Below, piece after piece: positions 1 through 64,000 of a DNA stretch of 64,000 nt. Source of the DNA: Streptomyces sp. NBC_00704 (GTDB lineage: Bacteria > Actinomycetota > Actinomycetes > Streptomycetales > Streptomycetaceae); contig NZ_CP109000.1 of NCBI RefSeq assembly GCF_036226605.1, positions 868,001-932,000 on the forward strand, read 5' to 3'. A program made the position numbers and the translations under genes. Each line of letters opens with the position of its first letter. Position 1 is the stretch's first letter. The notes beneath the pieces were generated by a model. The model made no database searches. It was not told the origin of the DNA and was given only the letters and a program-made list of their open reading frames with translations.

Positions 1-1
1 C

Positions 2-595
2 ACGCAGACGCCGCCGGCCGCCATCTACGAGATGCGCATGCTGAGCACCGCGGCCGAGCGCGAGGAAGCCGCCGCCCTCGTCCAGGACCGCCAGCGCTGG
101 CTCACCCTGCACAGCCTGCCCGTACCCGCCCGGGCCGACATCCCCGCGCAGTTCCGCGAGGCGCAGACCATGCCCGCCGGACTGTTCGAGGACGGGAGGC
201 TGCTGGCCTGCATGATCCCCGAGCACGACCCCGACCTCGGATGGGCTCAGGGGCCGTGCCTCTTCCTCCACAGCGTCCACACCCTGCCCGGCCAGTCCGA
301 CGACATCACCCGCCTGATCACCCTGTGGGCGTCCGACTTCGCCGCCCGACTCGACCTCCCTGTCGTACGGGCCGAGACCCTGGCCCGCCACGCCCTCGAA
401 GCCGAACCCCTCGCTGCCCTCCTGCGTCGGCTCACCGACACCGGCTGGGACGTGTGCGGATCCGGCTCCGGACGCGACGGTGATCGAGTTGCCCGCCTCG
501 AACTCCCCGCCGAGCCCCGTCCCGGGCTCAGCGCGCTGATCAGCTGCCAGGTCCACGCGCCTCAGCAGGCCCCGGATGCTCGGAGCAACGCGTGA
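2..595 (+). CDS. GNAT-type N-acetyltransferase, 5' end outside window
   Basis: The frame is open to the window edge, so the true start probably lies upstream; the first internal ATG is at 32. The N-terminal text (IYEMRMLSTAAERE...LVQDRQRWL) followed by a central strand and a GPCLFLHSVHT-like segment resembles Streptomyces GNAT acetyltransferases, which move an acetyl group from acetyl-CoA to an unknown amine. The stop overlaps the next start (GTGA), so the two genes are translationally coupled. Substrate cannot be told. The assignment is by overall pattern only and is moderate. Confidence 0.5.
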   Translation, partial: TQTPPAAIYEMRMLSTAAEREEAAALVQDRQRWLTLHSLPVPARADIPAQFREAQTMPAGLFEDGRLLACMIPEHDPDLGWAQGPCLFLHSVHTLPGQSDDITRLITLWASDFAARLDLPVVRAETLARHALEAEPLAALLRRLTDTGWDVCGSGSGRDGDRVARLELPAEPRPGLSALISCQVHAPQQAPDARSNA

Positions 596-1167
596 CAACC
601 GACGAACCGCAGCGGCCCGACCTCGCCCGCGAGCTGATCGCCCGCGCCACGGAATCGGCCGCACACCGGGCCAAGCGCGTGCGCGACCAGCTCGACGCCG
701 TCCAACTCGGACAAGGCCGGCACACCGACCACGCCAACACCAAGGTGCTGCGCCGCATCCTGGCCGACCACGACTGGCCCGGCCACCGCCTCGTCGGCCC
801 CGACGCGGCCCGCGCCGCCTGGAGTATCGCCCTGCACAGCGACGACGAACCCGACTTCCAGCGCGCCGCCGCCACCCTGCTGGGACGTGCGGTCCAGGCC
901 GGCGACGCACTGGTCCAACACTGGGCGCACCTGCACGACCGCACCCTCATCACCAGCGGGCGAGACCAGGAGTACGGCACCCAGCTCCTGCTGCGCGCCG
1001 ACGGCATCGAACTGTGCCCGCTGCGCGCGCCGGAGTCAGTCGACGCACGCAGGGCCACCGTCGGTCTGCCGCCGATCGCCGTCGCGCTGAAGACAGTGCG
1101 CCGCCGGTACACCCCCTACGGCTCTGCCGATGAGGCCCCGACCGTCGTCCTCGCGGGGGCCGCGTGA
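592..1167 (+). CDS. DUF6624-like protein
   Basis: A soluble protein of 191 residues that starts with GTG inside the stop of the preceding gene. The segment DHDWPGHRLVGPDAARAAW, followed by a DEPDFQRAAATLL helix and a YGTQLLLR strand, matches the pattern I associate with DUF6624, a family without known function. No signal peptide or membrane segment is seen. Its position at the head of the 7-deazaguanine genes may be incidental. Confidence 0.5.
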   Translation: MTTDEPQRPDLARELIARATESAAHRAKRVRDQLDAVQLGQGRHTDHANTKVLRRILADHDWPGHRLVGPDAARAAWSIALHSDDEPDFQRAAATLLGRAVQAGDALVQHWAHLHDRTLITSGRDQEYGTQLLLRADGIELCPLRAPESVDARRATVGLPPIAVALKTVRRRYTPYGSADEAPTVVLAGAA

Positions 1168-1241
1168 AGAAGCGGAACCCCAAGTTCTCGACCAGTCGGT
1201 CTCACGGCCGCAACTCCGCTCTTCGAAAGGATCGTTGACGC

Positions 1242-1709
1242 ATGAAGCTCACCACCGCCGTTCTCGCTGCCGGTGTTGCAGTCTCCCTCACCACCGCCAT
1301 GGTCGGAGCGGCCCGGCTCCGGCAGGACGCACGACACCAGGCCGAGCGAAACGAGGCGCTGCTCGCGGGCAACCAGATCGACTGGCTGGCGCAGATGTCC
1401 ACCAATCCCGATCTCGCCAAGCTCTGGAAGCCGGAGGACATGGAGGCCGAGGAGTACATGCAGCTCATGTCGGCCAACCGGCTCATCTGCGCGCTCAGTC
1501 TGCGCGACCGCCTCGGCTTCGTCCCGAAGGGGCACCTGCCCTTCTTCGCGGCCTGGATCATGAAGAGCGACGTCAGCCGACGGTACTGGAAGCGGTTCGG
1601 TGACCTCCGCGCCCAGGAGGCCGAGGGAGACGAGCGCGCCGAGCGGTTCACGAACGCTCTGGACCGGGCCGCTCAAGCCCGTTCGCACGAACACACCGCA
1701 GCCGCCTGA
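1242..1709 (+). CDS. DUF6082-like small protein with N-terminal hydrophobic segment
   Basis: 155 residues preceded by a good ribosome site (GAAAGGA, 1226 region). Residues 5-22 form a hydrophobic segment that could be a signal anchor. The rest is helical and charged, with the conserved-looking stretch NPDLAKLW...YMQLMSANRLI and a WKRFGDLRAQEAEGDERA tail, the layout of DUF6082 proteins found next to regulators and metabolite clusters in Streptomyces. Function is unknown. It ends about 40 bases before queD and may be co-transcribed with it. Confidence 0.5.
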   Translation: MKLTTAVLAAGVAVSLTTAMVGAARLRQDARHQAERNEALLAGNQIDWLAQMSTNPDLAKLWKPEDMEAEEYMQLMSANRLICALSLRDRLGFVPKGHLPFFAAWIMKSDVSRRYWKRFGDLRAQEAEGDERAERFTNALDRAAQARSHEHTAAA

Positions 1710-1748
1710 AGAAGAGGCTGCCTCGCCCTCAACTCGTGAAGGAACTCC

Positions 1749-2159
1749 GTGGACTTCAGTGCTGTTCCACTACCGCCCGGCGACTTCACCATCGGGAAGA
1801 CGTTCAACTTCGAGGCTGGCCACCGGCTTCCCGGGCTGCCGGACGAGCACAAGTGCTCGCGCCAGCACGGGCACAGCTACGAGGTCGAGGTCATCCTCAC
1901 CGCACCCTCGCTGGAGGAGCCCGGCTTCGTCGCCGACTTCGGGGCGCTCGCTCCGTTCAAAGAGTTCCTGAACACCGAACTCGACCATTACAACCTGCAC
2001 GAGATTCTTCCCTTCGAGCCGACCTCGGAGCGCCTGGCCCAGTTCCTGGCCGGGTGGTTCCTCCAGAACCTTCAGCCCGCCATCCCCGGCCGCCTGGTCG
2101 CCGTCCTGGTCCGCGAGACCCAGAGCAGCTGGGCCCGCTTCGATGTGGAGGGACGGTGA
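1749..2159 (+). CDS. queD: 6-carboxy-5,6,7,8-tetrahydropterin synthase (QueD/PTPS family)
   Basis: The protein converts 7,8-dihydroneopterin triphosphate to 6-carboxytetrahydropterin, the second step from GTP to 7-deazaguanines. Zinc ligands are visible in FEAGHRL and in CSRQHGHSYEVEV, where C is the expected catalytic cysteine and HGH gives two more histidines; the DFG motif (VADFGALAPFKE) and LDHYNLH follow in the family order. Length (136 aa) is normal. The start is GTG at 1749 with GAAGGA upstream. The stop overlaps queE (GTGA). Within the PTPS family, a QueD role is supported by the QueE and FolE neighbours rather than by sequence alone. Confidence 0.85.
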   Translation: MDFSAVPLPPGDFTIGKTFNFEAGHRLPGLPDEHKCSRQHGHSYEVEVILTAPSLEEPGFVADFGALAPFKEFLNTELDHYNLHEILPFEPTSERLAQFLAGWFLQNLQPAIPGRLVAVLVRETQSSWARFDVEGR

Positions 2160-2902
2160 CCGCATTCGAGCCGATCACCGACGAACCGACGGCTGACGAA
2201 GGCGAATCCCGCCTGATCGTCGCGGAGTGCTTCGGCGTCGAGGTACCGACCTTCCAGGGCGAGGGACCGAGCTGCGGACACCCGGCGCTGTTCATCCGCC
2301 TGTCCCGGTGCAACCTCACCTGCGCGAAATGCGACACGAAGTACACCTGGGACTGGTCCCAGTTCGATCCGCGCAAGGAGTCGGCGAAGCAGTCGGTGGC
2401 GGACCTGGTGGCCTGGGCCGCGTCCTCGCCGGTCGAGCTCGTCGTGATCACCGGCGGCGAGCCGTTGATCCAGCAGGCGCGACTGGTGCCTCTCGTCCGG
2501 GGACTGACAGCAGCCGACAAGCGGATCGAGTTCGAGACGAACGGCACCATCGCGCCCGCTCCCGAGCTGGTGGCCGACGGGGTCCGGTTCAACGTCTCGC
2601 CCAAGCTCGCCAGCTTCGGCGTGAAGGAGACCAAGAGCATCGTGCCCGCCGCGCTGGAGTCGTTCGTGTCGTCCGGGCGGGCGGCGTTCAAGTTCGTCGC
2701 TTCCACGGTGGCCGACCTCGACCGGATCGCCGAGCTGACCGACACCTACCGGCTCGCGCCGGTGTGGGTGATGCCGGAGGGCACCATCCCCGAGGTGATC
2801 ACCGCGACCACCCGGGTCCTCGCGGACGCGGTCGCGGCCCGGCACTGGCACTTCACCACCCGCCTTCACGTGTTGGCCTTCGCGGACGCCCGAGGCCGCT
2901 GA
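2156..2902 (+). CDS. queE: 7-carboxy-7-deazaguanine synthase (QueE, radical SAM)
   Basis: Radical-SAM enzyme that rearranges carboxytetrahydropterin to 7-carboxy-7-deazaguanine (CDG). The [4Fe-4S] site is CNLTCAKC (CX3CX2C), preceded by the substrate motif PTFQGEGPSCGHPALFIRLSR split over the N-terminal part; the SAM-binding TGGEP, the FETNGT strand and the NVSPK motif are all present in order. 248 aa is the usual QueE length. I chose GTG at 2156 because it overlaps the queD stop (GTGA), which predicts tight coupling of the two steps. Confidence 0.88.
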   Translation: MTAFEPITDEPTADEGESRLIVAECFGVEVPTFQGEGPSCGHPALFIRLSRCNLTCAKCDTKYTWDWSQFDPRKESAKQSVADLVAWAASSPVELVVITGGEPLIQQARLVPLVRGLTAADKRIEFETNGTIAPAPELVADGVRFNVSPKLASFGVKETKSIVPAALESFVSSGRAAFKFVASTVADLDRIAELTDTYRLAPVWVMPEGTIPEVITATTRVLADAVAARHWHFTTRLHVLAFADARGR

Positions 2903-2959
2903 CCGCAGGGGCCACCACGCCCCATCCGTTCCCCCAGTCCCCGGAAACGAGAGACGCCC

Positions 2960-3589
2960 ATGACGACCTCTATCGCCAGCCCTGCGGCGGCGCCGACCGC
3001 CGCCGTCCCCGGGCCCGCTGCGGTCATCGACACCGGCCGGGTCGCCGGCCTGATCCACCAACTCTTGGCCGAGCTGGGCGAGGACCCCGCCCGCGAGGGG
3101 CTGACCGGCACCCCGGACCGCGTCGCGGCCTGGTGGAAAGCCTTCCTGTCCCCGGACGGCGCCGCAACGGCCACCTGCTTCACCGAGTCCCAGCTGGGTG
3201 GTCAGCTGGTCATCGTGGGCGGCATGAGCGTGTGGTCGCTCTGCGAGCACCACATGCTGCCCATGAACTTGCAGGTCACGGCCGGATACGTGCCGGATGG
3301 CGAGGTGGTGGGCCTGTCGAAGTTCGGGCGGATCGCCCAGCACTTTGCCGGCCGACTGCAGGTCCAGGAACGCTTCACCCGCCAGGTCGCCGAATACCTC
3401 AACGGCGTGATCGGACACGAGGACGTCGCCGTCGCCGTGCGCGGCGTGCACCTGTGCATGAGCATGCGGGGCGTACGGATGGAGGAGGCCCGCACCACCA
3501 CAGTGCACTCGGGCGGGCGCTTCGGCACCGACCCCGTCCTTTCCCAGCAGTTCCTCACCCTCACCACCGGCCTGTGGGGGGCGCCGTGA
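2960..3589 (+). CDS. folE: GTP cyclohydrolase I (FolE)
   Basis: Catalyses GTP to 7,8-dihydroneopterin triphosphate, the entry step for both folate and 7-deazaguanines. Zinc ligands appear as CEHHMLP and as the C-terminal cysteine in HLCMSMRG; the TPDRVAAWW and VGLSKFGRI motifs are typical. 209 aa. Residues 1-25 are a low-complexity Ala/Pro tail. A dedicated copy placed after queDE suggests a pathway-specific GTP drain rather than housekeeping folate synthesis. The start ATG has GGAAACGAGAG upstream, and the stop overlaps the next gene (GTGA). Confidence 0.88.
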   Translation: MTTSIASPAAAPTAAVPGPAAVIDTGRVAGLIHQLLAELGEDPAREGLTGTPDRVAAWWKAFLSPDGAATATCFTESQLGGQLVIVGGMSVWSLCEHHMLPMNLQVTAGYVPDGEVVGLSKFGRIAQHFAGRLQVQERFTRQVAEYLNGVIGHEDVAVAVRGVHLCMSMRGVRMEEARTTTVHSGGRFGTDPVLSQQFLTLTTGLWGAP

Positions 3590-4413
3590 TCACCACTGCG
3601 GGAATCGACTTCTCCGTCATCGCTCCGCCTGCCTACCTGGAGCACTTCGTCGCCCAGGAGCCGGCCCGCGTCCACCACGTGGCCGCCCAGCACGTGCTGT
3701 CCGACGAGATCTACCGGGCCTTCTTCGCTCGCGAGGCCGAGCGAGGCGCCGAGATCATCGTCGACAACGGGCTCTTCGACCTCGGCTACGCCCTGCCGGC
3801 GGAGCGCCTCGTCGAAGCCGCGCTGGCGGTGTCCGCGAGGGAGATCATCCTGCCGGACGTCATGCGGGACGGGGCCGCGACCTTGAAGGCTAGCGAGAAG
3901 GCCGCGCGCGAGATCCGGGAGCTGTCCGGCGATGCATTCCGGCTGTGCGCGGTGCTGCACGCCGCGGACGATGACGAGTGGCTGCGCACCTACGACGCCT
4001 TCGTGACCAGCGACTGGGCCGGGGCCATCGCTCTGCCGGCCTCGCGTCGACCGGATCCCGACGAGCAGCTGTGCCGGACCCGCTGGGTGGCGACGGCCTA
4101 CCTGCAGGACCACGGCCTGCTCGACGATCTGCTCGTCTACCGGCTGCTCGGTCTGGGCCGGACCGGGCACCTGGAGCTGATCGAGCAGCGCGAGCACGAG
4201 TGGATCTCCTCCGTGGACAGCGCGGCCCCGGTCATCCTCGGCGCGATGGGCGTCGCCCTGCTGCCCGAAGGGCCCTACGAGAAGCCCTCCACGCCCCGCA
4301 TCGAGAAGCTCGGCCCGATCCCCGAAGACCGGTTCGACCTCATCCGGGAGAACATCTGCGTCGTCCGCGCGGCGGCCGGCAGCACCGTGACGATCGCCGA
4401 GGAGCACCGATGA
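3586..4413 (+). CDS. Short tRNA-guanine transglycosylase/DpdA-like TIM-barrel protein
   Basis: 275 residues, GTG start coupled to folE. Signs of the TGT superfamily: VDNGLFDLG sits where TGT has its DSGGFQ base-binding motif; DWAGAIALPA resembles the GYAIGGL strand; VYRLLGLGRTGHLELI matches the HLLGLG-type strand; SSVDSAAPVILGAMG resembles the late DS motif carrying the catalytic region. It is much shorter than bacterial TGT (about 370 aa) and no C-X-C-X2-C zinc site is seen, which is closer to DpdA-like or archaeal-like divergent members. TGTs swap guanine for a 7-deazaguanine in RNA, DpdA in DNA. What this one acts on (RNA, DNA or a free nucleoside) is open. Coupled ATGA to the next gene. 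Confidence 0.6.
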   Translation: MITTAGIDFSVIAPPAYLEHFVAQEPARVHHVAAQHVLSDEIYRAFFAREAERGAEIIVDNGLFDLGYALPAERLVEAALAVSAREIILPDVMRDGAATLKASEKAAREIRELSGDAFRLCAVLHAADDDEWLRTYDAFVTSDWAGAIALPASRRPDPDEQLCRTRWVATAYLQDHGLLDDLLVYRLLGLGRTGHLELIEQREHEWISSVDSAAPVILGAMGVALLPEGPYEKPSTPRIEKLGPIPEDRFDLIRENICVVRAAAGSTVTIAEEHR

Positions 4414-5489
4414 CCCCCTTACTGGCCGACCCCGCCCCCGGACTCCTGCGCGCCGCCCCGATCGAACCAGCCGGGCACACCATGACCCACGCGAGGCTGC
4501 TGCGCTACCTGGAGATCAAGGTTCACCACCTCATCCAGGACCATGACTGGGACAGCATCCGCGTCATCGGCGGCTACGACCGCACGGCGGTGGTCTCCCG
4601 GTACGAGAAGACCGGGAAGCTGTTCAACATCGAACGGCCCACCGCAGAGGTCCACGGCCGTGACCTCGTCGTCAAGGCGTTCCCCGGAGCCGACTACGTC
4701 CAGCACTACGCCCTGATCATCGCCACGTACCTGGCCATGACCGGCCGCCCCGTCGGCACCGTCACCTATCAGCCGCCCGAGCAGGAGGAGTGCCGAACGG
4801 CGCTCGACGCGCTTGGCCTGGAACTGGACGGCGACCTGGTGATCGTCGGCTGGGGCCTTCAGTACCTCGCTCCCGAGAACGGAGTGTGGACCCGCGGGCC
4901 CGGCTACGCGTGGCAGCGCACCGAGGTCGCCGGCCGTCGCGTGGTCTACCTCGGGTTCCTCCACAGCATCTGGGGAGACGTGGCCGGACGGGTCGTCGCG
5001 CGCCTTGCCGAACTCGGCGCAGGCGATGTCGTCTACGTCGGCAAGGTCGGCTCGCTGACCCCTGGTGTCGAACCGAACGCCTGGCTGGCGACCGGCAACA
5101 CCAGCCTGATACGCGGGGCGATGGTGAGCTGGGACGACTTCTTCGGCGACTACGCCGCCGCCCACGAAGGGGTGCGCAGCGGCCTGCACGTCTCCTCCCC
5201 GTCGATCCTGCTGGAGAACCGCGACTGGCTTCTCCAGCACACCGCCTCGTACGCCTTCGTCGACCCGGAGATCGGCCCCATGGGGGCGGCGGCGCGCCAG
5301 GCGGGGATCAGATTCGGTTACCTCCACGTCATTTCCAACAACCTCGCCACCCACTATCCCGCCGACCTGTCCAATGAGCGGCACGGCGACGTCCTGCGCC
5401 AGCGGGCCGTCCTGGTGGACCGCATCCGCACCATCATCACCGGCCGCCTGACCTCCAGCCCGACCCACACCCTGGGAGAGTCCCGATGA
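4410..5489 (+). CDS. Nucleoside-phosphorylase-superfamily-like protein with a TTA codon
   Basis: 359 residues. The C-terminal half looks like a purine-nucleoside-phosphorylase fold: GDVVYVGKVGSL (phosphate/base loop), WLATGNTS, FVDPEIGPMGAAARQAG (where the family has the ribose-binding M-E-x-A helix) and FGYLHVISNNL (the R-x-x-SDN strand). The N-terminal half (VIGGYDRTAVVSRYE) is unfamiliar. Codon 4 is TTA (4419-4421), so translation should depend on the bldA tRNA, as is usual for Streptomyces development and secondary metabolism genes. Placed between the TGT-like and kinase genes with ATGA overlaps on both sides, it probably handles a 7-deazapurine base or nucleoside. Direct phosphorolysis is inference. 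Confidence 0.55.
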   Translation: MTPLLADPAPGLLRAAPIEPAGHTMTHARLLRYLEIKVHHLIQDHDWDSIRVIGGYDRTAVVSRYEKTGKLFNIERPTAEVHGRDLVVKAFPGADYVQHYALIIATYLAMTGRPVGTVTYQPPEQEECRTALDALGLELDGDLVIVGWGLQYLAPENGVWTRGPGYAWQRTEVAGRRVVYLGFLHSIWGDVAGRVVARLAELGAGDVVYVGKVGSLTPGVEPNAWLATGNTSLIRGAMVSWDDFFGDYAAAHEGVRSGLHVSSPSILLENRDWLLQHTASYAFVDPEIGPMGAAARQAGIRFGYLHVISNNLATHYPADLSNERHGDVLRQRAVLVDRIRTIITGRLTSSPTHTLGESR

Positions 5490-6178
5490 CGGCGAACGCG
5501 CCGACCACCCCCGCAGCCGGGAAGCTGATCACCTTCGTCGGCGGTGACGGGGCCGGCAAGTCGACCCTCGCCGCCCGCCTCTACCAGGCCCTGAACGACG
5601 CCGGCCACACGGCAGTCCTCATCGGCAAGCACAGCAGCGACGTCCCCCAGGACCCGGAGCTGTCCGCCTACCTCGACCGCCTCAACGAGCTGGTCTACCG
5701 GCGCGACGCCCGCGTCGCTCAGGCATGCGGCGACCACTACTGGCTGCTGGCCCTGGCCTCCTGGTACACCCTGCAGGACCGGCTCGTCATCCAGCTGGCC
5801 CTCGCCGCGGGCACCCACGTGATCCTCGACAACGCGCACCACAAGATTCTCGCCCGGTACGCGGTCAACCCTGAAATCTCCTCCCGCCTGTGCGAGCAGG
5901 TCTTCGCGCATCTGACGAAGCCGGACCTGGTGTTCCTCCTGAACATCGGTGCCCGCGAGGCTCTCGTCCGCAAGGGCTCGTTCACTTCCCTGGAGGCCGG
6001 CCACGCCGGCGGCGGTGACGAGGACTTCATCCGCTACCAGGACACCGTGCTGGACCAGATGCGCGAACAGGCGCAGCGCGGCGCCTGGCTGACGCTGGAC
6101 GTCGCCCAGTTGGACCGCGACCAGGTCTTCAAGGCCGCCGCCGCCGCTCTGGCCGACCGTCTGCACCTGACCGTCTGA
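5486..6178 (+). CDS. Thymidylate-kinase-like P-loop nucleotide kinase
   Basis: 230 aa. Walker A is VGGDGAGKSTLA near residue 19; a DNAHH motif (VILDNAHHKIL) fits the second acidic site of dTMP-kinase-like proteins, and KPDLVFLLNIGAREALVRKG resembles the LID-side strand P-D-(L)-x-hhL-x(2)-x(2)-A-x-x-R. It likely phosphorylates a nucleoside or nucleotide produced by the preceding enzymes. Ends the ATGA-coupled run folE to kinase. Substrate specificity cannot be read from sequence. Confidence 0.65.
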   Translation: MTANAPTTPAAGKLITFVGGDGAGKSTLAARLYQALNDAGHTAVLIGKHSSDVPQDPELSAYLDRLNELVYRRDARVAQACGDHYWLLALASWYTLQDRLVIQLALAAGTHVILDNAHHKILARYAVNPEISSRLCEQVFAHLTKPDLVFLLNIGAREALVRKGSFTSLEAGHAGGGDEDFIRYQDTVLDQMREQAQRGAWLTLDVAQLDRDQVFKAAAAALADRLHLTV

Positions 6179-6214
6179 CCCAGCCCTCTCTCCCCGATCG
6201 ACAAGGAACGCACC

Positions 6215-7144
6215 ATGGACCAGGACCTGCCCGCCAGTGGGACATACGTCTGCCACGGCATCACCTGGGCAAGCGGAGACCCCCGTCTTCTACTCGCCCC
6301 CGTGCCCGGCGGACCGCTTGTCTACGCCCCGGTCACGGGCAGGCGCCTGGGTTACCAGGTGAGCGGTACCGGCCGGTGGTGCACCGGCCGGTACCGGTTC
6401 GCCGACCGCGTCCGCGTCGAGGCGGTCGCCTGCCCTGACCGGGCCCCGGCCGAGGCCGGCGGCCAGTGCGCGGCCTGCGCCGGGCGGGACGACTTCCGCT
6501 TCGCCCACCGGTTCCACTCCGGCGGGCACGTTCCCGACGCCCTGGCGGCGTACATGGCCCAGCCGCACTGGCTGTACCTGGCGACGTTCGCCGACGGCAC
6601 CACCAAGATCGGCACCGCGGCCGATCCCCGTAAGCGCTCCCGCCTCGACGAGCAGGGCGCGCTGATCGCCACCTACCTCGCCCAGAGTGCTGACGGCCGC
6701 GCCGTGCGGTTCCTGGAGGATGCCCTCACCCGCCGCCTCGGCCTGACGCAGACCGTGCGAGCCGCGGCCAAGCTGACGGCCCTGGCCGAGCTGCGCGACC
6801 TCGCCCCGGCCGGCGCCGCCCACCAGCAGCACCTCGACCGCGCCACCGAGGCCCTGAGCGGCCTGAACGTCCCGGCCACGCCGGAGCCGTGGACGCCACC
6901 CGGCGAGGGCGACCTACTACGGACGCCGGAGGCCAGGTGCGCCTTGTACCCGCACGATCCACGGGCGGGTGAGCACGGGCTGACGGTGCTCTCCTGCCTC
7001 GGCTCCCAGGTCCTCGCCACCCTCGACGGCGACGGTGAACAACTGCCCTACCTACTCGACCTCGGCGCCCTCAAGGGCCGCCGCATCGTCCTCGGCGCCC
7101 AGTTCTCCTCACCGCCCGCCGTCGTACAGTCCGTGCTCTTTTGA
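6215..7144 (+). CDS. DUF2797 family protein
   Basis: 309 aa with an AAGGA ribosome site. A cysteine pair in GGQCAACAGR precedes HWLYLATFADGTTKIGTAADPRKRSRLDEQG (split here by position about 125-155), a strand-loop-strand that resembles the GIY-YIG-like core of DUF2797, followed by a helical region and a C-terminal beta domain. The family has no established function. Its place directly after the nucleotide kinase suggests it belongs to the same operon. An almost perfect palindrome lies inside the gene (see 6364-6396). Confidence 0.55.
   Translation: MDQDLPASGTYVCHGITWASGDPRLLLAPVPGGPLVYAPVTGRRLGYQVSGTGRWCTGRYRFADRVRVEAVACPDRAPAEAGGQCAACAGRDDFRFAHRFHSGGHVPDALAAYMAQPHWLYLATFADGTTKIGTAADPRKRSRLDEQGALIATYLAQSADGRAVRFLEDALTRRLGLTQTVRAAAKLTALAELRDLAPAGAAHQQHLDRATEALSGLNVPATPEPWTPPGEGDLLRTPEARCALYPHDPRAGEHGLTVLSCLGSQVLATLDGDGEQLPYLLDLGALKGRRIVLGAQFSSPPAVVQSVLF
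6364..6396. repeat. 15-bp-arm near-perfect palindrome inside DUF2797 gene
   Basis: Arms of CGGTACCGGCCGGTG and its complement are separated by only three bases (GTG). It falls in coding sequence (SGTGRWCTGRYRF). It could form a very stable hairpin, possibly attenuating the transcript or simply reflecting high-GC codon choice. Confidence 0.6.
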
Positions 7145-7203
7145 CCTGTCCGAACGCCCGGCCTGCACTGCCGGGCCGCCCTGAGAAGCGAGGCCACAGC
7201 AAC

Positions 7204-8049
7204 ATGGCACCCCAGGACGCCATCCTCGGCTGGGACGAGGACACCAACGCCGAGGCGTACAACACCTTCACCCGCGACCACCCCATGTACGACGCGACCA
7301 GCCGCGACCTCGCCCGCCGAGGCCATCTGGCCGACGCCAGCCTGGTGGTCGACCTGTGCGGCGGCGCCGGCGCGACCGCCCGCGCGATCCTCGACCTGAT
7401 CCCGGACCACGCCAGGGTCGTCTCCATCGACAACGCCGCCGCGATGCAGCGTGTCGGCCGCCGCACCCTGACCGACGCCCGCCTGACCTGGATCACCGCC
7501 CCGGCCGAACGGCTCGCCGACCACCTCCACGCCAGCAGCGCCGATGCCGTGGTGTGCAACTCCGCGATCTGGAAGACCGATACCGCCGCGGTGTTCGCGG
7601 CCGTCGCCCACCTCCTGCGCCCAGGCGGACACTTCGTCTTCAACATCGGTGGCGGCTTCGCCGGCGTCCGGCACCCCGATGAACTGTCCGCCCGCACCGG
7701 GCCTTCCCTGAACGCCCTCATCCGTCAAGTCGCCGCTGAGTGCCACGGATACACCCCGCCGCCGAAGGACGCGGACGGGCCGCCGAAGCTGCCGCTGGAG
7801 ACGGTTACCGAGCAGCTGTCAGCAGCCGGACTGACGGTCGTCGGCACCGAGGTCACCGCCCAGCACAGCACCATGGCCGAGAAGAAGGCGTGGCTGTCCA
7901 TCCCCGTCTTCGCGATGCCCGAGGGCGACTTCACCCACGCCCAGCGGATGCAGATCCTCGACACCGCCTACGCCATGACCACCCCCGATGCCCCGGCCGT
8001 GACGAGCTGGCTCGTCGTCGTCGCCCAACGGCCACAGGCCGCCGCATGA
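7204..8049 (+). CDS. Class I SAM-dependent methyltransferase
   Basis: 281 aa. The SAM-binding loop is VVDLCGGAGATARAIL, followed by the acidic end of strand 2 (VVSIDNAAAMQ) and LLRPGGHFVFNIGG for strand 5. The start is ATG 7204; an earlier frame opening overlaps the previous gene but lacks a good site. It is joined by ATGA to the NUDIX gene downstream. Substrate unknown; the context suggests a nucleobase, nucleoside or peptide product of this cluster. Confidence 0.75.
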   Translation: MAPQDAILGWDEDTNAEAYNTFTRDHPMYDATSRDLARRGHLADASLVVDLCGGAGATARAILDLIPDHARVVSIDNAAAMQRVGRRTLTDARLTWITAPAERLADHLHASSADAVVCNSAIWKTDTAAVFAAVAHLLRPGGHFVFNIGGGFAGVRHPDELSARTGPSLNALIRQVAAECHGYTPPPKDADGPPKLPLETVTEQLSAAGLTVVGTEVTAQHSTMAEKKAWLSIPVFAMPEGDFTHAQRMQILDTAYAMTTPDAPAVTSWLVVVAQRPQAAA

Positions 8050-8591
8050 CTCCGTCCGCCCCGGCTCCCGGCGGCGGGGCCCGCCTCTGTGACCACGCAA
8101 GCGTCGGGGTACTGATCTCCTCCCCGAGCGGCCTGCTGGTGTTCGAGCGGGCGACCCCTCCAGCCGGAATCGCCCCGGTCGCCGGTCACGTCGACGAGCA
8201 CGGCGGCCCCGAGCAGGCCGCCCGCGACGAAGTCACCGAAGAGGTCGGCCTCAACGTCACCCACCTGCACCTGCTGCTGGACCAGTGGCGGCCCAACCAC
8301 TGCCACCGCACGCCCAGCGGTCCGGTCGGCCACCACTGGTGGATCTTCCAGGCCGAGGTCTCCGGGGCGCTGTGCCCCTCGCCCCGGGAGATCCGCGCCC
8401 CTCGGTGGATCCACCCCGACCAGCTGCAGCAGCACGCGCTGCGCACCGCCGCGTACGCCAACGGATACCTGGACCGTGAGGAGTTCAAGCGCGAACCCGG
8501 CCTGGAGCCGGTGTGGTGCCGCTTCCTGCACGACCTTGAGCTCGTCACCCTGCCCTCGGCCGACCTCGACCGGATCGAGGCCGTCCTGTGA
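8046..8591 (+). CDS. NUDIX hydrolase domain protein
   Basis: 181 aa single NUDIX protein. The NUDIX box is GHVDEHGGPEQAARDEVTEE followed by VGL, in which the canonical R of REUXEE is replaced by D, while the metal-binding glutamates remain. NUDIX enzymes cleave nucleoside diphosphates linked to another group; here the substrate is unknown. Coupled ATGA to the upstream methyltransferase. Converges with the NUDIX gene on the other strand with 20 bases between the stops. Confidence 0.8.
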   Translation: MTPSAPAPGGGARLCDHASVGVLISSPSGLLVFERATPPAGIAPVAGHVDEHGGPEQAARDEVTEEVGLNVTHLHLLLDQWRPNHCHRTPSGPVGHHWWIFQAEVSGALCPSPREIRAPRWIHPDQLQQHALRTAAYANGYLDREEFKREPGLEPVWCRFLHDLELVTLPSADLDRIEAVL

Positions 8592-8611
8592 ACGGCGGCC
8601 AGGGGCCTACC

Positions 8612-9151
8612 TCAGCGGGAGCCGACCGCCCGGCCGGCTGCCAGACGGCGAGCGTGCGCACGGATCCGCTCGCGGTCCTCGGGGAAGACGCTGTCCCAGC
8701 TCGTGTCCAGACGGAACCATGCCGCCGGCTGGTTCTCCTCCCCGGCGAGCGGTACGTCGCGTCCGACGACCGCGGCGTAGGACAGGCCCAGCGTCGGAGA
8801 CCAGTCGGCCCGGTAGGAACGCACCGCCACGGCTGCGGGCTCGGGCAGCAGCACGCTGCGCAGGCCGGTCTCCTCCAGCAGCTCTCGTGCCGCCGCCGCA
8901 CGCGGTGCCTCGCCCGGCTCCACCTTGCCACCGGGCGGCACCCATCCGCGCACGCGGTGCTTGACCAGCAGGACGTGCTCGAAAGCAGGGTCGGTGACCC
9001 ACACCTCGGCCGCCAACGGCTCCATCAGATGCCGACGGGCTTCCTCCAGCCAGGCCCGTGCACCGTCGAACTCCCATGCGGCGAGGCGGGCATCCGCAAC
9101 AGCCTCGTCCAAGATCACCTGACCGACTTCACCATGATTCACCCGTCCCAC
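8612..9151 (-). CDS. NUDIX hydrolase
   Basis: 179 aa on the opposite strand to its neighbours. The NUDIX box is textbook (GGKVEPGEAPRAAAARELLE then ETGL), with a WVPPGG entry strand, so it should be catalytically competent. A helical N-terminal extension of about 45 residues precedes the domain. It is divergent from the + strand gene at 9285; the 133 bases between them must hold both promoters. It is one of eleven NUDIX domains in 13 kb. Confidence 0.85.
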   Translation of the reverse strand: MGRVNHGEVGQVILDEAVADARLAAWEFDGARAWLEEARRHLMEPLAAEVWVTDPAFEHVLLVKHRVRGWVPPGGKVEPGEAPRAAAARELLEETGLRSVLLPEPAAVAVRSYRADWSPTLGLSYAAVVGRDVPLAGEENQPAAWFRLDTSWDSVFPEDRERIRAHARRLAAGRAVGSR

Positions 9152-9284
9152 CCTAGGCCGACGAACTGGCCGGACGTCGCAGCGACGAGCAGGCAGCCAT
9201 CCGGGGGTGTGCGGCCGACCCGGTGGCCCCTTCGGGCTGCAGGGCGATCACCCGTGGCGCCCGCTTCACACGAAGGAGTCCAGC

Positions 9285-10493
9285 GTGCACGATGAGCAGC
9301 CCTTGGACCGGGGAGCCTGGGTCGTCCTCGGCGGCGTCCACCTCCTCAACCGCACCGCGCCACGGCGCCCAGACGAGCCGATCGTCCTCGTACGGGTGCC
9401 ACCGCAGGAGGTGTGCAGGCCGACCACCACCGTGGTCGTCCGCTGGAACGCGCTGGGGCCCTGCCCGGCCAAAGCGCTGCACCCCGGCGGGACCCGGCTC
9501 GGGGCGGCCAGGATCGACGGCGGCGAACTGTTCCCCGACGCCATCGCCGGCCCCGCCCTGCGCACCCTGGTCGGCACCGAGGCCGCCCCCAGCCTGGTGC
9601 CGCTGTGCTACCTGGCCGAACACCCTGGCGGCGGCTACCACGCGTACGCGCAGATCCGCTTCCACCCCGAGGACGCCTGCTTCGTCCGCACCACCCGAGA
9701 ACCAGTCGGCCATGGCCCGGTCGAGGAGCTGCGCTGGCTCGGGCCCGTGCTGACGGCGCACGCCGAGTCGGGCACGGCGCTCAACAACCACCTGCGGTAC
9801 TTCCGCAAGCACTTCTCCGGCACCGAGCTGGAGTTCAAGTACACCCTCGACCCGGCACCGGACATCTGGGCCGCGTCCATGGAACTGCTCAAGGCACTGC
9901 GCGACGGCAAGCTGGAAGGCTGCCGTCCGGAGTACCGGGAAGAGTTCCAGATCCACCACACCGAGAACCATCTGTTCGACGTCACCGGCCCCGAGCCCGA
10001 GATCGGCTACGCCTCCTTCATTCCCACCGTCACCGCCGGGCACGTGCTCAAGCGGAAGTGGTTCGCCGAGGACGCCTTCGCCCGCCGCGAGGAACTCACC
10101 TACGGCCTCGACATCGCCCCCGACCGCTTCGGGACGTTCCTGCGCGAGGACCTGGGCCTCCAGGTCCGGGCCATGCCGCCCTTCCAGCGCGTCCGTTACG
10201 ACATCCAGTGCGAGTCGCTGCGTACCGGACACGTCTACGGCATCTTCTTCGACCGCTGCGCCCTCCTCGCGGCGCCCGACGTGGTGCTCTCCCAGTGCGA
10301 GCTGGAGTACCTCCGCTCGCGCAGCATCCTCGACCACGACGACGACGAGGTCCTCGTCGAGATGAAGCGGATCGACAGCTGGCTCTGCGAGTACCTCGCC
10401 AGTCACGGCTGGGCGGCCGAGCACACCTTCTACTCCAAGCGCAGCTTCCTTCGCGACGCCGTCGCCTTCTGCCCGGACCTCGCTGTGCCATGA
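9285..10493 (+). CDS. Unknown protein with possible CYTH-like triphosphate-tunnel motifs
   Basis: 402 aa, GTG start with GAAGGAG. I do not recognise the family with certainty. The central part begins with GTELEFKYTL, which carries the E-x-E-x-K signature that opens CYTH (adenylate cyclase IV/thiamine triphosphatase) tunnels, and a later strand (SQCELEYLRSR) contains a second acidic E-x-E pattern near the end. CYTH enzymes bind triphosphates. The N-terminal 150 residues form a separate unknown domain. No signal peptide or membrane segment is seen. A CYTH role is a hypothesis. Confidence 0.4.
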   Translation: MHDEQPLDRGAWVVLGGVHLLNRTAPRRPDEPIVLVRVPPQEVCRPTTTVVVRWNALGPCPAKALHPGGTRLGAARIDGGELFPDAIAGPALRTLVGTEAAPSLVPLCYLAEHPGGGYHAYAQIRFHPEDACFVRTTREPVGHGPVEELRWLGPVLTAHAESGTALNNHLRYFRKHFSGTELEFKYTLDPAPDIWAASMELLKALRDGKLEGCRPEYREEFQIHHTENHLFDVTGPEPEIGYASFIPTVTAGHVLKRKWFAEDAFARREELTYGLDIAPDRFGTFLREDLGLQVRAMPPFQRVRYDIQCESLRTGHVYGIFFDRCALLAAPDVVLSQCELEYLRSRSILDHDDDEVLVEMKRIDSWLCEYLASHGWAAEHTFYSKRSFLRDAVAFCPDLAVP

Positions 10494-10542
10494 CCGGCCA
10501 GGCGGTCTCCGGCAATCCCCCGCAGGAGGTACCGCAACCCAC

Positions 10543-10623
10543 ATGAGTGATCGAACACAGCATCACAGCCCACCCTGCCCGGCCACAGAAGGAGAGGGCC
10601 CGGTATTCGAAATCAGGTTCTAG
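10543..10623 (+). CDS. Possible 26-residue ORF (leader or gene relic)
   Basis: Short ORF opening with MSDRTQHHS and ending FEIRF, 13 bases after an AGGAGG sequence. Its stop lies inside the inverted repeat at 10608-10629. It may be a leader peptide, a truncated gene or chance. Confidence 0.2.
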   Translation: MSDRTQHHSPPCPATEGEGPVFEIRF

Positions 10624-10629
10624 ATTTCG
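10608..10629. promoter_or_regulatory. Inverted repeat, possible operator
   Basis: CGAAATC, eight bases, GATTTCG. It is one of the few AT-richer spots in this gap and contains TAGATT, which could act as a -10 box. The 10494-10707 gap holds no other gene that I can support. Confidence 0.3.
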
Positions 10630-10707
10630 CCCGCCTCCACCCGTTACGGCGACAGCAGACCCGCCGTTACCCGATCACCTGTCCGCATCTCACCCCGAGG
10701 AGCCCTC

Positions 10708-10848
10708 ATGCATCCCGTACGCCGCACTGTGCTCGTTCGTCCTGCGTTCGAAAACACCGCTACCTCCTCGGGCGCCAGCCTTCTCGCCTCCGACCGCGCC
10801 GCCCTGCTCTCCGACGGATCACGACCGGATACGAGGTACCTGGCATGA
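10708..10848 (+). CDS. 46-residue peptide coupled to the kinase gene
   Basis: The ORF is too short for most gene callers, but it has an ideal ribosome site (GAGGAG, five bases from ATG) and its stop overlaps the next ATG (ATGA). The peptide begins MHPVRRTVLVRPAFENT and ends PDTRYLA; the middle is rich in Ser, Ala, Leu and Asp (SSGASLLASDRAALLSDG). No cysteine. It could be a translational-coupling leader, or a precursor peptide in a locus that also encodes an FxLD/PCMT-type methyltransferase and exporters. I cannot decide between them. Confidence 0.4.
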   Translation: MHPVRRTVLVRPAFENTATSSGASLLASDRAALLSDGSRPDTRYLA

Positions 10849-11720
10849 CGGACTCCACTCGCCTTCCCTCCCCGCTCCACGCCTGGGTGGGGAGCGTGCT
10901 GGGCCCCCTGGACGATGTGCGGGACGCCTCGCATGCCCGCGACAACTCACAGGTATGGAGGGTGACCGGACCCGCTGGCGACCACTACGTGAAAGTGGCG
11001 CCCAAGCCGATCCTCTACACGCGCGAGACCCGTGCCTACCGGCAGGCCGTTTCTCACCTCGGTCACGGCAATGCCCCGGTGCTGCGAGACAGTTCCGCGG
11101 AGCTGCTCGCCCTGATCCTGACCGCCGTGGACGGCGAGCCGTTGAAGGAAGAGGAGTCACCCGCGCGCCGCCGCTCGGCCCACCGGCAGGCCGGCCAGCT
11201 CCTGCGCCGCTTCCACGACGCGATGACCGGCACCCTCGACCAGCCGGAAGCCGGCGCAGTCGTCGAGAACACGGTGGCCGGCCTGGACAAGCACCTCGCC
11301 GAGGCCGGCGACCACCTGGCCGCTACGGAAGCCGACCTGCTGCGGCGCCTGGTGAGCGCGCTGCCCGGCTGCGGACCGCTACCGGCCGGGTGGCGGCACG
11401 GGGACTTCTGGGAGCGCAATCTGCTCTGGAACGGCCAACGCTGCGCATTGATCGACTTCGAGCGCAGCGAACCGGGTCCCTGTGTCGCCGACTTCGTCAA
11501 ACTCGCCACCTCGCTGTGGCCTGATCGTCCTGAGCTGCGGACCGCCCTGTTCGAGGGGTACGGCCGGCCTCTGTCCGAGGCAGAGGAATACGCGCTGACA
11601 GCGTTCGCAGCAGCTGACGCCGCCAGCGCTCTCGCCTACGGTCCCCGGCACGGCGACCCGCTCGTGACCGCGCGCGGCCAGCGCACCGTCGAACGCCTGA
11701 TGCAGGAGGGCCGTCTGTGA
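10845..11720 (+). CDS. Aminoglycoside-phosphotransferase-fold kinase (APH family)
   Basis: 291 aa. The kinase signatures are clear: WRHGDFWERNLLW (Brenner-type catalytic loop HGDxxxxN) and ALIDFERSEPG (metal-binding D). The N-terminal lobe has a YVKVAPK lysine strand. Such kinases phosphorylate small hydroxylated or amino compounds with ATP or GTP; in this setting a nucleoside or antibiotic intermediate is plausible. Preceded by the coupled 46-aa ORF and followed by a broken NUDIX gene with a GTGA overlap. Confidence 0.75.
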   Translation: MTDSTRLPSPLHAWVGSVLGPLDDVRDASHARDNSQVWRVTGPAGDHYVKVAPKPILYTRETRAYRQAVSHLGHGNAPVLRDSSAELLALILTAVDGEPLKEEESPARRRSAHRQAGQLLRRFHDAMTGTLDQPEAGAVVENTVAGLDKHLAEAGDHLAATEADLLRRLVSALPGCGPLPAGWRHGDFWERNLLWNGQRCALIDFERSEPGPCVADFVKLATSLWPDRPELRTALFEGYGRPLSEAEEYALTAFAAADAASALAYGPRHGDPLVTARGQRTVERLMQEGRL

Positions 11721-12096
11721 GCGACGCGCCTCACCTGCTGATCGCTGACGTGGCCCAGGTCCTGCTCCGTGCGAGCGGCGCCGCCCTGCGCGTATGTCGC
11801 AGACCGGACACGGCCATCGCACCAGGACAACTCACCGTCGTGGGTGGCCATCTGGAAACTGGCGAAACCCACGTACCCGGCGACGGCCCAGATCGGACAC
11901 CGCCGTGTTCGTCGCCCAGTCGTGGGCGGGCGAGCCGCACAACGCCGAGCCGGACAAGTACGAAGGGCTGTTCTGGGTGTCGATGGAAAAACCCTCGCCG
12001 GACTGCCACTCCTACACCACCGCCATCTTCCACATGCTCACCCACGGCCCGTCATACCGGGCTCTCAACTGGCCGACGCAGGGAGGCACCGAGTGA
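11717..12096 (+). pseudogene. NUDIX hydrolase, disrupted by internal deletion/frameshift
   Basis: The first frame reads a normal NUDIX start (HLLIADVAQVLLRASGAALRV... then QLTVVGGHLETGET) and then loses sense around 11870. The family's C-terminal half (VFVAQSWAGEPHNAEPDKYE, then GLFWVSMEKPSPDCHSYTTA) continues in another frame from about 11900 to the stop at 12096. The helix of the NUDIX box is missing, so this looks like a deletion that also shifts the frame. Both ends keep their overlaps (GTGA at 11717 and with the ABC gene), which shows it was once a regular operon member. Confidence 0.65.
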
Positions 12097-14081
12097 AGCG
12101 ATTCTTCGGCAAGGTCCGCATGGCGGAGCCCCAGGTCTCCGAGGCAGAACGCGAGCTCTTCGGCGGGCCGTTGCGCTACGACATGGGCTGGTCCCAACAC
12201 GAGCACGCGGGCCTGGACTTGACCATGCGATCGGCGCTGCGACAGATGCCCAGACTCGTCGGCGCTGCCCTGCGGATGGCCTGGAGCGCGGATCGCCGCG
12301 CGCTCGTGGCGGTGGCGATCAGCGAACTCGGCCAGGGCATCGCCGCCGCGGTCGGCCTGCTTGCCATCAACGCGGTCATGCACGCGCTGTTAGGGGGCGG
12401 AGACGCTGTCGAGAGGCTGCACGCCTTGCTGCCGGGCCTGCTCGCCGCCGCAGGCGCCGCCGTCGTGAACTCCGCCCTGGCCGGCTGGTCGACCTCGCGG
12501 GCCGGCCGCCTTGAGCCGAAGGTCGAGCGGATCGCCACCACGCAATACCTGGCCGCGGCCACCACCGTTGAACTCGAAGCCATCGACGACCCGGAGTTCC
12601 GGCGTCTGATCGACATCGCCCAGTACGGGCCCGCCTCCGCGCGCCGCATGATCGGCGCCTGTGTCTCCGCGCTGAACAGCAGCATCTCGCTGATCGCTAC
12701 GGCCGGTGTGCTCACCGTCCTGCATCCAGCGCTGCTGCCCATGCTGCTGGTCATCGCCGCGCCCCGCGGTTGGGGCGCCATGCGGGTGGCGCAGGAGCGC
12801 TACGTGTCGATGATGAGCTGGATCGAGCATCTGCGGGCCAGCCGCCTCATCGGCAACCTCCTCACCGAACGCACCGCCTCACAAGAAGTGCGCATCCACG
12901 CCGTCGGTCCCTTCCTCCTCGACCGGTACCGGCGCATGGCCGCCAGCGCAGAGGCGGAGCAGGAACGTCTGGCCTCCAGCAAGGCCGTCACCGAATGGGT
13001 CGCCTCCGCGCTGTCCGGGCTGGCGATGGCCGCCACCTACGGAACGATGATCTGGCTGGTCATGGCCGGTCACATGAGCCTCGCCGTCGCCGGCACCGCA
13101 GTGATCGCGGTGCGGACCGGGTCGGCGAGCCTGGGCGCACTGGTGATGAACATCAACCAGCTGCACGAAGAGTCGCTCTACGTGCGGGACCACGGACAGT
13201 TCCTGGTCGAAGCTGCCCAACGCGCCATCCCCCAGACCGGCAACCCCGTCCCTGACCAGGTCAAGCAGGTCTCCCTGGAACACGTCACCTACCGGTATCC
13301 CGACCGCGACGCACCGGCCTTGGACGACGTCACGCTCACCTTCCCCATGGGGTCGGTCACCGCCGTCGTGGGCGAGAACGGCTCCGGCAAAAGCACCCTG
13401 ATGAAGATCCTGTCCGGTCTGCTGCTGCCTCACGACGGCACGGTGAAGTGGGGCGAGGCCGACATCTCCCAGCTGGAACGGGCTCAGGTCTTCCACCGCG
13501 TCTCCCTGCTCACCCAGGACTTCCAGCGCTGGCCCGTCACGGCCGCGATGAACATCCGCATCGGCCGCCCCGACCACGACGCCTCGGCCCACGACCTGCA
13601 GCAGTCCGTCGACTACGCCGGAGCCGGGCCCGTCACCGCCAAACTCCCCAACGGGCTGGACAGCATGCTCGGCCGCATGTTCCGCGGAGCCATCGAACTC
13701 TCCGGCGGGGAATGGCAGAAAGTGGGTCTGGCCCGCACCCACTGGCGTAGCTCAACATCGCAACTGGACAGCGTCCTCATCGTCGACGAGCCCACCTCCG
13801 CCCTCGACCCCGAAGCCGAGATCGCTGCCTTCGACCGCATCCGGCGCCTCGCCGCCCCGCACCGGGCCGTCGTCCTGGTCACCCACCGCATGTCCGGCGT
13901 CCGCCACGCCGACCACATCTACGTCCTCAACCAAGGGCGCCTCGTCGAGCACGGCATCCACGACAACCTCATGGCCTCAGGCGGGCGGTACGCCGCCATG
14001 TTCGCCACCCAGGCCGCCCAGTACGCCCCGACCCCGAACGTCCCGAAGCCTGCTTCGCCCAGCGTCTTAGACCAGGCATGA
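12093..14081 (+). CDS. ABC transporter, fused permease and ATPase (exporter type)
   Basis: 662 aa. Residues about 65-310 contain the membrane helices of an ABC exporter half-transporter; the nucleotide-binding domain follows with Walker A GENGSGKST, Q-loop LLTQDFQRWP, signature LSGGEWQK, Walker B VLIVDEPTSALD and the switch histidine in VLVTHRMSG. The loop before helix 1 is long (about 60 residues). GTG start overlaps the NUDIX relic stop. A TTA codon occurs at 12390-12392, suggesting bldA control. Probably homodimeric and likely exports the cluster product or confers self-resistance. Confidence 0.85.
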   Translation: MKRFFGKVRMAEPQVSEAERELFGGPLRYDMGWSQHEHAGLDLTMRSALRQMPRLVGAALRMAWSADRRALVAVAISELGQGIAAAVGLLAINAVMHALLGGGDAVERLHALLPGLLAAAGAAVVNSALAGWSTSRAGRLEPKVERIATTQYLAAATTVELEAIDDPEFRRLIDIAQYGPASARRMIGACVSALNSSISLIATAGVLTVLHPALLPMLLVIAAPRGWGAMRVAQERYVSMMSWIEHLRASRLIGNLLTERTASQEVRIHAVGPFLLDRYRRMAASAEAEQERLASSKAVTEWVASALSGLAMAATYGTMIWLVMAGHMSLAVAGTAVIAVRTGSASLGALVMNINQLHEESLYVRDHGQFLVEAAQRAIPQTGNPVPDQVKQVSLEHVTYRYPDRDAPALDDVTLTFPMGSVTAVVGENGSGKSTLMKILSGLLLPHDGTVKWGEADISQLERAQVFHRVSLLTQDFQRWPVTAAMNIRIGRPDHDASAHDLQQSVDYAGAGPVTAKLPNGLDSMLGRMFRGAIELSGGEWQKVGLARTHWRSSTSQLDSVLIVDEPTSALDPEAEIAAFDRIRRLAAPHRAVVLVTHRMSGVRHADHIYVLNQGRLVEHGIHDNLMASGGRYAAMFATQAAQYAPTPNVPKPASPSVLDQA

Positions 14082-14104
14082 CCCGCTCGACCGAAAGGCA
14101 GAGC

Positions 14105-15244
14105 ATGTCCTCCTCTCTCCCTCCGTCAGCACGAGTTGCATCGCAGTCCGCCTTGTCGGCAGCGCAGCACGCCGCAACCCGGCACGCGGTGTGGCTCGGG
14201 GCCGCCGCGATCATCACCGACCAGGTCGGCCGCGTCCTGCTGGTCCACCCGACCTACCGCGAGGACGACCGGTGGCTGCTGCCCGGCGGAGTCGTCGAAC
14301 CCGGCGAACACCCGCACGCCGCCTGCCAGCGCGAAATAACCGAGGAACTGGGCCTGGCGGACCTGACCCTGTCGGGCGTGCTTGCCGTCCACTCCCTCTC
14401 ACAGCACCACCCAGACATCAGGCCCGCCGCGCCCTGCCCCGGAGAGATCCGATACGTCTTCGACGGCGGAACCCTCACCCTCGACCAAGCGAAGGTGATC
14501 CGCCTGCCTCGCGAGGAGCTGTCCGAGTACGCCTTCCTCGAAACCCGGGACGCGGTGCAGCAGCTGCGTCCCGTGGACGGGCAGATCATGCTCGCCGCCT
14601 ACCGTGCCCGACTCGGGAACACCGCCACCGCTCACCTCGCCGACGGCCGGCACATCCTCGACGTCCCGGCGCTGGATCGCCATGACGTCCACGTCCGCTA
14701 CCGGCCCATGTGGGACAGTCCCCTCAACCGTGGCCCTGTGCCCGAGCGGCTCCCCGTGCAGCAAGCCTGGGCGTGGTGCTTCGTTCCCGACGGCCGGGTC
14801 GCCCTCGTTGCCGACCCCGCCCCCCGGGGCGCCCTGCCCATGCTGCCAGGCGGCACCGTGGAGAAGGCCGATACGACGCCCGAGGCAGCCCTCCACCGCG
14901 AAGCCGCCGAGGAAGCCCAGCTCACCCTGACCGACCCGGTGCGACTGGGCTGGGTGCTCGACGAGACTGGCGAGGTCTACGGCGGGGTGGGGCCCAATGC
15001 CAGGCTCCGACTGGCCGCCCGTGTCACCGGCATCGGGCCGGCAGCCGACGACCCCGCCACCGGCCGCCCCTTCGCACGCCTGCTCGCCACCCCCGCCCAG
15101 GCAGCCGCCCTGCTCGGATGGGGCCCGCCGGGGGCGCGGCAAGCCCGCCTCGCCACTGAAACGGCCAGGGAGCGCTGGGGCCTGCCCACCGCTGGCCCCA
15201 CCGCCATCGAGGAAGTCCCGGCGGAGGGGATGCAGCTGAGCTGA
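14105..15244 (+). CDS. Tandem double NUDIX protein
   Basis: 379 aa with two NUDIX domains. Domain 1 (about residues 25-170) has a perfect box, GGVVEPGEHPHAACQREITE then ELGL. Domain 2 (about 205-330) has GGTVEKADTTPEAALHREAA then EEAQL, where the final G of the box is Q. I prefer ATG 14105 (site GAAAGG) over the in-frame ATG at 14078 that overlaps the ABC stop; both are possible. The second domain may bind rather than cleave. Confidence 0.78.
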   Translation: MSSSLPPSARVASQSALSAAQHAATRHAVWLGAAAIITDQVGRVLLVHPTYREDDRWLLPGGVVEPGEHPHAACQREITEELGLADLTLSGVLAVHSLSQHHPDIRPAAPCPGEIRYVFDGGTLTLDQAKVIRLPREELSEYAFLETRDAVQQLRPVDGQIMLAAYRARLGNTATAHLADGRHILDVPALDRHDVHVRYRPMWDSPLNRGPVPERLPVQQAWAWCFVPDGRVALVADPAPRGALPMLPGGTVEKADTTPEAALHREAAEEAQLTLTDPVRLGWVLDETGEVYGGVGPNARLRLAARVTGIGPAADDPATGRPFARLLATPAQAAALLGWGPPGARQARLATETARERWGLPTAGPTAIEEVPAEGMQLS

Positions 15245-15298
15245 AGCAAACGCCCCCGCCTTGACTCGTCCCGCATCGCGCCCCTCTGAGGTACCCCC

Positions 15299-16789
15299 AT
15301 GCCGCTGTCGCACCACCACATCCGCACCACCGTCGAGACCTACCTCGCTCGCCACCCTCACGAGCGACCACAGCTCGCCGGCCTCCTGGAAGCCCTCCAC
15401 CGGCCCACCGACATCGCCAGCCGCTCCACCTTCTCCGGACACGTCACCTGCGGCGCCATCGTCGTCGACCCCCTCGGCCGCGTCCTGCACGTGCTGCACC
15501 TTGCGAGCGGGAAGGTACTCGCTCCAGGCGGACACGCCGAATCCGACGACCAGTCCCTGGCAGAGGCGACCCTGCGGGAGCTGCACGAGGAGACCGGGAT
15601 CCCACCCCAGGCCGTGGCACCGTGGCCCGGCTACGAGGCCATGCCGTTCGACATCGACATCCACAACATCGACGCCCACCCAGGCAAAGGCGAACCCAGC
15701 CACCAGCACTTCGACTTCCGCTTCCTCTTCCGCCTACGCACCGCCACAGAGGTGCCCGTGGTGCTGCAGGAAGAAGAAGTCGGCGGCATCGAGTGGCGGT
15801 CCCTAGACAAGGTGGCCTCCCCCTCCCTGCGCGACAAGCTGCTCAAGCTCACGCCCGCCGTCGAACCGGAGACGGCCAACGCCTCCGCCCTGATCTACAA
15901 CGACCGCGGTGAATACCTGCTCCACCTGCGCGACTACTTCCCCGGCCAGATCTGGGAGCCGGGCATGTGGTCGCTCCTCGGCGGCGGCCGAGAACCCCAG
16001 GACACCACCCTGGAACACACCGTGCGACGCGAACTCGACGAAGAAGCCGGACTGCACATCCCCGACCTGACCCCGTTCGGCACCGAGGAAGCGGTCGACG
16101 CCGCCGGCGCGACCCTGCCCATCGCCATCTACGCCGGCACCTGGAACGGCGACCCCCGCGAACTCCGCCTGACGGAAGGAGTGATGCTTGCCTGGTTCAC
16201 TCCCGATGACCTCCACCGGCTGCGCATCACACCATCCACCAGCGACCTCGTGCGACGCCACGCCGCCACCTCCCCAGCCATCGCGTCCACTCTCACCTCG
16301 CACGTCGCCCACTCATCGGTAGCCGAGCGTCGACCGGCCTCTCCCAGCGGCACCGTCCCCAACGTGATCGGCGTCCACCTCTATCTGGAGCGCCCCGACG
16401 GAACAGTGCTGCTCGGGCTTCGCCACCCCGATTCCGCGTTCGCACCCTCCACCTGGCACACCCTGGCAGGCCACTGCGAGCAGGAATGCGCCATCACGTG
16501 CCTGATCAGGGAGGCACGCGAAGAGGCCGGCCTACTGATCGAGCCGCAGGACGTCGAACTCGTCCACGTTGTCCACCTCGTCGACCGGGTCGGGGACCAG
16601 CCTCGCCTGGGGCTCTTCTTCCGCGCTCGGGCCTGGAGGGGCGAGCCGCAACCATGCGAGCCGGCCAAGTGCACCGAGTGGAGATTCTGGGACCCGACCG
16701 CACTCCCGGCAGCCCTCGTCCCTTACACCCGGGGCGTCATCGAAGCCATCCGCGCCGGTCACCTCTACTCGGAGACAGGATGGGCATGA
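15299..16789 (+). CDS. Triple NUDIX protein
   Basis: 496 aa carrying three consecutive NUDIX domains: box 1 GGHAESDDQSLAEATLRELH then EETGI (about residue 77), box 2 GGGREPQDTTLEHTVRRELD then EEAGL (about 225), box 3 AGHCEQECAITCLIREAREE then AGL (about 390). All keep the paired glutamates, so all three may be active. Each domain resembles standalone NUDIX proteins found in Streptomyces biosynthetic islands. Three in one chain is unusual. The stop overlaps the start of a 25-residue ORF (ATGA). Confidence 0.8.
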   Translation: MPLSHHHIRTTVETYLARHPHERPQLAGLLEALHRPTDIASRSTFSGHVTCGAIVVDPLGRVLHVLHLASGKVLAPGGHAESDDQSLAEATLRELHEETGIPPQAVAPWPGYEAMPFDIDIHNIDAHPGKGEPSHQHFDFRFLFRLRTATEVPVVLQEEEVGGIEWRSLDKVASPSLRDKLLKLTPAVEPETANASALIYNDRGEYLLHLRDYFPGQIWEPGMWSLLGGGREPQDTTLEHTVRRELDEEAGLHIPDLTPFGTEEAVDAAGATLPIAIYAGTWNGDPRELRLTEGVMLAWFTPDDLHRLRITPSTSDLVRRHAATSPAIASTLTSHVAHSSVAERRPASPSGTVPNVIGVHLYLERPDGTVLLGLRHPDSAFAPSTWHTLAGHCEQECAITCLIREAREEAGLLIEPQDVELVHVVHLVDRVGDQPRLGLFFRARAWRGEPQPCEPAKCTEWRFWDPTALPAALVPYTRGVIEAIRAGHLYSETGWA

Positions 16790-16863
16790 GCCACCGCCGC
16801 AAGCTCGTCGAGGCCCTCCGTCGCTGCATCCTCGCCTTGCGCCCGTGGGAACTGGCCGTCTAA
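16786..16863 (+). CDS. Possible 25-residue peptide downstream of triple NUDIX gene
   Basis: ATG overlaps the preceding stop (ATGA). The peptide begins MSHRRKLVEALRRC and ends RPWELAV: basic, with one Cys and one Trp, able to form an amphipathic helix. It sits directly before the gene with an FxLD/PCMT-type methyltransferase domain. It could be a peptide product, a coupling ORF or chance. Confidence 0.3.
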   Translation: MSHRRKLVEALRRCILALRPWELAV

Positions 16864-16926
16864 GCCGGCACCCCGCCTGATCTCTATCCGTGTACCCGCC
16901 CCTGGCCTCGCCGTAAGGATGCGCCG

Positions 16927-19248
16927 TTGTTCACCACGCAAGATGAATGGAATCGCGGCTACGCCGAAGGCCGCCGTTACCGGCCCCTGGACGACGACGA
17001 GCGATCGTTGCTCGCCCAGCACGTGTCTGCTCCCGACGGCGGCCGAGCAGTCGACGTGGGATGCGGGACCGGAGAACTCGCCCTGCACCTGGCCTCCATG
17101 GGCTACGCCGTCGATGCCGTGGACTGGGCCAACGGCGCCTTCCCCAGTACCGACGCGCACCTCGACGATCCCTCCTACGGATCCGTCCGCTGGCAGCACC
17201 TGGACATCGAGCGTGCCAACCTCTCGAAACTGCAGGCGGACGGCTACGACCTGATCGTCCTGCGGATGGTGTACGCGTTCCTGCGCGACCGCACGCGCCT
17301 GACCCGCACTCTGGGCCGGCGGCTGCGCAAGAATGCTGCCCTCGTCGTCATCACACCGCTCGTCGCGACCACCCCAGCCAAACGACGGGCCATCGCCCTC
17401 GACGAGGACGAGGTCGCCCACCTGATGAGCATGTGGGACCAGGCACAACGCTTCGACGCGAACGGCATGGCCGTCCTGGTCCTGCGCGGGCTGAAGAAGC
17501 CCGCCGTGCAGATCACGAACACACCGTCCCTGCAGCCGACTTCGGTGGCCGAGGTGCACGCCGTGGTCACCGACGCCCAGGGCCGCGTCCTTCTGGGCCG
17601 CTCGCAACAGGGATGGGAACTGCCCGGCGCGTTGGCCCAGCCAGGAGAAGGATTTGAGCACACGGCGGTGCGCGCACTGGCCGAGCAGACCGGCGTGACG
17701 GCCGAACCGGCCGACGCGCACGTCCTCGGAGTGCACCTCGATGCCCCGGAGGGCCTGGCGCGGACGAGCGTCGTGGTCCGCATCTCGGCTCACAGCGAGC
17801 AGGTCCAGCCGCTGAAGCCGGAGGAGTTCGGGCACGTGGACTGGCGACCGCTGCACACCCTGCGCCGTCTGGACCGCCTGTCCGCCACCTCCGCACGGGC
17901 TCTGGACCTCATCTGGCCGGGGGTCCTGCCGTACGTGCCCTCCGCGCACATGTATCCGATCGACAACACCTGCCCGCCCGTGCCCGGCGAATCGCCAGAG
18001 GCGGTCGAGCGGCGCGAGCGCATGGCTGACCGGGTCATCGCCGGTGGCTGGGCCCCCTCCCTGCCGGTCCAGCAGGCGTTGCGTGCGGTGCCGCGCCACC
18101 GCTACACCCCCGAGAGCCCGCTGCGGACCGCCTACCACAGCGACTTGGCCGTGGTCACCGAGCACAACGACCTCGCCCAGGCGACCAGTTCCGTGTCCGC
18201 GGCCTGGCTCCAGGCCGACATGGCCGAGCACCTGCGTCTGGCTGAGGGGATGACAGTTTTTGAGGGCGGCTCGGGCGGCTACAACGCCGAGCTGATTGCG
18301 CACATTGTCGGCCCGGCCGGGCGCGTAATCACCGTCGACCTCGCCCCGTATGTCGTGCGCCGCACGCGGCGGCTGACCGCCGAGGCCGGCAGCGGTCGCG
18401 TCACCGCAGTGCTCGGCTCTGCCAGCGACGGCGCAGCCGAGCACATGCCCCGCGGCGGCTTCGACGCCTCGGTGATCACCTACAACTGCTGGGACATCGC
18501 CCCCGCTTGGCGCGACCAGCTCGCCGACGGCCGCTATCTCGTGCTCCCGCTGGAAGTCCACGGCTACACCCGCGCCATCGCCTTCCAAAAGCACGGCCCG
18601 GTGCTACGTGCCACGGACTTCCAATTCTGCGGGTTCGTCCGCGACCGCGGGCCCGCCGCCCGCACGGTCCCCACCGTCGACCTCGCCGAGGGCGAACCGC
18701 AACTGCAGTTTCCCGACGGCGTACCCGCCGAGACCACCGGTCTGGACGATGCCCTCGCGGGCCCGCGCAACGAAGTGGCCACGGGCGTGAGCATGGCCGG
18801 CAACGAGTCGTTCGAAACTCTGCAGCTCTTCCTCGCCACCACGCTGCCCGGCTTCTGCCGCCTCGCCCGCAACCGTGAAAGGGACAGCGGCATCACCGCA
18901 CTGCCCAAGGGCTCGGACGCAGCCGCGATCACAGCCGACGGCTCCCTCGCCTACCTGACCCACATCCTCGTCCAGGACGGCCCCACACCCGATCAGCGCC
19001 GCTCGGAGTTCCTGGCCCACGGCTTCGGTCCATCCGGGCCCGCTCTTGCCGAACAGCTCGCGGCCGCCGTACGCCGCTGGGACATCCGAGAACGAGCGCA
19101 CGGATACCCCGAGTTGGAAGTGCATCCTGCCGGAACCCCGGACGCCGAGCTGCCCGCAGGCCACGTGCTGGGCAAGACCCACAGCCGGCTCGTGTGGACG
19201 TGGCGCTCCGACGCCGCCGACACCCCGGCCCTGAACCGGAGAAGGTGA
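16927..19248 (+). CDS. Trimodular protein: methyltransferase - degenerate NUDIX - FxLD-system/PCMT-like methyltransferase
   Basis: 773 aa, TTG start with AAGGA. Module 1 (about 1-190) is a class I methyltransferase (VDVGCGTGELALHLASMG). Module 2 (about 200-335) is a NUDIX fold whose box reads GEGFEHTAVRALAEQTGV: the REUXEE core has become RALAEQ, so two key residues are gone and hydrolysis is unlikely. Module 3 (about 360-760) resembles protein-L-isoaspartate methyltransferases of the 'FxLD system' type (AVPRHRYTP, FEGGSGGYNAELIAHIVG, then the family's long C-terminal region), which act on aspartate side chains of ribosomal peptides. The three-part fusion suggests one modification complex. 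Confidence 0.72.
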   Translation: MFTTQDEWNRGYAEGRRYRPLDDDERSLLAQHVSAPDGGRAVDVGCGTGELALHLASMGYAVDAVDWANGAFPSTDAHLDDPSYGSVRWQHLDIERANLSKLQADGYDLIVLRMVYAFLRDRTRLTRTLGRRLRKNAALVVITPLVATTPAKRRAIALDEDEVAHLMSMWDQAQRFDANGMAVLVLRGLKKPAVQITNTPSLQPTSVAEVHAVVTDAQGRVLLGRSQQGWELPGALAQPGEGFEHTAVRALAEQTGVTAEPADAHVLGVHLDAPEGLARTSVVVRISAHSEQVQPLKPEEFGHVDWRPLHTLRRLDRLSATSARALDLIWPGVLPYVPSAHMYPIDNTCPPVPGESPEAVERRERMADRVIAGGWAPSLPVQQALRAVPRHRYTPESPLRTAYHSDLAVVTEHNDLAQATSSVSAAWLQADMAEHLRLAEGMTVFEGGSGGYNAELIAHIVGPAGRVITVDLAPYVVRRTRRLTAEAGSGRVTAVLGSASDGAAEHMPRGGFDASVITYNCWDIAPAWRDQLADGRYLVLPLEVHGYTRAIAFQKHGPVLRATDFQFCGFVRDRGPAARTVPTVDLAEGEPQLQFPDGVPAETTGLDDALAGPRNEVATGVSMAGNESFETLQLFLATTLPGFCRLARNRERDSGITALPKGSDAAAITADGSLAYLTHILVQDGPTPDQRRSEFLAHGFGPSGPALAEQLAAAVRRWDIRERAHGYPELEVHPAGTPDAELPAGHVLGKTHSRLVWTWRSDAADTPALNRRR

Positions 19249-19254
19249 GCGCCC

Positions 19255-20124
19255 ATGAGTGATCCGGTACCCGACCCGGTCGAGCCGCAGCACCGGCTGG
19301 GCCTGTACGAGCGTTACTACGCCCAGGTGGAATCCGGCCGCAAGACCATCGAAGTCCGGGTGCGCACGCCCCGGATAACAGGCGTCGCGGTCGGCGACGT
19401 GCTTGTGTTCCACGGCGAAGAGTCGGGGCGCGAACTCGACGTGAGGGCCTCCCGGATCACGCCGTACGCCTCGTTCGCCGAGCTGCTCGCCGCCGAGGAC
19501 GTCGCCCGCATCGACCCTGACAGCACTCGCGCGGAGCAGCTCGTCAACCTGCGCCGTATCTACCCGCCGGAGAGGGAGGCGCTGGGGCCGCTCGCGATCG
19601 AGTTCGACCACCGGCCGGCACTCGCGGGGCAGCCCATGTCCCTGTCCGCCGAGGCGTACGTCCAGACCGTTCCGCACCACACGGTGTACGGCTGCTTCTA
19701 CGTACGCGACGACCACGATCGGCCCGTCCAGTTGCGTTCGGTGTACGGCGGTCGACCCTGGCAGTTTCCCGGCGGGAACACGGATGCCGGCGAGGATCCC
19801 CTGGAGACCGCGCGCCGCGAGACGGCCGAGGAAACCGGGCTCCACCTCGGCCGGGGCCAGCTCCGTCTGCTGCTGACGCACTACCTCCACCCCGGGCCCC
19901 GCTGGCCCATGGGCAAGATCGGCTTCATCTTCGACGGCGGCACCCTCACCGCTGAACAGCTGCGGCAGATTCGCCTCGATCCGGCCGAGCACGACCTCTG
20001 GGCGATCCACGGCCTCGACGAGTGGCGACGCCTGATGGGCAAGGAGGCGTTCGCCCGCCTGGAGGCCGTCGAACGGGCTCGCGCCGGTAGCGGCCCGCAG
20101 TACCTCGTCACCGGTCCCGCCTGA
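19255..20124 (+). CDS. ASCH domain - NUDIX fusion protein
   Basis: 289 aa. The N-terminal half (about 15-115) looks like an ASCH domain (YYAQVESGRKTIEVRVRTPR, then GDVLVFHG), an RNA/modified-nucleoside-binding fold whose members include N4-acetylcytidine amidohydrolase. The C-terminal half (about 135-270) is a NUDIX domain with a full box, GGNTDAGEDPLETARRETAE then ETGL. The pairing suggests recognition plus hydrolysis of an unusual nucleotide. Strong ribosome site; six bases after the previous stop. Confidence 0.72.
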   Translation: MSDPVPDPVEPQHRLGLYERYYAQVESGRKTIEVRVRTPRITGVAVGDVLVFHGEESGRELDVRASRITPYASFAELLAAEDVARIDPDSTRAEQLVNLRRIYPPEREALGPLAIEFDHRPALAGQPMSLSAEAYVQTVPHHTVYGCFYVRDDHDRPVQLRSVYGGRPWQFPGGNTDAGEDPLETARRETAEETGLHLGRGQLRLLLTHYLHPGPRWPMGKIGFIFDGGTLTAEQLRQIRLDPAEHDLWAIHGLDEWRRLMGKEAFARLEAVERARAGSGPQYLVTGPA

Positions 20125-20150
20125 CCCCACCCCTCCCCTTTGGAGTTTCC

Positions 20151-21359
20151 ATGTCCGTCGAGGCGTCCCCCAACCCCGAGACCTGGACTGCCTACGGCCA
20201 GTTTCAGCTCGACCGGTCCTACATGCCGCCCCTACCCGAACAGCTGCGCTGGGGCTTCTGGGACGGTGTCGGCCCCGGAGACGACGTGCTCGGCCCACTG
20301 GCCGGAAAGCGAGTCCTGGACATCGGATCCGGAGCCGGCCACTACGCCGTCCACCTCGCTCAGGCCCACGGCGCAGTCGTCGATGCGGTCGAACTCTCGC
20401 CCACCCAACATCAACGCGCCACCGGACACTTCGGCGAAGTACCCGGCGTCCGGTTCCTGAACGCGGACGTGATCGAGCACCTTCAGCAGGCGCAGCCGTA
20501 CGACGCGGCGTACGGCATCTGCACGCTCGCCGGAATCGACCCGCACATCGCACTGCCCGCGCTGCGCGACGGATTGCTCCCCGGCGCCCCGCTCGTCTTC
20601 TCCACGCTGCACACCAACTGGCACGGCCACGGTCCCTCCGCCACCGTGGCCCCGCGCGAGGAGACGGTCGGCCTCAAGGGAATGGAGCCGCTACCGCTGC
20701 AGACCTGGGTACTGACCGCACAGGTGTGGGAAGACCTCCTGACGGACTACGGATTCACGGTGGAGGCCATCACTCAGCTCCGTGCGCCCGAGCCGGACAA
20801 CCCCGTGATCTGCCAGCTCATCCAAGCCCGGCGCAGAACCTTCCTCCCCACGCAGATCACCAGCCGCCCCCGCACGCATCGCCCGCCCGTCCCGCACGCG
20901 GCGATCGGCGTGGGCGCCATTGTCCTCGGCGCCCGCGGTCTGCTCCTGGGCCGCCACCAACGCGGCACCCTTGAGCTGCCGGGCGGATCCGTTGAGGCCG
21001 GCGAATCACTGGAGGAGACGGTCGTGCGTGAGCTGGCCGAGGAGGCCGGCCTGTCCGCGCGTCCCGAGGACGTCACCCTCCTGGGCACCCTCGTCGATCG
21101 CGTCGGAGACGTCGTACGCGTCACCGTGGGCGCCCTCGTCACCGCCTGGCAGGGTGAACCCGATACCCAGCCGGACGAGAGCATCGGCGACTGGGCCTGG
21201 TGGCCGCTCGACGAACTGCCCGACGGACTGTTCGAGTGCAGCGCCCAGATCCTCGCCGCCTGGCGCCCCGACCTGCCCATCGACCATCCCCCGGCGCACT
21301 TCACCCCCTACGTCCGCCATACGACACCCTCGTCCGACTCGGGACGCGCAGGTACATGA
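20151..21359 (+). CDS. Methyltransferase - NUDIX fusion protein
   Basis: 402 aa. Residues about 1-235: class I methyltransferase (VLDIGSGAGHYAVHLAQAHG; VVDAVELSP). Residues about 245-385: NUDIX with a complete box, GGSVEAGESLEETVVRELAE then EAGL. The two domains are joined by a proline-rich linker. Site GGAG before ATG. The stop overlaps the MFS gene (ATGA). The order matches modules 1 and 2 of the 16927 protein, but here the NUDIX catalytic residues are intact. Confidence 0.78.
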   Translation: MSVEASPNPETWTAYGQFQLDRSYMPPLPEQLRWGFWDGVGPGDDVLGPLAGKRVLDIGSGAGHYAVHLAQAHGAVVDAVELSPTQHQRATGHFGEVPGVRFLNADVIEHLQQAQPYDAAYGICTLAGIDPHIALPALRDGLLPGAPLVFSTLHTNWHGHGPSATVAPREETVGLKGMEPLPLQTWVLTAQVWEDLLTDYGFTVEAITQLRAPEPDNPVICQLIQARRRTFLPTQITSRPRTHRPPVPHAAIGVGAIVLGARGLLLGRHQRGTLELPGGSVEAGESLEETVVRELAEEAGLSARPEDVTLLGTLVDRVGDVVRVTVGALVTAWQGEPDTQPDESIGDWAWWPLDELPDGLFECSAQILAAWRPDLPIDHPPAHFTPYVRHTTPSSDSGRAGT

Positions 21360-22621
21360 ACCCGCCCCCGCGTACGAGCCTGTGGCGGCACCGCGACTTC
21401 CGCCTCTACTGGACGGGCCAGGCCAGCGACGTGCTCGGCTCCTCGCTCAGCTCTGTGGCCATCCCACTGGTCGCAGTCATCACGCTGCACGCCACGACGT
21501 GGCAAGCCGCCATCCTCGCAGCCGTACAGAAGACGCCGCCCCTGCTGTTCTCACTGCCGGCCGGAGCCTGGTGCGACCGCGTCCGCAAGCGCCCCCTGAT
21601 GGTCGCCACCAGCCTGGTCTGCGCAGTGGTGATGGGATCCATTCCCCTGGCAGCCGCCTGCGACAGGCTGACGCTCGCCCAGCTGTGGGGGGCGGCCTTC
21701 GTGGTCGGCTCCTGCCATGTGGTGGGCATGTCGGCGAGCCTGTCCTACATCCCCCAGCTCCTGCCGACGGACCGGCTTCTGGAAGCCAACGCCAAACTGG
21801 CCAGCGCCAACACTCTGGCCGACATCGGCGGCCCGGCCCTCGCAGGAGCACTGACCGGAGTGATCGGCGCCGCCCGCTCGGTCGTCGCGGACTCCGCCTC
21901 CTACCTCGTCACCGCCTGGTGCACCCTGCGCATCCGCACCCCCGAGGCCGCCCCGCACCCGCGCGCAGAAACCCCGTCACTGCGCCGGGAGATCCGGGCC
22001 GGCCTCGCCTACACCTGATGCCACCCCGTGATCGGCCCGCTCGTGACCACGGACGCGATCACCTCCACCGTCCTGGCCGGAACCAACGCGATCTGGATTG
22101 TGTTCCTGGTCCGCCAACTCCACTGGTCACCGCAGGTGTTCGCCCTCGTCCTGAGCATCGGGGCGAGCGGAGGGTTCCTCGCCTCGCTGACCACACCCCG
22201 CCTCACGGATCGCTACGGAGCGGGCCCCGTCATGATCAGCGCGCTGACCTTGGCCCCGGTCAGCCAACTGCCGCTCCTGCTGGCCCACCCGGGGGCCGCC
22301 GGACAGCTCGCCATCGGTTGCGGACTCTTCGCGCAGCTCTTCGGCGCGGTCACCCACGGACTGACCCAGCGCACCGTGCGCCAACACGCTTGCTCGCCCG
22401 ACATGCAAGGCCGCATGCAAGCAACCGGCCAATGGACCGCGTTCGGGCTCCGCCCCTTCGCCGCCCTCCTCGCCGGCTACGCCGGCACCACCCTGGGCCT
22501 GCGCACCACCCTGGCCATCGGCGCATGCCTGCTCCTCCTGCCACCAATACGCCTCGCCCTCACACCAATACGCCTCGCCCTCACACCAATTCGCGCCCTG
22601 CGCCTCGCCCCTACCGCCTGA
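21356..22621 (+). pseudogene. MFS transporter interrupted by an in-frame TGA
   Basis: The frame encodes an MFS drug-efflux-type protein (SLWRHRDFRLYWTGQASDVLG start, GAWCDRVRKRPLM loop). It hits TGA at 22016-22018 after GLAYT and continues in the same frame without loss of family character (HPVIGPLVTTDAITS onward) to 22621. A TGG to TGA change would explain it. Either a pseudogene, a sequencing error, or two half-proteins. The 3' end carries a 21-base tandem repeat. Confidence 0.7.
22541..22595 (+). repeat. 21-bp tandem repeat at end of MFS gene
   Basis: The unit ACCAATACGCCTCGCCCTCA plus one base is present twice, with a third partial copy. In frame it gives repeated LALTPIR. Slippage origin is likely. 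Confidence 0.7.
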
Positions 22622-22665
22622 CCAAGCCCACCCGGACCCGGGCCGCACACCACAAGGAGATACCC

Positions 22666-23146
22666 ATGGAACGCGCACACATGGCCACCGCGGATGACGC
22701 CGCCGAGATAGCCCGCCTGCGCTCCGACCTCATCCTGTCCGAGCCTCTCGACGATCACTGGCTAGCCCCCTTGCGCCACGATGCTGGCCGAGCGGCTGGC
22801 GCCCGGCGGCGATGCCCGCGCCTACGTCATCGACGCCCCGACCAGCGGACTCGCATCCTGCTCGCTCGGCCTCATCCACCCTGTACTGCCCGCCCCGAAC
22901 TACGCCAAGGGCCGCGCGGCACACATACACGCCGTCGCCACCGAACCGGCCTTCCAACGCCGCGGATGCGGCAAAGCCACCCTCGCCGCCCTCCTCGACC
23001 GATTGGAACGAGACGGCGTCACCCTCTGCGAGCTCTACGCCAGTGAAGGCTCCGCACCGCTGTATGCCGGCCTCGGCTTCGCGAGCAACCCCGCACTGAT
23101 GCGCATGACCCACTTCCCAGCACCGTCCTCACCCGGGACATCCTGA
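22666..23146 (+). pseudogene. GNAT acetyltransferase with a one-base frameshift
   Basis: ATG at 22666 has an AAGGAGA site and reads MERAHMATADDAAEIARLRS then DLILSEPLDDHWLAP. At the C-run near 22768-22772 the sense moves to another frame (from ATMLAERLAPGGDARAYVID), which then shows the acetyl-CoA loop QRRGCGKATLAALL and the LYAGLGF end. One extra C explains the shift. It may be real decay or a sequencing error in a homopolymer. Confidence 0.7.
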
Positions 23147-23237
23147 CCCGCTCCCCATCCGAGAGCACCTCCGGGCGCGCGACAGCATCGTGCCACCGCT
23201 ATCCACCGTCCGACACACCCACTCCAGGGAGCAGCAG

Positions 23238-23888
23238 TTGAGCATCGTCCTGATGTCCGACCCCCGCGTCGCGGCCATCCCCGTCCAGGACTGCGGCGAA
23301 GACCTCGTCGATATCCGTGTATCCGGCGCATTCCTCGTCGATGAGCGCAAGCACGACCCGAACGGCCACTACGCGCACCTGCGCCAGGGGGCTCTCGACC
23401 GCCTCCAGCACGCCCAGCAGCTCTTGCCGTCAGGGCTCCGGCTGCTGATCGTCGAGGGCTACCGGCCCCCCACGCTCCAGCGCGCCTACTTCCAGGAGTA
23501 CGCGACCGAGCTGCGTCACGCGAACCCGGGCTGGAGCGACAGTCTCATCCACGAGGCCGCGAGCCGCTACGTCTCTCCGCCGCAGATCGCGCCGCACAGT
23601 GCCGGAGCGGCTGTCGACCTCACCCTCGCCGATCAGGACGGCCAGGAAGTGGACATGGGCACGAGGATGAACGCCTCCCCGGAGGAGAGCGGCGGCGACT
23701 GCTACACCCACGCGGAACCGATCAACCCAAGGGCTCGCGCTCACCGCGAGACGCTCTGCCGCGCCATGTCGGAAGCCGGTTTCGTGAACTATCCGACGGA
23801 ATGGTGGCACTTCAGCTACGGAGACCGGTACTGGGCGCTCCACTCCAGTCAGCAGACAGCCCTCTACGGCCCACGCGACCCCGCCTGA
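23238..23888 (+). CDS. VanX-like D-alanyl-D-alanine dipeptidase
   Basis: 216 aa from TTG 23238 (GGGAG site; ATG 23253 is an alternative). Zinc and catalytic motifs of the VanX/DdpX family are present: PHSAGAAVDLTL (H-x6-D) and EWWHFSYGDRYWA (catalytic E, third zinc histidine), with VEGYRPPTLQ as the conserved arginine strand. The enzyme cleaves D-Ala-D-Ala type dipeptides. No VanH or VanA is nearby, so this is more likely a peptide-processing or general dipeptidase role than glycopeptide resistance. Confidence 0.82.
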   Translation: MSIVLMSDPRVAAIPVQDCGEDLVDIRVSGAFLVDERKHDPNGHYAHLRQGALDRLQHAQQLLPSGLRLLIVEGYRPPTLQRAYFQEYATELRHANPGWSDSLIHEAASRYVSPPQIAPHSAGAAVDLTLADQDGQEVDMGTRMNASPEESGGDCYTHAEPINPRARAHRETLCRAMSEAGFVNYPTEWWHFSYGDRYWALHSSQQTALYGPRDPA

Positions 23889-23940
23889 GCCGCAGGCGCC
23901 ACGGTTGCCGGACAGTAACGATCCGGGAAGGAAGCCCGAG

Positions 23941-24789
23941 ATGACGGGTGCCGTATTCACCGCCCCAGCCCAGCGCATCGACCACGAGCGCATGGTGCGC
24001 GCCCACGCCGCGGCGGCCCGCGCACTGAACGTCACGGCCTCCGGCTCCTTCGTGTGGGGCTGGCAGGGACGCACACTCAGCAGACGGGCCGACCGGTACT
24101 GGCTCCGCCTGCTCTGCTCGCCCCTGGAGAAGGAGGGCGGGCATCTGTGGGAGGGGACCGCGACCGCGCAGGCGGCACTGCCCCGCGGCGTCCCCCGCCC
24201 AGCCCTGCACCACGTGCTGGACTGGACAGCCGGCGAACACGCCTACCAGGCGGAACTCACCGAGTACGTTTCCACCCGGCCCTTGGAGGCCCGCGGCCCC
24301 GTGCTGACACGCGAGGTGGACCTTCCGGACGCGTGGTGGCGCGACCTCAAGAAGGCGCTCGCCCACACATCGACGACGCCCACCTCACGGATCTCCGTCC
24401 GGCAGGGATGGGTCGACAAGAGCTTCAGGCGGTTCCTCGGGATCCCACCGGTCCAGATCACCGCCACCCAGACCGGGCATGGCGACCTGCACTGGGCGAA
24501 CATCACCGGGCCACCGCTGGTGCTCCTCGACTGGGAGGGCTGGGGGCGCATGCCGGCCGGCTTCGACGCTGGCCTCCTGCACGCCTACAGCCTCACCTGC
24601 CCTGCCACCGCGCGCCGGATCCGCCAGGAGTTCCACAGCACGCTGAACTCGCCCGAGGGCCGGGTCGGCGAACTCGTCGCCGTGGGCCAGCTCCTGCAAG
24701 TCGCGCACCGCGGCGGTCACCCGGAACTGGCTACTCCGCTCAGGCTCCATGCCGCATCACTCACCGGCGTGGCCGTTCCCCGGGCGTGA
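23941..24789 (+). CDS. APH/homoserine-kinase-like phosphotransferase
   Basis: 282 aa. GHGDLHWANITGPPLVLLDW followed by EGWG is a typical APH catalytic loop plus metal-binding aspartate. The N-lobe is divergent (RYWLRLLCSP). ATG 23941 is preferred (GGAAGG site); a TTG at 23905 is in frame. Last + strand gene of the long chain; it converges with the amidase gene with 85 bases in between, in which I see no clear terminator. Confidence 0.68.
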   Translation: MTGAVFTAPAQRIDHERMVRAHAAAARALNVTASGSFVWGWQGRTLSRRADRYWLRLLCSPLEKEGGHLWEGTATAQAALPRGVPRPALHHVLDWTAGEHAYQAELTEYVSTRPLEARGPVLTREVDLPDAWWRDLKKALAHTSTTPTSRISVRQGWVDKSFRRFLGIPPVQITATQTGHGDLHWANITGPPLVLLDWEGWGRMPAGFDAGLLHAYSLTCPATARRIRQEFHSTLNSPEGRVGELVAVGQLLQVAHRGGHPELATPLRLHAASLTGVAVPRA

Positions 24790-24874
24790 GCCGCCCAGAG
24801 TGCCGACTCCTTCGCTCGGTTCGAACCGCCTACCGACGCTGAAGGCGCAGTCACCTACAACGCTGACGCAGAGG

Positions 24875-26323
24875 TCATCCGCTCCATGGTGCGATGACAC
24901 CCTCGACCGTCCCTCCGAGCAGGGGCGCCAGGTGCTCGGCCATCACGAGCAAGGTCCGGTCCGAATAGGCCGGTCCTACGAGCTGCACCCCGATCGGGAG
25001 GCCGTCGGCGCCGTGCGAAATAGGCATGACCAGGCTGGGCAGACCGACGTGGCTGGTGAGGTTGGCCCAGCCGGTCTGCTCGAAGAAGCTCCGTTCGACG
25101 CCGTCGACCGTGAGAGAACGGCTCCCGGCCGGGATTGCCGCAGTAGGAGCGGCGGGCGTGATGAGGACGTCGTACTGGCCGTCGGCGAAGAACCGGTGCC
25201 ACGTCTGCTGGAGGCGGAGGCGCTCCTCGTTGGCGCGGAGCCAGGTGCGGTGTGTCTGCGTGCGGTGGCGGAGGATGGCGGCCCGTGGGCTCGCGTCGTC
25301 GGTGTGCAGGTCACGGGCGGCGGCGAGTTCGGCCGCTCCGGCGTCATCGTCGGTGGTGGCCGTCGTGGTGGCGTGGAGGAGCTGCTCGAAGAGGCGGAGG
25401 GACTCGGCGAAGCCGACCGGCCCCGCGGTGCGATGGACACTGACGCCGGCGGAGGCGAGTGTCCCTTCGAGGGCGGCGAGAGCGTCGGCCGTGTTGCGGT
25501 CGACGGGGCCGCTTGCGTCGTCGGCCCACACCGCCACACGGAGGTGGCCGAGCGGGCGCTGCGCCGTGGACAGCGTGACGCTCCAGGGGGTGTTCTCGTC
25601 GGGTGACGGTGTCGTCAGCGCGGCGAGGAGCAGGTCGAGGTCGCGGGGGTGGCGGGCCAGGGGGCCGGGGGTGACCATGTCGCTGCTGGTGATCCACCCC
25701 GGCGGTCGGGGGATGTGGCCGCGGGCTGGAACGAGTCCGTGGGTGGGGCGCAGGCCGTAGACGCCGCAGTAGTGAGCGGGGAGCCGCAGGGAGCCGGCGA
25801 GGTCGCTTCCAAGGTCGGCGGGGGTCAGGTATGCGGCGACTCCTGCGGCGGGGCCGCCGGAGGAGCCTCCGGTGGTGCGCTTAGGATCGTGCGGATTGAG
25901 CGTGGGGCCGAACAGGGCGTTGTCGGTGTGCAGGTCCTGGCAGTACGCCGGGGTGTTGGTCTTGCCCATGATGACGGCACCCTGGTAGCGGATCCGGGCG
26001 ACCGCGTCGGCGTCGCGTGCGGGGACGTGGTCGGCGAGGTCTTCGGCGCCGCTGGTGGTGCGCAGGCCGACCGTCTCGAAGCTGTCCTTGATCGTGAGGG
26101 GAAGCCCGTCGAGGATGCCGGTGCTCTTGTTGCGGGCGCGGCGTTCGTCGGCCGCGTGCGCGGCGGCGCGGGACGCGCTGTCGTCGCGGGTGACGACGGC
26201 GTTGATCTGGCTGGCGTCTATCTGGGCGAGGTGGAGGTCGAGCAGTTCGCGGCTGGAGATCTCGCCGCGGTCCAGTGCCTGAAGCTGGACGTGGGCGGGC
26301 TGATGGGTGAGGTCGTTCGTCAT
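24875..26323 (-). CDS. Amidase signature family hydrolase
   Basis: 482 aa. All catalytic triad elements are present: Lys in PLTIKDS, cis-Ser in GGSSGGPAAG, and nucleophile Ser in LGSDLAGSLRLPAH. The family hydrolyses amide bonds of diverse substrates. Its ATG overlaps the stop of the membrane protein gene (ATGA), making it the last gene of the XRE, ImmA-like, MAB_1171c-like operon. Substrate unknown. Confidence 0.88.
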   Translation of the reverse strand: MTNDLTHQPAHVQLQALDRGEISSRELLDLHLAQIDASQINAVVTRDDSASRAAAHAADERRARNKSTGILDGLPLTIKDSFETVGLRTTSGAEDLADHVPARDADAVARIRYQGAVIMGKTNTPAYCQDLHTDNALFGPTLNPHDPKRTTGGSSGGPAAGVAAYLTPADLGSDLAGSLRLPAHYCGVYGLRPTHGLVPARGHIPRPPGWITSSDMVTPGPLARHPRDLDLLLAALTTPSPDENTPWSVTLSTAQRPLGHLRVAVWADDASGPVDRNTADALAALEGTLASAGVSVHRTAGPVGFAESLRLFEQLLHATTTATTDDDAGAAELAAARDLHTDDASPRAAILRHRTQTHRTWLRANEERLRLQQTWHRFFADGQYDVLITPAAPTAAIPAGSRSLTVDGVERSFFEQTGWANLTSHVGLPSLVMPISHGADGLPIGVQLVGPAYSDRTLLVMAEHLAPLLGGTVEGVIAPWSG

Positions 26324-27528
26324 GCGGAGACTCGCTCAAGGTGGGGGGCTCGTGCGGGCTGGCGGGGCAGGTGGCGCGCGACGTCGAGGAGAGCGTAGAT
26401 GTCGTCCATGGGCCTGGTGGTCTGGCGTTCGGAGTCGGCGAACTCGGTGAGCTGGTCAGGCTCTGGGCGGGCGCCTGCGGCCCGGGCGGCGATTCCGGCG
26501 AGGATCTGGTCCGCCGTGACGGCCGCGGAAAGCTCCTGTCCGTGAAGCCCCCGGGCTCGGTGACGGGCTTCGCTGGCCTCGCGGACGGAGGCGTCGAGGT
26601 ACCGGCGGATCACGAAGCGGCCGTCCCGGATCTCGACGGCTCGGCGGTAGAGCCGGATCGAAATGCGCCGGAAGCGGCGTCTCTGGGCCGGGTCAACCCT
26701 GTCGATCGGCAGCTCGATCTCCGGGGCCTCGCTGTAGAAGGCCAGCCACAGGGGGCGTAGGCCGTAGTAGCTGCGGTACTGCTTGATCCGGTACCGGACG
26801 CTCTGGGCCTGGTCGCTGATCGTGGGCACAAGCCAGCCGACCAGCGTGAGCATGGCGCCGACATCGCCGCAGGTCCAGGCGAAGCCCTCCCATTCCGCGA
26901 GGGAGGTATCGAAGGCACCGGCGATCACGTTGCCGATGCGGACGGCGCTGTATCCGAGGGTGACGGTCGCGCCGAGGGCGACGATGCGCAGGCCGACGCG
27001 GACGGACCCGCGAGTGCTGCGGCGGGCCAGGCGCCAGCAGGCGCGGGCGAGGAAGACTTCGCCGATGGTGTAGGCCGTGACGTACAGGGTGAGGTACGCG
27101 GCGTACCAGTCGTCGTGCGCGTAGTAGAGCGTGAAGTCGATCGGGTGCGGCGCGCTGGGCGTCAGCAGGGCGAACAGCACCAGTAGCCCGGCGATCACCG
27201 CGAAGCCTGCCCAGAGCCAGCGGCGACTGCGCCGGCGGGCTGCCTCAGGCGGGGATCCCCAGTAGGTGAGGACCACCTGCTGGCAGGCCAGGAGCGCGAC
27301 CACGCAGCCCTGCGCGAGGGGCACGGAGATGTTGACCGTGCCAAGCACACGGTCGAGGTAGTTCCACATCGGCGTGATGGAGAACAGGAACGAGAGCCCT
27401 GACAGCAGGAAGACGGCGGCCAGCGCGGCCGAGGCGGGGTCACGGCGCCGGGTGGGCACGTCCCGCAGGAGGCAGAGGAAGCCGAGAGTCGCGACGACGA
27501 GGCTGATCGGGTGGAGCAGGTCCTTCAC
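26320..27528 (-). CDS. MAB_1171c-like multi-pass membrane protein
   Basis: 402 aa. Residues 1-240 contain about seven hydrophobic helices, with a WEGFAWTCGDVGAMLTLVGW helix; the C-terminal 160 residues are soluble and charged (DPAQRRRFRRISIRLYRRAV). This matches the Streptomyces 'MAB_1171c family putative transporter', usually encoded next to an ImmA/IrrE protease and an XRE regulator, as here. GTG start overlaps the upstream stop (GTGA). Function unproven. Confidence 0.7.
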   Translation of the reverse strand: MKDLLHPISLVVATLGFLCLLRDVPTRRRDPASAALAAVFLLSGLSFLFSITPMWNYLDRVLGTVNISVPLAQGCVVALLACQQVVLTYWGSPPEAARRRSRRWLWAGFAVIAGLLVLFALLTPSAPHPIDFTLYYAHDDWYAAYLTLYVTAYTIGEVFLARACWRLARRSTRGSVRVGLRIVALGATVTLGYSAVRIGNVIAGAFDTSLAEWEGFAWTCGDVGAMLTLVGWLVPTISDQAQSVRYRIKQYRSYYGLRPLWLAFYSEAPEIELPIDRVDPAQRRRFRRISIRLYRRAVEIRDGRFVIRRYLDASVREASEARHRARGLHGQELSAAVTADQILAGIAARAAGARPEPDQLTEFADSERQTTRPMDDIYALLDVARHLPRQPARAPHLERVSA

Positions 27529-27913
27529 GGCCGGGCCTCCCGTCGGCGCAGCAGCGTGTGTGTGACCCGGTCCTGCACTTCATCCCCGGAGGACTCGTCG
27601 CTGCGCAGCCACCGGTCAATGATCTGACGCTGAAGCAGCGAGGCGAGCTGTTCGGTGTCCCGCTCCTCGTCCTCGTCGTACTTGGTGCGGCCCAGCATCA
27701 TCTGCACGGTGGCTGAGCCGACGCTGGTGAAGACCGTTGAGGAGAGCGCGGACGCCGGGCGGTTCTCGTGATGGCCGAGCAGCAGATGGCTGAACTCGTG
27801 GGCGATGATGTGGTCTTGGTGCAGGACGCTGGTCCGTGGGTCGTAGAACACATGGACGGCACTCTCCGTGACGGCGCAGGCCCCGCACACCGAGGGCGCC
27901 TGCTCTCGGGGCA

Positions 27914-27917
27914 CTAG
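27914..27917. repeat. Target-site duplication, left copy (CTAG)
   Basis: The same four bases occur at the right end (29579-29582). Joining the flanks through one copy restores the protease reading frame. Confidence 0.9.
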
Positions 27918-27967
27918 CCTCGCGCTTTCATGAAGCGGGCTGTCCGGCAGGCGGTCAGGAAAGCAGA

Positions 27968-28034
27968 AAGTGCCTCTGACCAGCAAGAATGAGGATTGTC
28001 GAGGTCCTTGTTCCTGCCACCGCCGGAGGCACTT
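27968..28034 (+). promoter_or_regulatory. Hairpin covering the transposase ribosome site
   Basis: AAGTGCCTC (27968-27976) is perfectly complementary to GAGGCACTT (28026-28034). The downstream arm contains the GGAGG ribosome site (28025-28029) of the transposase. A transcript entering from outside would fold and hide the site, while one starting between the arms would not. This is the known logic by which other insertion sequences avoid activation by external transcription. Confidence 0.5.
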
Positions 28035-28039
28035 CCCAG

Positions 28040-29416
28040 GTGAAGCACTCTATCGGGTCCTATCCCCGTGTCCGCGTCCAGGACGACGGCCGCCAGGTCG
28101 TCTCCCAGGCCGGGACGGTCCTGCTCGTCGAAACGGCCCGCAAGTCCGGTCTTGACCAGGTCATATCGGCAGCTCTGGCGCCGTGGCGCAAGCCGCGGGC
28201 CGTCCACGATCCCGGTAAGGTCCTCCTGGATGTCGCCCTGGCGGTCGCACTGGGCGGGGACTGCCTCGCGGATGTCGCCATGCTGCGGGCCGAGCCGGCC
28301 GTCTTCGGTCCGGTTGCCTCCGACCCGACCGTCTCCCGCCTGATCGACACCCTCGCCGCCTCCGGCGAGAAAGCTTTGCAGGCGATCCGGTCCGCACGCT
28401 CCGAAGTCCGTGACCGTGTCTGGTCGTTGGCCGGTGAGAATGCCCCGGACACCAATGGTCAGGTCGTCGTCGATCTTGACGGCGTCCTCGTGATCGCGCA
28501 CTCCGACAAGGAGGACGCGGCCGCGACCTGGAAGAAGACCTACGGCCACCATCCGCTGACAGCCTTCGTCGACCACGGCCCGGGCGGAACCGGCGAGCCG
28601 GTCGCGGCCCTCCTCAGGCCGGGGAACGCGGGCTCGAACACAGCAGCCGACCACATCACCACCGCCCAGCTCGCCCTGGCCCAGCTGCCCAAGCGCTACC
28701 GGCGAGGGCGGCAGACGCTGATCCGCACGGACTCCGCCGGCGGCACCCACGACTTCGTGTCCTGGCTCGCCAGGCGAGGACGATGGCTGTCCTACTCGGT
28801 CGGCATGACGGTCACCGAGGCGATCCACGAACACGTGCTGAAGGTCCCCGCCCCGGCCTGGACGGCGGCCGTCGAGACCAATGGTGAGGTCCGTGACGGG
28901 GCCTGGGTCGCCGAGCTCACCGGCAAGCTGCTGGACGGCTGGCCGGAGGGCATGCGACTGATCGTCCGAAAGGAACGACCCCACCCCGGAGCCCAGTTGA
29001 GGATCACGGACGCGGACGGCATGCGGATCACGTGCTTCGCCACCAACACCGCCGGCCGGCCGATCGCCGAACTCGAGCTCCGCCACCGGCTGCGGGCCCG
29101 GGCCGAGGACCGGATCCGGGCCGCCCGGGCCACCGGCCTGCGCAACCTGCCCCTGCACACCACAGCCCAGAACAAGGTCTGGCTCGAGATCGTCCAGATC
29201 GCCCTCGACCTGCTGGCCTGGATGCCCATGCTCGCACTCACCGGCAAGGCCAGGCTCTGGGAGCCCCGCCGCCTGCGGCTCCGCCTGTTCACCGCGGCCG
29301 GACAACTCGTCACCACCGGCCGCCAGCGGATCCTCCGCCTGGCCCGGCACTGGCCCTGGACCGGCCACATCACCGCCGCCCTCGAACGGCTCGCACTCCT
29401 GCCGAACCCCGGCTGA
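28040..29416 (+). CDS. IS1380-family transposase
   Basis: 458 aa from GTG 28040 (KHSIGSYPRVRVQDDGRQVV is the usual family N-terminus). An in-frame ATG at 27989 would add 17 residues but has no ribosome site. DDE-type features: VVVDLDGVLVIAHSDKED and IRTDSAGGTHDFVSWL. It cuts and pastes the element. It is full length without stops, so the element may still be active. Confidence 0.9.
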   Translation: MKHSIGSYPRVRVQDDGRQVVSQAGTVLLVETARKSGLDQVISAALAPWRKPRAVHDPGKVLLDVALAVALGGDCLADVAMLRAEPAVFGPVASDPTVSRLIDTLAASGEKALQAIRSARSEVRDRVWSLAGENAPDTNGQVVVDLDGVLVIAHSDKEDAAATWKKTYGHHPLTAFVDHGPGGTGEPVAALLRPGNAGSNTAADHITTAQLALAQLPKRYRRGRQTLIRTDSAGGTHDFVSWLARRGRWLSYSVGMTVTEAIHEHVLKVPAPAWTAAVETNGEVRDGAWVAELTGKLLDGWPEGMRLIVRKERPHPGAQLRITDADGMRITCFATNTAGRPIAELELRHRLRARAEDRIRAARATGLRNLPLHTTAQNKVWLEIVQIALDLLAWMPMLALTGKARLWEPRRLRLRLFTAAGQLVTTGRQRILRLARHWPWTGHITAALERLALLPNPG

Positions 29417-29534
29417 CCAGCGGATTCACCCATCCCTACGACAGCCCTTCACTCCCCGGAGCAGTGGAACCCGGCGCCGCCCCGAGACGACACTCGGGCC
29501 CTCGGCCTGCCCACCCCCAACTCACGGCACGAAA

Positions 29535-29563
29535 ACGGGCCACCGACTCCGTCGGCGGCCCGT
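29535..29563 (+). terminator. Terminator-like hairpin at the right end of the IS
   Basis: ACGGGCC-A-CCGAC-TCC-GTCGG-C-GGCCCGT forms a long stem with only a single internal mismatch pair. It lies between the transposase stop and the right terminal repeat. Confidence 0.6.
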
Positions 29564-29578
29564 CACGAAACTTCGAGG

Positions 29579-29582
29579 CTAG
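29579..29582. repeat. Target-site duplication, right copy (CTAG)
   Basis: Partner of 27914-27917, directly next to the terminal sequence CGAGG. Confidence 0.9.
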
Positions 29583-29738
29583 GACCACCGTTCTTCCCGT
29601 GCGGCGAGAGACCTCGTCGCTGAGATCGCGGATATTGGTGACGTGCGGGAGCTGCAGCTCGGCCAAGAGGTCGGGCCGGCGCAGCCTACGTGCGGACCAC
29701 ATTGCTTTTCCTTGATCACTTACTGAACTATGGCCGTT

Positions 29739-30179
29739 CTACACGCCAGTTGAGGGTGGCAGCCCCTCGGATTTTCGTACGCTCTCGACGATTCCCAGGA
29801 CGGCATCCTTTCCGTCCGCCGAGACGTCGGATAGGCGAAGAAGAACGTTCTTGATCTTTGCGTCGCGAAGCAGTGCGAGCAACTCAAGCTCCTGCACTGT
29901 CTTTTCGGCGACGGCGTCATCGAACCAGTAAGCGGGATCCACACCGAAAAACCCTGCGAGCGCTTCGAGATGACGCTTCGTCGGGTTATCGCGCTGCCCG
30001 GTCCGCAAAAGCCACAGGTACTGCGCCGACAGCTTGCCCAGCCCACGCTTCTCCATGAGTTCGGCCACTTCAGCGTTGCTGAAGGGGCCGCGGTCGGGCG
30101 GGTGCACCGTGTCGAACAGGCGGTTAAGGCGATCCATGAGCCCCTTGGGGTTCACCTGACCTTCGGTCGACTCTTTCAT
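29739..30179 (-). CDS. XRE-type helix-turn-helix regulator
   Basis: 146 aa from the ATG at 30179 (AAAGGA site); two in-frame upstream ATGs exist. Layout: short N-tail, LNRLFDTVHPPDRGPFSNAE, then VAELMEKRGLGKLSAQYLW then LLRTGQRDNPTKRHLEALAG (helix-turn-helix of the XRE class with the FFGVDPAYWF continuation) and a C-terminal helix. In Streptomyces this protein is regularly paired with an ImmA/IrrE protease and a MAB_1171c membrane protein, here 36 bases downstream. It probably represses its own operon; the partner protease is broken in this copy. Confidence 0.8.
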   Translation of the reverse strand: MKESTEGQVNPKGLMDRLNRLFDTVHPPDRGPFSNAEVAELMEKRGLGKLSAQYLWLLRTGQRDNPTKRHLEALAGFFGVDPAYWFDDAVAEKTVQELELLALLRDAKIKNVLLRLSDVSADGKDAVLGIVESVRKSEGLPPSTGV

Positions 30180-30219
30180 GATCCTTTCCTGGGTGGACTT
30201 CGTCATCACTTCAGCCACC

Positions 30220-31059
30220 CTACCTCGCCATAAACATGAGTTGACGGCGTGATCCCGCGTATGGAAAGTTCTTCCTCACCAGCACGTTTCCGCGTGGCAC
30301 GTACCGCCCGTTTCAGGTCGGCCTGTCCGTTTCTACCGGCAGGAGTACGCGGGGCGACGTGGCGCAAGCCACATTCGTCCAGCGACATACGTCGCGTCTG
30401 GCAGGCCGTATTTGATCTTCGATCGGAAAGCGCGGAGGCGACCGTGGAAACACCTCATCCACATCGCATTTCTGCTGCGGGGAATGCCAGACTCCTGCTC
30501 CAATTCGGACACAATGGCACGCTCTCGGCGTACGGGGCAACCGCCGCAACGGTGTGCTTCAACGCAAGGAAGCACCCCGGCAGGCCCTGTGCGGACAGCT
30601 GCGGCACCCGATCATTCGGTGACTCTCTGCAACCAGTACAGAGTTTAAGGACCAAGTCTGGATCTTGACGCGGGTCCGTGCGTATGTTCGTCGTCCCCGG
30701 GCAGCCCGCCTGCGGCGACGAACGTGAGGAGACCGCGAGCACGGACCGGACCGCGAAGGTCCGCAAACAGCGACGGCGCCCGGGAGCGGTAACTCACGGA
30801 CGCCGAACGCTAAGCGGCATACCCGCCCCGGCAAGGGCGGCGATTGCCCACCATCACCACGCTGAGTCCTTCCGACGGGCGCACCAGCGTGGCAACACTG
30901 CAAATGGGAGTATCGCATGCCTCCTGCCCTGCGCAAAAGGCCCTTCCGCCTGGCCTGCGCGGCAGCCACCTCCACCTCGGCGCCTCAGCGCCCCGAGCCG
31001 GACCGCACCATCCTGGCCCCGGCGAGCCGCCTGACCCGCCCGCTCCTCGGGAGCGGCCG
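30220..31059. other. 840-bp region without a supported gene
   Basis: GC content drops noticeably between about 30230 and 30680. Several short ORFs run through it in different frames, but none has family character or a good ribosome site. The region separates the - strand XRE operon from the + strand backbone and must contain promoters for both; I cannot place a convincing -35/-10 pair. Confidence 0.5.
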
Positions 31060-31950
31060 ATGAGCAGCGAAGCCCGCGAGTGGGTGTGGGAGCACAGCTC
31101 CAGCCGAGGGGCCGCGCGCCTGGTCCTGTTGTCGATCGCCGACCGGGTGGCCGACGAGCAGTGCATCTCCTGGGCCTCGCTGTCCAGCCTGGCCAAGCGC
31201 ACCCGCGCCTCGGTCTCCACGGTGCGCGAAGCCGTCGAGCGCCTGCTCCTGGCCGGCGAGCTGGAACAGCTCGACGACCTCGTCGGCCCGCAGCGCAGCA
31301 CGGTCTACCGCATGCCTCTCGCCGCCGAAGCCGTCGCCCAGACCCAGTGCCAGCAGGAGGGCAGCGACATGGCGGTGGCAGAGGAGCCCGCCGGCCCCGC
31401 GAAGCTCCGGCTCTCGGCTCTGCGGCGGTACGGAATCCGCCCGCGTGAGGTGCCGGAATCCCCCGCGAGGGTCCGGAAACCGGCAGTACCGGAAACCGGC
31501 AGGTCGAGGCGGAATCCGGCACAGCGACGTACCGGCCACCGGCACGGCGATGTACCGGCTACCGGCACACAGAACCGTAGTGAACCTGATTTGAACCGGA
31601 GGTACAGCAGTAGTGGTGCTGCCGTCCTCTCGGCTGCCGAGTGGCAGGTCGACCCCGCCACCCACACCTGGGCCCGCCAGCAGGGACACCTCGACCGCCT
31701 CGGCGAGCAGGGTCTGCGAGCCGCCGACGCGAAGTGGCGTGCCCACCGGGCGGGCCACACCCCGAGGGCGGCGGAAGCCTGGGCTGCCGACTGGCGCTCC
31801 TGGGTCGCCCGGGAGCACGCCCCCAGCCGACCGAACCTCTACGCCGTGCCCGGCAAGAACACCGCCGCACCGGGGGGCATGACGCGGACGCAGGCCCACA
31901 CCGCCGCCCTGCTGGCCGCCCTGGACGAGCCGACCGGAACGGAGGGCTGA
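31060..31950 (+). CDS. Replication-initiator-like helix-turn-helix protein containing iterons
   Basis: 296 aa from ATG 31060 (GGGAG site). Residues 1-95 form a winged HTH like that of phage and plasmid replication proteins (EWVWEHSSSRGAARLVLLSI, then ISWASLSSLAKRTRASVSTV and YRMPLAAEA). Residues about 120-190 are a basic, low-complexity linker whose DNA consists of repeated 16-mers. Residues about 195-260 (WARQQGHLDRLGEQGL then RAADAKWRAHRAG...WAADWRSWV) resemble a DnaT-like ssDNA-binding tail. This is the layout of lambda O-type initiators. It is the first gene of the + strand backbone; 2 bases separate it from the next gene. Confidence 0.6.
   Translation: MSSEAREWVWEHSSSRGAARLVLLSIADRVADEQCISWASLSSLAKRTRASVSTVREAVERLLLAGELEQLDDLVGPQRSTVYRMPLAAEAVAQTQCQQEGSDMAVAEEPAGPAKLRLSALRRYGIRPREVPESPARVRKPAVPETGRSRRNPAQRRTGHRHGDVPATGTQNRSEPDLNRRYSSSGAAVLSAAEWQVDPATHTWARQQGHLDRLGEQGLRAADAKWRAHRAGHTPRAAEAWAADWRSWVAREHAPSRPNLYAVPGKNTAAPGGMTRTQAHTAALLAALDEPTGTEG
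31450..31567 (+). repeat. Iteron array inside the initiator-like gene (candidate origin)
   Basis: Three full copies of GTACCGGNNACCGGCA (31486, 31529, 31552), one copy lacking a base (31471), and weaker copies near 31450 and 31506 follow at steps of 16-23 bases. Directly after lies an AT-richer stretch (about 31568-31610, containing TGAACCTGATTTGAACC). Confidence 0.65.
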
Positions 31951-31952
31951 CC

Positions 31953-32669
31953 GTGGACCGCCGCGAAATCGCCGCTCTGCTGGCCTACATCGGCCGACTC
32001 GACCCCCGCACCATCCGCACCGACCAAGGCGAGGCGCGGGACCAGCTCGCCCAGTGGCACGAACTGCTCGGCGACGTGCCGATGGCCACCCCGCACGGCT
32101 GGGACGTCCGCGTTGCAGCCCGCCAGCACATCCGCACCTCGCCGTACCAGATCCTGCCCGCGGACCTGGCCCGTCCCTGGGAGAGCTACCGTCGCGACCG
32201 CCTGGCGAGGCACTCCGACCCGACACCGTCCGTCGACCCGGACGACCAGGCCGCCTGGACCGCCGAGCTGGCCGGCACCCGCCGCGCCGTCGCCGCCGGT
32301 ACCGCCCAGCCCGCGCAGGCCCGAGCGATCACCAGCGGTCGCGACGGAGTCGACCCGAAGCTGGAGGCGCGGTTGCGGGAGATCGGCTCCTGCATACCTC
32401 CCGCCACCCGAGCGGCCCTCGCGCCCTACCGTCCCGCCCGCGCAGCCCGAGAGGCCGCTGTCGCGCAGGGGCAGCCCGACGCCCTGAGCGTGCGGTGCGA
32501 GTGGTGCCTGGCCCAGCCCGGCGAGCCGTGCCGTCGGCGGAGGATCGGTCCCGACAGCGGAGCTCGTGGAACCGCCCCGCGCGCGACCCCGCACCCCGGC
32601 CGCCTCGACCTCGCCGCCGCCCTGCAGGCCCAGCGCCCCGAGCAGGCCCAGCAGGCCGCCCTGACCTGA
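31953..32669 (+). CDS. Plasmid-type protein with C-terminal zinc-finger-like motif
   Basis: 238 aa, GTG start two bases after the initiator gene. The C-terminal region reads RCEWCLAQPGEPCRRR ... ATPHPGRLDLA: C-x2-C-x4-GxPC plus H-x-x-R, a small zinc-binding pattern common in Streptomyces plasmid and phage proteins. The N-terminal 150 residues include a DVPMATPHGWDVRVAARQHI segment without recognised relatives. Role unknown, perhaps replication or partition given its neighbours. Confidence 0.5.
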   Translation: MDRREIAALLAYIGRLDPRTIRTDQGEARDQLAQWHELLGDVPMATPHGWDVRVAARQHIRTSPYQILPADLARPWESYRRDRLARHSDPTPSVDPDDQAAWTAELAGTRRAVAAGTAQPAQARAITSGRDGVDPKLEARLREIGSCIPPATRAALAPYRPARAAREAAVAQGQPDALSVRCEWCLAQPGEPCRRRRIGPDSGARGTAPRATPHPGRLDLAAALQAQRPEQAQQAALT

Positions 32670-32730
32670 CCGGCGTACCCGGCGCGTGCACCCCGTCCGC
32701 TGCACCGCCACCCGACGCCACCGTCCCGCA

Positions 32731-32758
32731 CCGGCTGCGGCGCACGCGCCGCAGCCGG
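32731..32758 (+). terminator. Perfect 12-bp hairpin between zinc-finger and WhiB-like genes
   Basis: CCGGCTGCGGCG, loop CACG, exact complement. There is no T-run, so it could terminate weakly or act as an attenuator/processing site before the WhiB-like gene. Confidence 0.5.
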
Positions 32759-32824
32759 CACCCGACGCCGCACCCGCCGAGCACGCGCCCGTCGGTCGGC
32801 GCGGCAGCACATCGGAGACCCGCC

Positions 32825-33466
32825 TTGCGCCACATCACCACCCACGACGCCCCGGCCACGGGCCTGCGCGGCATCGGAGACACCAGCTGGCACACCCGCG
32901 GAGCGTGCCACGGCATGGACGTCGAGGACGCCGAAACCGTCTTTTTCCCCGGGCCTCGGGACCACGAGGAGATCGCGGAGGCGAAGGAGCTGTGCGGCTG
33001 GTGCCCCGTACGCCGCGAGTGCCTGGACTTCGCCCTGGAGAACGTCCTCAAGGAAGGCATCTGGGGCGGCCTGACCGAAGCCGAGCGGCGCCCGCTGCAC
33101 GACAACCTGCACCAGCGCCTGGACTACCGGCGCGTGACCGCCTTCTTCCAGGGACGCGATGTGCACCTGACCGAGGCCGAGCGGCAGGTCGCCATCGACC
33201 ACGCCTACGTCCGGGGCTGGCGGCCCGACCGGCTCGCCGCCGCCCTGCAGATCAGCCCCAAGCACGCCCGTGACCTGCTCCGGCAGGCCGCCAACAAGGT
33301 CTTCGACCGCGACCGCAACTACGGCGTGCCCCGCCCCAAGAAGAAGCGGAAGAAGGCCCCCAAGCCCCAGGGCACCCCCGCGCCCGCAGCTCCCGTCACT
33401 CAGCAGCCGACAGGCCGCCCGGCAGCGTCGAACCCGGCGCCCGCCCCTCTCGGAAAGGCAGCATGA
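32825..33466 (+). CDS. WhiB-like iron-sulfur regulator with extra C-terminal HTH
   Basis: 213 aa from TTG 32825 (GGAGA site). The four cluster cysteines are present (GACHGMD, then CGWCPVRREC) together with the G-I-W-G-G turn. WhiB-like proteins bind a [4Fe-4S] cluster and partner with sigma factors. Unlike classical members of about 90-120 aa, this one continues with LTEAERQVAIDHAYVRGWRP then DRLAAALQISPKHARDLLRQ, a sigma-type helix-turn-helix, and a Lys/Pro tail. Its stop overlaps the next gene (ATGA). Likely regulates the mobilization operon. Confidence 0.85.
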   Translation: MRHITTHDAPATGLRGIGDTSWHTRGACHGMDVEDAETVFFPGPRDHEEIAEAKELCGWCPVRRECLDFALENVLKEGIWGGLTEAERRPLHDNLHQRLDYRRVTAFFQGRDVHLTEAERQVAIDHAYVRGWRPDRLAAALQISPKHARDLLRQAANKVFDRDRNYGVPRPKKKRKKAPKPQGTPAPAAPVTQQPTGRPAASNPAPAPLGKAA

Positions 33467-35049
33467 CCCACCCCGTCCTCGCCTTCGGTGCCACTTCGGA
33501 CCTACCTCTCCTCCTGGCCGCCGTCGTGCCCGCCGCCCTCGCGCTCGTGCTGACCGCCTGGACCATCCGGCGCTGGGGATCTCGCTCGCAGAAGCGTCTC
33601 GGCGGCCCCGCGGTCAAGGTCGCCGCCGTCGCCGCCCTGGGCTGCACCGCGTACAGCGCCGACACCTCGTGGCGGTTCGCGGCCGACTACCTCGACATGG
33701 CCGGCACCGCCGAGCGAGCCGGCATGTTCGCCGCCGCCGAACTCGCCCTGTTCGCCACCGCGCTGATGGCCCGGCAGAACCTCGCCGTCCAGGGCGCCCC
33801 TGGACTGCCGGGCACGCTGGTCTGGGTGATCACCACGGTGCAGGTGATCCCCGCCTACGCCGAGAGCGGCCCCATCGGCGGTACCGTCCGGGCCTTCGTC
33901 GGACCTGTCATGGCGGCGATGCTGTGGCACCTGGCCATGGGCATCGAACTGCGGCTGCGCACCCCCGGCGCCGCCTCGAACGGACTGATCGCCGTCCTGG
34001 GCCGGGAGGCACGCGAGCGGCTGCTGTCCCGCCTGGGCATCGCCGCGCGAGACCGCGACGCCGCGCAGATCACCCGAGACCGGGCTACCGCCCGTGCGGT
34101 CACCCTCGCCGCCCGCCTCGCCGAGCGCACACCCGAGCAGCAGCGAAACCGTCGCGGCCGGCGGCTGACCCGACGCCTGTCGAAGGCGGTCGGCAGGGCC
34201 TCGGTCGGCACCGACCCCCTCCAGCGGGCACAGCTGCTCGACCAGCTCGCCGCCCGGCGACACGCGCTCGCGCTCGCCACGGTCCCGCTCCCTTCTCCCT
34301 GGTCCCCTGCGCACAGCAGCGCATCGGCGGCCACGGTCCCCGCACAGCCGACATCGAATATGCCGGTCCCCGTCCCCGGTTCCGACGAGCCGGTCCCGGA
34401 CCGGGGACCGAGGACTCCTCGGGGACCGATCCCCGAGGAGGCAGACCCGGAAGCCAAGGTCGGCGCGGGGACCGAGGGCGACGAAACGGGAGCGACCGCG
34501 GGGACCAATTCCCCTGAAGACGGCGCGGTCCCGGGGACCGGTCCCGCCGATCCAGAAGCCGCAGCGCGGGACACAGCGGCCACGAGGACCGACCGCAACG
34601 CGCGAGAAGTAGCAGCTCAGGACCCAGATTTTCATTGGGGACCGAGCCTCGCGAAGTCGGGGACCGAGAGCACCGAGGACCGAGGACCGACCGCCACCGA
34701 GTCCGGGACCGAGACCACCCAGGACCGAGGACACAAGGTCCCACTCCGCCGGAAGCCGGCCAGGAAGTCCCGGACGAAGAACAAGGACAACCGTACCCGG
34801 TCCCGCTCTCCGCAGACGGAGCGCCCGGCACGCGAGCTGGGCGAGTCCGAGCGCCAGCTTGTCCACGAGGTACGCCCCCACGTTCCCGCCCTGCTCGAAC
34901 GGGACGGCAACGGAGCGATCACCCGGGTGCAGCTGCGCGAAATCATCCGCCGCCAGGGCCTGACGGGTGTCGGGAACGACCGACTCGGCCTCGTCCTCCA
35001 GGAGCTGCGGAACGAGGACATCACGACGACGAGGAGCACCGCCCGATGA
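33463..35049 (+). CDS. Membrane protein (DUF2637-like) with long disordered tail; gene carries DNA repeats
   Basis: 528 aa. Residues about 10-175 contain four hydrophobic helices in the style of plasmid DUF2637/SpdB-related membrane proteins. Residues 180-270 are basic helices (RRLTRRLSKAVGRASVG). Residues 280-450 are disordered and repetitive, encoded by many GGGGACCG-type repeats read in different frames. The last 75 residues (ERQLVHEVRPHVPALLERDG...LREIIRRQGLTGVGNDRLGL) look like a small winged helix. Possibly a membrane-linked spread or partition protein. ATGA overlaps at both ends. Confidence 0.55.
   Translation: MTHPVLAFGATSDLPLLLAAVVPAALALVLTAWTIRRWGSRSQKRLGGPAVKVAAVAALGCTAYSADTSWRFAADYLDMAGTAERAGMFAAAELALFATALMARQNLAVQGAPGLPGTLVWVITTVQVIPAYAESGPIGGTVRAFVGPVMAAMLWHLAMGIELRLRTPGAASNGLIAVLGREARERLLSRLGIAARDRDAAQITRDRATARAVTLAARLAERTPEQQRNRRGRRLTRRLSKAVGRASVGTDPLQRAQLLDQLAARRHALALATVPLPSPWSPAHSSASAATVPAQPTSNMPVPVPGSDEPVPDRGPRTPRGPIPEEADPEAKVGAGTEGDETGATAGTNSPEDGAVPGTGPADPEAAARDTAATRTDRNAREVAAQDPDFHWGPSLAKSGTESTEDRGPTATESGTETTQDRGHKVPLRRKPARKSRTKNKDNRTRSRSPQTERPARELGESERQLVHEVRPHVPALLERDGNGAITRVQLREIIRRQGLTGVGNDRLGLVLQELRNEDITTTRSTAR
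34281..34741. repeat. Cluster of about 18 GGGGACCGAG-type repeats in both orientations
   Basis: The core GGGACCG (or GGACCG) and its complement CGGTCCC recur at about 34281, 34301, 34334, 34364, 34391, 34403, 34421, 34467, 34501, 34526, 34584, 34637, 34659, 34683, 34704, 34720 and 34736. The repeats are read in more than one codon frame, so selection on DNA is more likely than on protein. Confidence 0.65.
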
Positions 35050-35237
35050 AGACCTGCCACCAGTTCGACACCGTCCGCGCGGAGTACGAGCGAGAGATCG
35101 GATTCATGCTCGCTCACTCCGAGCGGCACGCGGGCAGGCCGGCAGCGAAGTCCAGCGCGAAGCAAGCTGCCTCCGCGAAACAGCGGATGGCCCGCGCGCT
35201 CAACAGCCACGTCGGGCGCTGCCCCGAGTGCGGCTGA
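35046..35237 (+). CDS. Small plasmid-type protein with C-terminal CxxC
   Basis: 63 aa, ATG coupled to the previous stop (ATGA). Charged helical protein beginning MKTCHQFDTVRAEYEREIGF and ending HVGRCPECG, a possible half zinc knuckle. Such short ORFs are common just before mobilization genes in Streptomyces plasmids. Function unknown. Confidence 0.5.
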   Translation: MKTCHQFDTVRAEYEREIGFMLAHSERHAGRPAAKSSAKQAASAKQRMARALNSHVGRCPECG

Positions 35238-35275
35238 ACCGGCAAAACCCCAGCTCAAAGCACGTATCCGCAAAC

Positions 35276-35300
35276 GTGGCCCGGCTCCGTGCCGGGCCAC
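35276..35300 (+). terminator. Perfect 10-bp hairpin
   Basis: GTGGCCCGGC, loop TCCGT, exact complement, located in the gap between the 63-aa gene and the next ORF. No T-run follows; it may be a weak terminator or an mRNA-stabilising hairpin. Confidence 0.45.
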
Positions 35301-35322
35301 CGTCCCGCTTAGGAGGTACGCC

Positions 35323-35559
35323 GTGATTCCGCGTCCCCCTCGTTCTTCCGAGCCCACCGTCACCGAGGCCGATGCCTGGGCGGACGTCCTGGTCCGCCAG
35401 CAACTCCTACACGCCGTCGTCCTCACGCCGACCGGGCAGTGGCTCGTCCAGGACCGGCCCGACGGACCGGTCGGCGTCCTTGCCGGCCCGGCCGATGTCC
35501 TCGCGCTGGCCGCAACCATCCAGCAGCGCACCCGCTCCACGAGGCCCGAATCCCGATGA
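35323..35559 (+). CDS. Small hypothetical protein upstream of mobC
   Basis: 78 aa, GTG start with a strong AGGAGGT site. Sequence reads DAWADVLVRQQLLHAVVLTP then TGQWLVQDRPDGPVGVLAGP, suggesting a small alpha/beta domain. The stop overlaps the MobC start (ATGA). Family not recognised. Confidence 0.5.
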   Translation: MIPRPPRSSEPTVTEADAWADVLVRQQLLHAVVLTPTGQWLVQDRPDGPVGVLAGPADVLALAATIQQRTRSTRPESR

Positions 35560-36182
35560 CGAACGCACGCAAGAACGGCACCGCCCCGGAACCTGATCCC
35601 GACTCCAACTCGGTCTCGGGGCGAGCAAGTTGGGGCGGAAGCGTAGCTTCCGCCAACCCCGCCCCCAAGTGGGACGGGGAGGACCTGCACCGGGGGGCGC
35701 AGGTCCAGGAGGCTTCGACCGAGGGCGGATCGAAGCCGGGACAGGAGAAGAGGCCGACCGAGAGCCGCAGCCACCGCGAGCGCGCTGTGCGCGCTCGTCA
35801 GCGTCCGCGTCAGCCTCGCGCCACGAAGCGCCTGCACCAGCCCAACACTCGTTTCAACGAAGAAGAGTTCGCGCTGATCAAGTCCGCCGCCGCCCGATGC
35901 AACCTGTCCGTCGCCGGGTTCCTCGCCCGCGCCGCGCTCGCCGCAGCCCGCGACCTCGACCGAACCAGCGCCGAGATAGCCGACGAACGCGAAGTGATCA
36001 CAGCCCTGTTCGACAGCCGGCGTCGGCTCGGCTGGGCCGGCAGCAACCTCAACCAGGCCGTCAAGGCACTCAACTCCGGCGCGGACGCTCCCCAGCTCGA
36101 TGCGGCCGTCGCCGCCGTACGGCGGGCCGCCGACACCGCGCATGCAGCCGCCACACGCCTGATCGAACGCCACGGCGCATGA
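35556..36182 (+). CDS. mobC: MobC-like relaxosome accessory protein
   Basis: 208 aa. The first 105 residues are low-complexity and basic. The C-terminal part (TRFNEEEFALIKSAAARCNL then SVAGFLARAAL...GSNLNQAVKALNSG) is a ribbon-helix-helix plus helix, as in MobC proteins that help the relaxase bind and open oriT. ATGA overlap with the relaxase gene downstream confirms the pairing. A candidate oriT hairpin is inside its 5' coding part. Confidence 0.78.
   Translation: MTNARKNGTAPEPDPDSNSVSGRASWGGSVASANPAPKWDGEDLHRGAQVQEASTEGGSKPGQEKRPTESRSHRERAVRARQRPRQPRATKRLHQPNTRFNEEEFALIKSAAARCNLSVAGFLARAALAAARDLDRTSAEIADEREVITALFDSRRRLGWAGSNLNQAVKALNSGADAPQLDAAVAAVRRAADTAHAAATRLIERHGA
35634..35654. other. 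Candidate oriT hairpin
   Basis: GGCGGAAGC-GTA-GCTTCCGCC is a perfect 9-bp hairpin; with a two-base bulge the arms extend to GTTGG/CCAAC. A hairpin next to a mobC/relaxase pair is the usual position of oriT. The nick site cannot be read from sequence. Confidence 0.4.
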
Positions 36183-37921
36183 TCCCCAGCGTCAACAACC
36201 TCGGATCACGGACCTTCGGCCTCCTCAAGTACCTCTACGACACGGGCAAGTACGAGGACCACACCGACCCCCACCTCGTGGCCTCCTTCGACGGCATGGC
36301 CCCCGACCCCGGCCGCGACCCGAACGCCACCCTCGAAGACCTGCAGCAGCTCCTGGACCAGCCCGTGATGGCCCTGCCGAAGCATGCCCGCCCGGCCAAG
36401 CACGTCTGGCACACCTCCGTGCGCGCGACGGCGGACGACCGGATCCTGTCCGACGAGGAATGGGGTGAGATCGCCCGGCGGATCGTGGCCGCCACCGGCA
36501 TCGACCCCGGCGACGGGCAGCCCGGCTGCCGCTGGGCCGCCGTACGCCACGCCGACGACCACATCCACATCGTCGCCACCCTGGTGTGCGAGGACGGCAG
36601 CCGCCCCGACGACTTCCGCTCCGGCAAACGCGCCCAGGCCGAGTGCCGCCTCATCGAGAAGGAACTCGGCCTCCACCAGGTCGCCTCCGGCGACGGCACC
36701 GCCGCCCAGCGGCCCACCAGCGCCGAACGCCACAAGGCCGAACGCCAGGGTCGCGAGCGCACCGCCCGCGAGGAGCTGCGCGAGACGGTACGGCGCGCGG
36801 TGTCCGGTGCGAGGAGTGACGAGGAGTTCTTCGACCGGCTCGCCGCCGCCGGTCTCCTGATCCGTAAGCGCGCCGCGCCCTCCGGAGACCTCCTCGGATA
36901 CAAGGTCGCTCTGCCCGACGACCTGAACAAGGACGGCGAGCCGGTGTTCTACCCCGGCGCGCGCCTGGCCCCCGACCTGTCGCTGCCCCGGATCCGGGAG
37001 CGCTGGTCCGGCGGCACCGGGGCCGAGCCGACTCCACGGAAGGAGGACATGGTCCGTACGGGGCCCGGTGCACCGGCCTCCGCCCGCCGCGGGACGGCAT
37101 CGGCCGCGTGGCAGGCCGTGCTCATCGTCGAGCACGGCGACGACGCGGTCGCCGCCGCCCACATCGCCGCCGCCGGCGAGGTCTTGGACGCGCTCGCGAA
37201 GACCTCCGCCGCACACACCCGCCGCGAACTGCGAGACGCCGCAACAGCGTTCGAGCGGGCCTCCCGCTCCCACGTGCGCGCCGTACGCGGGCACGACCGC
37301 GCGATGCGGCAGGCCGCCCGCGACCTCGTCCACGGCGGGCCCGCCCTCGGCCGTGGTGAGGACGGTGCCACCACCGCGATGGCGATCGACATGCTGTTCT
37401 TCCTCATCACCGCCGCCGCCCACTGGCACGCGAGAAAGGGCCATGCCCAGCAGGCCGAAGCCGCCGCCCAGGCGGCCGGGCATCTGCGCACCGCCTACCG
37501 GGCCGCCGCCGCTCAGCCGCTCGGCGTGCTCTACCAGCGGGGCCGACGTCTGAGCCGGCCGGTGCTCCAGCGGCGGACCGTGCTGCTGCGCGAAGCGCTG
37601 CCGGGGCTCGCGGAGCGGATCCTCGCCGAGCCCGGCTGGTACGCCCTGGCCGCGACCATCGCGGAAGCCGAAGCCGCCGGCCACGATCCCGCCGCTCTTC
37701 TGTCCGCTGCGGTCGGGCGTCGTGAACTCGGCACCGCGGAGTCGGTGAGCGACGTGCTGGTGTGGCGGATGCGGCGGACGGCCGATCTGCCCGCCGACGC
37801 CTCGCCCCTGTCCGAGAGCGGCGCCGCTGGGGTCCAGTCCGCAACGCGCAGGACGGCCACCCAGACTTCCGCGCCCGGCCGCCGCCGCAGCGGGGAGGAG
37901 ACATCGGGCAAAGCCCGGTGA
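36179..37921 (+). CDS. MOBP-type relaxase (mobilization nuclease)
   Basis: 580 aa. The N-terminal relaxase domain shows HVWHTSVRA and the metal-binding VRHADDHIHIVATLV (H-x-D-x-H-x-H pattern typical of HUH relaxases). After the nuclease domain come helical segments (about 190-260, charged) and a long C-terminal helical region of unknown role. It would nick oriT and lead the strand into a recipient. No coupling protein or mating-pair genes are visible, so the element is probably mobilizable with help rather than self-transmissible. ATG start overlaps the mobC stop. Confidence 0.82.
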   Translation: MIPSVNNLGSRTFGLLKYLYDTGKYEDHTDPHLVASFDGMAPDPGRDPNATLEDLQQLLDQPVMALPKHARPAKHVWHTSVRATADDRILSDEEWGEIARRIVAATGIDPGDGQPGCRWAAVRHADDHIHIVATLVCEDGSRPDDFRSGKRAQAECRLIEKELGLHQVASGDGTAAQRPTSAERHKAERQGRERTAREELRETVRRAVSGARSDEEFFDRLAAAGLLIRKRAAPSGDLLGYKVALPDDLNKDGEPVFYPGARLAPDLSLPRIRERWSGGTGAEPTPRKEDMVRTGPGAPASARRGTASAAWQAVLIVEHGDDAVAAAHIAAAGEVLDALAKTSAAHTRRELRDAATAFERASRSHVRAVRGHDRAMRQAARDLVHGGPALGRGEDGATTAMAIDMLFFLITAAAHWHARKGHAQQAEAAAQAAGHLRTAYRAAAAQPLGVLYQRGRRLSRPVLQRRTVLLREALPGLAERILAEPGWYALAATIAEAEAAGHDPAALLSAAVGRRELGTAESVSDVLVWRMRRTADLPADASPLSESGAAGVQSATRRTATQTSAPGRRRSGEETSGKAR

Positions 37922-38344
37922 GCCCTGCCAGCCGGGGTGCAGCCTCAGCGCACGACCAGGAGCAGGCGTACCGCCACCGCCCCGCTCGCGACCCAGCATG
38001 GCCATACGCCACAGCGGACCCCGGCGGCGTTCAGGCCCGCGTTGTGGGTCACGGGCGCTGCGCACACTCAGGAGGAACGCAAGGGCGCAGGTGCGGCGAC
38101 TCGAGCCAGTTGGCGACGCGAAGTTGGGCGGTCGAAGCCGACGTGGCGTGTTCGGGCACGCCGAGGGGACAGCACTCATCCGCTCGGAGACACGCGCCGT
38201 GCCCACTCGTCATCCGCGCCCCCAGGAGGCGGAAAACGCCTGATGACCTGCTCGAAGGCGACTGTGGACTTTGTGAATTGAAACCGCCAGGGGCGTACGG
38301 CACGATCATGAAGCGAGCAGGACGAGGCACAGGAGGACGCCAGG
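37922..38344 (+). other. 423-bp gap with a possible promoter
   Basis: An 81-codon frame (37998-38243) crosses it, but its Arg-rich content looks like out-of-frame GC-rich sequence. Near the 3' end TTGAAA (38279), 17 bases, CACGAT could be a promoter for the gene at 38345. Nothing else stands out. Confidence 0.4.
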
Positions 38345-38788
38345 GTGTTTCAGCGAATACGCCGCCGGGCCAAGGAGCCCAGCGAGGAACAGCGACGGTT
38401 CTTCGAGCTGTCGGCGCGGCTGCAGAACGAGGTCCCGCCCGGGATCGGGGTGCCGCCGGCCGAGCCGGAACACATCGAGCCGACCGCGGTGGTGGACGAC
38501 TTCCTTCCGCCGGAGTTGCGGGTACCCAGCCACGACCAGGTCGACGGCACCATGATGCCGTGGAAGCAGCCGCTCGTCCTCGACGGCGAGATGGTCGCCT
38601 GCGCCGAGTGCGGCGCGTACCGGGACTGGCTCATCCTCTCCACCCGCGACCAGATCTGGCTGCGGTGCCGGGTCGGCCACCAGCAGCAGGAAACCCGCCT
38701 CGACACCGCCTGGTTCAACCGGAACCGCGGACCGGCGGACGCGACGCACGCCACGTTCGAGGAATGCCTGCGCCACCTCGGGCACTGA
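38345..38788 (+). CDS. Hypothetical protein with zinc-ribbon-like motif
   Basis: 147 aa from GTG 38345 (AGGAGG site). Residues 85-115 contain CAECGAYRDWLILSTRDQIW then LRCRVGHQQQ, where C-x2-C and C-x3-H suggest metal binding. The N-terminus is charged and helical. Present in many Streptomyces by my recollection but without assigned function. Confidence 0.5.
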   Translation: MFQRIRRRAKEPSEEQRRFFELSARLQNEVPPGIGVPPAEPEHIEPTAVVDDFLPPELRVPSHDQVDGTMMPWKQPLVLDGEMVACAECGAYRDWLILSTRDQIWLRCRVGHQQQETRLDTAWFNRNRGPADATHATFEECLRHLGH

Positions 38789-38867
38789 CCTCCACTCCTA
38801 CGACCCCACCGGGCCCCCGGGCCCGCACTGACCACCCATCGTCCAGCACCAAGGGGTCAGTTCCGTC

Positions 38868-39551
38868 ATGCGCGTTCGCGTCGCCACCACCGTCCTCGGC
38901 ATCACCGCCGCCCTCCTCACCGTGTCCGCCTGCTCCACCGACACCACCGGCGCCAAGCACGCCACCGCCCGTACCGGGTCGCCGGCCGACACAACCCAGG
39001 CTGCTCCGCTGACGTCGGCCGCGCTGGAGACGCGCCTGCTCGACCAGCGCGACCTCGGCAGCGGCTACCTGCGCAATCCGGAGCGCCCCGCCCACCACGA
39101 CGACGTCACCGTCATCGGCTGCCCAGCCCTGAGCGAACTGGGCGGCGACGCGGCCACCGGCGCCACGCTCACCTTCCCCCGCAAAGCGAAGACGGCCTTC
39201 ACCTACGGCGGCAGCTCCTCGGAGTTCTCGGAGGAGCTGTACAGCGACGGCGCGACCAAGCTGTCCGACGGCATCGGCCGGATCTTCGACGCCATGACCG
39301 GATGCCCTACCTACCAGGTCGTCGCGGGCGGCACCCCGATCGACATCGCTTCGCAGAAGCTGCCCGCGCCCCACGGCCTCGGTGACGAGCAGTGGAGCCA
39401 GCTCCTGACGTTCTCCGCCGGAGGACGGAGCACCGTGGTCAAGCAGACCGCGATCCGCGACGGCAGCCTGCTGCTGATCGTCTCCGGCTCCCCGGCCCTC
39501 GTCGACCACCACCTCGACAAGGCCCTCACCAAGGCCACGGCAGCCAGCTGA
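38868..39551 (+). CDS. Lipoprotein, PknH-like sensor-domain type
   Basis: 227 aa. Signal peptide with lipobox at residues 1-24 (VLGITAALLTVSAC), so the mature protein is attached to the outer face of the membrane. The mature part (LLDQRDLGSGYLRNPERP, VIGCPALSELGG, MTGCPTYQ) has two cysteines spaced as in the extracellular domain of mycobacterial PknH-like and related lipoproteins. A ligand-binding role is inferred. A strong terminator follows. Confidence 0.7.
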   Translation: MRVRVATTVLGITAALLTVSACSTDTTGAKHATARTGSPADTTQAAPLTSAALETRLLDQRDLGSGYLRNPERPAHHDDVTVIGCPALSELGGDAATGATLTFPRKAKTAFTYGGSSSEFSEELYSDGATKLSDGIGRIFDAMTGCPTYQVVAGGTPIDIASQKLPAPHGLGDEQWSQLLTFSAGGRSTVVKQTAIRDGSLLLIVSGSPALVDHHLDKALTKATAAS

Positions 39552-39564
39552 CAGGCCCCGACAC

Positions 39565-39603
39565 CACTGCTGCCCCCGACCAGGACGGTCGCGGGCAGCA
39601 GTG
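39565..39603. terminator. Strong bidirectional terminator hairpin
   Basis: CACTGCTGCCC (39565-39575) pairs exactly with GGGCAGCAGTG (39593-39603), with an inner CGACC/GGTCG stem. It lies between the convergent lipoprotein gene and the gene at 39642. Confidence 0.75.
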
Positions 39604-39641
39604 CTGTGCTTGTTCCGCTTTGACGGACACCAGTGCGATGG

Positions 39642-40052
39642 TCAGGCTGCGGTTCCGTACATCCACCGGCGAACCACGGTGTAACCGTCAGGAAGCTCGT
39701 TCCCCGTCAACTCCCTATACCTCGCCTTGGCCTCTTCGCTGGCGTGCTGCCCGGGAGGGAGCCTTCGGAGGAAGGGGTCGCGGTCAGGGGCAGGCGAGGA
39801 CTGGCGAGGCTGCTCCGTAGCTTCATCGTCGGAGGCCGGTTCGTAATCCGCGATGTCCTCGACCTCATGCCTTGTGGAGCCCTGCCTTGCGAGGTAAGCG
39901 ACCACGGCCAGACTTACGCTCAGAGTCACGCCGCCCATGACGCGGATCTTCGGCTTGTGCTTCGCGTACCAGCTCTTCGACTTCTCGTCAGAGGGCGCGG
40001 GCTCGCCATCTGCGGGAGTGCGTTCACCAGGCGTGGAGTCGTCCATGTGCAC
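39642..40052 (-). CDS. Small single-span membrane protein
   Basis: 136 aa from GTG 40052 (an ATG at 40046 is also possible). Acidic N-tail, then KIRVMGGVTLSVSLAVVAYL as a single membrane helix (about 35-56), and a soluble C-terminal part ending in LTGNELPDGYTVVRRWMYG. Topology suggests an outside C-terminus. Family not recognised. Confidence 0.45.
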   Translation of the reverse strand: MHMDDSTPGERTPADGEPAPSDEKSKSWYAKHKPKIRVMGGVTLSVSLAVVAYLARQGSTRHEVEDIADYEPASDDEATEQPRQSSPAPDRDPFLRRLPPGQHASEEAKARYRELTGNELPDGYTVVRRWMYGTAA

Positions 40053-40326
40053 ACATCTATCGGACCCAGCCGCTACCTGTCAGGCAATCAACCGACATCA
40101 CCCGATCCGCTTCAATACACCGAGCAGACCCCCGCTTCACCGCACTTCCCCGCCTTGGGGCCGGAGACGATCACCGGTGCCGGGCAGGCCCGACACCCTG
40201 TACTCGTCGCCCCGGTCGCCGTCCTCCGACTCGATGGCTCGCCCGAGCCCCGGAGGGAAATACCAGAAGCCCGGCCCCTGTTCGGGGACCGGGTTTCTTC
40301 CGTCTGGTTAGGTGCGCCGTCGATGG

Positions 40327-41145
40327 CTAGGCCGACGCCCGCAGCAGTCGCTCCCGGGTGGCCTCGGGCAGCACCCGGCGCAGGACCGGTGCGGTCGAGC
40401 TGAGGGAAGTGGCGAAAGCTGCCACGAGGTCGTGCGGGGCGCTGGCTCCGAAGGAGGCCGCCCACAGGCAGGGGGCGCCGAGCGCGGGCTCGGCCCATGC
40501 CTGCCATCCGACTGGTCCTGGCTCGTCGGCCTCGGTCGTCAGGGCGCGCGGGTCGGCGTCCTGGATGAGGGGCGGTACCTCGCCGAGGCTGATGTGCGAG
40601 GTGAACGTCGGGTCTGTCGCTGCCGCGTCGGGCTGGTCGATGTCGCGGAGCCAGCCGTGTGCGGCTACGGCGTCGAGGACCAGTTCGGGTCCGGCGAACG
40701 GCACGGCGGGCTGGTCTCGGGCGTCGAGCGCGACGAGGAAGTCGGCCACAGCCTCGCCTGGGACGTCGGTGGTGAAGTAGCACGACCACGACGCGAGCGG
40801 GCTGCTGGTGTCCGCGCGGGCGGAGATCTGCGAGGCGATCGGCAGGTCTCCCAGGTGGAACGGCTCGTCCGCCAGGCTCCACTGCGCCCATCGGAGGGTG
40901 TCGGAGCTGATGTGCAGAACGGTGCTGCGCAGGACCTGGCGGTCCTGGGGTTCCTCGTCCGGCTCATGACGTCCGCGGACAATCGTCAGGCTCGTCCAGC
41001 CCAGACCGGAGAGCGTGTCGGCAACGCCGTCGTAAAGGCACCCGTCGTCACCGGCCAGATGCCGGGGGCCGACCCAGAACGCGGGCTGGCCGCCGGGCGG
41101 AATGGACGGGTCGGGCGGGAAGTCGGGGTACAGGGGCGCCTCCAA
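40327..41145 (-). CDS. DUF317 domain protein
   Basis: 272 aa. Contains the two-lobed DUF317 pattern (VLHISSDTLRWAQWSLADEP; PVGWQAWAEPALGAPCLWAA; SAPHDLVAAFATSLSSTAPV). DUF317 proteins are nearly restricted to Streptomyces and relatives and are frequent on plasmids and integrative elements. Function unknown; possible role in spread or regulation is inference. Confidence 0.75.
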   Translation of the reverse strand: MEAPLYPDFPPDPSIPPGGQPAFWVGPRHLAGDDGCLYDGVADTLSGLGWTSLTIVRGRHEPDEEPQDRQVLRSTVLHISSDTLRWAQWSLADEPFHLGDLPIASQISARADTSSPLASWSCYFTTDVPGEAVADFLVALDARDQPAVPFAGPELVLDAVAAHGWLRDIDQPDAAATDPTFTSHISLGEVPPLIQDADPRALTTEADEPGPVGWQAWAEPALGAPCLWAASFGASAPHDLVAAFATSLSSTAPVLRRVLPEATRERLLRASA

Positions 41146-41160
41146 GGGGTCGGTGCGGGT

Positions 41161-41451
41161 CTAGTTGCCGCCGGCACGGCGGCGGGGGCGGCGCGGGGGT
41201 GCCTGGACGGGGCCCTGCCAGGTCAGGGCGATGGCGACCTCGGGCGGCAGATGTCCGAGCTGTGCGTCCTCGTCCCGCCCCTCGGCGAGGTAGACGACGG
41301 TCCGGCCGGTCTCATCCACGGACTGCACGACCTGCGCCAGGCGGTGCGCCATCGGAAAGAAGGGGTTCATGGCCTGTCGGACCGGAGTATCCCGGTCGCA
41401 GGCGGACAGCAGGTCGATGAGATCACCGACGGTCATCTCCGGGGTCGTCAC
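41161..41451 (-). CDS. Small hypothetical protein
   Basis: 96 aa: MTTPEMTVGDLIDLLSACDR with VVYLAEGRDEDAQLG and a Pro/Arg-rich tail. The first 80 residues resemble a small regulator-like fold seen next to DUF317 genes, but I cannot name the family. Lies between two DUF317-type genes on the same strand, likely one operon. Confidence 0.5.
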   Translation of the reverse strand: MTTPEMTVGDLIDLLSACDRDTPVRQAMNPFFPMAHRLAQVVQSVDETGRTVVYLAEGRDEDAQLGHLPPEVAIALTWQGPVQAPPRRPRRRAGGN

Positions 41452-41532
41452 GAACAGCCTCCTGGGGTGAGCGGAAACAGTGAGCGGCGAAAAGGGCGGG
41501 GCCCGACATCTGACCGGCCGCCCGGGCGAGAA

Positions 41533-41910
41533 TTACTCGTGGGCGCGCTGTCGTACACGACGTGAGGTCTCCAGCACACGCGCCACGGCGGCGGCGACGA
41601 TGTCGGCCGGCGTCTCGATGTCGAACGACAGGTGGTAACCACGCACCTTGGCCGTGCCGGACACAGCGATCTTCCATCCCTCACCGTCCGTACCGGGACG
41701 GCCGAGCGGGAACCAGCCGAGGTAGAACCGGCCGTCCTTCGAGCTGACGTGCACGTCCGCACGGTCGTCCACAATCAGGTGGAAGTCCTCTGCGGAGAAC
41801 TGGTCCATCACCAGCGTGGGCTGGCCGGGTCCGAGCTGCCACTCACGCAGCCGCAGGGCTTCAACGGTGGTAGCGAAACCGGAGCCCACGGGCGCTACGG
41901 TCACGGGCAA
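41533..41910 (-). CDS. DUF317-like single-domain protein
   Basis: 125 aa. FHLIVDDRADVHVSSKDGRF then YLGWFPLGRPGTDGEGWKIA is the typical DUF317 strand pair, followed by a TPADIVAAAVARVLE helix. A shorter relative of the protein at 40327. Starts with ATG or GTG near 41910; the 400 bases upstream lead into the island at 42050. Confidence 0.6.
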   Translation of the reverse strand: MPVTVAPVGSGFATTVEALRLREWQLGPGQPTLVMDQFSAEDFHLIVDDRADVHVSSKDGRFYLGWFPLGRPGTDGEGWKIAVSGTAKVRGYHLSFDIETPADIVAAAVARVLETSRRVRQRAHE

Positions 41911-42049
41911 TCACCTCTCTGACCTGGGGTTTTTTGCAAGGTCGTCTAGGTTGACATGCCCTCACGCACGTTGGCCAGTCATTCCGCGATCTTTCCTGTC
42001 TGCCCCCGGCGAACTGCTGTCCTTGGACAGCGAATCCAGTCGTCCGCCC

Positions 42050-42104
42050 CGCGCTGACCTGCGGCGACTAACTTGATTGACAAGGGCGTCGGTGAGGCCG
42101 TCCC
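42050..42104 (+). repeat. 55-bp inverted repeat, left copy
   Basis: Matches the complement of 45661-45715 at 51 of 55 positions; the core TGCGGCGACTAACTTGATTG is identical. A degenerate copy (24 of 30) lies at 42121-42150 in the same orientation. The pair encloses four complete genes. Confidence 0.85.
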
Positions 42105-42307
42105 CGCTCACCACCGCTATGACCTGCGACGACTACGTTGGATGGCAAGGAACTCCACGGACCTGGTTCGATGTCGGCGGACAACTGCTTCCCTTGTGGC
42201 TATGTTCACCGGTCGGCACGATCGAGGTTGAGGGGATAGCCGACCGCCGCGGGTGCCAGCGCCGACTGCGGCTGGCCCGCCCCGACGCTGGCGGGCATCC
42301 TCCATGC

Positions 42308-43312
42308 ATGTCCACTTCACCCATGGAGCGCCCCGTCGTTTACGTCGACGAGTCCGCCAACTCGGGCCAGAACCTCCTCGACCCGCACCAACCTGTCTTC
42401 ACGGTGGCCGGGGTTCACCTCCCTGACTACCTCGCCGCCTCCATCGTCGACGAGGTCCGTGGGCAGCTCCCGCGCAATCTGCGCGAGCCGAAGTACACGT
42501 CGTTGGCGGGTTCCAGCGGCGGACGGAAGGCGCTGATGAACGCCTTCGCGCGCCTGCCCGAGGGGAGCGTGCGGACGTACCTGGTCCACAAGCGATTCAT
42601 GGTGATGACCAAGATGGTCGACGTCATCGTGGAACCCATGGCGCACCGGGACGGCTACAACCTGTACGAGGGGAAGGAAACCCTCGCCCTGGCGAACATG
42701 CTGCACCTGGCCGGCCCGGTCATGGGGGATGCGGACGCCTACGACCGGATGCTCCAGGCGTTCGTGAACTGGGTCCGGCAGAAGGCCACGACCGACGAGC
42801 TGTACGCGGCCATAGCCGCCCTCAAGACCTCCGTGCAAAGCCAGCAGTTCGCCGAGTACGTGGAGGTCCTGGAATACGGCCGGCCCGTCGCTGACGAGAC
42901 CGCAGCGGAGATCGCATCCCAGGGGCATCGGGACGAGCTGGATCCGGCTATCCCAAGCTTGTACTGCCTCGCCACCACGTTCGGTCAGACCCTGGGCAAG
43001 TTCCGCCTGGTGCACGACGCATCGAAAGTAGTCGACCGCAACACCACCCGCCTGCACACCGTGCACTTCCTCCCCGATCCCGCGCGGCCGGGCGAGTTCA
43101 TGAACCCCTTCATGGGCGGCATCGAGTTCGCGGACAGCAAGGACCACCCGCAGCTCCAGGTGGCGGACTGGGCTGCGGGCGCGACGCGCCAGTGGGCGCA
43201 GTGGATGGCAGGTGGCGGCGGGGACCAGTTCTCCCGCGGCCTGGAGCCGGTTGTCCGACCCTGGCTCATCGACGGCATATGGCCGGCTCCCGTGGAGGGC
43301 TCAGAGACATGA
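42308..43312 (+). CDS. DUF3800 family protein
   Basis: 334 aa from ATG 42308. It begins with RPVVYVDESANSGQNLLD, the D-E-S strand of DUF3800 (an RNase H-like fold family), and ends with DHPQLQVADWAAGATRQWAQ, the conserved late aspartate helix. These proteins often occur in defence or mobile islands; enzymatic function is not established. First gene of the repeat-bounded island. Confidence 0.7.
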   Translation: MSTSPMERPVVYVDESANSGQNLLDPHQPVFTVAGVHLPDYLAASIVDEVRGQLPRNLREPKYTSLAGSSGGRKALMNAFARLPEGSVRTYLVHKRFMVMTKMVDVIVEPMAHRDGYNLYEGKETLALANMLHLAGPVMGDADAYDRMLQAFVNWVRQKATTDELYAAIAALKTSVQSQQFAEYVEVLEYGRPVADETAAEIASQGHRDELDPAIPSLYCLATTFGQTLGKFRLVHDASKVVDRNTTRLHTVHFLPDPARPGEFMNPFMGGIEFADSKDHPQLQVADWAAGATRQWAQWMAGGGGDQFSRGLEPVVRPWLIDGIWPAPVEGSET

Positions 43313-43395
43313 TGGCGACGAGGGGTGCCTGCAGGATCTGAACAGGCTCCCCTGAAGTCGGAGTCGCCCTTGGACCACACCACCAGGAGGAACCA

Positions 43396-43785
43396 GTGTC
43401 ATACCCGCAACTGCTCACCCCCGAGGAGAAGCTCGCCGACGCGAAGGAGCTGTTGAGCCTCCCGCGTATCGTCGCGATCTGCGGCTCCACCCGCTTCATG
43501 ACCGAGATGAACGAGGCCGATCTGCGGGAGACCAAAGCCGGAAAGATTGTCGTCAAACCGGGCTGTGACATGAAGTCGCCGCACGAACTTTGGTCCGATC
43601 CTGTCGAGGCCGAGGCGCTGAAGGTTCGACTCGACGATCTGCACCGGGCGAAGATCCGGCTCGCTGATGAGGTGCTCGTAGTCGGCGACTACATCGGAGA
43701 CAGCACCCGAGCCGAAATCGCCTACGCCCGGTCGCTGGGCAAGCCCGTGCGGTTCACGCACCCCGAAGTCAACTTTGACGCCTGA
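43396..43785 (+). CDS. Nucleoside 2-deoxyribosyltransferase-like protein
   Basis: 129 aa, GTG start with AGGAGG. Contains ICGSTRF and ADEVLVVGDYIGDSTRAEIA then YARSLGKPV, the core of the nucleoside 2-deoxyribosyltransferase/DUF4406 fold, with the glutamate of S-T-R-A-E-I at the catalytic position. The fold cleaves or transfers the N-glycosidic bond of nucleosides or nucleotides. Short but complete. Could be a nucleotide-degrading effector or a housekeeping-like enzyme. Confidence 0.68.
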   Translation: MSYPQLLTPEEKLADAKELLSLPRIVAICGSTRFMTEMNEADLRETKAGKIVVKPGCDMKSPHELWSDPVEAEALKVRLDDLHRAKIRLADEVLVVGDYIGDSTRAEIAYARSLGKPVRFTHPEVNFDA

Positions 43786-43941
43786 CCGCCCGCTGCCACC
43801 TCGACCACCAGGGCCGGCAGCCCGCCGCCTGACCGTCTCGCGGTGACTTCGGCCGCCACCCACCCCACACCCTCCGCAGGCATCCCCTGGCACTGTGGCA
43901 GCGGCGGTGGGGGCCGGACCGTCACAGGGCTCCGAAAATCA

Positions 43942-43953
43942 AAGTGATCACTT
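43942..43953. promoter_or_regulatory. 12-bp perfect palindrome AAGTGATCACTT upstream of methyltransferase
   Basis: It lies 56 bases before the ATG at 44010, with TACCCT (43966) as a possible -10. A repressor or activator site is plausible. No regulator gene is adjacent. Confidence 0.4.
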
Positions 43954-44009
43954 CCTGGTCTCCCCTACCCTGCCGGACACCGACAGCCCCTCCTGACAAG
44001 GACGGTCCG

Positions 44010-44822
44010 ATGACGAGCAACCCCGCTGTGCGCCCGGAGATCATCGACTTCTACAGCCGGTCCGACGAAGCCGCACGGCTGCAGACCACCGCCACAGGCA
44101 CCCTGGAGTTCGCGCGCACCCGCGAGTTACTGCGCCGCCACCTCCCACCGGCACCGGCCCGCGTGCTCGATGTCGGCGGTGGTCCCGGAACGCACGCCCG
44201 ATGGTTGGCCGACAACGGCTACACGGTGCACGTCGTGGACCCCGTCCCCAAGCACGTCACCCAGGCAGCCGCCATCGACGGCGTGACGGCCGAGCTGGGC
44301 GACGCCCGCTGCCTCACCGCCGCGGACAGGACGTACGACGTCGTTCTGCTTCTCGGCCCGCTCTACCACCTCCACGACAAGACCGACCGGATCTCCGCGC
44401 TGACGGAGGCGGCCCGCGTGGCCCGGCCTCGCGGACTCATCGCCGCGGCGGCGATCTCCCGCTATTCGCCCCTCCTCGACTACATCGCGACCACCGGTAT
44501 CACCGAGTCCGCGATCCAGGACGGGGTCCGTGACACCCTGGCCCAGGGCCGCTACGCCGGACAGCGCGGCTTCACCGTCGCCTACTTCCAGACCTCCACC
44601 GAGCTGCGCGCGGAGGTCACGGAGGCCGGACTTACCGACCCCAGCCTCTACGGAATCGAAGGACCCGGCTGGGTGGCGGTCAAGGCCATCGAGAAGTACA
44701 CCAGCGCCAACCTCATGGGCACGGACATGTACGAAGCGGCCCTCGCCGCGGCCCGCATCGCGGAACCGCACGCGGCCCTCACCGATGCCTCTGCCCACAT
44801 TCTCGCCATCACCGGGCCCTGA
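44010..44822 (+). CDS. Class I SAM-dependent methyltransferase
   Basis: 270 aa from ATG 44010 (AAGGA site). ARVLDVGGGPGTHARWLADN is the SAM loop; VHVVDPVPKHV gives the acidic strand; DVVLLLGPLYHLHDKTDR is the post-motif used by many small-molecule methyltransferases. A TTA codon at 44127-44129 suggests bldA dependence. Substrate unknown. Confidence 0.78.
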   Translation: MTSNPAVRPEIIDFYSRSDEAARLQTTATGTLEFARTRELLRRHLPPAPARVLDVGGGPGTHARWLADNGYTVHVVDPVPKHVTQAAAIDGVTAELGDARCLTAADRTYDVVLLLGPLYHLHDKTDRISALTEAARVARPRGLIAAAAISRYSPLLDYIATTGITESAIQDGVRDTLAQGRYAGQRGFTVAYFQTSTELRAEVTEAGLTDPSLYGIEGPGWVAVKAIEKYTSANLMGTDMYEAALAAARIAEPHAALTDASAHILAITGP

Positions 44823-44842
44823 CCGATCTAGGGTGTCGCCTC

Positions 44843-45697
44843 ATGACGCTGCTGATCGTAGGTGGGTCCGGGTTCCTGGGCACCGAGCTGGTCCGGCAAG
44901 CTGTATTGGCGGGGCGCCCGACAGCCGCGACCTATACGACCAGGCCCGGCAGTGCTCCGGGGATTACCTGGCGCAGTCTCGACCTGCGGGATCCCGGGAG
45001 CGTGGAAGCGGTCGTGGCCGAGGTGAACCCTCGCGTCATCGTCAATGCGTCGAGCGGCGGGGCCGACTGGGCAGTCACAGCCGAGGGACCCGTCCGCCTC
45101 GCGATCGCCGCGGCGAAGGCCGGAAGCAGAATGATCCAGGTCTCCACCGACGCCGTCTTCTCCGGCAAGAGCCACGTTCCCTACGACGAACACTGCAGGC
45201 CCGACCCCATCACCCCGTACGGAGCGGCGAAGGCCGCCGCGGAAACGGTGCTGCTGCTTCATCCGGACGCCGTCGTGGCCCGCACCTCGCTGATCATCGG
45301 CGACGGCCAGTCCGAGCACGAACGCACCGTCCACGCACTGGCCACCGGCACCCGCGATGGCGTCCTCTTCACAGACGACTTCCGATGCCCGGTCCACGCG
45401 AGCGATCTGGCCGCAGCGCTCCTCGAACTCGCGTCGGGCGACACGACCGGCGTCCACCACCTCGGCGGGAACCAGGCTCTCAGCCGGCACGAGCTGGGCG
45501 TGCTCATCGCCCGACGCGACGGACTCGACGCATCGCGACTGCCCGCCGGCCTACGGGCCGACAGCCCCCTGCCCGGGCCCCTCGACATCCGCCTGGACAG
45601 CCGCTCGACACAGCGCAAGTTGCGCACCACGCTGCGCGGCGCGCACCAGTTCCTCGCCCTGGGACGGCCTCACCAACACCGTTGCCAATCAAGTTAG
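44843..45697 (+). CDS. RmlD/dTDP-4-dehydrorhamnose-reductase-like SDR protein
   Basis: 284 aa. NAD(P)-binding LIVGGSGFLGTEL, VSTDAVFSG and catalytic YGAAK are present. These enzymes reduce sugar or sugar-nucleotide ketones. TAGGGT (44829) eight bases before ATG could be a -10 giving a nearly leaderless mRNA. The last about 12 codons (GRPHQHRCQSS) are encoded by the 55-bp repeat, so the natural C-terminus seems to have been replaced when the repeat boundary formed. Confidence 0.72.
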   Translation: MTLLIVGGSGFLGTELVRQAVLAGRPTAATYTTRPGSAPGITWRSLDLRDPGSVEAVVAEVNPRVIVNASSGGADWAVTAEGPVRLAIAAAKAGSRMIQVSTDAVFSGKSHVPYDEHCRPDPITPYGAAKAAAETVLLLHPDAVVARTSLIIGDGQSEHERTVHALATGTRDGVLFTDDFRCPVHASDLAAALLELASGDTTGVHHLGGNQALSRHELGVLIARRDGLDASRLPAGLRADSPLPGPLDIRLDSRSTQRKLRTTLRGAHQFLALGRPHQHRCQSS

Positions 45698-45715
45698 TCG
45701 CCGCAGGTCAGCGCG
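45661..45715 (-). repeat. 55-bp inverted repeat, right copy
   Basis: Partner of 42050-42104. It overlaps the 3' end of the RmlD-like gene. On the - strand both copies could encode the same C-terminal text RADLRRLT before a stop, so they may derive from the end of a lost gene. Confidence 0.85.
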
Positions 45716-45801
45716 CAGGGCTTCGGCGAAGTCCGCTGACGTCTGTTTCGTGATCATGTGAGCCCGGGGAGCTGAAGGGGTCGGCTCGGGTTTCGATCGT
45801 C

Positions 45802-46020
45802 GTGGCGGAGGCCAGCGGCGATGTTGGTGACTCCGTCCCCCTACCGCCTACGCCGAAGCCCTGGGTACATGACGGCTGCGTGCAGGGCGGCCCGACCGAG
45901 CTTGCGCTCATTCCCTACAACTGGAAGCTCTACCGCGATCACGAACGACTCTCGGCTCCTCGGTCGACGCTGGCCCTGTCGGGAGCTGCGTGGCATTCGC
46001 TGCGCAAGTCGCGGATCTAG
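45802..46020 (+). pseudogene. Possible relic of an IS5-type transposase C-terminus
   Basis: The end of this frame (YNWKLYRDHERLSAPRSTLA then LSGAAWHSLRKSRI) resembles the R-x-x-R-D-Y-E-R-x-P...M-x-R-R-I end of Streptomyces IS5-like transposases. No other part of a transposase or terminal repeats was found. Weak call. Confidence 0.3.
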
Positions 46021-46032
46021 TGTCCTGCGCCG

Positions 46033-46060
46033 CAAGTTCGTCGAAGAAGTCCAGCGCGGT
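46033..46060 (+). repeat. 28-bp diverged inverted repeat, left copy
   Basis: 25 of 28 positions match the complement of 47102-47129 (core GAAGAAGTCCAGCG). The pair brackets the broken GNAT gene. Confidence 0.6.
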
Positions 46061-46153
46061 TCGGCGGAGAAGTCCCCTGCTGAGAGATGTGTTCGCTGTG
46101 GTGCCCGCCACGGGGCGCTCCGGAGTTCTTCGCCGGATCTCTGGCGCGGCATG

Positions 46154-47007
46154 CTAGAAGTCGTACAGCGCGAAGTCAGTAATCGGGCGGTACCCAATCC
46201 GCTGATAGAGGCCGTTGCTGGTGGGGTTGGCCAGGTCCGCAAACAGCAGGACCTCCGCCGCGCCTGCGGCTAGAGCGGCCCGGCTCACCTCGACTGTCGC
46301 GGCGCTGGCGTAACCGCGACCGCGCAGGTGTGCCGGGGTATAGACGGGGGCCACCCGGATCTGGCCCGCGACCATGGGCGTCCTGCCCGCCATGGAGACG
46401 GGGGTGCCGTCCGGGGTTTCCCAGAGCGTGACGCGTTCGTGGGCGATGCGCGTGTCCGCCCACGAGCTGTTGTCCGCAGAGGGGGCTCCTCCGATGTCGG
46501 TGACGAACTCGCGGTGCCAAAGCATGAGTTGCTCGCGGTCCTGCTCGCCCGCGACTCGCCCCCGGCCCTCAGGGAACGGTTCTGGTGGCGTGAGCGTGCC
46601 CAAGCGGTACAGGCGCTCCCGCTCGTGCAGCGTCGGTATCGCGCCCGTGCGCCGCTGCCAAGCCTCTGCGAAGAAGCTGGCGGTGTCGTGGTCCGCGTTG
46701 ACGCCGGGGAGGGGATGGCCGAGGCCGGCTAGTTGAGCGGCGAGGCTGTCGGCCTCTTCGGGGGTGAGGGGGTGAGGGTCAGGCGGCGGGGCGGGGTACG
46801 GAAGAAGGTCGCACGGACCTCGCCCGCCCGTTCCAGCAGGCCGAAGATGGGGGCGTCCGCGCCGTACGCGTCCGCCCCGCGCGTACGCAGTGCCTCGGTC
46901 ACCGTCAGCGGGACGGTGTGCAGGGCGGGACGCGACTGCAGGAAGTCTCCGGCGCGAGCGAGAAAGTCGTCGAGGTCTTCGGTGAGGTGCCAGTCATCCG
47001 GACTCAT
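46154..47007 (-). pseudogene. GNAT acetyltransferase with a one-base frameshift
   Basis: From 47007 the frame reads WHLTEDLDDFLARAGDFLQS to RRLTLTP, then loses sense. In a second frame the protein goes on as PEEADSLAAQLAGLGHPLPG and ends with the acetyl-CoA region VAPVYTPAHLRGRGYASAAT and NGLYQRIGYRPI. A single missing C in the C-run at about 46770 explains it. Restored length is about 284 aa (FR47-like GNAT). Decay or a sequencing error. Confidence 0.72.
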
Positions 47008-47101
47008 GTCTCATGATCCCGCGTGCCGTCGGCGTGCGCCCGTGGTTTTCCGCTGGGAGGGGCGCGAACACGTCCGCCGTCGAGGGGGCTTCGGCGCCGA
47101 C

Positions 47102-47129
47102 ACCTCGCTGGACTTCTTCAACGCACTTG
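47102..47129 (-). repeat. 28-bp diverged inverted repeat, right copy
   Basis: Partner of 46033-46060; similarity fades over the next 30-40 bases. Confidence 0.6.
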
Positions 47130-47141
47130 TGGGGCGGGACA

Positions 47142-47345
47142 TTAGCTTGATCTTTGATCACGGGCATCGGACCAGGACAAGGGAAGGCTTTGGCCATGCC
47201 TGGCCACGTCGTCCAGCGCGTTCCTAGCCATGCCGAGGAACGCGTTGCGCACCGCTATGAATTCCATACCGGCCTCGTGCACGGTGTCACCCCCGTCGGC
47301 AGGGCCTGGTAACTCGCGTGCAAGTGTCCAGAGGTTTCGCTTCAA
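47142..47345 (-). CDS. Small hypothetical protein
   Basis: 67 aa from a TTG start. KRNLWTLARELPGPADGGDT then VHEAGMEFIAVRNAFLGMAR reads like a real soluble helical protein rather than an out-of-frame translation. Family not recognised; ribosome site is weak. Confidence 0.35.
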   Translation of the reverse strand: MKRNLWTLARELPGPADGGDTVHEAGMEFIAVRNAFLGMARNALDDVARHGQSLPLSWSDARDQRSS

Positions 47346-47431
47346 GGCGTCCGACCCCTCAATCTCCCCTTCGAGACATCACTGCACGTCAGCGGGTGCT
47401 TTATTAGTGGACGGATACAAGCGGATTCCTC

Positions 47432-47454
47432 AGTCCCTTTCACCCAAGACACCA
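47432..47454 (+). repeat. 23-bp direct repeat, copy 1
   Basis: AGTCCCTTTCACCC plus RAGWCACCA; 21 of 23 positions match 48952-48974. The pair brackets the DUF296/kinase genes. Confidence 0.5.
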
Positions 47455-47582
47455 CGCACCGCGCGGAGTTCCTCGCCACTCGCTTTGCGAGAGAGGCGCC
47501 TCGACCCCCGTGCCGCTGGCGCCCGCTGGTGCTCCTCAGTCATGCTGCGGGAGCTGAGCCCCATGATCGGACGGAGTCACGC

Positions 47583-47912
47583 GTGATCGTCTTTGAAGTC
47601 TCCGGTGAGCTAGTCGACGGGTTGAGCCGCCAGGCCGCCGAGGCCGGCATCACCGATGCGGCAATCGTCTCTTTGATCGGGGCCGCCGACTCCTTCACCG
47701 TCTCGACCATGCCCGAAGGCGACGCCCTCAAGGACAACATCACGAAGTACGACCTGCCCGGCGAAATGACCGGCACCGGCGAGATCCGCAACGGCTTTGT
47801 CCACCTCCACGTCGTCATGGGCGTCGAAGGCGACCGCGCCATCGCCGGACACCTCCACGAAGCCGTCGTCGGCACCCACTTCGCCCGCGCCTACGCCATC
47901 CCCATCGCCTAA
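47583..47912 (+). CDS. DUF296 (PPC-domain) protein
   Basis: 109 aa from GTG 47583. The sequence IVFEVSGELVDGLSRQAAEA ... FVHLHVVMGVEGDRAIAGHL then HEAVVGTHFARAY is the plant-and-prokaryote-conserved (PPC/DUF296) fold, in which H-x-H and the H-E/H positions can bind metal. Prokaryotic members are trimeric with unclear roles. The stop overlaps the kinase start (TAATG). Confidence 0.72.
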   Translation: MIVFEVSGELVDGLSRQAAEAGITDAAIVSLIGAADSFTVSTMPEGDALKDNITKYDLPGEMTGTGEIRNGFVHLHVVMGVEGDRAIAGHLHEAVVGTHFARAYAIPIA

Positions 47913-48847
47913 TGCCTGTACCGCCCACCAGCGGCCGGCTGCAATGGATTGACGTCCCCCCGCCGCTGCGCGCTCGCCTCGAAACCGCCCTCGGCGCACC
48001 CGTCACCGACGCGGTCACCCCGGGCGGCGGCTTCGGCCACCAGCTCGCCGCCACCCTCCGCCTGGACAGCGGCCGACGGGTCTTCGTCAAGGCCGCCCCC
48101 GACGACGACCCGCTCACTGCCGCCAACCTCCACGAGGCGGCCGTCCTCGACACTCTGCCGCGTGGCGCTCCGGCCCCGGACCTGCTGGGCATCCACCGCG
48201 CCGCCGACTGGACCGCCGTCGTCATCGCCCACCTCGACGGACCCCACCCGGACCTCTCTGCGGCCTCCGGCGACGCCGAACAGACTTGGGACCTGCTGGC
48301 CAAGCTCACCTCCAGCCCCGCCCCCGCGCCGTACACCGCGGCGGTGAGCGCCGTGCCCTCCACGGCGGCGGCCCTGCACGGCTGGGACGAGCTTGCCGCC
48401 GATCCGCCGGACGACCTCGCCCCCGCCGCCCGCGTCCACCTGCCGCAGCTCGCCGAACTGGAAGCGACTTGGCCCGCCCTGGCCTGCGGCACCCGCATCG
48501 TCCACGGCGACCTGCGGGCCGACAACATGGTCCGCGACCACGACCAAGGTGTGACCTTCGTGGACTGGGCGCACGCCACCACCGGCCCGGCCTGCATCGA
48601 CGCCGCTTCCCTCGCGCCGCAGCTCGTCCTCGCCGGACACGCGCCCGCAGACATCGCCCGTCTGCTCCGTGACCACCCCGCCACCGCCAGCAGTCCCGAC
48701 ACCACCACGGCGTTCCTCGCTGCGCTCACCGGCCACTGGCACCGCAACGCCCGCAGGCCCTCGCCCCCCGGCGCCCCCGGACTGCGCGCCTACCAACGCC
48801 GCGCGGCAGCCGCCCGCCTCGCCCTCCTCGGCTACCGCCTGCGTTGA
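47912..48847 (+). CDS. APH-family phosphotransferase
   Basis: 311 aa. VTPGGGFGHQLAATLRLDSG then RRVFVKAAP is the N-lobe with the ATP-binding lysine; IVHGDLRADNMVRD and VTFVDWAHA are the catalytic loop and metal aspartate. The third intact APH-fold kinase in the window. Substrate unknown; a resistance role is possible but not shown. Confidence 0.8.
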   Translation: MPVPPTSGRLQWIDVPPPLRARLETALGAPVTDAVTPGGGFGHQLAATLRLDSGRRVFVKAAPDDDPLTAANLHEAAVLDTLPRGAPAPDLLGIHRAADWTAVVIAHLDGPHPDLSAASGDAEQTWDLLAKLTSSPAPAPYTAAVSAVPSTAAALHGWDELAADPPDDLAPAARVHLPQLAELEATWPALACGTRIVHGDLRADNMVRDHDQGVTFVDWAHATTGPACIDAASLAPQLVLAGHAPADIARLLRDHPATASSPDTTTAFLAALTGHWHRNARRPSPPGAPGLRAYQRRAAAARLALLGYRLR

Positions 48848-48912
48848 CACCTCACTCGTCACCGAGTTGCCCCCGTTGGACCTAATGGGGCTGACCGGTC
48901 GTGACGTGCGAT

Positions 48913-48944
48913 GGCGCTCACCCCTCCTGCTTTGAGTGAGCGCC
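48913..48944. terminator. Terminator hairpin after kinase gene
   Basis: GGCGCTCAC, 14-base loop, GTGAGCGCC. Lies between the convergent kinase gene and the helicase relic. Confidence 0.65.
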
Positions 48945-48951
48945 GTTCTCT

Positions 48952-48974
48952 AGTCCCTTTCACCCGAGTCACCA
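48952..48974 (+). repeat. 23-bp direct repeat, copy 2
   Basis: Partner of 47432-47454. Confidence 0.5.
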
Positions 48975-48990
48975 GTGCGCGTCGGCCGCC

Positions 48991-49400
48991 TCAATCGCAG
49001 AGCCGCGACAAGTGGTTCCCAGAGACCGTGGACCAGGTGGGGAACAACGCGGTGTGTCCGTTCCTGGCGCGGGTCAAGACGACGTACAGCAGCTCGGAGC
49101 CGGTCGGGTACGGCTCCCCTTCGGAGCCCTGGAACTCGTTGCTTCCGAGGAACAAGATCGTGGTGTCGGCTTCCCGGCCCTTGGTCTGATGGAGATTCAT
49201 GACCTGGATCCGGGCCTGCCAGGCTGTCCCTGCCCCGACCAGCGCTTCGTCGCGTGCGCGGAGAAGCTCCTGCCCGGCCGCAGCAGCGTCGACGCTGCTG
49301 CGGCCGCTGGAGTGACGGAGGGCGACGCGCGTGCGGCGGGCCCACTGAATCCAGGTCTCCTGGCCGCGGGGCGGCCCCGACCGCGTTATGGGCGTTTGAC
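48991..49400 (-). pseudogene. C-terminal remnant of a UvrD-type helicase
   Basis: The - strand frame ends with VMNLHQTKGREADTTILFLG ... GSELLYVVLTRARNGHTALF, the UvrD/Rep C-terminal motifs V and VI region (H-Q-x-K-G-x-E and Y-V-x-x-T-R-A). No helicase motifs I-IV lie upstream; instead another gene ends at 49445. Only the C-terminal piece survives. A perfect 32-bp palindrome sits inside it. Confidence 0.65.
49275..49306. repeat. Perfect 32-bp palindrome
   Basis: Each arm is CGGCCGCAGCAGCGTC and they meet without a loop at GTCGAC. All 16 pairs match. It falls inside the helicase remnant. Confidence 0.9.
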
Positions 49401-49444
49401 CGCCTCCGCGAGCCTCGCGACGTCGGGCCGGACCTGCGGCCTGT

Positions 49445-50626
49445 CTACTCCAGCAACTCTGATTGGATCCGGTCCCAGCTCGGCCGCGGGCTGTCGACCG
49501 GATGCACGATGGTGAGGAGGCGGCCTTCGAGGAACGCGTCGAGCCGGTCAGCCGTTGGAGAGTCCAGCCGGCGGCGCTGGGCCCTGTGGTCCAGGGGCAG
49601 GCGCTCTCCCAGGACGCCGAGCAGCACCTCTTGGCGTGCCGGGCCGACAGCATCGCCGCGGATCCACCGGCCGCGGACCTCGACGCCGGAGAACGTGCCG
49701 AGTGTGTCCTCACGGCCGAAGGACCGGTTCATGGCTGCTTCGACCAGCGGTTCGGCCCGCCTGATCGCCCCCTCGGGGTAGGCGCCGGCTCCATCGGCCG
49801 GACCCTCACCGCTGGACTCGGGTATGTCATCAGGCCAGTTCAGGAGGGGTTCCTCCGGTTCCAGGTTCGGGCGTCGGCGGGGATCGGGCCGGGGAACACG
49901 GAATCGCCAGGGAGTTGCGCCGCCCGGGGTGTCGATCCACCCAGTGCTGAGCCCGGCCGTGGCCGGGGAGTCGTCGGGGAGGAAGATGTCGACGTAGACG
50001 CCGCCCGTGCCGAGCCAGACCCAGCTCATGAAGTAGGCGTGATCGTCGTGGTCGACGGACCACTGCGCGAGCTTCTCCAAGCGGGTCTTCTGCGGCTGGG
50101 TGCCTTTGCCGGCAGGGAACATCTGCTGGTGGTCGCGGCGGCGGCCCCGCGCCTCTCCGGCGAGCGGACCGGCGGCAAGGTTGTACAGCAGGTCCGGCCG
50201 CACACCCTTCTTCGCGTAGGTGCCGACTAGTTTCCCGGGCAGGACGTCGAAGCTGCTGAGCCCGTTGGCCCCCGGCTCCCAGTCGAAAAGGGCCTCGCTG
50301 ACAGCGGTCATCACCCCAAGGCCGGTGCACTCGCTGACGAAGCGCCGGATGTGGAGGGAGCTGGAGTCGAGGGCGGGGCAGTCGACCCCGAGCGGGCCAG
50401 TACCCGGGCTGCCGGCGATATAGCTGAGCAGGAGGCTGATCTCGTGGTCGCGCACACGCTGATCGACCGTCTTGCGCAGGTCGCAGGCAAGGGCGTTGAT
50501 GTTGACCACAGCAGCCAACGACACCGGCAGAGAGCCCTGCCCGATCTCGACGGCCTGGACAGCGTCAGCGCCAGCCATGCCCTTCTCAACCGTGAAACGC
50601 CACACCCGGGCACGCACCGTACTCAT
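49445..50626 (-). CDS. Hypothetical protein, 393 aa
   Basis: ATG start at 50626. No family recognised. Features: an N-terminal region with VNINALACDLRKTVDQRVRD and SLLLSYIAG, a central EKLAQWSVDHDDHAYFMSWV segment, a Pro/Glu-rich linker, and a C-terminal helical part ending next to the helicase remnant. The composition is that of real Streptomyces coding sequence. The C-terminal part (from about residue 300) may be out of its original context because of rearrangement. Confidence 0.5.
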   Translation of the reverse strand: MSTVRARVWRFTVEKGMAGADAVQAVEIGQGSLPVSLAAVVNINALACDLRKTVDQRVRDHEISLLLSYIAGSPGTGPLGVDCPALDSSSLHIRRFVSECTGLGVMTAVSEALFDWEPGANGLSSFDVLPGKLVGTYAKKGVRPDLLYNLAAGPLAGEARGRRRDHQQMFPAGKGTQPQKTRLEKLAQWSVDHDDHAYFMSWVWLGTGGVYVDIFLPDDSPATAGLSTGWIDTPGGATPWRFRVPRPDPRRRPNLEPEEPLLNWPDDIPESSGEGPADGAGAYPEGAIRRAEPLVEAAMNRSFGREDTLGTFSGVEVRGRWIRGDAVGPARQEVLLGVLGERLPLDHRAQRRRLDSPTADRLDAFLEGRLLTIVHPVDSPRPSWDRIQSELLE

Positions 50627-50695
50627 GGGGGAAGCCTATGGCCGCCATCCGCCGGTGCGGACCTCTGGTTCCGTAGGACCCTGCAACGCGCTGGT

Positions 50696-50935
50696 CTACG
50701 CGGCATCCCCGATCGACACCGGGTGCCGGACAGCCTTCTTCACGTCCATCTCGACCGAGACCCGGTCCTTGCCCCCCGCCTTTGCGTACGCCGTCACCTT
50801 CATCTGGAACTCCGCGGAGGCGTCGAACCAGGGCTTCCACGACTCCGCGCTGTAGGGCAGGTCCTTGACCGCGTCGTTCGCCTCGACGGCAGCGCGCTCC
50901 AGGTCGATCAGGTCATCGAACGAAATAGCGGTCAC
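50696..50935 (-). CDS. Small hypothetical protein
   Basis: 79 aa from GTG 50935: TAISFDDLIDLERAAVEAND ... WFDASAEFQMKVTAYAKAGG, an acidic helical protein. Divergent from the HEPN-motif gene at 51078, so a regulatory or antidote-like partner role is conceivable but not shown. Confidence 0.45.
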   Translation of the reverse strand: MTAISFDDLIDLERAAVEANDAVKDLPYSAESWKPWFDASAEFQMKVTAYAKAGGKDRVSVEMDVKKAVRHPVSIGDAA

Positions 50936-51077
50936 GTCGAAGGATCCTACGTCCGGCCACGGCAAGGCCGGTCCCTCCCGTCCGTGGTCGGCGAGCCGAA
51001 CCAATCGGGTTGCGCGGTCCCCTTTCCCTGCCCGATCCTTCTAGGTTCGCCACATTCACATCTGAAGGGCCGCACCG

Positions 51078-52403
51078 GTGACCTCGACGACCAACGACCC
51101 CCTCGCCGCGCTCCAGGCCGTGGACCCGCGCGTCCTGCATTTCACGCCGTTCGGCCTCGGCGGACCCATGCGGCCCCAGGACGCCGCGGACTATCAGAAG
51201 CGCCTGATCAGCAACCTGGTCCTCGCCGACGACGTGGCACAGACGACCCGCCAGAAGTTCGAGCAGCTGTGCGCCGGCTACGCCCACGGCCTGTTGTGCT
51301 ACGACCTGTTCACGCTGGTCTCGGACGCCGCCAAACTGACGCTGGAGCAGGCGCTGCGGGACCGGTTCGCCGCCCACTACAACGGCACCATCACCGCCCG
51401 GAACCAGGCAGGCAGCGAGCGCCAGATCGCCTACACCAGCTATGCAGACTTCCACGATCAGTACAAGAGGCTCCGCAAGCCCGAGATACGGATGGGCAGT
51501 TCGAACACCTGGACCCCGTTCAACGGAATGCTCGACGGACTGCTGAAGTGGGCGCGGCGAGAGGGCCTGCTGCGTGGCCAGCGAAACCGCGGGATCGAGA
51601 GGGCGAAGAAGAACCTGCGGAACGTCACCGCCCACGGCATGTTCCACCTCCTCACTCCCGTCGACGTATACAGGGATCTGTCCGACCTCGCGGAGATCAT
51701 CAACCATTTGTGGGGCCACGCGACACCGGGAGGCCGGCTCTACCCGGCACCGATCCCGCGCGACGTGGTCGCCATCCGGTGGAACACCACCACCGGCTCC
51801 GTGAGGGCCGGGCACGCAGCCCAGCTCGCCGACCAGCAGGAGCAAGAGGAGGAGGACGGATTCACCTTCGTACTCGTGCGCGCGGTCTTCTGGCCCGGGG
51901 AGCGAGAGGATCCCAATCTGATGGAGTACGACGCCCGGAACGCCACCACGCACTTTCCGGCGGAGTACCTGTGGGGCCCCGGCAGCCGCACGCAGGCCAT
52001 CGCCTGGCTTGAGCAGGAAGCGCCCGAGCCGGACAGCTGCGACAGCCTGGACCAGGTCTTCGTGATCCGCGTCCACGACGACCGCATCCACCTTCCGATG
52101 TACCCAGGCGTCGCCGCGGCGCTCCTGCCCGCGGAGCAGCAGGGATCCTGGTACGCGGTCCGCGCCGACGGCCCGGCCGAGGTGTTCGCACACGCGCGCG
52201 CCGCGTCGACTGCCGCAAACGGGCATGACCAGACCGGAGAGTGCGAGCGGTGCCCTGTGGAAACCATCGCCAGCGGAGACCTCGTCACGGTCCTCCGAGC
52301 CGCGCGGGATGCCGGCGCCGACATTAGTCCGCTGACGACGCCCGACGTGCGCACCCCGTTCGCCGACCTGATGGCTCCCCGGTCGGTCGCCGCCTCGCCC
52401 TGA
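51078..52403 (+). CDS. HEPN-motif protein of unknown function
   Basis: 441 aa, GTG start. Residues 60-190 form a helical domain that reads LLCYDLFTLVSDAAKLTLEQ then ALRDRF, and later KKNLRNVTAHGMFHL with R-N-x3-H, the catalytic signature of HEPN ribonucleases. The layout (acidic ALE-type helix first, RN...H helix second) fits HEPN proteins in abortive-infection or toxin-antitoxin systems. The C-terminal 200 residues are a second unknown domain (FVLVRAVFWPG; VFVIRVHDDRIHLPMY). RNase activity is inference. Confidence 0.5.
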   Translation: MTSTTNDPLAALQAVDPRVLHFTPFGLGGPMRPQDAADYQKRLISNLVLADDVAQTTRQKFEQLCAGYAHGLLCYDLFTLVSDAAKLTLEQALRDRFAAHYNGTITARNQAGSERQIAYTSYADFHDQYKRLRKPEIRMGSSNTWTPFNGMLDGLLKWARREGLLRGQRNRGIERAKKNLRNVTAHGMFHLLTPVDVYRDLSDLAEIINHLWGHATPGGRLYPAPIPRDVVAIRWNTTTGSVRAGHAAQLADQQEQEEEDGFTFVLVRAVFWPGEREDPNLMEYDARNATTHFPAEYLWGPGSRTQAIAWLEQEAPEPDSCDSLDQVFVIRVHDDRIHLPMYPGVAAALLPAEQQGSWYAVRADGPAEVFAHARAASTAANGHDQTGECERCPVETIASGDLVTVLRAARDAGADISPLTTPDVRTPFADLMAPRSVAASP

Positions 52404-52424
52404 CGTGAGAAGTCCCGCCCGGGT

Positions 52425-53159
52425 CTATCGCCGTCGGGGACGGGGGCGGGATGCCGTCGCTACCGCCATGGCCTCGGCCTGGTGGACGATGACGTTGACC
52501 GCGCCGTACGACCGCTCCACGTGCCCGTCCAGGAAGACGACGGAGGCTTCCAGCAGGATGCGGCGGAAGCGTTCCCGCACGGGTGGGGGAGAAGACGAGG
52601 CTAACCATGCCGCTCGCGTCCTCCAGTGCGCCGAAGGCGACACTGTTCGCGGTGGGCGGGCGCTGGAGGTATTTGGCAAATCCGCCGAGTTTGCCTCACA
52701 GCCGAATACGGCCGCCAGGCCGTGCCCACGCCATGGTGGATCCAAGGTCACCCGGTCCACGACGAGCAGCCCGGAGCCGACGTACTCAAGCAGCTCGCTG
52801 ACTTCGCTGGTGAAGGAGCCCGTCTCGGGATCGAGGAGGACCTGGGCGGTCTAATACAGCTCCTCCGACTCTTGCTCCATAGCCCGGAACGCATTCCGGC
52901 CGCGGTCGAGGTGGACCCGGTAGAACGTCATCGACCCCACGGTGGCGTCCTCGACCGTGCACGCGGGGCACCCTACGGTGACGCAGTTGCCCGTGGCCGC
53001 CGGCCCCTGGCCTCCGTCGTGCATACGCCGACGATGGAGGACGGACACACTCCACCGCTCCAGCGTGTCGGCCTGCGGGGTATCCCAGAGCTCGTCGTCG
53101 TAGGAGATGCGCAGGTACAGGTCGGAGGGATCCCCTGGAAGCTGAGGCCGCTTACTCAC
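52425..53159 (-). pseudogene. Hypothetical GNAT-like gene with in-frame TAG
   Basis: From GTG 53159 the frame encodes LYLRISYDDELWDTPQADTL ... FRAMEQESEELY, then TAG at 52851-52853, and continues in the same frame as TAQVLLDPETGSFTSEVSEL then RVTLDPPWRGHGLAAVF, which belongs to the same protein (acetyl-CoA loop region). Beyond about residue 150 the sequence degenerates. The intact part may still give a 102-aa product. GTGA overlap with the gene at 53156. Confidence 0.55.
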
Positions 53160-53686
53160 CCGGCAAGGTCCTGCACGATGGCTTCAAGGACAGCACCCGA
53201 ACCCTCGATGGGCGTGGGCATCACGGCACCGATCACCGTTCTGTGCACGGCACCGCCCGACAGCAGCGACGGCTCGGGGTTCTTGGTCACGATCCGCAGG
53301 AGCCCGTGTCCGGGAGCCCCCTCGATCCGGTAGCCGGGTTGGAGGCGAGAGAGCCATCCGTGGTCCACTGCCACCGCGGCGCCGCGCAGCGCGCCGATAC
53401 GCAGGCCGCGGGTCACCCAGGCCGACCAGGCGACCTCCCTCCAGTCCGCGCCGTCGGCCTGGTCAGGAATGACGTCTGAGAGGTCGGGGTGCTGCTCAGC
53501 CACCCAGCGCGAGGGCTGCGCTTTGCGGAGGACCCACTGCCCGTCCCTGTCGACCTCGGCAGGGTCGAGCCCTGGCGTGAGGCGCATGTCGAGAGCGACG
53601 TGGCCGTCGGTGATCCGGTCGCCGTGCACCCAGACCTTGTCCTTATTGACGACCCAGTCGCAGAGTCGCTCCATTGACGCTGTCAC
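53156..53686 (-). CDS. Hypothetical protein
   Basis: 176 aa from GTG 53686 (GGGAG site), ATG 53674 also possible. Reads MERLCDWVVNKDKVWVHGDR with AVDHGWLSRLQPGYRIEG and ends in AVLEAIVQDLAG; alpha/beta soluble protein without recognised family. Its stop overlaps the next - strand gene. Confidence 0.5.
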   Translation of the reverse strand: MTASMERLCDWVVNKDKVWVHGDRITDGHVALDMRLTPGLDPAEVDRDGQWVLRKAQPSRWVAEQHPDLSDVIPDQADGADWREVAWSAWVTRGLRIGALRGAAVAVDHGWLSRLQPGYRIEGAPGHGLLRIVTKNPEPSLLSGGAVHRTVIGAVMPTPIEGSGAVLEAIVQDLAG

Positions 53687-53751
53687 TCGTTGTGCTCCCA
53701 GGAGAGATCGTTGCCCTTCCACAGTAGGGCGGGGAGCACGGAAAGCCTCTC

Positions 53752-53958
53752 TCAGACGACCTTTCCGCCTGCGGCCGACGCGAAAGCCACGCTCCGGGCG
53801 AACAGCCCCGCGTGACCATCGCACGCGTAGAAGCGGCGGCCGTCATCGGAACCGGCGCAGGGCTCGAACCACAACACGGCGGTATGCCTTCGTGAGTGGT
53901 GGTCACAGTCGTGGGGGTCGGTTATCAGATCCGCCAATCCCATGAGCGCGTGAGTCAA
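53752..53958 (-). CDS. Small Cys/His-rich protein
   Basis: 68 aa. DPHDCDHHSRRHTAVLWFEP then CAGSDDGRRFYACDGHAGLF shows paired Cys and His residues (C-D-H ... C ... C-D-G-H) that could bind zinc. Family not recognised. Confidence 0.45.
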   Translation of the reverse strand: MTHALMGLADLITDPHDCDHHSRRHTAVLWFEPCAGSDDGRRFYACDGHAGLFARSVAFASAAGGKVV

Positions 53959-53981
53959 GCGTGGAGGCTAGCCGCCGACCG

Positions 53982-54398
53982 TCACGTGCTGCGTTGCGGG
54001 TCGGGCGCGAGTGTGATGGTCATCCAGGGCGCCGCCGCCTCGCGGTAGCTGTGTCCGACCGGGACCAGTTCGGCGCTGCGGGTGAGGCTGAAGATCGTCA
54101 CCATGATCATGTCCGAGCCGTCCGCGACAGAGGTGAGCTGGGTGCGGCAGCGCTGGCAGGATCCTCGGTGGAGAGTCGGCCAAGTGGAGAAGTAGGCCGG
54201 TTCTCCTGCCGGGCCCGTCCACTTCAGGGCGTCCCTGTGGAATCCGACCCAGGCCATCGCGGGAGAACCGGACAGGCGCGTGCAGTGCTCGCACGAGCAC
54301 AAGTGCGGGTCGTCCGGAATACCGGACGCCTCGTACGCGTGATCGCCACACTGGCAACGCCCAGTCCACAGGTCTGGGACGACGATTCGTTCGGCCAC
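53982..54398 (-). CDS. GFA-family (glutathione-dependent formaldehyde-activating-like) zinc protein
   Basis: 138 aa from GTG 54398. Zinc cysteines: GRCQCGDHAYE, HLCSCEHCTRLSGSPAMAWV and SCQRCRTQLTS, the CENP-V/GFA fold. Actinobacteria do not make glutathione, so the real substrate is unclear. The rest of the longer upstream frame looks non-coding. Confidence 0.75.
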   Translation of the reverse strand: MAERIVVPDLWTGRCQCGDHAYEASGIPDDPHLCSCEHCTRLSGSPAMAWVGFHRDALKWTGPAGEPAYFSTWPTLHRGSCQRCRTQLTSVADGSDMIMVTIFSLTRSAELVPVGHSYREAAAPWMTITLAPDPQRST

Positions 54399-54625
54399 AG
54401 GGACGGCTCCTTTGGTCCGGGAAAGCTGATACCGGCGGCAGTGTGCCGCACCCAGGCGATATCGCGCTGGCGTTCGACACCGGCCGACCCCCACGGGGTG
54501 GCGAGTCCACTCTTGAAGGCGAATATCCGTACGGGCCTTCACGGTTCGGCGTCGCTCTGCGCAAGGGTCACGCGTGTGCGGCGGGTGGCGCCCCGCCTCC
54601 GTTCGCATCGGACACGCGCCCATGA

Positions 54626-54665
54626 CAAAGCCCCCGGAATCAGTGGGTGAATTCCAGGGGCTTTG
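54626..54665 (-). terminator. Terminator hairpin after the surface-protein gene
   Basis: CAAAGCCCC pairs with GGGGCTTTG, with an inner GGAAT/ATTCC stem. It lies 18 bases past the - strand stop at 54684. Confidence 0.7.
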
Positions 54666-54683
54666 CGGAGGGCCGTGGGTGGG

Positions 54684-55667
54684 TCAGCTCGCGGAGGAGC
54701 CGTCGTCGGTGGAGTTGTCCGTGCGTCGGCGACGGGCCGCGAAGAGAGCGCCTCCGCCAGCGACGATCAGGACTCCGGCGCCGCCGATCAGCCACGGTGT
54801 GGCATCGGCGCCGGTGTGCGCGAGCGAGCCGGAGGGAGCGGCCGAGGCGGTCTCGTTGGAGGTCGGAGTACCCGAGGCAGACGGCGCCGGAGTGTCCTCG
54901 TCCTTGCCGGGCTTGTCCGGGGAGGGCTTGTCGCTTGGCTTCTCGGTGGGCTTGTCTGTCGGCTTCTCCGCGGGCGGCGGGGTGGTGGCGGTCTTGGCGT
55001 TGGTGACGGTCACGGTCACGGGATCGCCCGGCTTGGCCTTGAACGCCTTCGAGGGCTTGTAGATGTTGTAGCCGGCAGGTGCCTTGACCTGCTTGACCCA
55101 GAAGTCCGTGCCGGTACGGGAGTTGATGGGCAGCTTGCCGCTGGCCGTTCCGTCGGCGCCGGTGGTCAGCGTCAGTATGGTTTTGTCGCCGCTGCCGATG
55201 TTGACCGTGGATTCGGGCAGCAGCTTGCCGGTCTTGTCGTCCTTGCCCTTCAGCAGGACCGAGGCGGCCTTGAACGGGTCGACGACCGTGAGCCGGGTGG
55301 CGTTGCCCGGGGTGACGATGACGTCCTGGTCATCGGCGGTGTCGTGAAGGCTGCTGCCGCTGGAGATTTCTTTGAGGCGGTAGACGCCCGGCGCGAGGTC
55401 GGAGAAGGTCAGTTTCCCCTGTGCGTCGGTCTTGCCGCGTCCGGCTTCTTGGCCGGCGGAGTCGAGCAGGAGGAAGGTGGCGCCGGGGAGCGCGTCCCCG
55501 GCCGGGTCCTTGGTGGTGATCTCGACGCTTCCCGCTTCCGGGGCTGGTGTCTTGGCGGAGGCCGAGGGGGTCGGTTCGGAGGGTTGGGCGCTCGCGGCCG
55601 GCGCCCAGGTGAGGGTGCCGGTCACCGCGACGGCGACGGCGACGGATCGAACGAAGCGTGCGTGCAC
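54684..55667 (-). CDS. Sortase-anchored surface protein with SpaA/collagen-binding-B-like domains
   Basis: 327 aa. Signal peptide 1-28 (AVAVAVTGTLTWAPAASA). Two SpaA-like beta domains follow (SVEITTKDPAGDALPGATFL...YRLKEISSG; VVDPFKAASVLLKGKDDKTG...WVKQVKAPAGY), then a Pro/Lys/Asp repeat linker (about 200-265), the sorting motif LAHTG, a membrane helix (WLIGGAGVLIVAGGGALFAA) and RRRR. It is exported and covalently linked to the wall by sortase. Confidence 0.85.
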   Translation of the reverse strand: MHARFVRSVAVAVAVTGTLTWAPAASAQPSEPTPSASAKTPAPEAGSVEITTKDPAGDALPGATFLLLDSAGQEAGRGKTDAQGKLTFSDLAPGVYRLKEISSGSSLHDTADDQDVIVTPGNATRLTVVDPFKAASVLLKGKDDKTGKLLPESTVNIGSGDKTILTLTTGADGTASGKLPINSRTGTDFWVKQVKAPAGYNIYKPSKAFKAKPGDPVTVTVTNAKTATTPPPAEKPTDKPTEKPSDKPSPDKPGKDEDTPAPSASGTPTSNETASAAPSGSLAHTGADATPWLIGGAGVLIVAGGGALFAARRRRTDNSTDDGSSAS

Positions 55668-55703
55668 GAAGGGAGGACTCCTTGGATCAGAGGGTGGGGA
55701 AGG

Positions 55704-56489
55704 TCAGCGGGTTCGGCCGGCAACCGGGGCGGGAGGTGGCGGGGCGATAGGTGTGCTGCCGTGAGGCTGCTTCGGTGCCGTGGTGGCGATGTAGAGGGCG
55801 CTGCGGGTGTGGACGGGAACGTCCTGGACGGTGCGGTGCAGTGGCTCGGTGGAGATCAGCGAGGCAGTGAAGGCCGCGACGAGCGTGGTGGGCGTGCCGA
55901 ACGAGAAGCGCGCCGTCCAGTGCGGCTCGCTGGGGTGCCCACCCCAGGCCCGCCAGGCCGGCCCGCTGGAGCCGCTGATGGCGTAGCGGTGGCGTAGGCC
56001 GCCGAGTCCCTCCGGGGTGAGGAACGTCTGTGTGCCGTCGGTCTTGACGTCGTGGCTCCACCCTCGGGTGAGCAGCGGCACGTACACCTCGTGCGGTGCC
56101 GTCTCGTCCCGGAACAGCCGATCGTGGTCGCTGTGCCGGTCTTCGAGGTAGAGGTCGAGCAGTTCGGTGTGGACGTCGTGCAGCAGCTCGACAGGGGTGG
56201 CGGCGTCGAAGGTGATCCGCCAGGCCGGTGGGGTGAACGGGGCCCGGTGCGCACTGACGGTCCACGTGCCCTTGCCGCGCTGGTCGGGCTGGGGGTCGTA
56301 GGTCGTCTGCAGTCGCAGGCACGGGCTGAACGCGGCGGCCGTGCCGTCGTCGGTCTGGGCGAACGGCCAGCCCTCGTCGTAGGGGAAGGCCCATGCGGTA
56401 CGCGGGTCGACGGCGCCGGGCCCGGCGAGGTGGCGGGGAAGGACCTGCACGGTCTGGGCGGGGTCGAGGTTTTCAAAGGGGTGGCTCAT
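55704..56489 (-). CDS. DUF317 domain protein
   Basis: 261 aa from ATG 56489. LQTTYDPQPDQRGKGTWTVS and PAWRITFDAATPVELLHDVH, then GPAWRAWGGHPSEPHWTARF and SFGTPTTLVAAFTASLISTE are the DUF317 repeats. A Pro-rich tail follows. Last gene of the long - strand operon. Confidence 0.7.
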   Translation of the reverse strand: MSHPFENLDPAQTVQVLPRHLAGPGAVDPRTAWAFPYDEGWPFAQTDDGTAAAFSPCLRLQTTYDPQPDQRGKGTWTVSAHRAPFTPPAWRITFDAATPVELLHDVHTELLDLYLEDRHSDHDRLFRDETAPHEVYVPLLTRGWSHDVKTDGTQTFLTPEGLGGLRHRYAISGSSGPAWRAWGGHPSEPHWTARFSFGTPTTLVAAFTASLISTEPLHRTVQDVPVHTRSALYIATTAPKQPHGSTPIAPPPPAPVAGRTR

Positions 56490-56548
56490 CACGGGCAGGG
56501 CTCCTGCTGGAAGAGTGCGGGACGCCGGGCTGGCGGTGGGGGCGCGGC

Positions 56549-57034
56549 TCAGCGGGCGCGGGTGCCGCTGCGGGTGACCGGCATGGCGGGAGCCGTGTGC
56601 GCGGTCCGGGCTGCGGCGCGGCTCGGCGCGGACGCGGTCCAGGCGCCGGGGAACCAGACGGTGGTGTACTGCTCGATGGCGTCGCGCAGTCCGGTGGTGA
56701 CGGCTCCCTCCCACGGGGGCCGGCCGGGGCGGTGGTACGTGTCGAAGGTGCCGTGCTGCTTGGTGTTCGGCCGGGTGTTGGTCGCTTCGTCGCGGCGGTG
56801 GAAGGTGCCGTGGTCGAGGAAGCCGAGGGCGACGGCGTCGATCTCGCCGCGGTCCGGGTGGACGACCGCCAGGCGTAGGCCGCCGTAGGTGTCCGCGTGG
56901 ATGGTGCGGGTGAAGTCGATGCGCAGCCGCAGCGGTGCGCCGGGGACGGGAGCGGCGAAGTAGGTGTTGCCCACGACCGTGCTGTCGAAGGGGAGGCACA
57001 ACTCGGCGAAGAACTCGGGGGCCTGCAGGGACAA
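56549..57034 (-). CDS. Hypothetical protein within DUF317 gene group
   Basis: 161 aa from TTG 57034 (GGAG site). MSLQAPEFFAELCLPFDSTV then LRLRIDFTRTIHADTYGGLR, beta-rich with LAVVHPDRGEIDAVALGFLD. Possibly a partner of DUF317 proteins, or a regulator-like small protein; not recognised. Confidence 0.5.
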   Translation of the reverse strand: MSLQAPEFFAELCLPFDSTVVGNTYFAAPVPGAPLRLRIDFTRTIHADTYGGLRLAVVHPDRGEIDAVALGFLDHGTFHRRDEATNTRPNTKQHGTFDTYHRPGRPPWEGAVTTGLRDAIEQYTTVWFPGAWTASAPSRAAARTAHTAPAMPVTRSGTRAR

Positions 57035-57065
57035 AGAGGGGTCTCCGGTAGGGGTCGGGCTGGTC

Positions 57066-57926
57066 CTATCGGCGTGGACCGGGCAGGGCCGGTCGGCTGG
57101 TGGTGCTCCAGCGCGGGACGCTGGCCGCGGGGAGCGCGGCCGGGCGGCGGGACGCGGCGGCCCGCGCCACGTCGAGCGGGGTGGGGGCCGGCGGTCCGGG
57201 CGGAAGGATCGGGGTGAGCTGGGCCATGCCCTTGATGTAGCTGAAGGTCTCCTCGCGCCACCGGGGCAGCGGAGCCCGATCGGCGACGCACTGGGTGACG
57301 GCGGTGAGCAGGGCGACGGGAGTGTCGGTACTGGCCGTGGCGTACCAGACGGACCGGTCGATGGACTTGCCCGCCCACATCTGCCACCGGGCGTCGCGTG
57401 TAGTCAGCTCGGTTTCCGGATCGAGGTCGCCGGTGGTGAACTCCAGGCCGGCGAGCCCGTCGGGGGACTGGACCGCGAAGACGCCCCAGCGTGGGTGGTC
57501 GATCTCCCAGCTCTGTTTCAGCAGGGGCACGACAGCCAGAAAGGGATCGTGTTCGTCGCCCCCTGCGGCCGGCCTGGCGAGGTAGGCGTCCGGGCCACGC
57601 TCGTACGCCTCGGCGAGCGCGGTGGTGAAGGCGCGGACGAACTCGGTGGGGACGCGGTCATTGAAACAGACACCCCACACTGGCGGGCCGAACGAGTCCT
57701 TGTAGGCGTTGATGCGCCACAGCCCGTCGTCGTCTCCCTCGGGCAGATAGCCGAGTCGGACGCGGTGGTCGGGCGCGGTGACATATACGTTGCCGAGGTC
57801 GTCGTGACGCAGGTCGAAGCCGAGCGCGAGCAGCGGCTCCAGAGCCGGGTCTCCGGTGTAAGTGCTGGCGGCGAGGTAGCGGGGGGAGACGTAGACGTCG
57901 CCGTCGATCTCTTCTGTGTCGGGCAC
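57066..57926 (-). CDS. DUF317 domain protein
   Basis: 286 aa from GTG 57926. EIDGDVYVSPRYLAASTYTG opening, HRVRLGYLPEGDDDGLWRIN and PVWGVCFNDRVPTEFVRAFT for the first repeat, then DARWQMWAGKSIDRSVWYAT and DTPVALLTAVTQCVADRAPL for the second: the full two-repeat DUF317 architecture. Confidence 0.78.
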   Translation of the reverse strand: MPDTEEIDGDVYVSPRYLAASTYTGDPALEPLLALGFDLRHDDLGNVYVTAPDHRVRLGYLPEGDDDGLWRINAYKDSFGPPVWGVCFNDRVPTEFVRAFTTALAEAYERGPDAYLARPAAGGDEHDPFLAVVPLLKQSWEIDHPRWGVFAVQSPDGLAGLEFTTGDLDPETELTTRDARWQMWAGKSIDRSVWYATASTDTPVALLTAVTQCVADRAPLPRWREETFSYIKGMAQLTPILPPGPPAPTPLDVARAAASRRPAALPAASVPRWSTTSRPALPGPRR

Positions 57927-57973
57927 GAAAGTCCTGATGGTTGGGGCCTGGGGGTGAGCGGCGCGGTGCGCGG

Positions 57974-58627
57974 TCAGGAACCGGTGCTGCCCGCGAGGGT
58001 GGGCAGCAACTGCCGTTCCAGGTGGGCGGGTTGGCCGGTGCAGTGGAGGGTGCGCAGGCCCAGCTGGGCGGCGGCCCGGCAGTTGTCCTCGCGGTCGTCG
58101 ACGAACAGCACGCGTGCTGGCTCGGCGACGCCGGTGGCGGCCAGGGCGTGTTCGTACACGGCAGGGTCGGGCTTGCACAGGCCCAGGCGGGCGGAGTACA
58201 AGGCGTCGTCCATCAGCTCGCGCCGCCAGACGGTGGCGTCCAGGACGTCGCTGAGGTGGGCCGGGGCGTTGGAGAGCAGCACCATCGGCAGCTCCGCGGC
58301 CCGGGCGCGGTACAGGACATCGAGGACGCGCGGGTCGGTGCGGGTCCACATGGCGGTGTCGGCTGCCCGCAGGGTGCGCAGCCACCGTGGGCCGGGATGG
58401 TGTCCGAGGACCTTGGCCCAGTAGGCCAGATCGCTCAGTTCCCCTGCGTCGTACGCGTTGCGGGGAGCCCAGAAGGCGTCCTGGAACGAGCGGAGATGCC
58501 GGTCGGGCCACTCGGCGAGGTCGGCGAGACGGGTCCACATGGCGGTGCTGGGCTGGAGACCGAGGACTCCGTTGTAGTCGAGGATCAGGGCGTCCACGCC
58601 GGTCGGAGAGGCGGAGGTGCGGGTCAA
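57974..58627 (-). CDS. HAD-superfamily protein with altered motif I
   Basis: 217 aa from TTG 58627, which overlaps the MFS stop (TTGA); GTG 58597 is an alternative. Motif I is LILDYNGVLG: nucleophile D kept, but the usual second D is N. Motif II VLLSNAP, motif III LCKPDPAVYEHAL and motif IV VLFVDDREDN are intact. The D-to-N change removes the normal general acid of phosphatases, so another reaction or reduced activity is possible. Confidence 0.75.
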   Translation of the reverse strand: MTRTSASPTGVDALILDYNGVLGLQPSTAMWTRLADLAEWPDRHLRSFQDAFWAPRNAYDAGELSDLAYWAKVLGHHPGPRWLRTLRAADTAMWTRTDPRVLDVLYRARAAELPMVLLSNAPAHLSDVLDATVWRRELMDDALYSARLGLCKPDPAVYEHALAATGVAEPARVLFVDDREDNCRAAAQLGLRTLHCTGQPAHLERQLLPTLAGSTGS

Positions 58628-59787
58628 GGGGTCGTTTTCTCCAGGGCTTTGGGGGCGAGCACGGCAACGCTTGCGGCGAGGAGGGCGGGCAGCAGCAGCG
58701 CGTGCGGCAGTGCGGTGACGGTGGTGAGAGCGCCGATGAGGGCGGGGCCGGCGAGCAGGCCGACGTAGCCGGTGACCGCGACGGTGGCGACCGCGCGGGG
58801 TCCGCCGGTGCCGGCGGCGGTGATCAGGCTGGGGATCGTGACGGACAGGCCCAGGCCGAAGGCCGTCCAGCCGGAGAGGGCAGAGGCGGTGGTGGAGCCG
58901 GCCAGTCCGGTGGCGAGGCCGAGCGCGGCCAAAGCGGCGCCGGTGCGCACGACGGTGGCCGCGCCGAAGCGGGCGGTGAGCCGGTCTCCGGCGAGACGGC
59001 CTGCGGCCATGGCTGCGCTGTAGCAGCCATACGCCGCGGCGCTGGTCGCGGCCGTCGCGCCGAGGTCGTGCAGGTGGACGGAGGCCCAGTCGGCAGCGGC
59101 TCCTTCGCCCAGCAGCGTGGCGGCAGCAAGCGCGCCCAGCAGCCACAATCGGCGACGGGACAACCTCCTCTGCTCGTATGAGCCCGGTGCAGCGCCGTGG
59201 TGGACGGGCTCGAGTGCGGGGCTGGCGACGGTGCGGGTGAGTCGCGTGGTCGCGCCTGCCGCAGCAGCGGCGCAAACTGCCACCGCGGCGAACAGAACGG
59301 TGTGTGAGGAGTGGGCGGTGGTGGCGGCGAGTGCGGCGCCGAGGAGGGCGCCGAGGCTGTAACTGGCGTGCAGCCGGCCCATGATGGGGCGGCCGTGGGC
59401 GTCCTGGCAGCGGACCGCTGCGGCATTGGCTGCGACATCGAGGACGCCGTGCGCGATGCCGAAGGCGAACGCCGCTGCCAGGAGGCTGTCCAGACTGGAG
59501 CAGAGCCCGAGGACGGCAAGACAGGCGGCGGGGGCTATGGCACCTCCGGTCAGCAGCGCGGGCAGACGGGCCGGGCGGGCGAGACGTCCGCCTGCCTGGA
59601 GTCCGGCGACCATGCCGAGGGCGGCGGCCAGCAGGACCAGGGCAAGCCCGGCGGTAGTCACCTCGGCGGCGTTCTGAACGGCTGGCATACGCGCGCCGAA
59701 GACGGCCATCACCACACCCAGTCCGGCGAAGTACCCGGTCAGCAGGCGGCGGCTGCGCACCAGCTCGGGTACTGCGGTCTGCCTCAC
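58624..59787 (-). CDS. MFS transporter
   Basis: 387 aa with about 12 hydrophobic helices; YFAGLGVVMAVFGARMPAVQ opening resembles the DHA-like/Ynfm-type MFS family. GTG start overlaps the ATP-grasp stop (GTGA). Likely exports the product made by the ATP-grasp enzyme, or imports a substrate. Confidence 0.8.
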   Translation of the reverse strand: MRQTAVPELVRSRRLLTGYFAGLGVVMAVFGARMPAVQNAAEVTTAGLALVLLAAALGMVAGLQAGGRLARPARLPALLTGGAIAPAACLAVLGLCSSLDSLLAAAFAFGIAHGVLDVAANAAAVRCQDAHGRPIMGRLHASYSLGALLGAALAATTAHSSHTVLFAAVAVCAAAAAGATTRLTRTVASPALEPVHHGAAPGSYEQRRLSRRRLWLLGALAAATLLGEGAAADWASVHLHDLGATAATSAAAYGCYSAAMAAGRLAGDRLTARFGAATVVRTGAALAALGLATGLAGSTTASALSGWTAFGLGLSVTIPSLITAAGTGGPRAVATVAVTGYVGLLAGPALIGALTTVTALPHALLLPALLAASVAVLAPKALEKTTP

Positions 59788-61037
59788 GCGGCGCCCTGGC
59801 CGGTAGTCAGGGCCGTGGGCGGGACGGGGGCGACCTGGATGTCGAGGTTGCGGTACGCCTCCTGGGCGCGGGCTTCGGCGACGGCAGCGGTCGGCCCGGT
59901 GGTGATCAGGAAGCCGATGCGGGCGGTGTACAGATCGCCGCCGTCCTGTGGCAGTACAAGCGGGTCGCCGGCCTGTCGCTGAAAGCGCACGCGCTCCACT
60001 CCCCCGACGTGTGCCTTCAGGCGGCGGGCGGTGAGGGTGCCGGAGTAGGCGGGGTAGACGAAGCGGATCGCCGCCCCCTGGCGGCGGGTGGGCGTCAGGT
60101 CGGGGGTATGTCCGCAGGCGATGTCGGCGGCGGCCCGGGCGAGGTCGACGCCGGTGGCCAGGTGGACGAGGTGGCCGATCATGTCGCCGCCCAGGCGTGC
60201 ATTGACCTCGATCAGCCGGGGCCGGCCGCCGACCAGGCGCATCTCGACGTGCTGCACGCCGTCGGTGATTCCCAGGGCCTTGATGGCAGCAGCGGCGGTC
60301 GGCGCCACCGTTGCGAGGAGCGGATCAGCAGCGTCGACAGTGTGGCCGGTCTCGTCGAAGTAGGGTGCGGGGCCCAGGCGCTTGCGGGTCACGGCGACGG
60401 CGGTGGTGGTGCCGCGGTGGGTGACGCATTCGACGGAGACCTCCGGTCCGTCGAGGTACTCCTCGACCAGGACGCCGCTGTCCTCGCGGCTGCGGTGTGC
60501 GCCGGCTGAGGCGAACTCGAATGCTGCGGGCAGTTCTTCGGGCCGGTCGATGCGGATCACGCCGATGCTGCCGGCCGCTGCGGCGGGCTTGAGGACGGCG
60601 GGGAAACCGAGAGTCCTCGCCGCCAGTTCAGCCTCCTGCAAGCTCCGGGCCTTCATCGAGGCGGCCGACGGCACTCCGTGGCGGGCGAACAACGTGCGGG
60701 CGGCGGCCTTGTTGCGGCAGGCCCGCATCACCTCGACGGAGTTCGCGGCCAGACCGAGGGCGCGGGCGAGGCGGGCGGTGGGGACGAGGTTCCATTCGTC
60801 CCAGGTGACGACGCCGGCAAGGGCGTGTCGTTCCGCCAGAGCCCGGCCGGCGGAGAGCAGCGCGGTGGTGTCGTTCAGGTCGGCGACGGCGTGGTCGACG
60901 ATGTGCGGCTTCTCCCACGACGGCTCGGCGCCGGTCAGCAGGACGATGTCGTACGCGGAGGCCACCTGCTCAAGGCAGTAGCCGCGATCCGCCTCATCGC
61001 CCGCAGAGACGACGAGTACGAGGGGGCGAGCGGACAA
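59784..61037 (-). CDS. ATP-grasp ligase
   Basis: 417 aa from TTG 61037. The N-domain starts LVLVVSAGDEADRGYCLEQV; ATP-grasp strand GFPAVLKPAAAAGSIGVIRI binds nucleotide; GVLVEEYLDGPEVSVECVTH is the hinge; VEMRLVGGRPRLIEVNARLG then GDMIGHLVHLATGVDL carries the metal-binding E-x-N-x-R. Such enzymes join a carboxylate to an amine (amino acid or peptide ligases). Best candidate for the key biosynthetic gene of this operon. Confidence 0.85.
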   Translation of the reverse strand: MSARPLVLVVSAGDEADRGYCLEQVASAYDIVLLTGAEPSWEKPHIVDHAVADLNDTTALLSAGRALAERHALAGVVTWDEWNLVPTARLARALGLAANSVEVMRACRNKAAARTLFARHGVPSAASMKARSLQEAELAARTLGFPAVLKPAAAAGSIGVIRIDRPEELPAAFEFASAGAHRSREDSGVLVEEYLDGPEVSVECVTHRGTTTAVAVTRKRLGPAPYFDETGHTVDAADPLLATVAPTAAAAIKALGITDGVQHVEMRLVGGRPRLIEVNARLGGDMIGHLVHLATGVDLARAAADIACGHTPDLTPTRRQGAAIRFVYPAYSGTLTARRLKAHVGGVERVRFQRQAGDPLVLPQDGGDLYTARIGFLITTGPTAAVAEARAQEAYRNLDIQVAPVPPTALTTGQGAA

Positions 61038-61092
61038 GAAGGGGTTCTCCGAGTCAGTAGGCGGCAGGACGAGGGAAGAGAAAAGGTGTGTC

Positions 61093-61395
61093 TCAGGCGG
61101 CCCGGCGGCGGCGCAGCTCGAAAACGCCGGCCCAGCGAGGGTGGTCGTCGATCAGGCGGCGGGCGTAGAGGGCGGTGAAGTTGTTGTTCAGCCCGGCGAC
61201 CCCGTACGGGAGTTGGCGGCGCAGGTCTTCGAAGAGGTCCTTGAGGCTGACCCGTGTGGCACCGGCGGCGAGGCGGCGGGCGGCCATGCGTTCCAGAGCG
61301 CGGTAGACGTTCGGATTGTGCGCGTCGAAGGCGTGGAACTGTTCGGTGATGGTGCGACCGCTCTCGCGGTTCGTCCCGAGGATCGTGGTGGGCAT
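61093..61395 (-). CDS. Small protein of a phage/plasmid-associated family
   Basis: 100 aa from ATG 61395 (GGAG site). The pattern QFHAFDAHNPNVYRALERMA then LKDLFEDLRRQLPYGVAGLN then NNFTALYARRLIDDHP matches a short family I recall from actinophages and plasmids (N-P-x-V-Y ... L-N-N-x-x-x-x-Y-A-R), function unknown. Its place between MFS and ATP-grasp genes is unexpected for a phage protein. Confidence 0.55.
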   Translation of the reverse strand: MPTTILGTNRESGRTITEQFHAFDAHNPNVYRALERMAARRLAAGATRVSLKDLFEDLRRQLPYGVAGLNNNFTALYARRLIDDHPRWAGVFELRRRRAA

Positions 61396-61429
61396 GAGGT
61401 TCTCCAAGGCTGGGGAAAGCGCGGCAGGG

Positions 61430-62665
61430 TCAGGTGCGCAGGGCGGGATCGGTGCGCAGGCGGGCGAACGCGTACAACAGGCCGAGGGCCTGCAGACCGG
61501 CGCAGACGGTGATGACGTGGCCCAGCGCGTCGGGCGGGGTGAGCGCGGTGAGTACGCCGGCGACGGGGAAGGGCAGCAGGAGGACGAGGATGGTCGCCGA
61601 CAGGGTGCTGCCGAACTTCTCCGGGGGGATCAGGCGGGAGCGCAGAGTGCGCAGGACCACCGTCATGCCGCCGTCGGCCGCCATGAGGACCGCGACCAGG
61701 ACCAGGTAGGACAGGTAGTCGGGGGCCTGGGCGGCGGCGAGGCAGGCGAGCGAGGCGAGGGCGGCGCAGGCGGCGCCGACCGGCCACAGGCCCCGCCGGT
61801 CGAGCGCGAAGCGGCAGAGCGTGACGCTGAGGAGCGTCGCTGCGGCGGCTGCGGACCAGACCAGGCCGACGGCCGTGGTGGACTGCCCGAAATGCTTGAC
61901 AACGATTACCGGACCGGCCGCTTGGAGGAGCCCGGTGGCCAGGTTGGACAGGGTCAGCCCGGTCACGAGCCAGCCGAGCGCCGGAAGAGAGCGGATGGTG
62001 CGCCACCCGGTGAGTAGTCCGGCGCCGGACTGTCCCTTCGGCGCGCGGGCCGGGGCAACGGGTGAGGGGGGTGTGCGCAGGGCGAGCATCGCGGCGAGAA
62101 GTGAGAGCACCGTGATCACCGCGAGCATCGTCGGCGGCCCGGCGAGCAGGAGCAGTCCGGCGAGGGCGGGGCCGGCCAGGGTCGCGGTCTGGTCGATGCC
62201 GAGCAGGGCCGCCTGGACGCGGTGGGCCCGCTTTCCTGCCCGTCGGCCGGCGGCGGCGCCCGCGGTCTCGGCCGCGATGTAACTGAACTCGGTGAGCACG
62301 CCGGTCGTAGCCGCCAGCACCAACACCGTTGCGGTCGCCACGGTGCCGGACGGGTGGCAGTGGAGCAAGACCGCGCCGGCGGCGAGGGCCAGCGCGCGCC
62401 CCAGGGAGGCAAGATGGAAGACGACTGCCGCCCCGCGCCGGTCGACGATGGATCCGGCCCACCCGAACGCCGCCAGCCGCGGGATCCACTCCAGGGCGAA
62501 CGCGGCGCCCGTCAGCGCGGAGGAGCGCGTGGTGGCCAGGACCAGCAGCGGGATGCCGTAGGTGGACATCGCGAACGCGAGAGCGTCCGCCGTGCGCGGC
62601 AGGTAGATGCTGCGCATCAGCCCGGCGGTGTGGCGTGCATTCCGGGGTGCAGCCGCTGTGCTCAC
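61430..62665 (-). CDS. MFS transporter
   Basis: 411 aa from GTG 62665, overlapping the previous stop (GTGA). About 12 helices; SIYLPRTADALAFAMSTYGI and DRRGAAVVFHLASLGRALAL (loop 2-3) are typical of the MFS-3 efflux type. Second transporter of the operon. Confidence 0.8.
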   Translation of the reverse strand: MSTAAAPRNARHTAGLMRSIYLPRTADALAFAMSTYGIPLLVLATTRSSALTGAAFALEWIPRLAAFGWAGSIVDRRGAAVVFHLASLGRALALAAGAVLLHCHPSGTVATATVLVLAATTGVLTEFSYIAAETAGAAAGRRAGKRAHRVQAALLGIDQTATLAGPALAGLLLLAGPPTMLAVITVLSLLAAMLALRTPPSPVAPARAPKGQSGAGLLTGWRTIRSLPALGWLVTGLTLSNLATGLLQAAGPVIVVKHFGQSTTAVGLVWSAAAAATLLSVTLCRFALDRRGLWPVGAACAALASLACLAAAQAPDYLSYLVLVAVLMAADGGMTVVLRTLRSRLIPPEKFGSTLSATILVLLLPFPVAGVLTALTPPDALGHVITVCAGLQALGLLYAFARLRTDPALRT

Positions 62666-63183
62666 GCGGCCGGCTCGGGCTCGGACACCTGGGTGATCTG
62701 GGGGTTGCCGGCCAGCCACTGGATCAGGAGGGTGCGGGGACGGACAAGGTCCGCTTCGGCCTCGTCGCTGGGCAGCCGCGCGGCGGCGGCCCGCTGCGGC
62801 AGGCCGTCGGCGCGCTCGGTCGCGAGCGAGGGCGCCAGGAGGTCGAGGACGTGGCGGACACGACTGCTGAACTCGCAAACCGGTGCCGGGTAGGCATGGC
62901 GTCGAGCCCAGCGCGCAGCCGCGTCGTACAGGTCGGCCAACTCCGAACCCAACTCGGTGAGTTCCAGGCCGGCGCCGGGCGCGGTCCGGACGAGACCGTG
63001 GGCGCGGGCCGCTTCGGCAGCGCGGCGCAGTTGGTGCGAGGAGAGGTCGGGGAGGGTACCGGCCAGCCGTCGCGGCGGTATCGCCCCGTTGTCGTCGATC
63101 TCGGTGACCAGGCGGATCAAGGAACGCGAAGCCAGCAGCTCGACCGCGTTGCGTACTTCGGCAGAGGTGAAAAAGGTAGTCAT
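62662..63183 (-). CDS. Winged-helix regulator-like protein
   Basis: 173 aa. RNAVELLASRSLIRLVTEID then NGAIPPRRLAGTLPDLSSHQ then LRRAAEAARAHGLVRTAPGA is an HxlR/MarR-like winged helix. ATG overlaps the upstream stop (ATGA). Works probably together with the HxlR-type protein encoded before it. Confidence 0.65.
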   Translation of the reverse strand: MTTFFTSAEVRNAVELLASRSLIRLVTEIDDNGAIPPRRLAGTLPDLSSHQLRRAAEAARAHGLVRTAPGAGLELTELGSELADLYDAAARWARRHAYPAPVCEFSSRVRHVLDLLAPSLATERADGLPQRAAAARLPSDEAEADLVRPRTLLIQWLAGNPQITQVSEPEPAA

Positions 63184-64000
63184 CGGCGCGGACCTCCCGC
63201 CGGGATGGCTGCCTTCGGCCGGGCGGCCGTGGCATGGGAGAAGAGATCGCGGTTGTGCCACGCCGGAGAGGACTCACCCGTCCGGGCCTGCGGGAGGGTT
63301 ACGGGGGCCGGCCGGGACTGGCTGCTGACCCACGGCCTCGGCGCGAGCTTCGCCTGCGGATGCCCCCAGACCGGGTGCTGGGCCGCCTGGTTGAGGGGCT
63401 GTCCGGCACACCATGCGGACAGGGCGCCGAGAACGGGGCTCAGACCGTCGCCCGCCGCGGACAGCCGGTAGGGCAGGCCGAGGCCCTCGGTGTCGACCAG
63501 GCCGTCGGCGACGAGCTGTCGCAGCGGCGGGTACACGTTGGTCCAGTCGCTGCTGGGCATCACGATCCGGGCCAGGGCCCGCCCGCTGACCTCCTCGCGG
63601 GACTTCAGCACCCACAGGATGGCGGCGGCGTGCCGCCGGGTGAGCAGGGTGAGGCTGTCCTCGATCTGCTCGATCGCGGGCAGCGGGCGGTCCGCCTTCT
63701 CCAGATGCTCCTCGGCCCAGGTGACGATCACCGGCAGGACCGGCAGCAGGGCGACCCCACGCTCGGTGTGGCCGTAGGTCACATGCCGTGCGGTGTGTTC
63801 GGTGCGCTCGACGAGCCCGGCGTCGCACAGCGACTTGAGCTTGGGATGGAGCTGGCCGTTCTGCAACCAGGACACCTTGGCCGCCAGCTCGCTATAACGC
63901 TGTGGCGGGCCGGAGAGTGCCAGCAGGATCCTCACGTTCCAGCGCGGGGTGATCATAGCGAGGGCCTCGGTGACCCGGGCGATGTCGGCATCGGTGTCGG
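63180..64000 (-). CDS. HxlR-type transcriptional regulator, 5' end outside window
   Basis: The frame is open to the window end; ATG 63956 is internal to the domain (ITPRWNVRILLALSGPPQRY). Two HxlR-like wings are visible: residues 1-85 (QLHPKLKSLCDAGLVERTEH) and a second half (AAILWVLKSREEVSGRALAR then WTNVYPPLRQLVADGLV), followed by a disordered tail. First visible gene of the - strand operon, hence its likely regulator. Confidence 0.7.
   Translation of the reverse strand, partial: DTDADIARVTEALAMITPRWNVRILLALSGPPQRYSELAAKVSWLQNGQLHPKLKSLCDAGLVERTEHTARHVTYGHTERGVALLPVLPVIVTWAEEHLEKADRPLPAIEQIEDSLTLLTRRHAAAILWVLKSREEVSGRALARIVMPSSDWTNVYPPLRQLVADGLVDTEGLGLPYRLSAAGDGLSPVLGALSAWCAGQPLNQAAQHPVWGHPQAKLAPRPWVSSQSRPAPVTLPQARTGESSPAWHNRDLFSHATAARPKAAIPAGGPRR

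Follow-up and report, generated by a model that had tools for sequence, protein, structure and literature searches.

A conserved, mobile actinomycete gene unit combines 7-carboxy-7-deazaguanine-type enzymes with a TGT-fold, DpdA-like protein

The window, a 64,000-nucleotide stretch in which all coordinates below are positions, carries a unit of about 11 genes running from QueD to P11 (1749–10493). The first six ORFs, QueD to P6, have ends that overlap or nearly so, QueD and QueE sharing the overlap GTGA, and all six lie where the initial annotation had placed them, in the families it named or close to them. The unit begins with a QueD-like 6-carboxytetrahydropterin synthase (1749–2159, plus strand; PTPS, 6.3e-26; QueD, 7e-22, which is below the NCBIfam cut-off), a phage-type radical SAM enzyme resembling QueE, the 7-carboxy-7-deazaguanine (CDG) synthase (2156–2902, plus strand; phrog_2076, 3.9e-52), and the GTP cyclohydrolase I FolE (2960–3589, plus strand; PF01227 (GTP_cyclohydroI), 1.9e-49). 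Direct reading confirmed that the motifs described as intact are so: KCSRQHGH in QueD, CX3CX2C (CNLTCAKC) in QueE and CEHH in FolE. The module was originally taken to end at 6178, which is too short; P7 to P11 belong to the unit and extend it to about 10493.

We compared 33 P4 loci drawn from contigs representing one genome per species. QueD to P8 are all present together in 31 of these 33 actinomycete loci, the exceptions being one that is broken after P5 (L034) and one that holds a P4 remnant (L036); at another locus P5 is shortened (L012). Conservation of the gene order in other genomes is thus borne out, with QueE preceding QueD in three loci. Beyond this set, P10 is kept in most copies (29/33), P9 has been lost from some (present in 25/33) and P11 occurs in 17/33. 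The hosts belong to four families (Streptomycetaceae, Streptosporangiaceae, Thermomonosporaceae and Pseudonocardiaceae), and three Streptomyces plasmids also carry the gene set, two of them missing P9. In Pseudonocardiaceae, QueD and QueE come from another lineage (38–48% identity) while P4 to P8 keep 61–76%, indicating that the CDG supply was swapped rather than lost. The module is rare: it turned up in 3 of 100 relatives and in 2 of 397 Actinomycetota genomes, both figures including the genome from which the window comes. Comparing the window with L005, L008 or L010 gave dS values of 0.25–0.59 for upstream genes, 0.35–0.57 for QueD, 0.14–0.26 for QueE and 0.06–0.15 from FolE to P11; the contrast between a dS of about 0.1 in the latter block and the higher values in QueD and upstream marks FolE to P11 as a block that moved together. 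After P11, identity drops to 42–82%. Across the module dN is well below dS, indicating purifying selection, and this selection, together with retention in 31 of 33 loci, argues that the block is not a chance assembly. No transporter or exporter is conserved across the module copies.

The operon's QueE is the only one in the host genome, and its nearest relative among phage records is an actinophage QueE, about 40% identical. A search with a working positive control found no QueC near any module copy; in the window's own genome, QueC is represented only by a 68-position fragment scoring 23 bits, and the Pfam TGT model detected no TGT in the whole host genome. Judging by their families and motifs, FolE, QueD and QueE would convert GTP to CDG, and the absence of QueC near every copy, in a host without TGT, indicates that the supply should stop there.

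P4 (3586–4413, plus strand) is a short TGT-superfamily protein resembling phage DpdA, a relationship visible in structure and profile comparison. By itself it has no significant Pfam or NCBIfam match, the Pfam TGT model PF01702 does not match it, and its profile matched no TGT among PDB sequences. The AlphaFold2 model built on 37 sequences (pLDDT 92) retrieved tRNA-guanine transglycosylases as all of its top 50 Foldseek matches in the PDB (best E 5.6e-8), and hhalign of the P4 profile against actinobacterial TGTs gave 83%, compared with at most 2.2% for eight unrelated decoy profiles. Three aspartates, D60, D91 and D211, are invariant in the 37 sequences and align to those of the TGT motifs DSGGFQ, FDE and FDC; we take D211 to be the nucleophile, D60 the second catalytic aspartate and D91 the base-binding aspartate. 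The CxCxxC zinc site of TGT has no counterpart in the P4 alignment. The TGT/DpdA-like assignment made from the sequence is therefore upheld by a predicted TGT fold. The locus is a conserved, selected and mobile gene unit that joins CDG-type enzymes to a TGT-fold, DpdA-like protein.

A single-sequence search of IMG/VR with P4 returned nothing, and an alignment-based search found relatives at 29 viral loci, many adjoining FolE, QueC, QueD or QueE. Closest to P4 are short proteins of phages, whose genes neighbour those for QueD/QueE/FolE, MazG pyrophosphohydrolases and nucleotide kinases. Pfam annotation of 94 proteins flanking the viral relatives identified FolE (12), QueC (8), radical SAM (8), MazG (8), QueD (7), QueF (5), dNK (4) and thymidylate kinase (3). 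The initial interpretation is partly supported; it was incomplete in the extent of the unit and in lacking this kinship of P4 with proteins of phage 7-deazaguanine clusters. DpdA inserts 7-deazaguanines into phage DNA (PMC6884629). Of the viral models that carry a name, the one matching P4 best is from Cellulophaga phage phiST (TM 0.78/0.83), whose genes run QueD-QueE-FolE-MazG-hypothetical-ATPase-P4 homologue. In phage immuto the order is QueD-QueE-PRTase-FolE-pyrophosphohydrolase-'DpdA'-formyltransferase-thymidylate kinase-QueF. Phylogenetically, the P4 proteins of actinomycetes group in a single clade of their own, next to the viral sequences (support 98/94), on a tree with long branches in which the join to TGT is unsure. 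No viral relatives of P5 or P7 were found, nor was a close phage relative of P6.

The phage clusters with a short DpdA (Cellulophaga phiST, Flavobacterium immuto and Bacillus BSP7) share with the module QueD-QueE-FolE beside a short TGT-superfamily protein; phiST and immuto also have an NTP pyrophosphohydrolase and a nucleotide kinase nearby, and phiST, like the module, has no QueC annotated near its genes (within 20 kb). Unlike these clusters, the module resides on bacterial chromosomes and plasmids, adds the PNP-like P5, the DUF2797 protein, P8 and P11, and has Nudix enzymes in place of MazG. P4 is only 21–28% identical to the phage short DpdA proteins, and at positions equivalent to those of base recognition it departs from the viral consensus, with H125 for Gln, A149 for Gly, A152 for Lys and R186 for His, so its substrate may differ. 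We considered the lysine-to-alanine change at position 152 as a signature of CDG; phiST keeps the usual Gln and Lys though no QueC is annotated nearby, and the pocket changes are therefore not a simple CDG signature. Later work, published in 2023, on additional phage 7-deazaguanines reportedly defined more subgroups of DpdA and detected CDG as such in the DNA of phages.

The two genes after P4 encode proteins of nucleoside and nucleotide metabolism families. P5 (4410–5489, plus strand) scores 20.5 bits against PNP_UDP_1, for which the Pfam cut-off is 25.1, and at relaxed E the domain is found in the C-terminal part of 19/19 relatives (best 4.6e-6), in agreement with its earlier description as nucleoside-phosphorylase-like. 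The part preceding this match weakly matches uridine phosphorylase; taken together, the two matches follow each other in the order expected of a PNP domain, at about 167–333, and the N-terminal ~150 residues are unassigned. Comparison by hhalign gave 30%, with decoys at no more than 8.5%. By eye, the invariant E287 lies at the place of the ribose-binding Glu of PNP-fold enzymes, and N310 at the position of an Asp with which many of these enzymes touch N7 of the purine. Since N7 is missing from a 7-deazapurine, to the eye an asparagine in place of that aspartate would fit such a substrate. P6 (5486–6178, plus strand) is a thymidylate-kinase-like P-loop kinase (PF02223 (Thymidylate_kin), 1.3e-9; PDB profile match, 2.1e-12), as the kinase-like label had suggested; in the alignment, LDNAHHK stands where the DR motif would be.

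P7 (6215–7144, plus strand) is a DUF2797 protein, the domain being present in 17/17 relatives and hhalign to other DUF2797 proteins giving 97%; most Streptomyces tested have an ordinary DUF2797 copy as well. P7 has a conserved Cys cluster; its full model is poor (pLDDT 53), and a partial model shows a domain of ββ-α-β-α topology. The likeness of this domain to GIY-YIG is a lead seen by eye only. Neither fold nor profile comparison gave it significant support, with a best Foldseek E of 1.0 and hhalign at no more than 1%, the hhalign control pair failing too. P8 (7204–8049, plus strand) is a class I SAM methyltransferase (Methyltransf_25, 3.9e-12), followed by the Nudix hydrolase P9 (8046–8591, plus strand; NUDIX, 1.4e-15) and the convergent Nudix hydrolase P10 (8612–9151, minus strand; NUDIX, 1.3e-15). 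P11 (9207–10493, plus strand; true start about 9285–9309) is a conserved protein of ~400 residues and unknown family that is 65–94% identical in relatives, lies within the low-dS block and matches nothing in Pfam or the PDB significantly. An ExExK-like motif seen by eye raised a CYTH/TTM assignment, which hhalign, at 0.5%, did not support. A conserved minus-strand ORF at 9153–10544 is only apparent, a shadow of P11.

A sister cluster on plasmids such as pFRL3 carries QueD, QueE and FolE that are 84%, 82% and 89% identical to those of the module. After this CDG cassette it encodes a phosphoribosyltransferase, two thymidylate-kinase-like proteins, a radical SAM enzyme, an aminotransferase and a HAD protein, and further a SAICAR synthetase, an RNase T-like exonuclease, DsbA and a Nudix protein; its methyltransferase shares 62% identity with P8. 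Module and sister cluster thus have in common the cassette, a P8 homologue, and thymidylate-kinase-like and Nudix proteins, whereas the phosphoribosyltransferase, aminotransferase, SAICAR synthetase and exonuclease of the sister cluster replace P4, P5, P7 and P11 of the module. The presence of P8 in both, one of them without a transglycosylase, suggests that it acts on a shared small molecule, likely CDG or a CDG nucleotide.

Neither of the known bacterial gene sets accounts for the module, in agreement with the initial annotation: it holds no signature gene of the dpd or of the toyocamycin/tubercidin sets. Like the dpd islands (dpdA-K), it is a mobile bacterial locus that pairs a DpdA-type protein with a 7-deazaguanine supply; by Pfam search of the module proteins, it has no QueC (the preQ0 supply), DndB-like DpdB, DpdC or dpdD-K, and the Pfam TGT model does not match its P4. 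No dpd restriction genes are linked to it. FolE, QueD and QueE also occur in toyocamycin and tubercidin clusters, the latter with a Nudix enzyme and a kinase; the module differs in having TGT- and PNP-like proteins and no phosphoribosyltransferase, GMP reductase, UbiD decarboxylase or exporter. No published description of such a cluster was found in the open literature searched. Probably, then, the module represents a system for modifying nucleic acid or nucleotides that has yet to be described.

The explanation that we place first, at slightly short of an even chance, is that the operon, which is rare and moves horizontally among actinomycetes, places a CDG-derived base in nucleic acid, most likely in DNA. 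P4, as a zinc-less DpdA-type transglycosylase, would exchange guanine for this base by the TGT mechanism; its fold and aspartates are observed, and its activity and substrate are proposed from them. The base inserted would be CDG or methylated CDG, and the target nucleic acid, probably DNA. P8 probably methylates CDG or its nucleotide, P6 and the Nudix enzymes may control the pool of 7-deazaguanine nucleotides, a task that in the phage clusters probably falls to MazG and kinase genes, and P5 may cleave or recycle 7-deazaguanine nucleosides; the scheme assigns no step to P7 or P11. Modification of nucleic acid is supported by the TGT fold of P4, its phage kin and their neighbourhoods, the sole QueE of a host without TGT, the absence of QueC near every copy, the movement of FolE to P11 as one block and the lack of a conserved transporter. 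Against it count P5, the two Nudix enzymes and the kinase, which suit a free nucleotide too, a P8 common to a phosphoribosyltransferase-bearing sister cluster without transglycosylase, a P4 base pocket that differs from that of the phage kin, and the lack of linked dpd restriction genes.

The main rival reading, of distinctly lower probability, is that the operon instead produces a free 7-deazaguanine nucleotide or nucleoside as a specialized metabolite or intracellular signal, a cadeguomycin-like CDG nucleoside being one candidate. P5, P4 or both would ribosylate CDG, P8 would methylate it, P6 would phosphorylate it and the Nudix enzymes would trim the product. The families of P5, P6, P8, P9 and P10 act on small nucleotides, the sister cluster pairs its 82–89% identical cassette and 62% identical P8 with a phosphoribosyltransferase, and the sporadic actinomycete distribution resembles that of antibiotic clusters. 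Tubercidin synthesis offers a precedent, with TubG a Nudix enzyme and TubE joining CDG to PRPP (PMC6112128). However, the module has no phosphoribosyltransferase, UbiD decarboxylase, GMP reductase or conserved exporter, and known TGT-superfamily enzymes act on polynucleotides. Since a kinase and pyrophosphohydrolases also adjoin the phage kin of P4, such genes alone are no argument for a free metabolite.

Modification of tRNA or other RNA by P4 with CDG or a methyl derivative appears unlikely: P4 has the tRNA-guanine transglycosylase fold and a host without TGT would leave the tRNA site free, but P4 is without the zinc-binding part of TGT, its kin are DpdA-type phage proteins, and searches of the locus revealed neither a tRNA gene nor an Rfam match. 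Least probable is an anti-phage or restriction-type system in which P4 marks host DNA and P7, P11 or both attack unmarked DNA, to which the mobile, sporadic module and the Cys cluster and GIY-YIG-like appearance of P7 would lend themselves, but against which stand the want of support for GIY-YIG in profile and fold comparison, the ordinary DUF2797 copy found in most of the Streptomyces examined, and PADLOC matches that are weak and generic only.

The module would give bacteria of genera used in the search for antibiotics a way, carried on plasmids, of making nucleic-acid bases or nucleotides from CDG. It is conceivable, though doubtful, that a TGT-superfamily enzyme here works off polynucleotides, making a free 7-deazaguanine nucleotide by base exchange for a new pathway, or that methylated CDG here gives rise to a DNA base, which would be the first of its kind in bacteria. 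The module would offer a testable role for DUF2797 and for an enzyme of DpdA type whose base pocket is altered. With its sister cluster, it shows one CDG cassette serving two different downstream pathways, making the origin of such bases and nucleosides accessible to direct experiment.

Module copies in three of the compared loci are broken or reduced to remnants (interrupted after P5 in L034, a P4 remnant in L036 and a shortened P5 in L012), indicating that the module is also undergoing loss. Within the window, a DDE transposase (28040-29416) and a MobA/VirD2-like relaxase (36179-37921) are signs of mobile DNA. A Nudix-rich gene run (14189-21359) lies outside the conserved module and encodes proteins with two and with three Nudix domains, and fusions of Nudix to a PCMT methyltransferase, of ASCH to Nudix and of a methyltransferase to Nudix. 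A second, ordinary copy of DUF2797, the family of P7, was noted at L098 and in most relatives; most of the Streptomyces genomes examined carry one, as does Haloferax volcanii.

Among phages, the P4-like proteins of Bacillus phages BSTP5, BSTP10 and BSTP12 are labelled as an integrase/recombinase, a polynucleotide kinase or NadR, whereas the P4 homologue of the related phage BSP7 sits within a QueC-QueD-QueE-FolE cluster. In the phage collection, relatives of the thymidylate-kinase-like protein from Flavobacterium phage immuto occur in 89 records of Streptomyces phages and in 17 of Campylobacter phages.

Three actinomycete plasmids carry a sister cluster (L072, plasmid pFRL3, 11986-23005; L073, 9980-21021; L074, 8960-19108). 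It comprises the QueD-QueE-FolE cassette, a phosphoribosyltransferase, two thymidylate-kinase-like proteins, a radical SAM protein, a DegT aminotransferase, HAD and SAICAR synthetase proteins, an RNase T-like exonuclease, DsbA, a methyltransferase resembling P8 and a Nudix protein. This cluster has the appearance of a previously undescribed pathway for a 7-deazapurine nucleotide.
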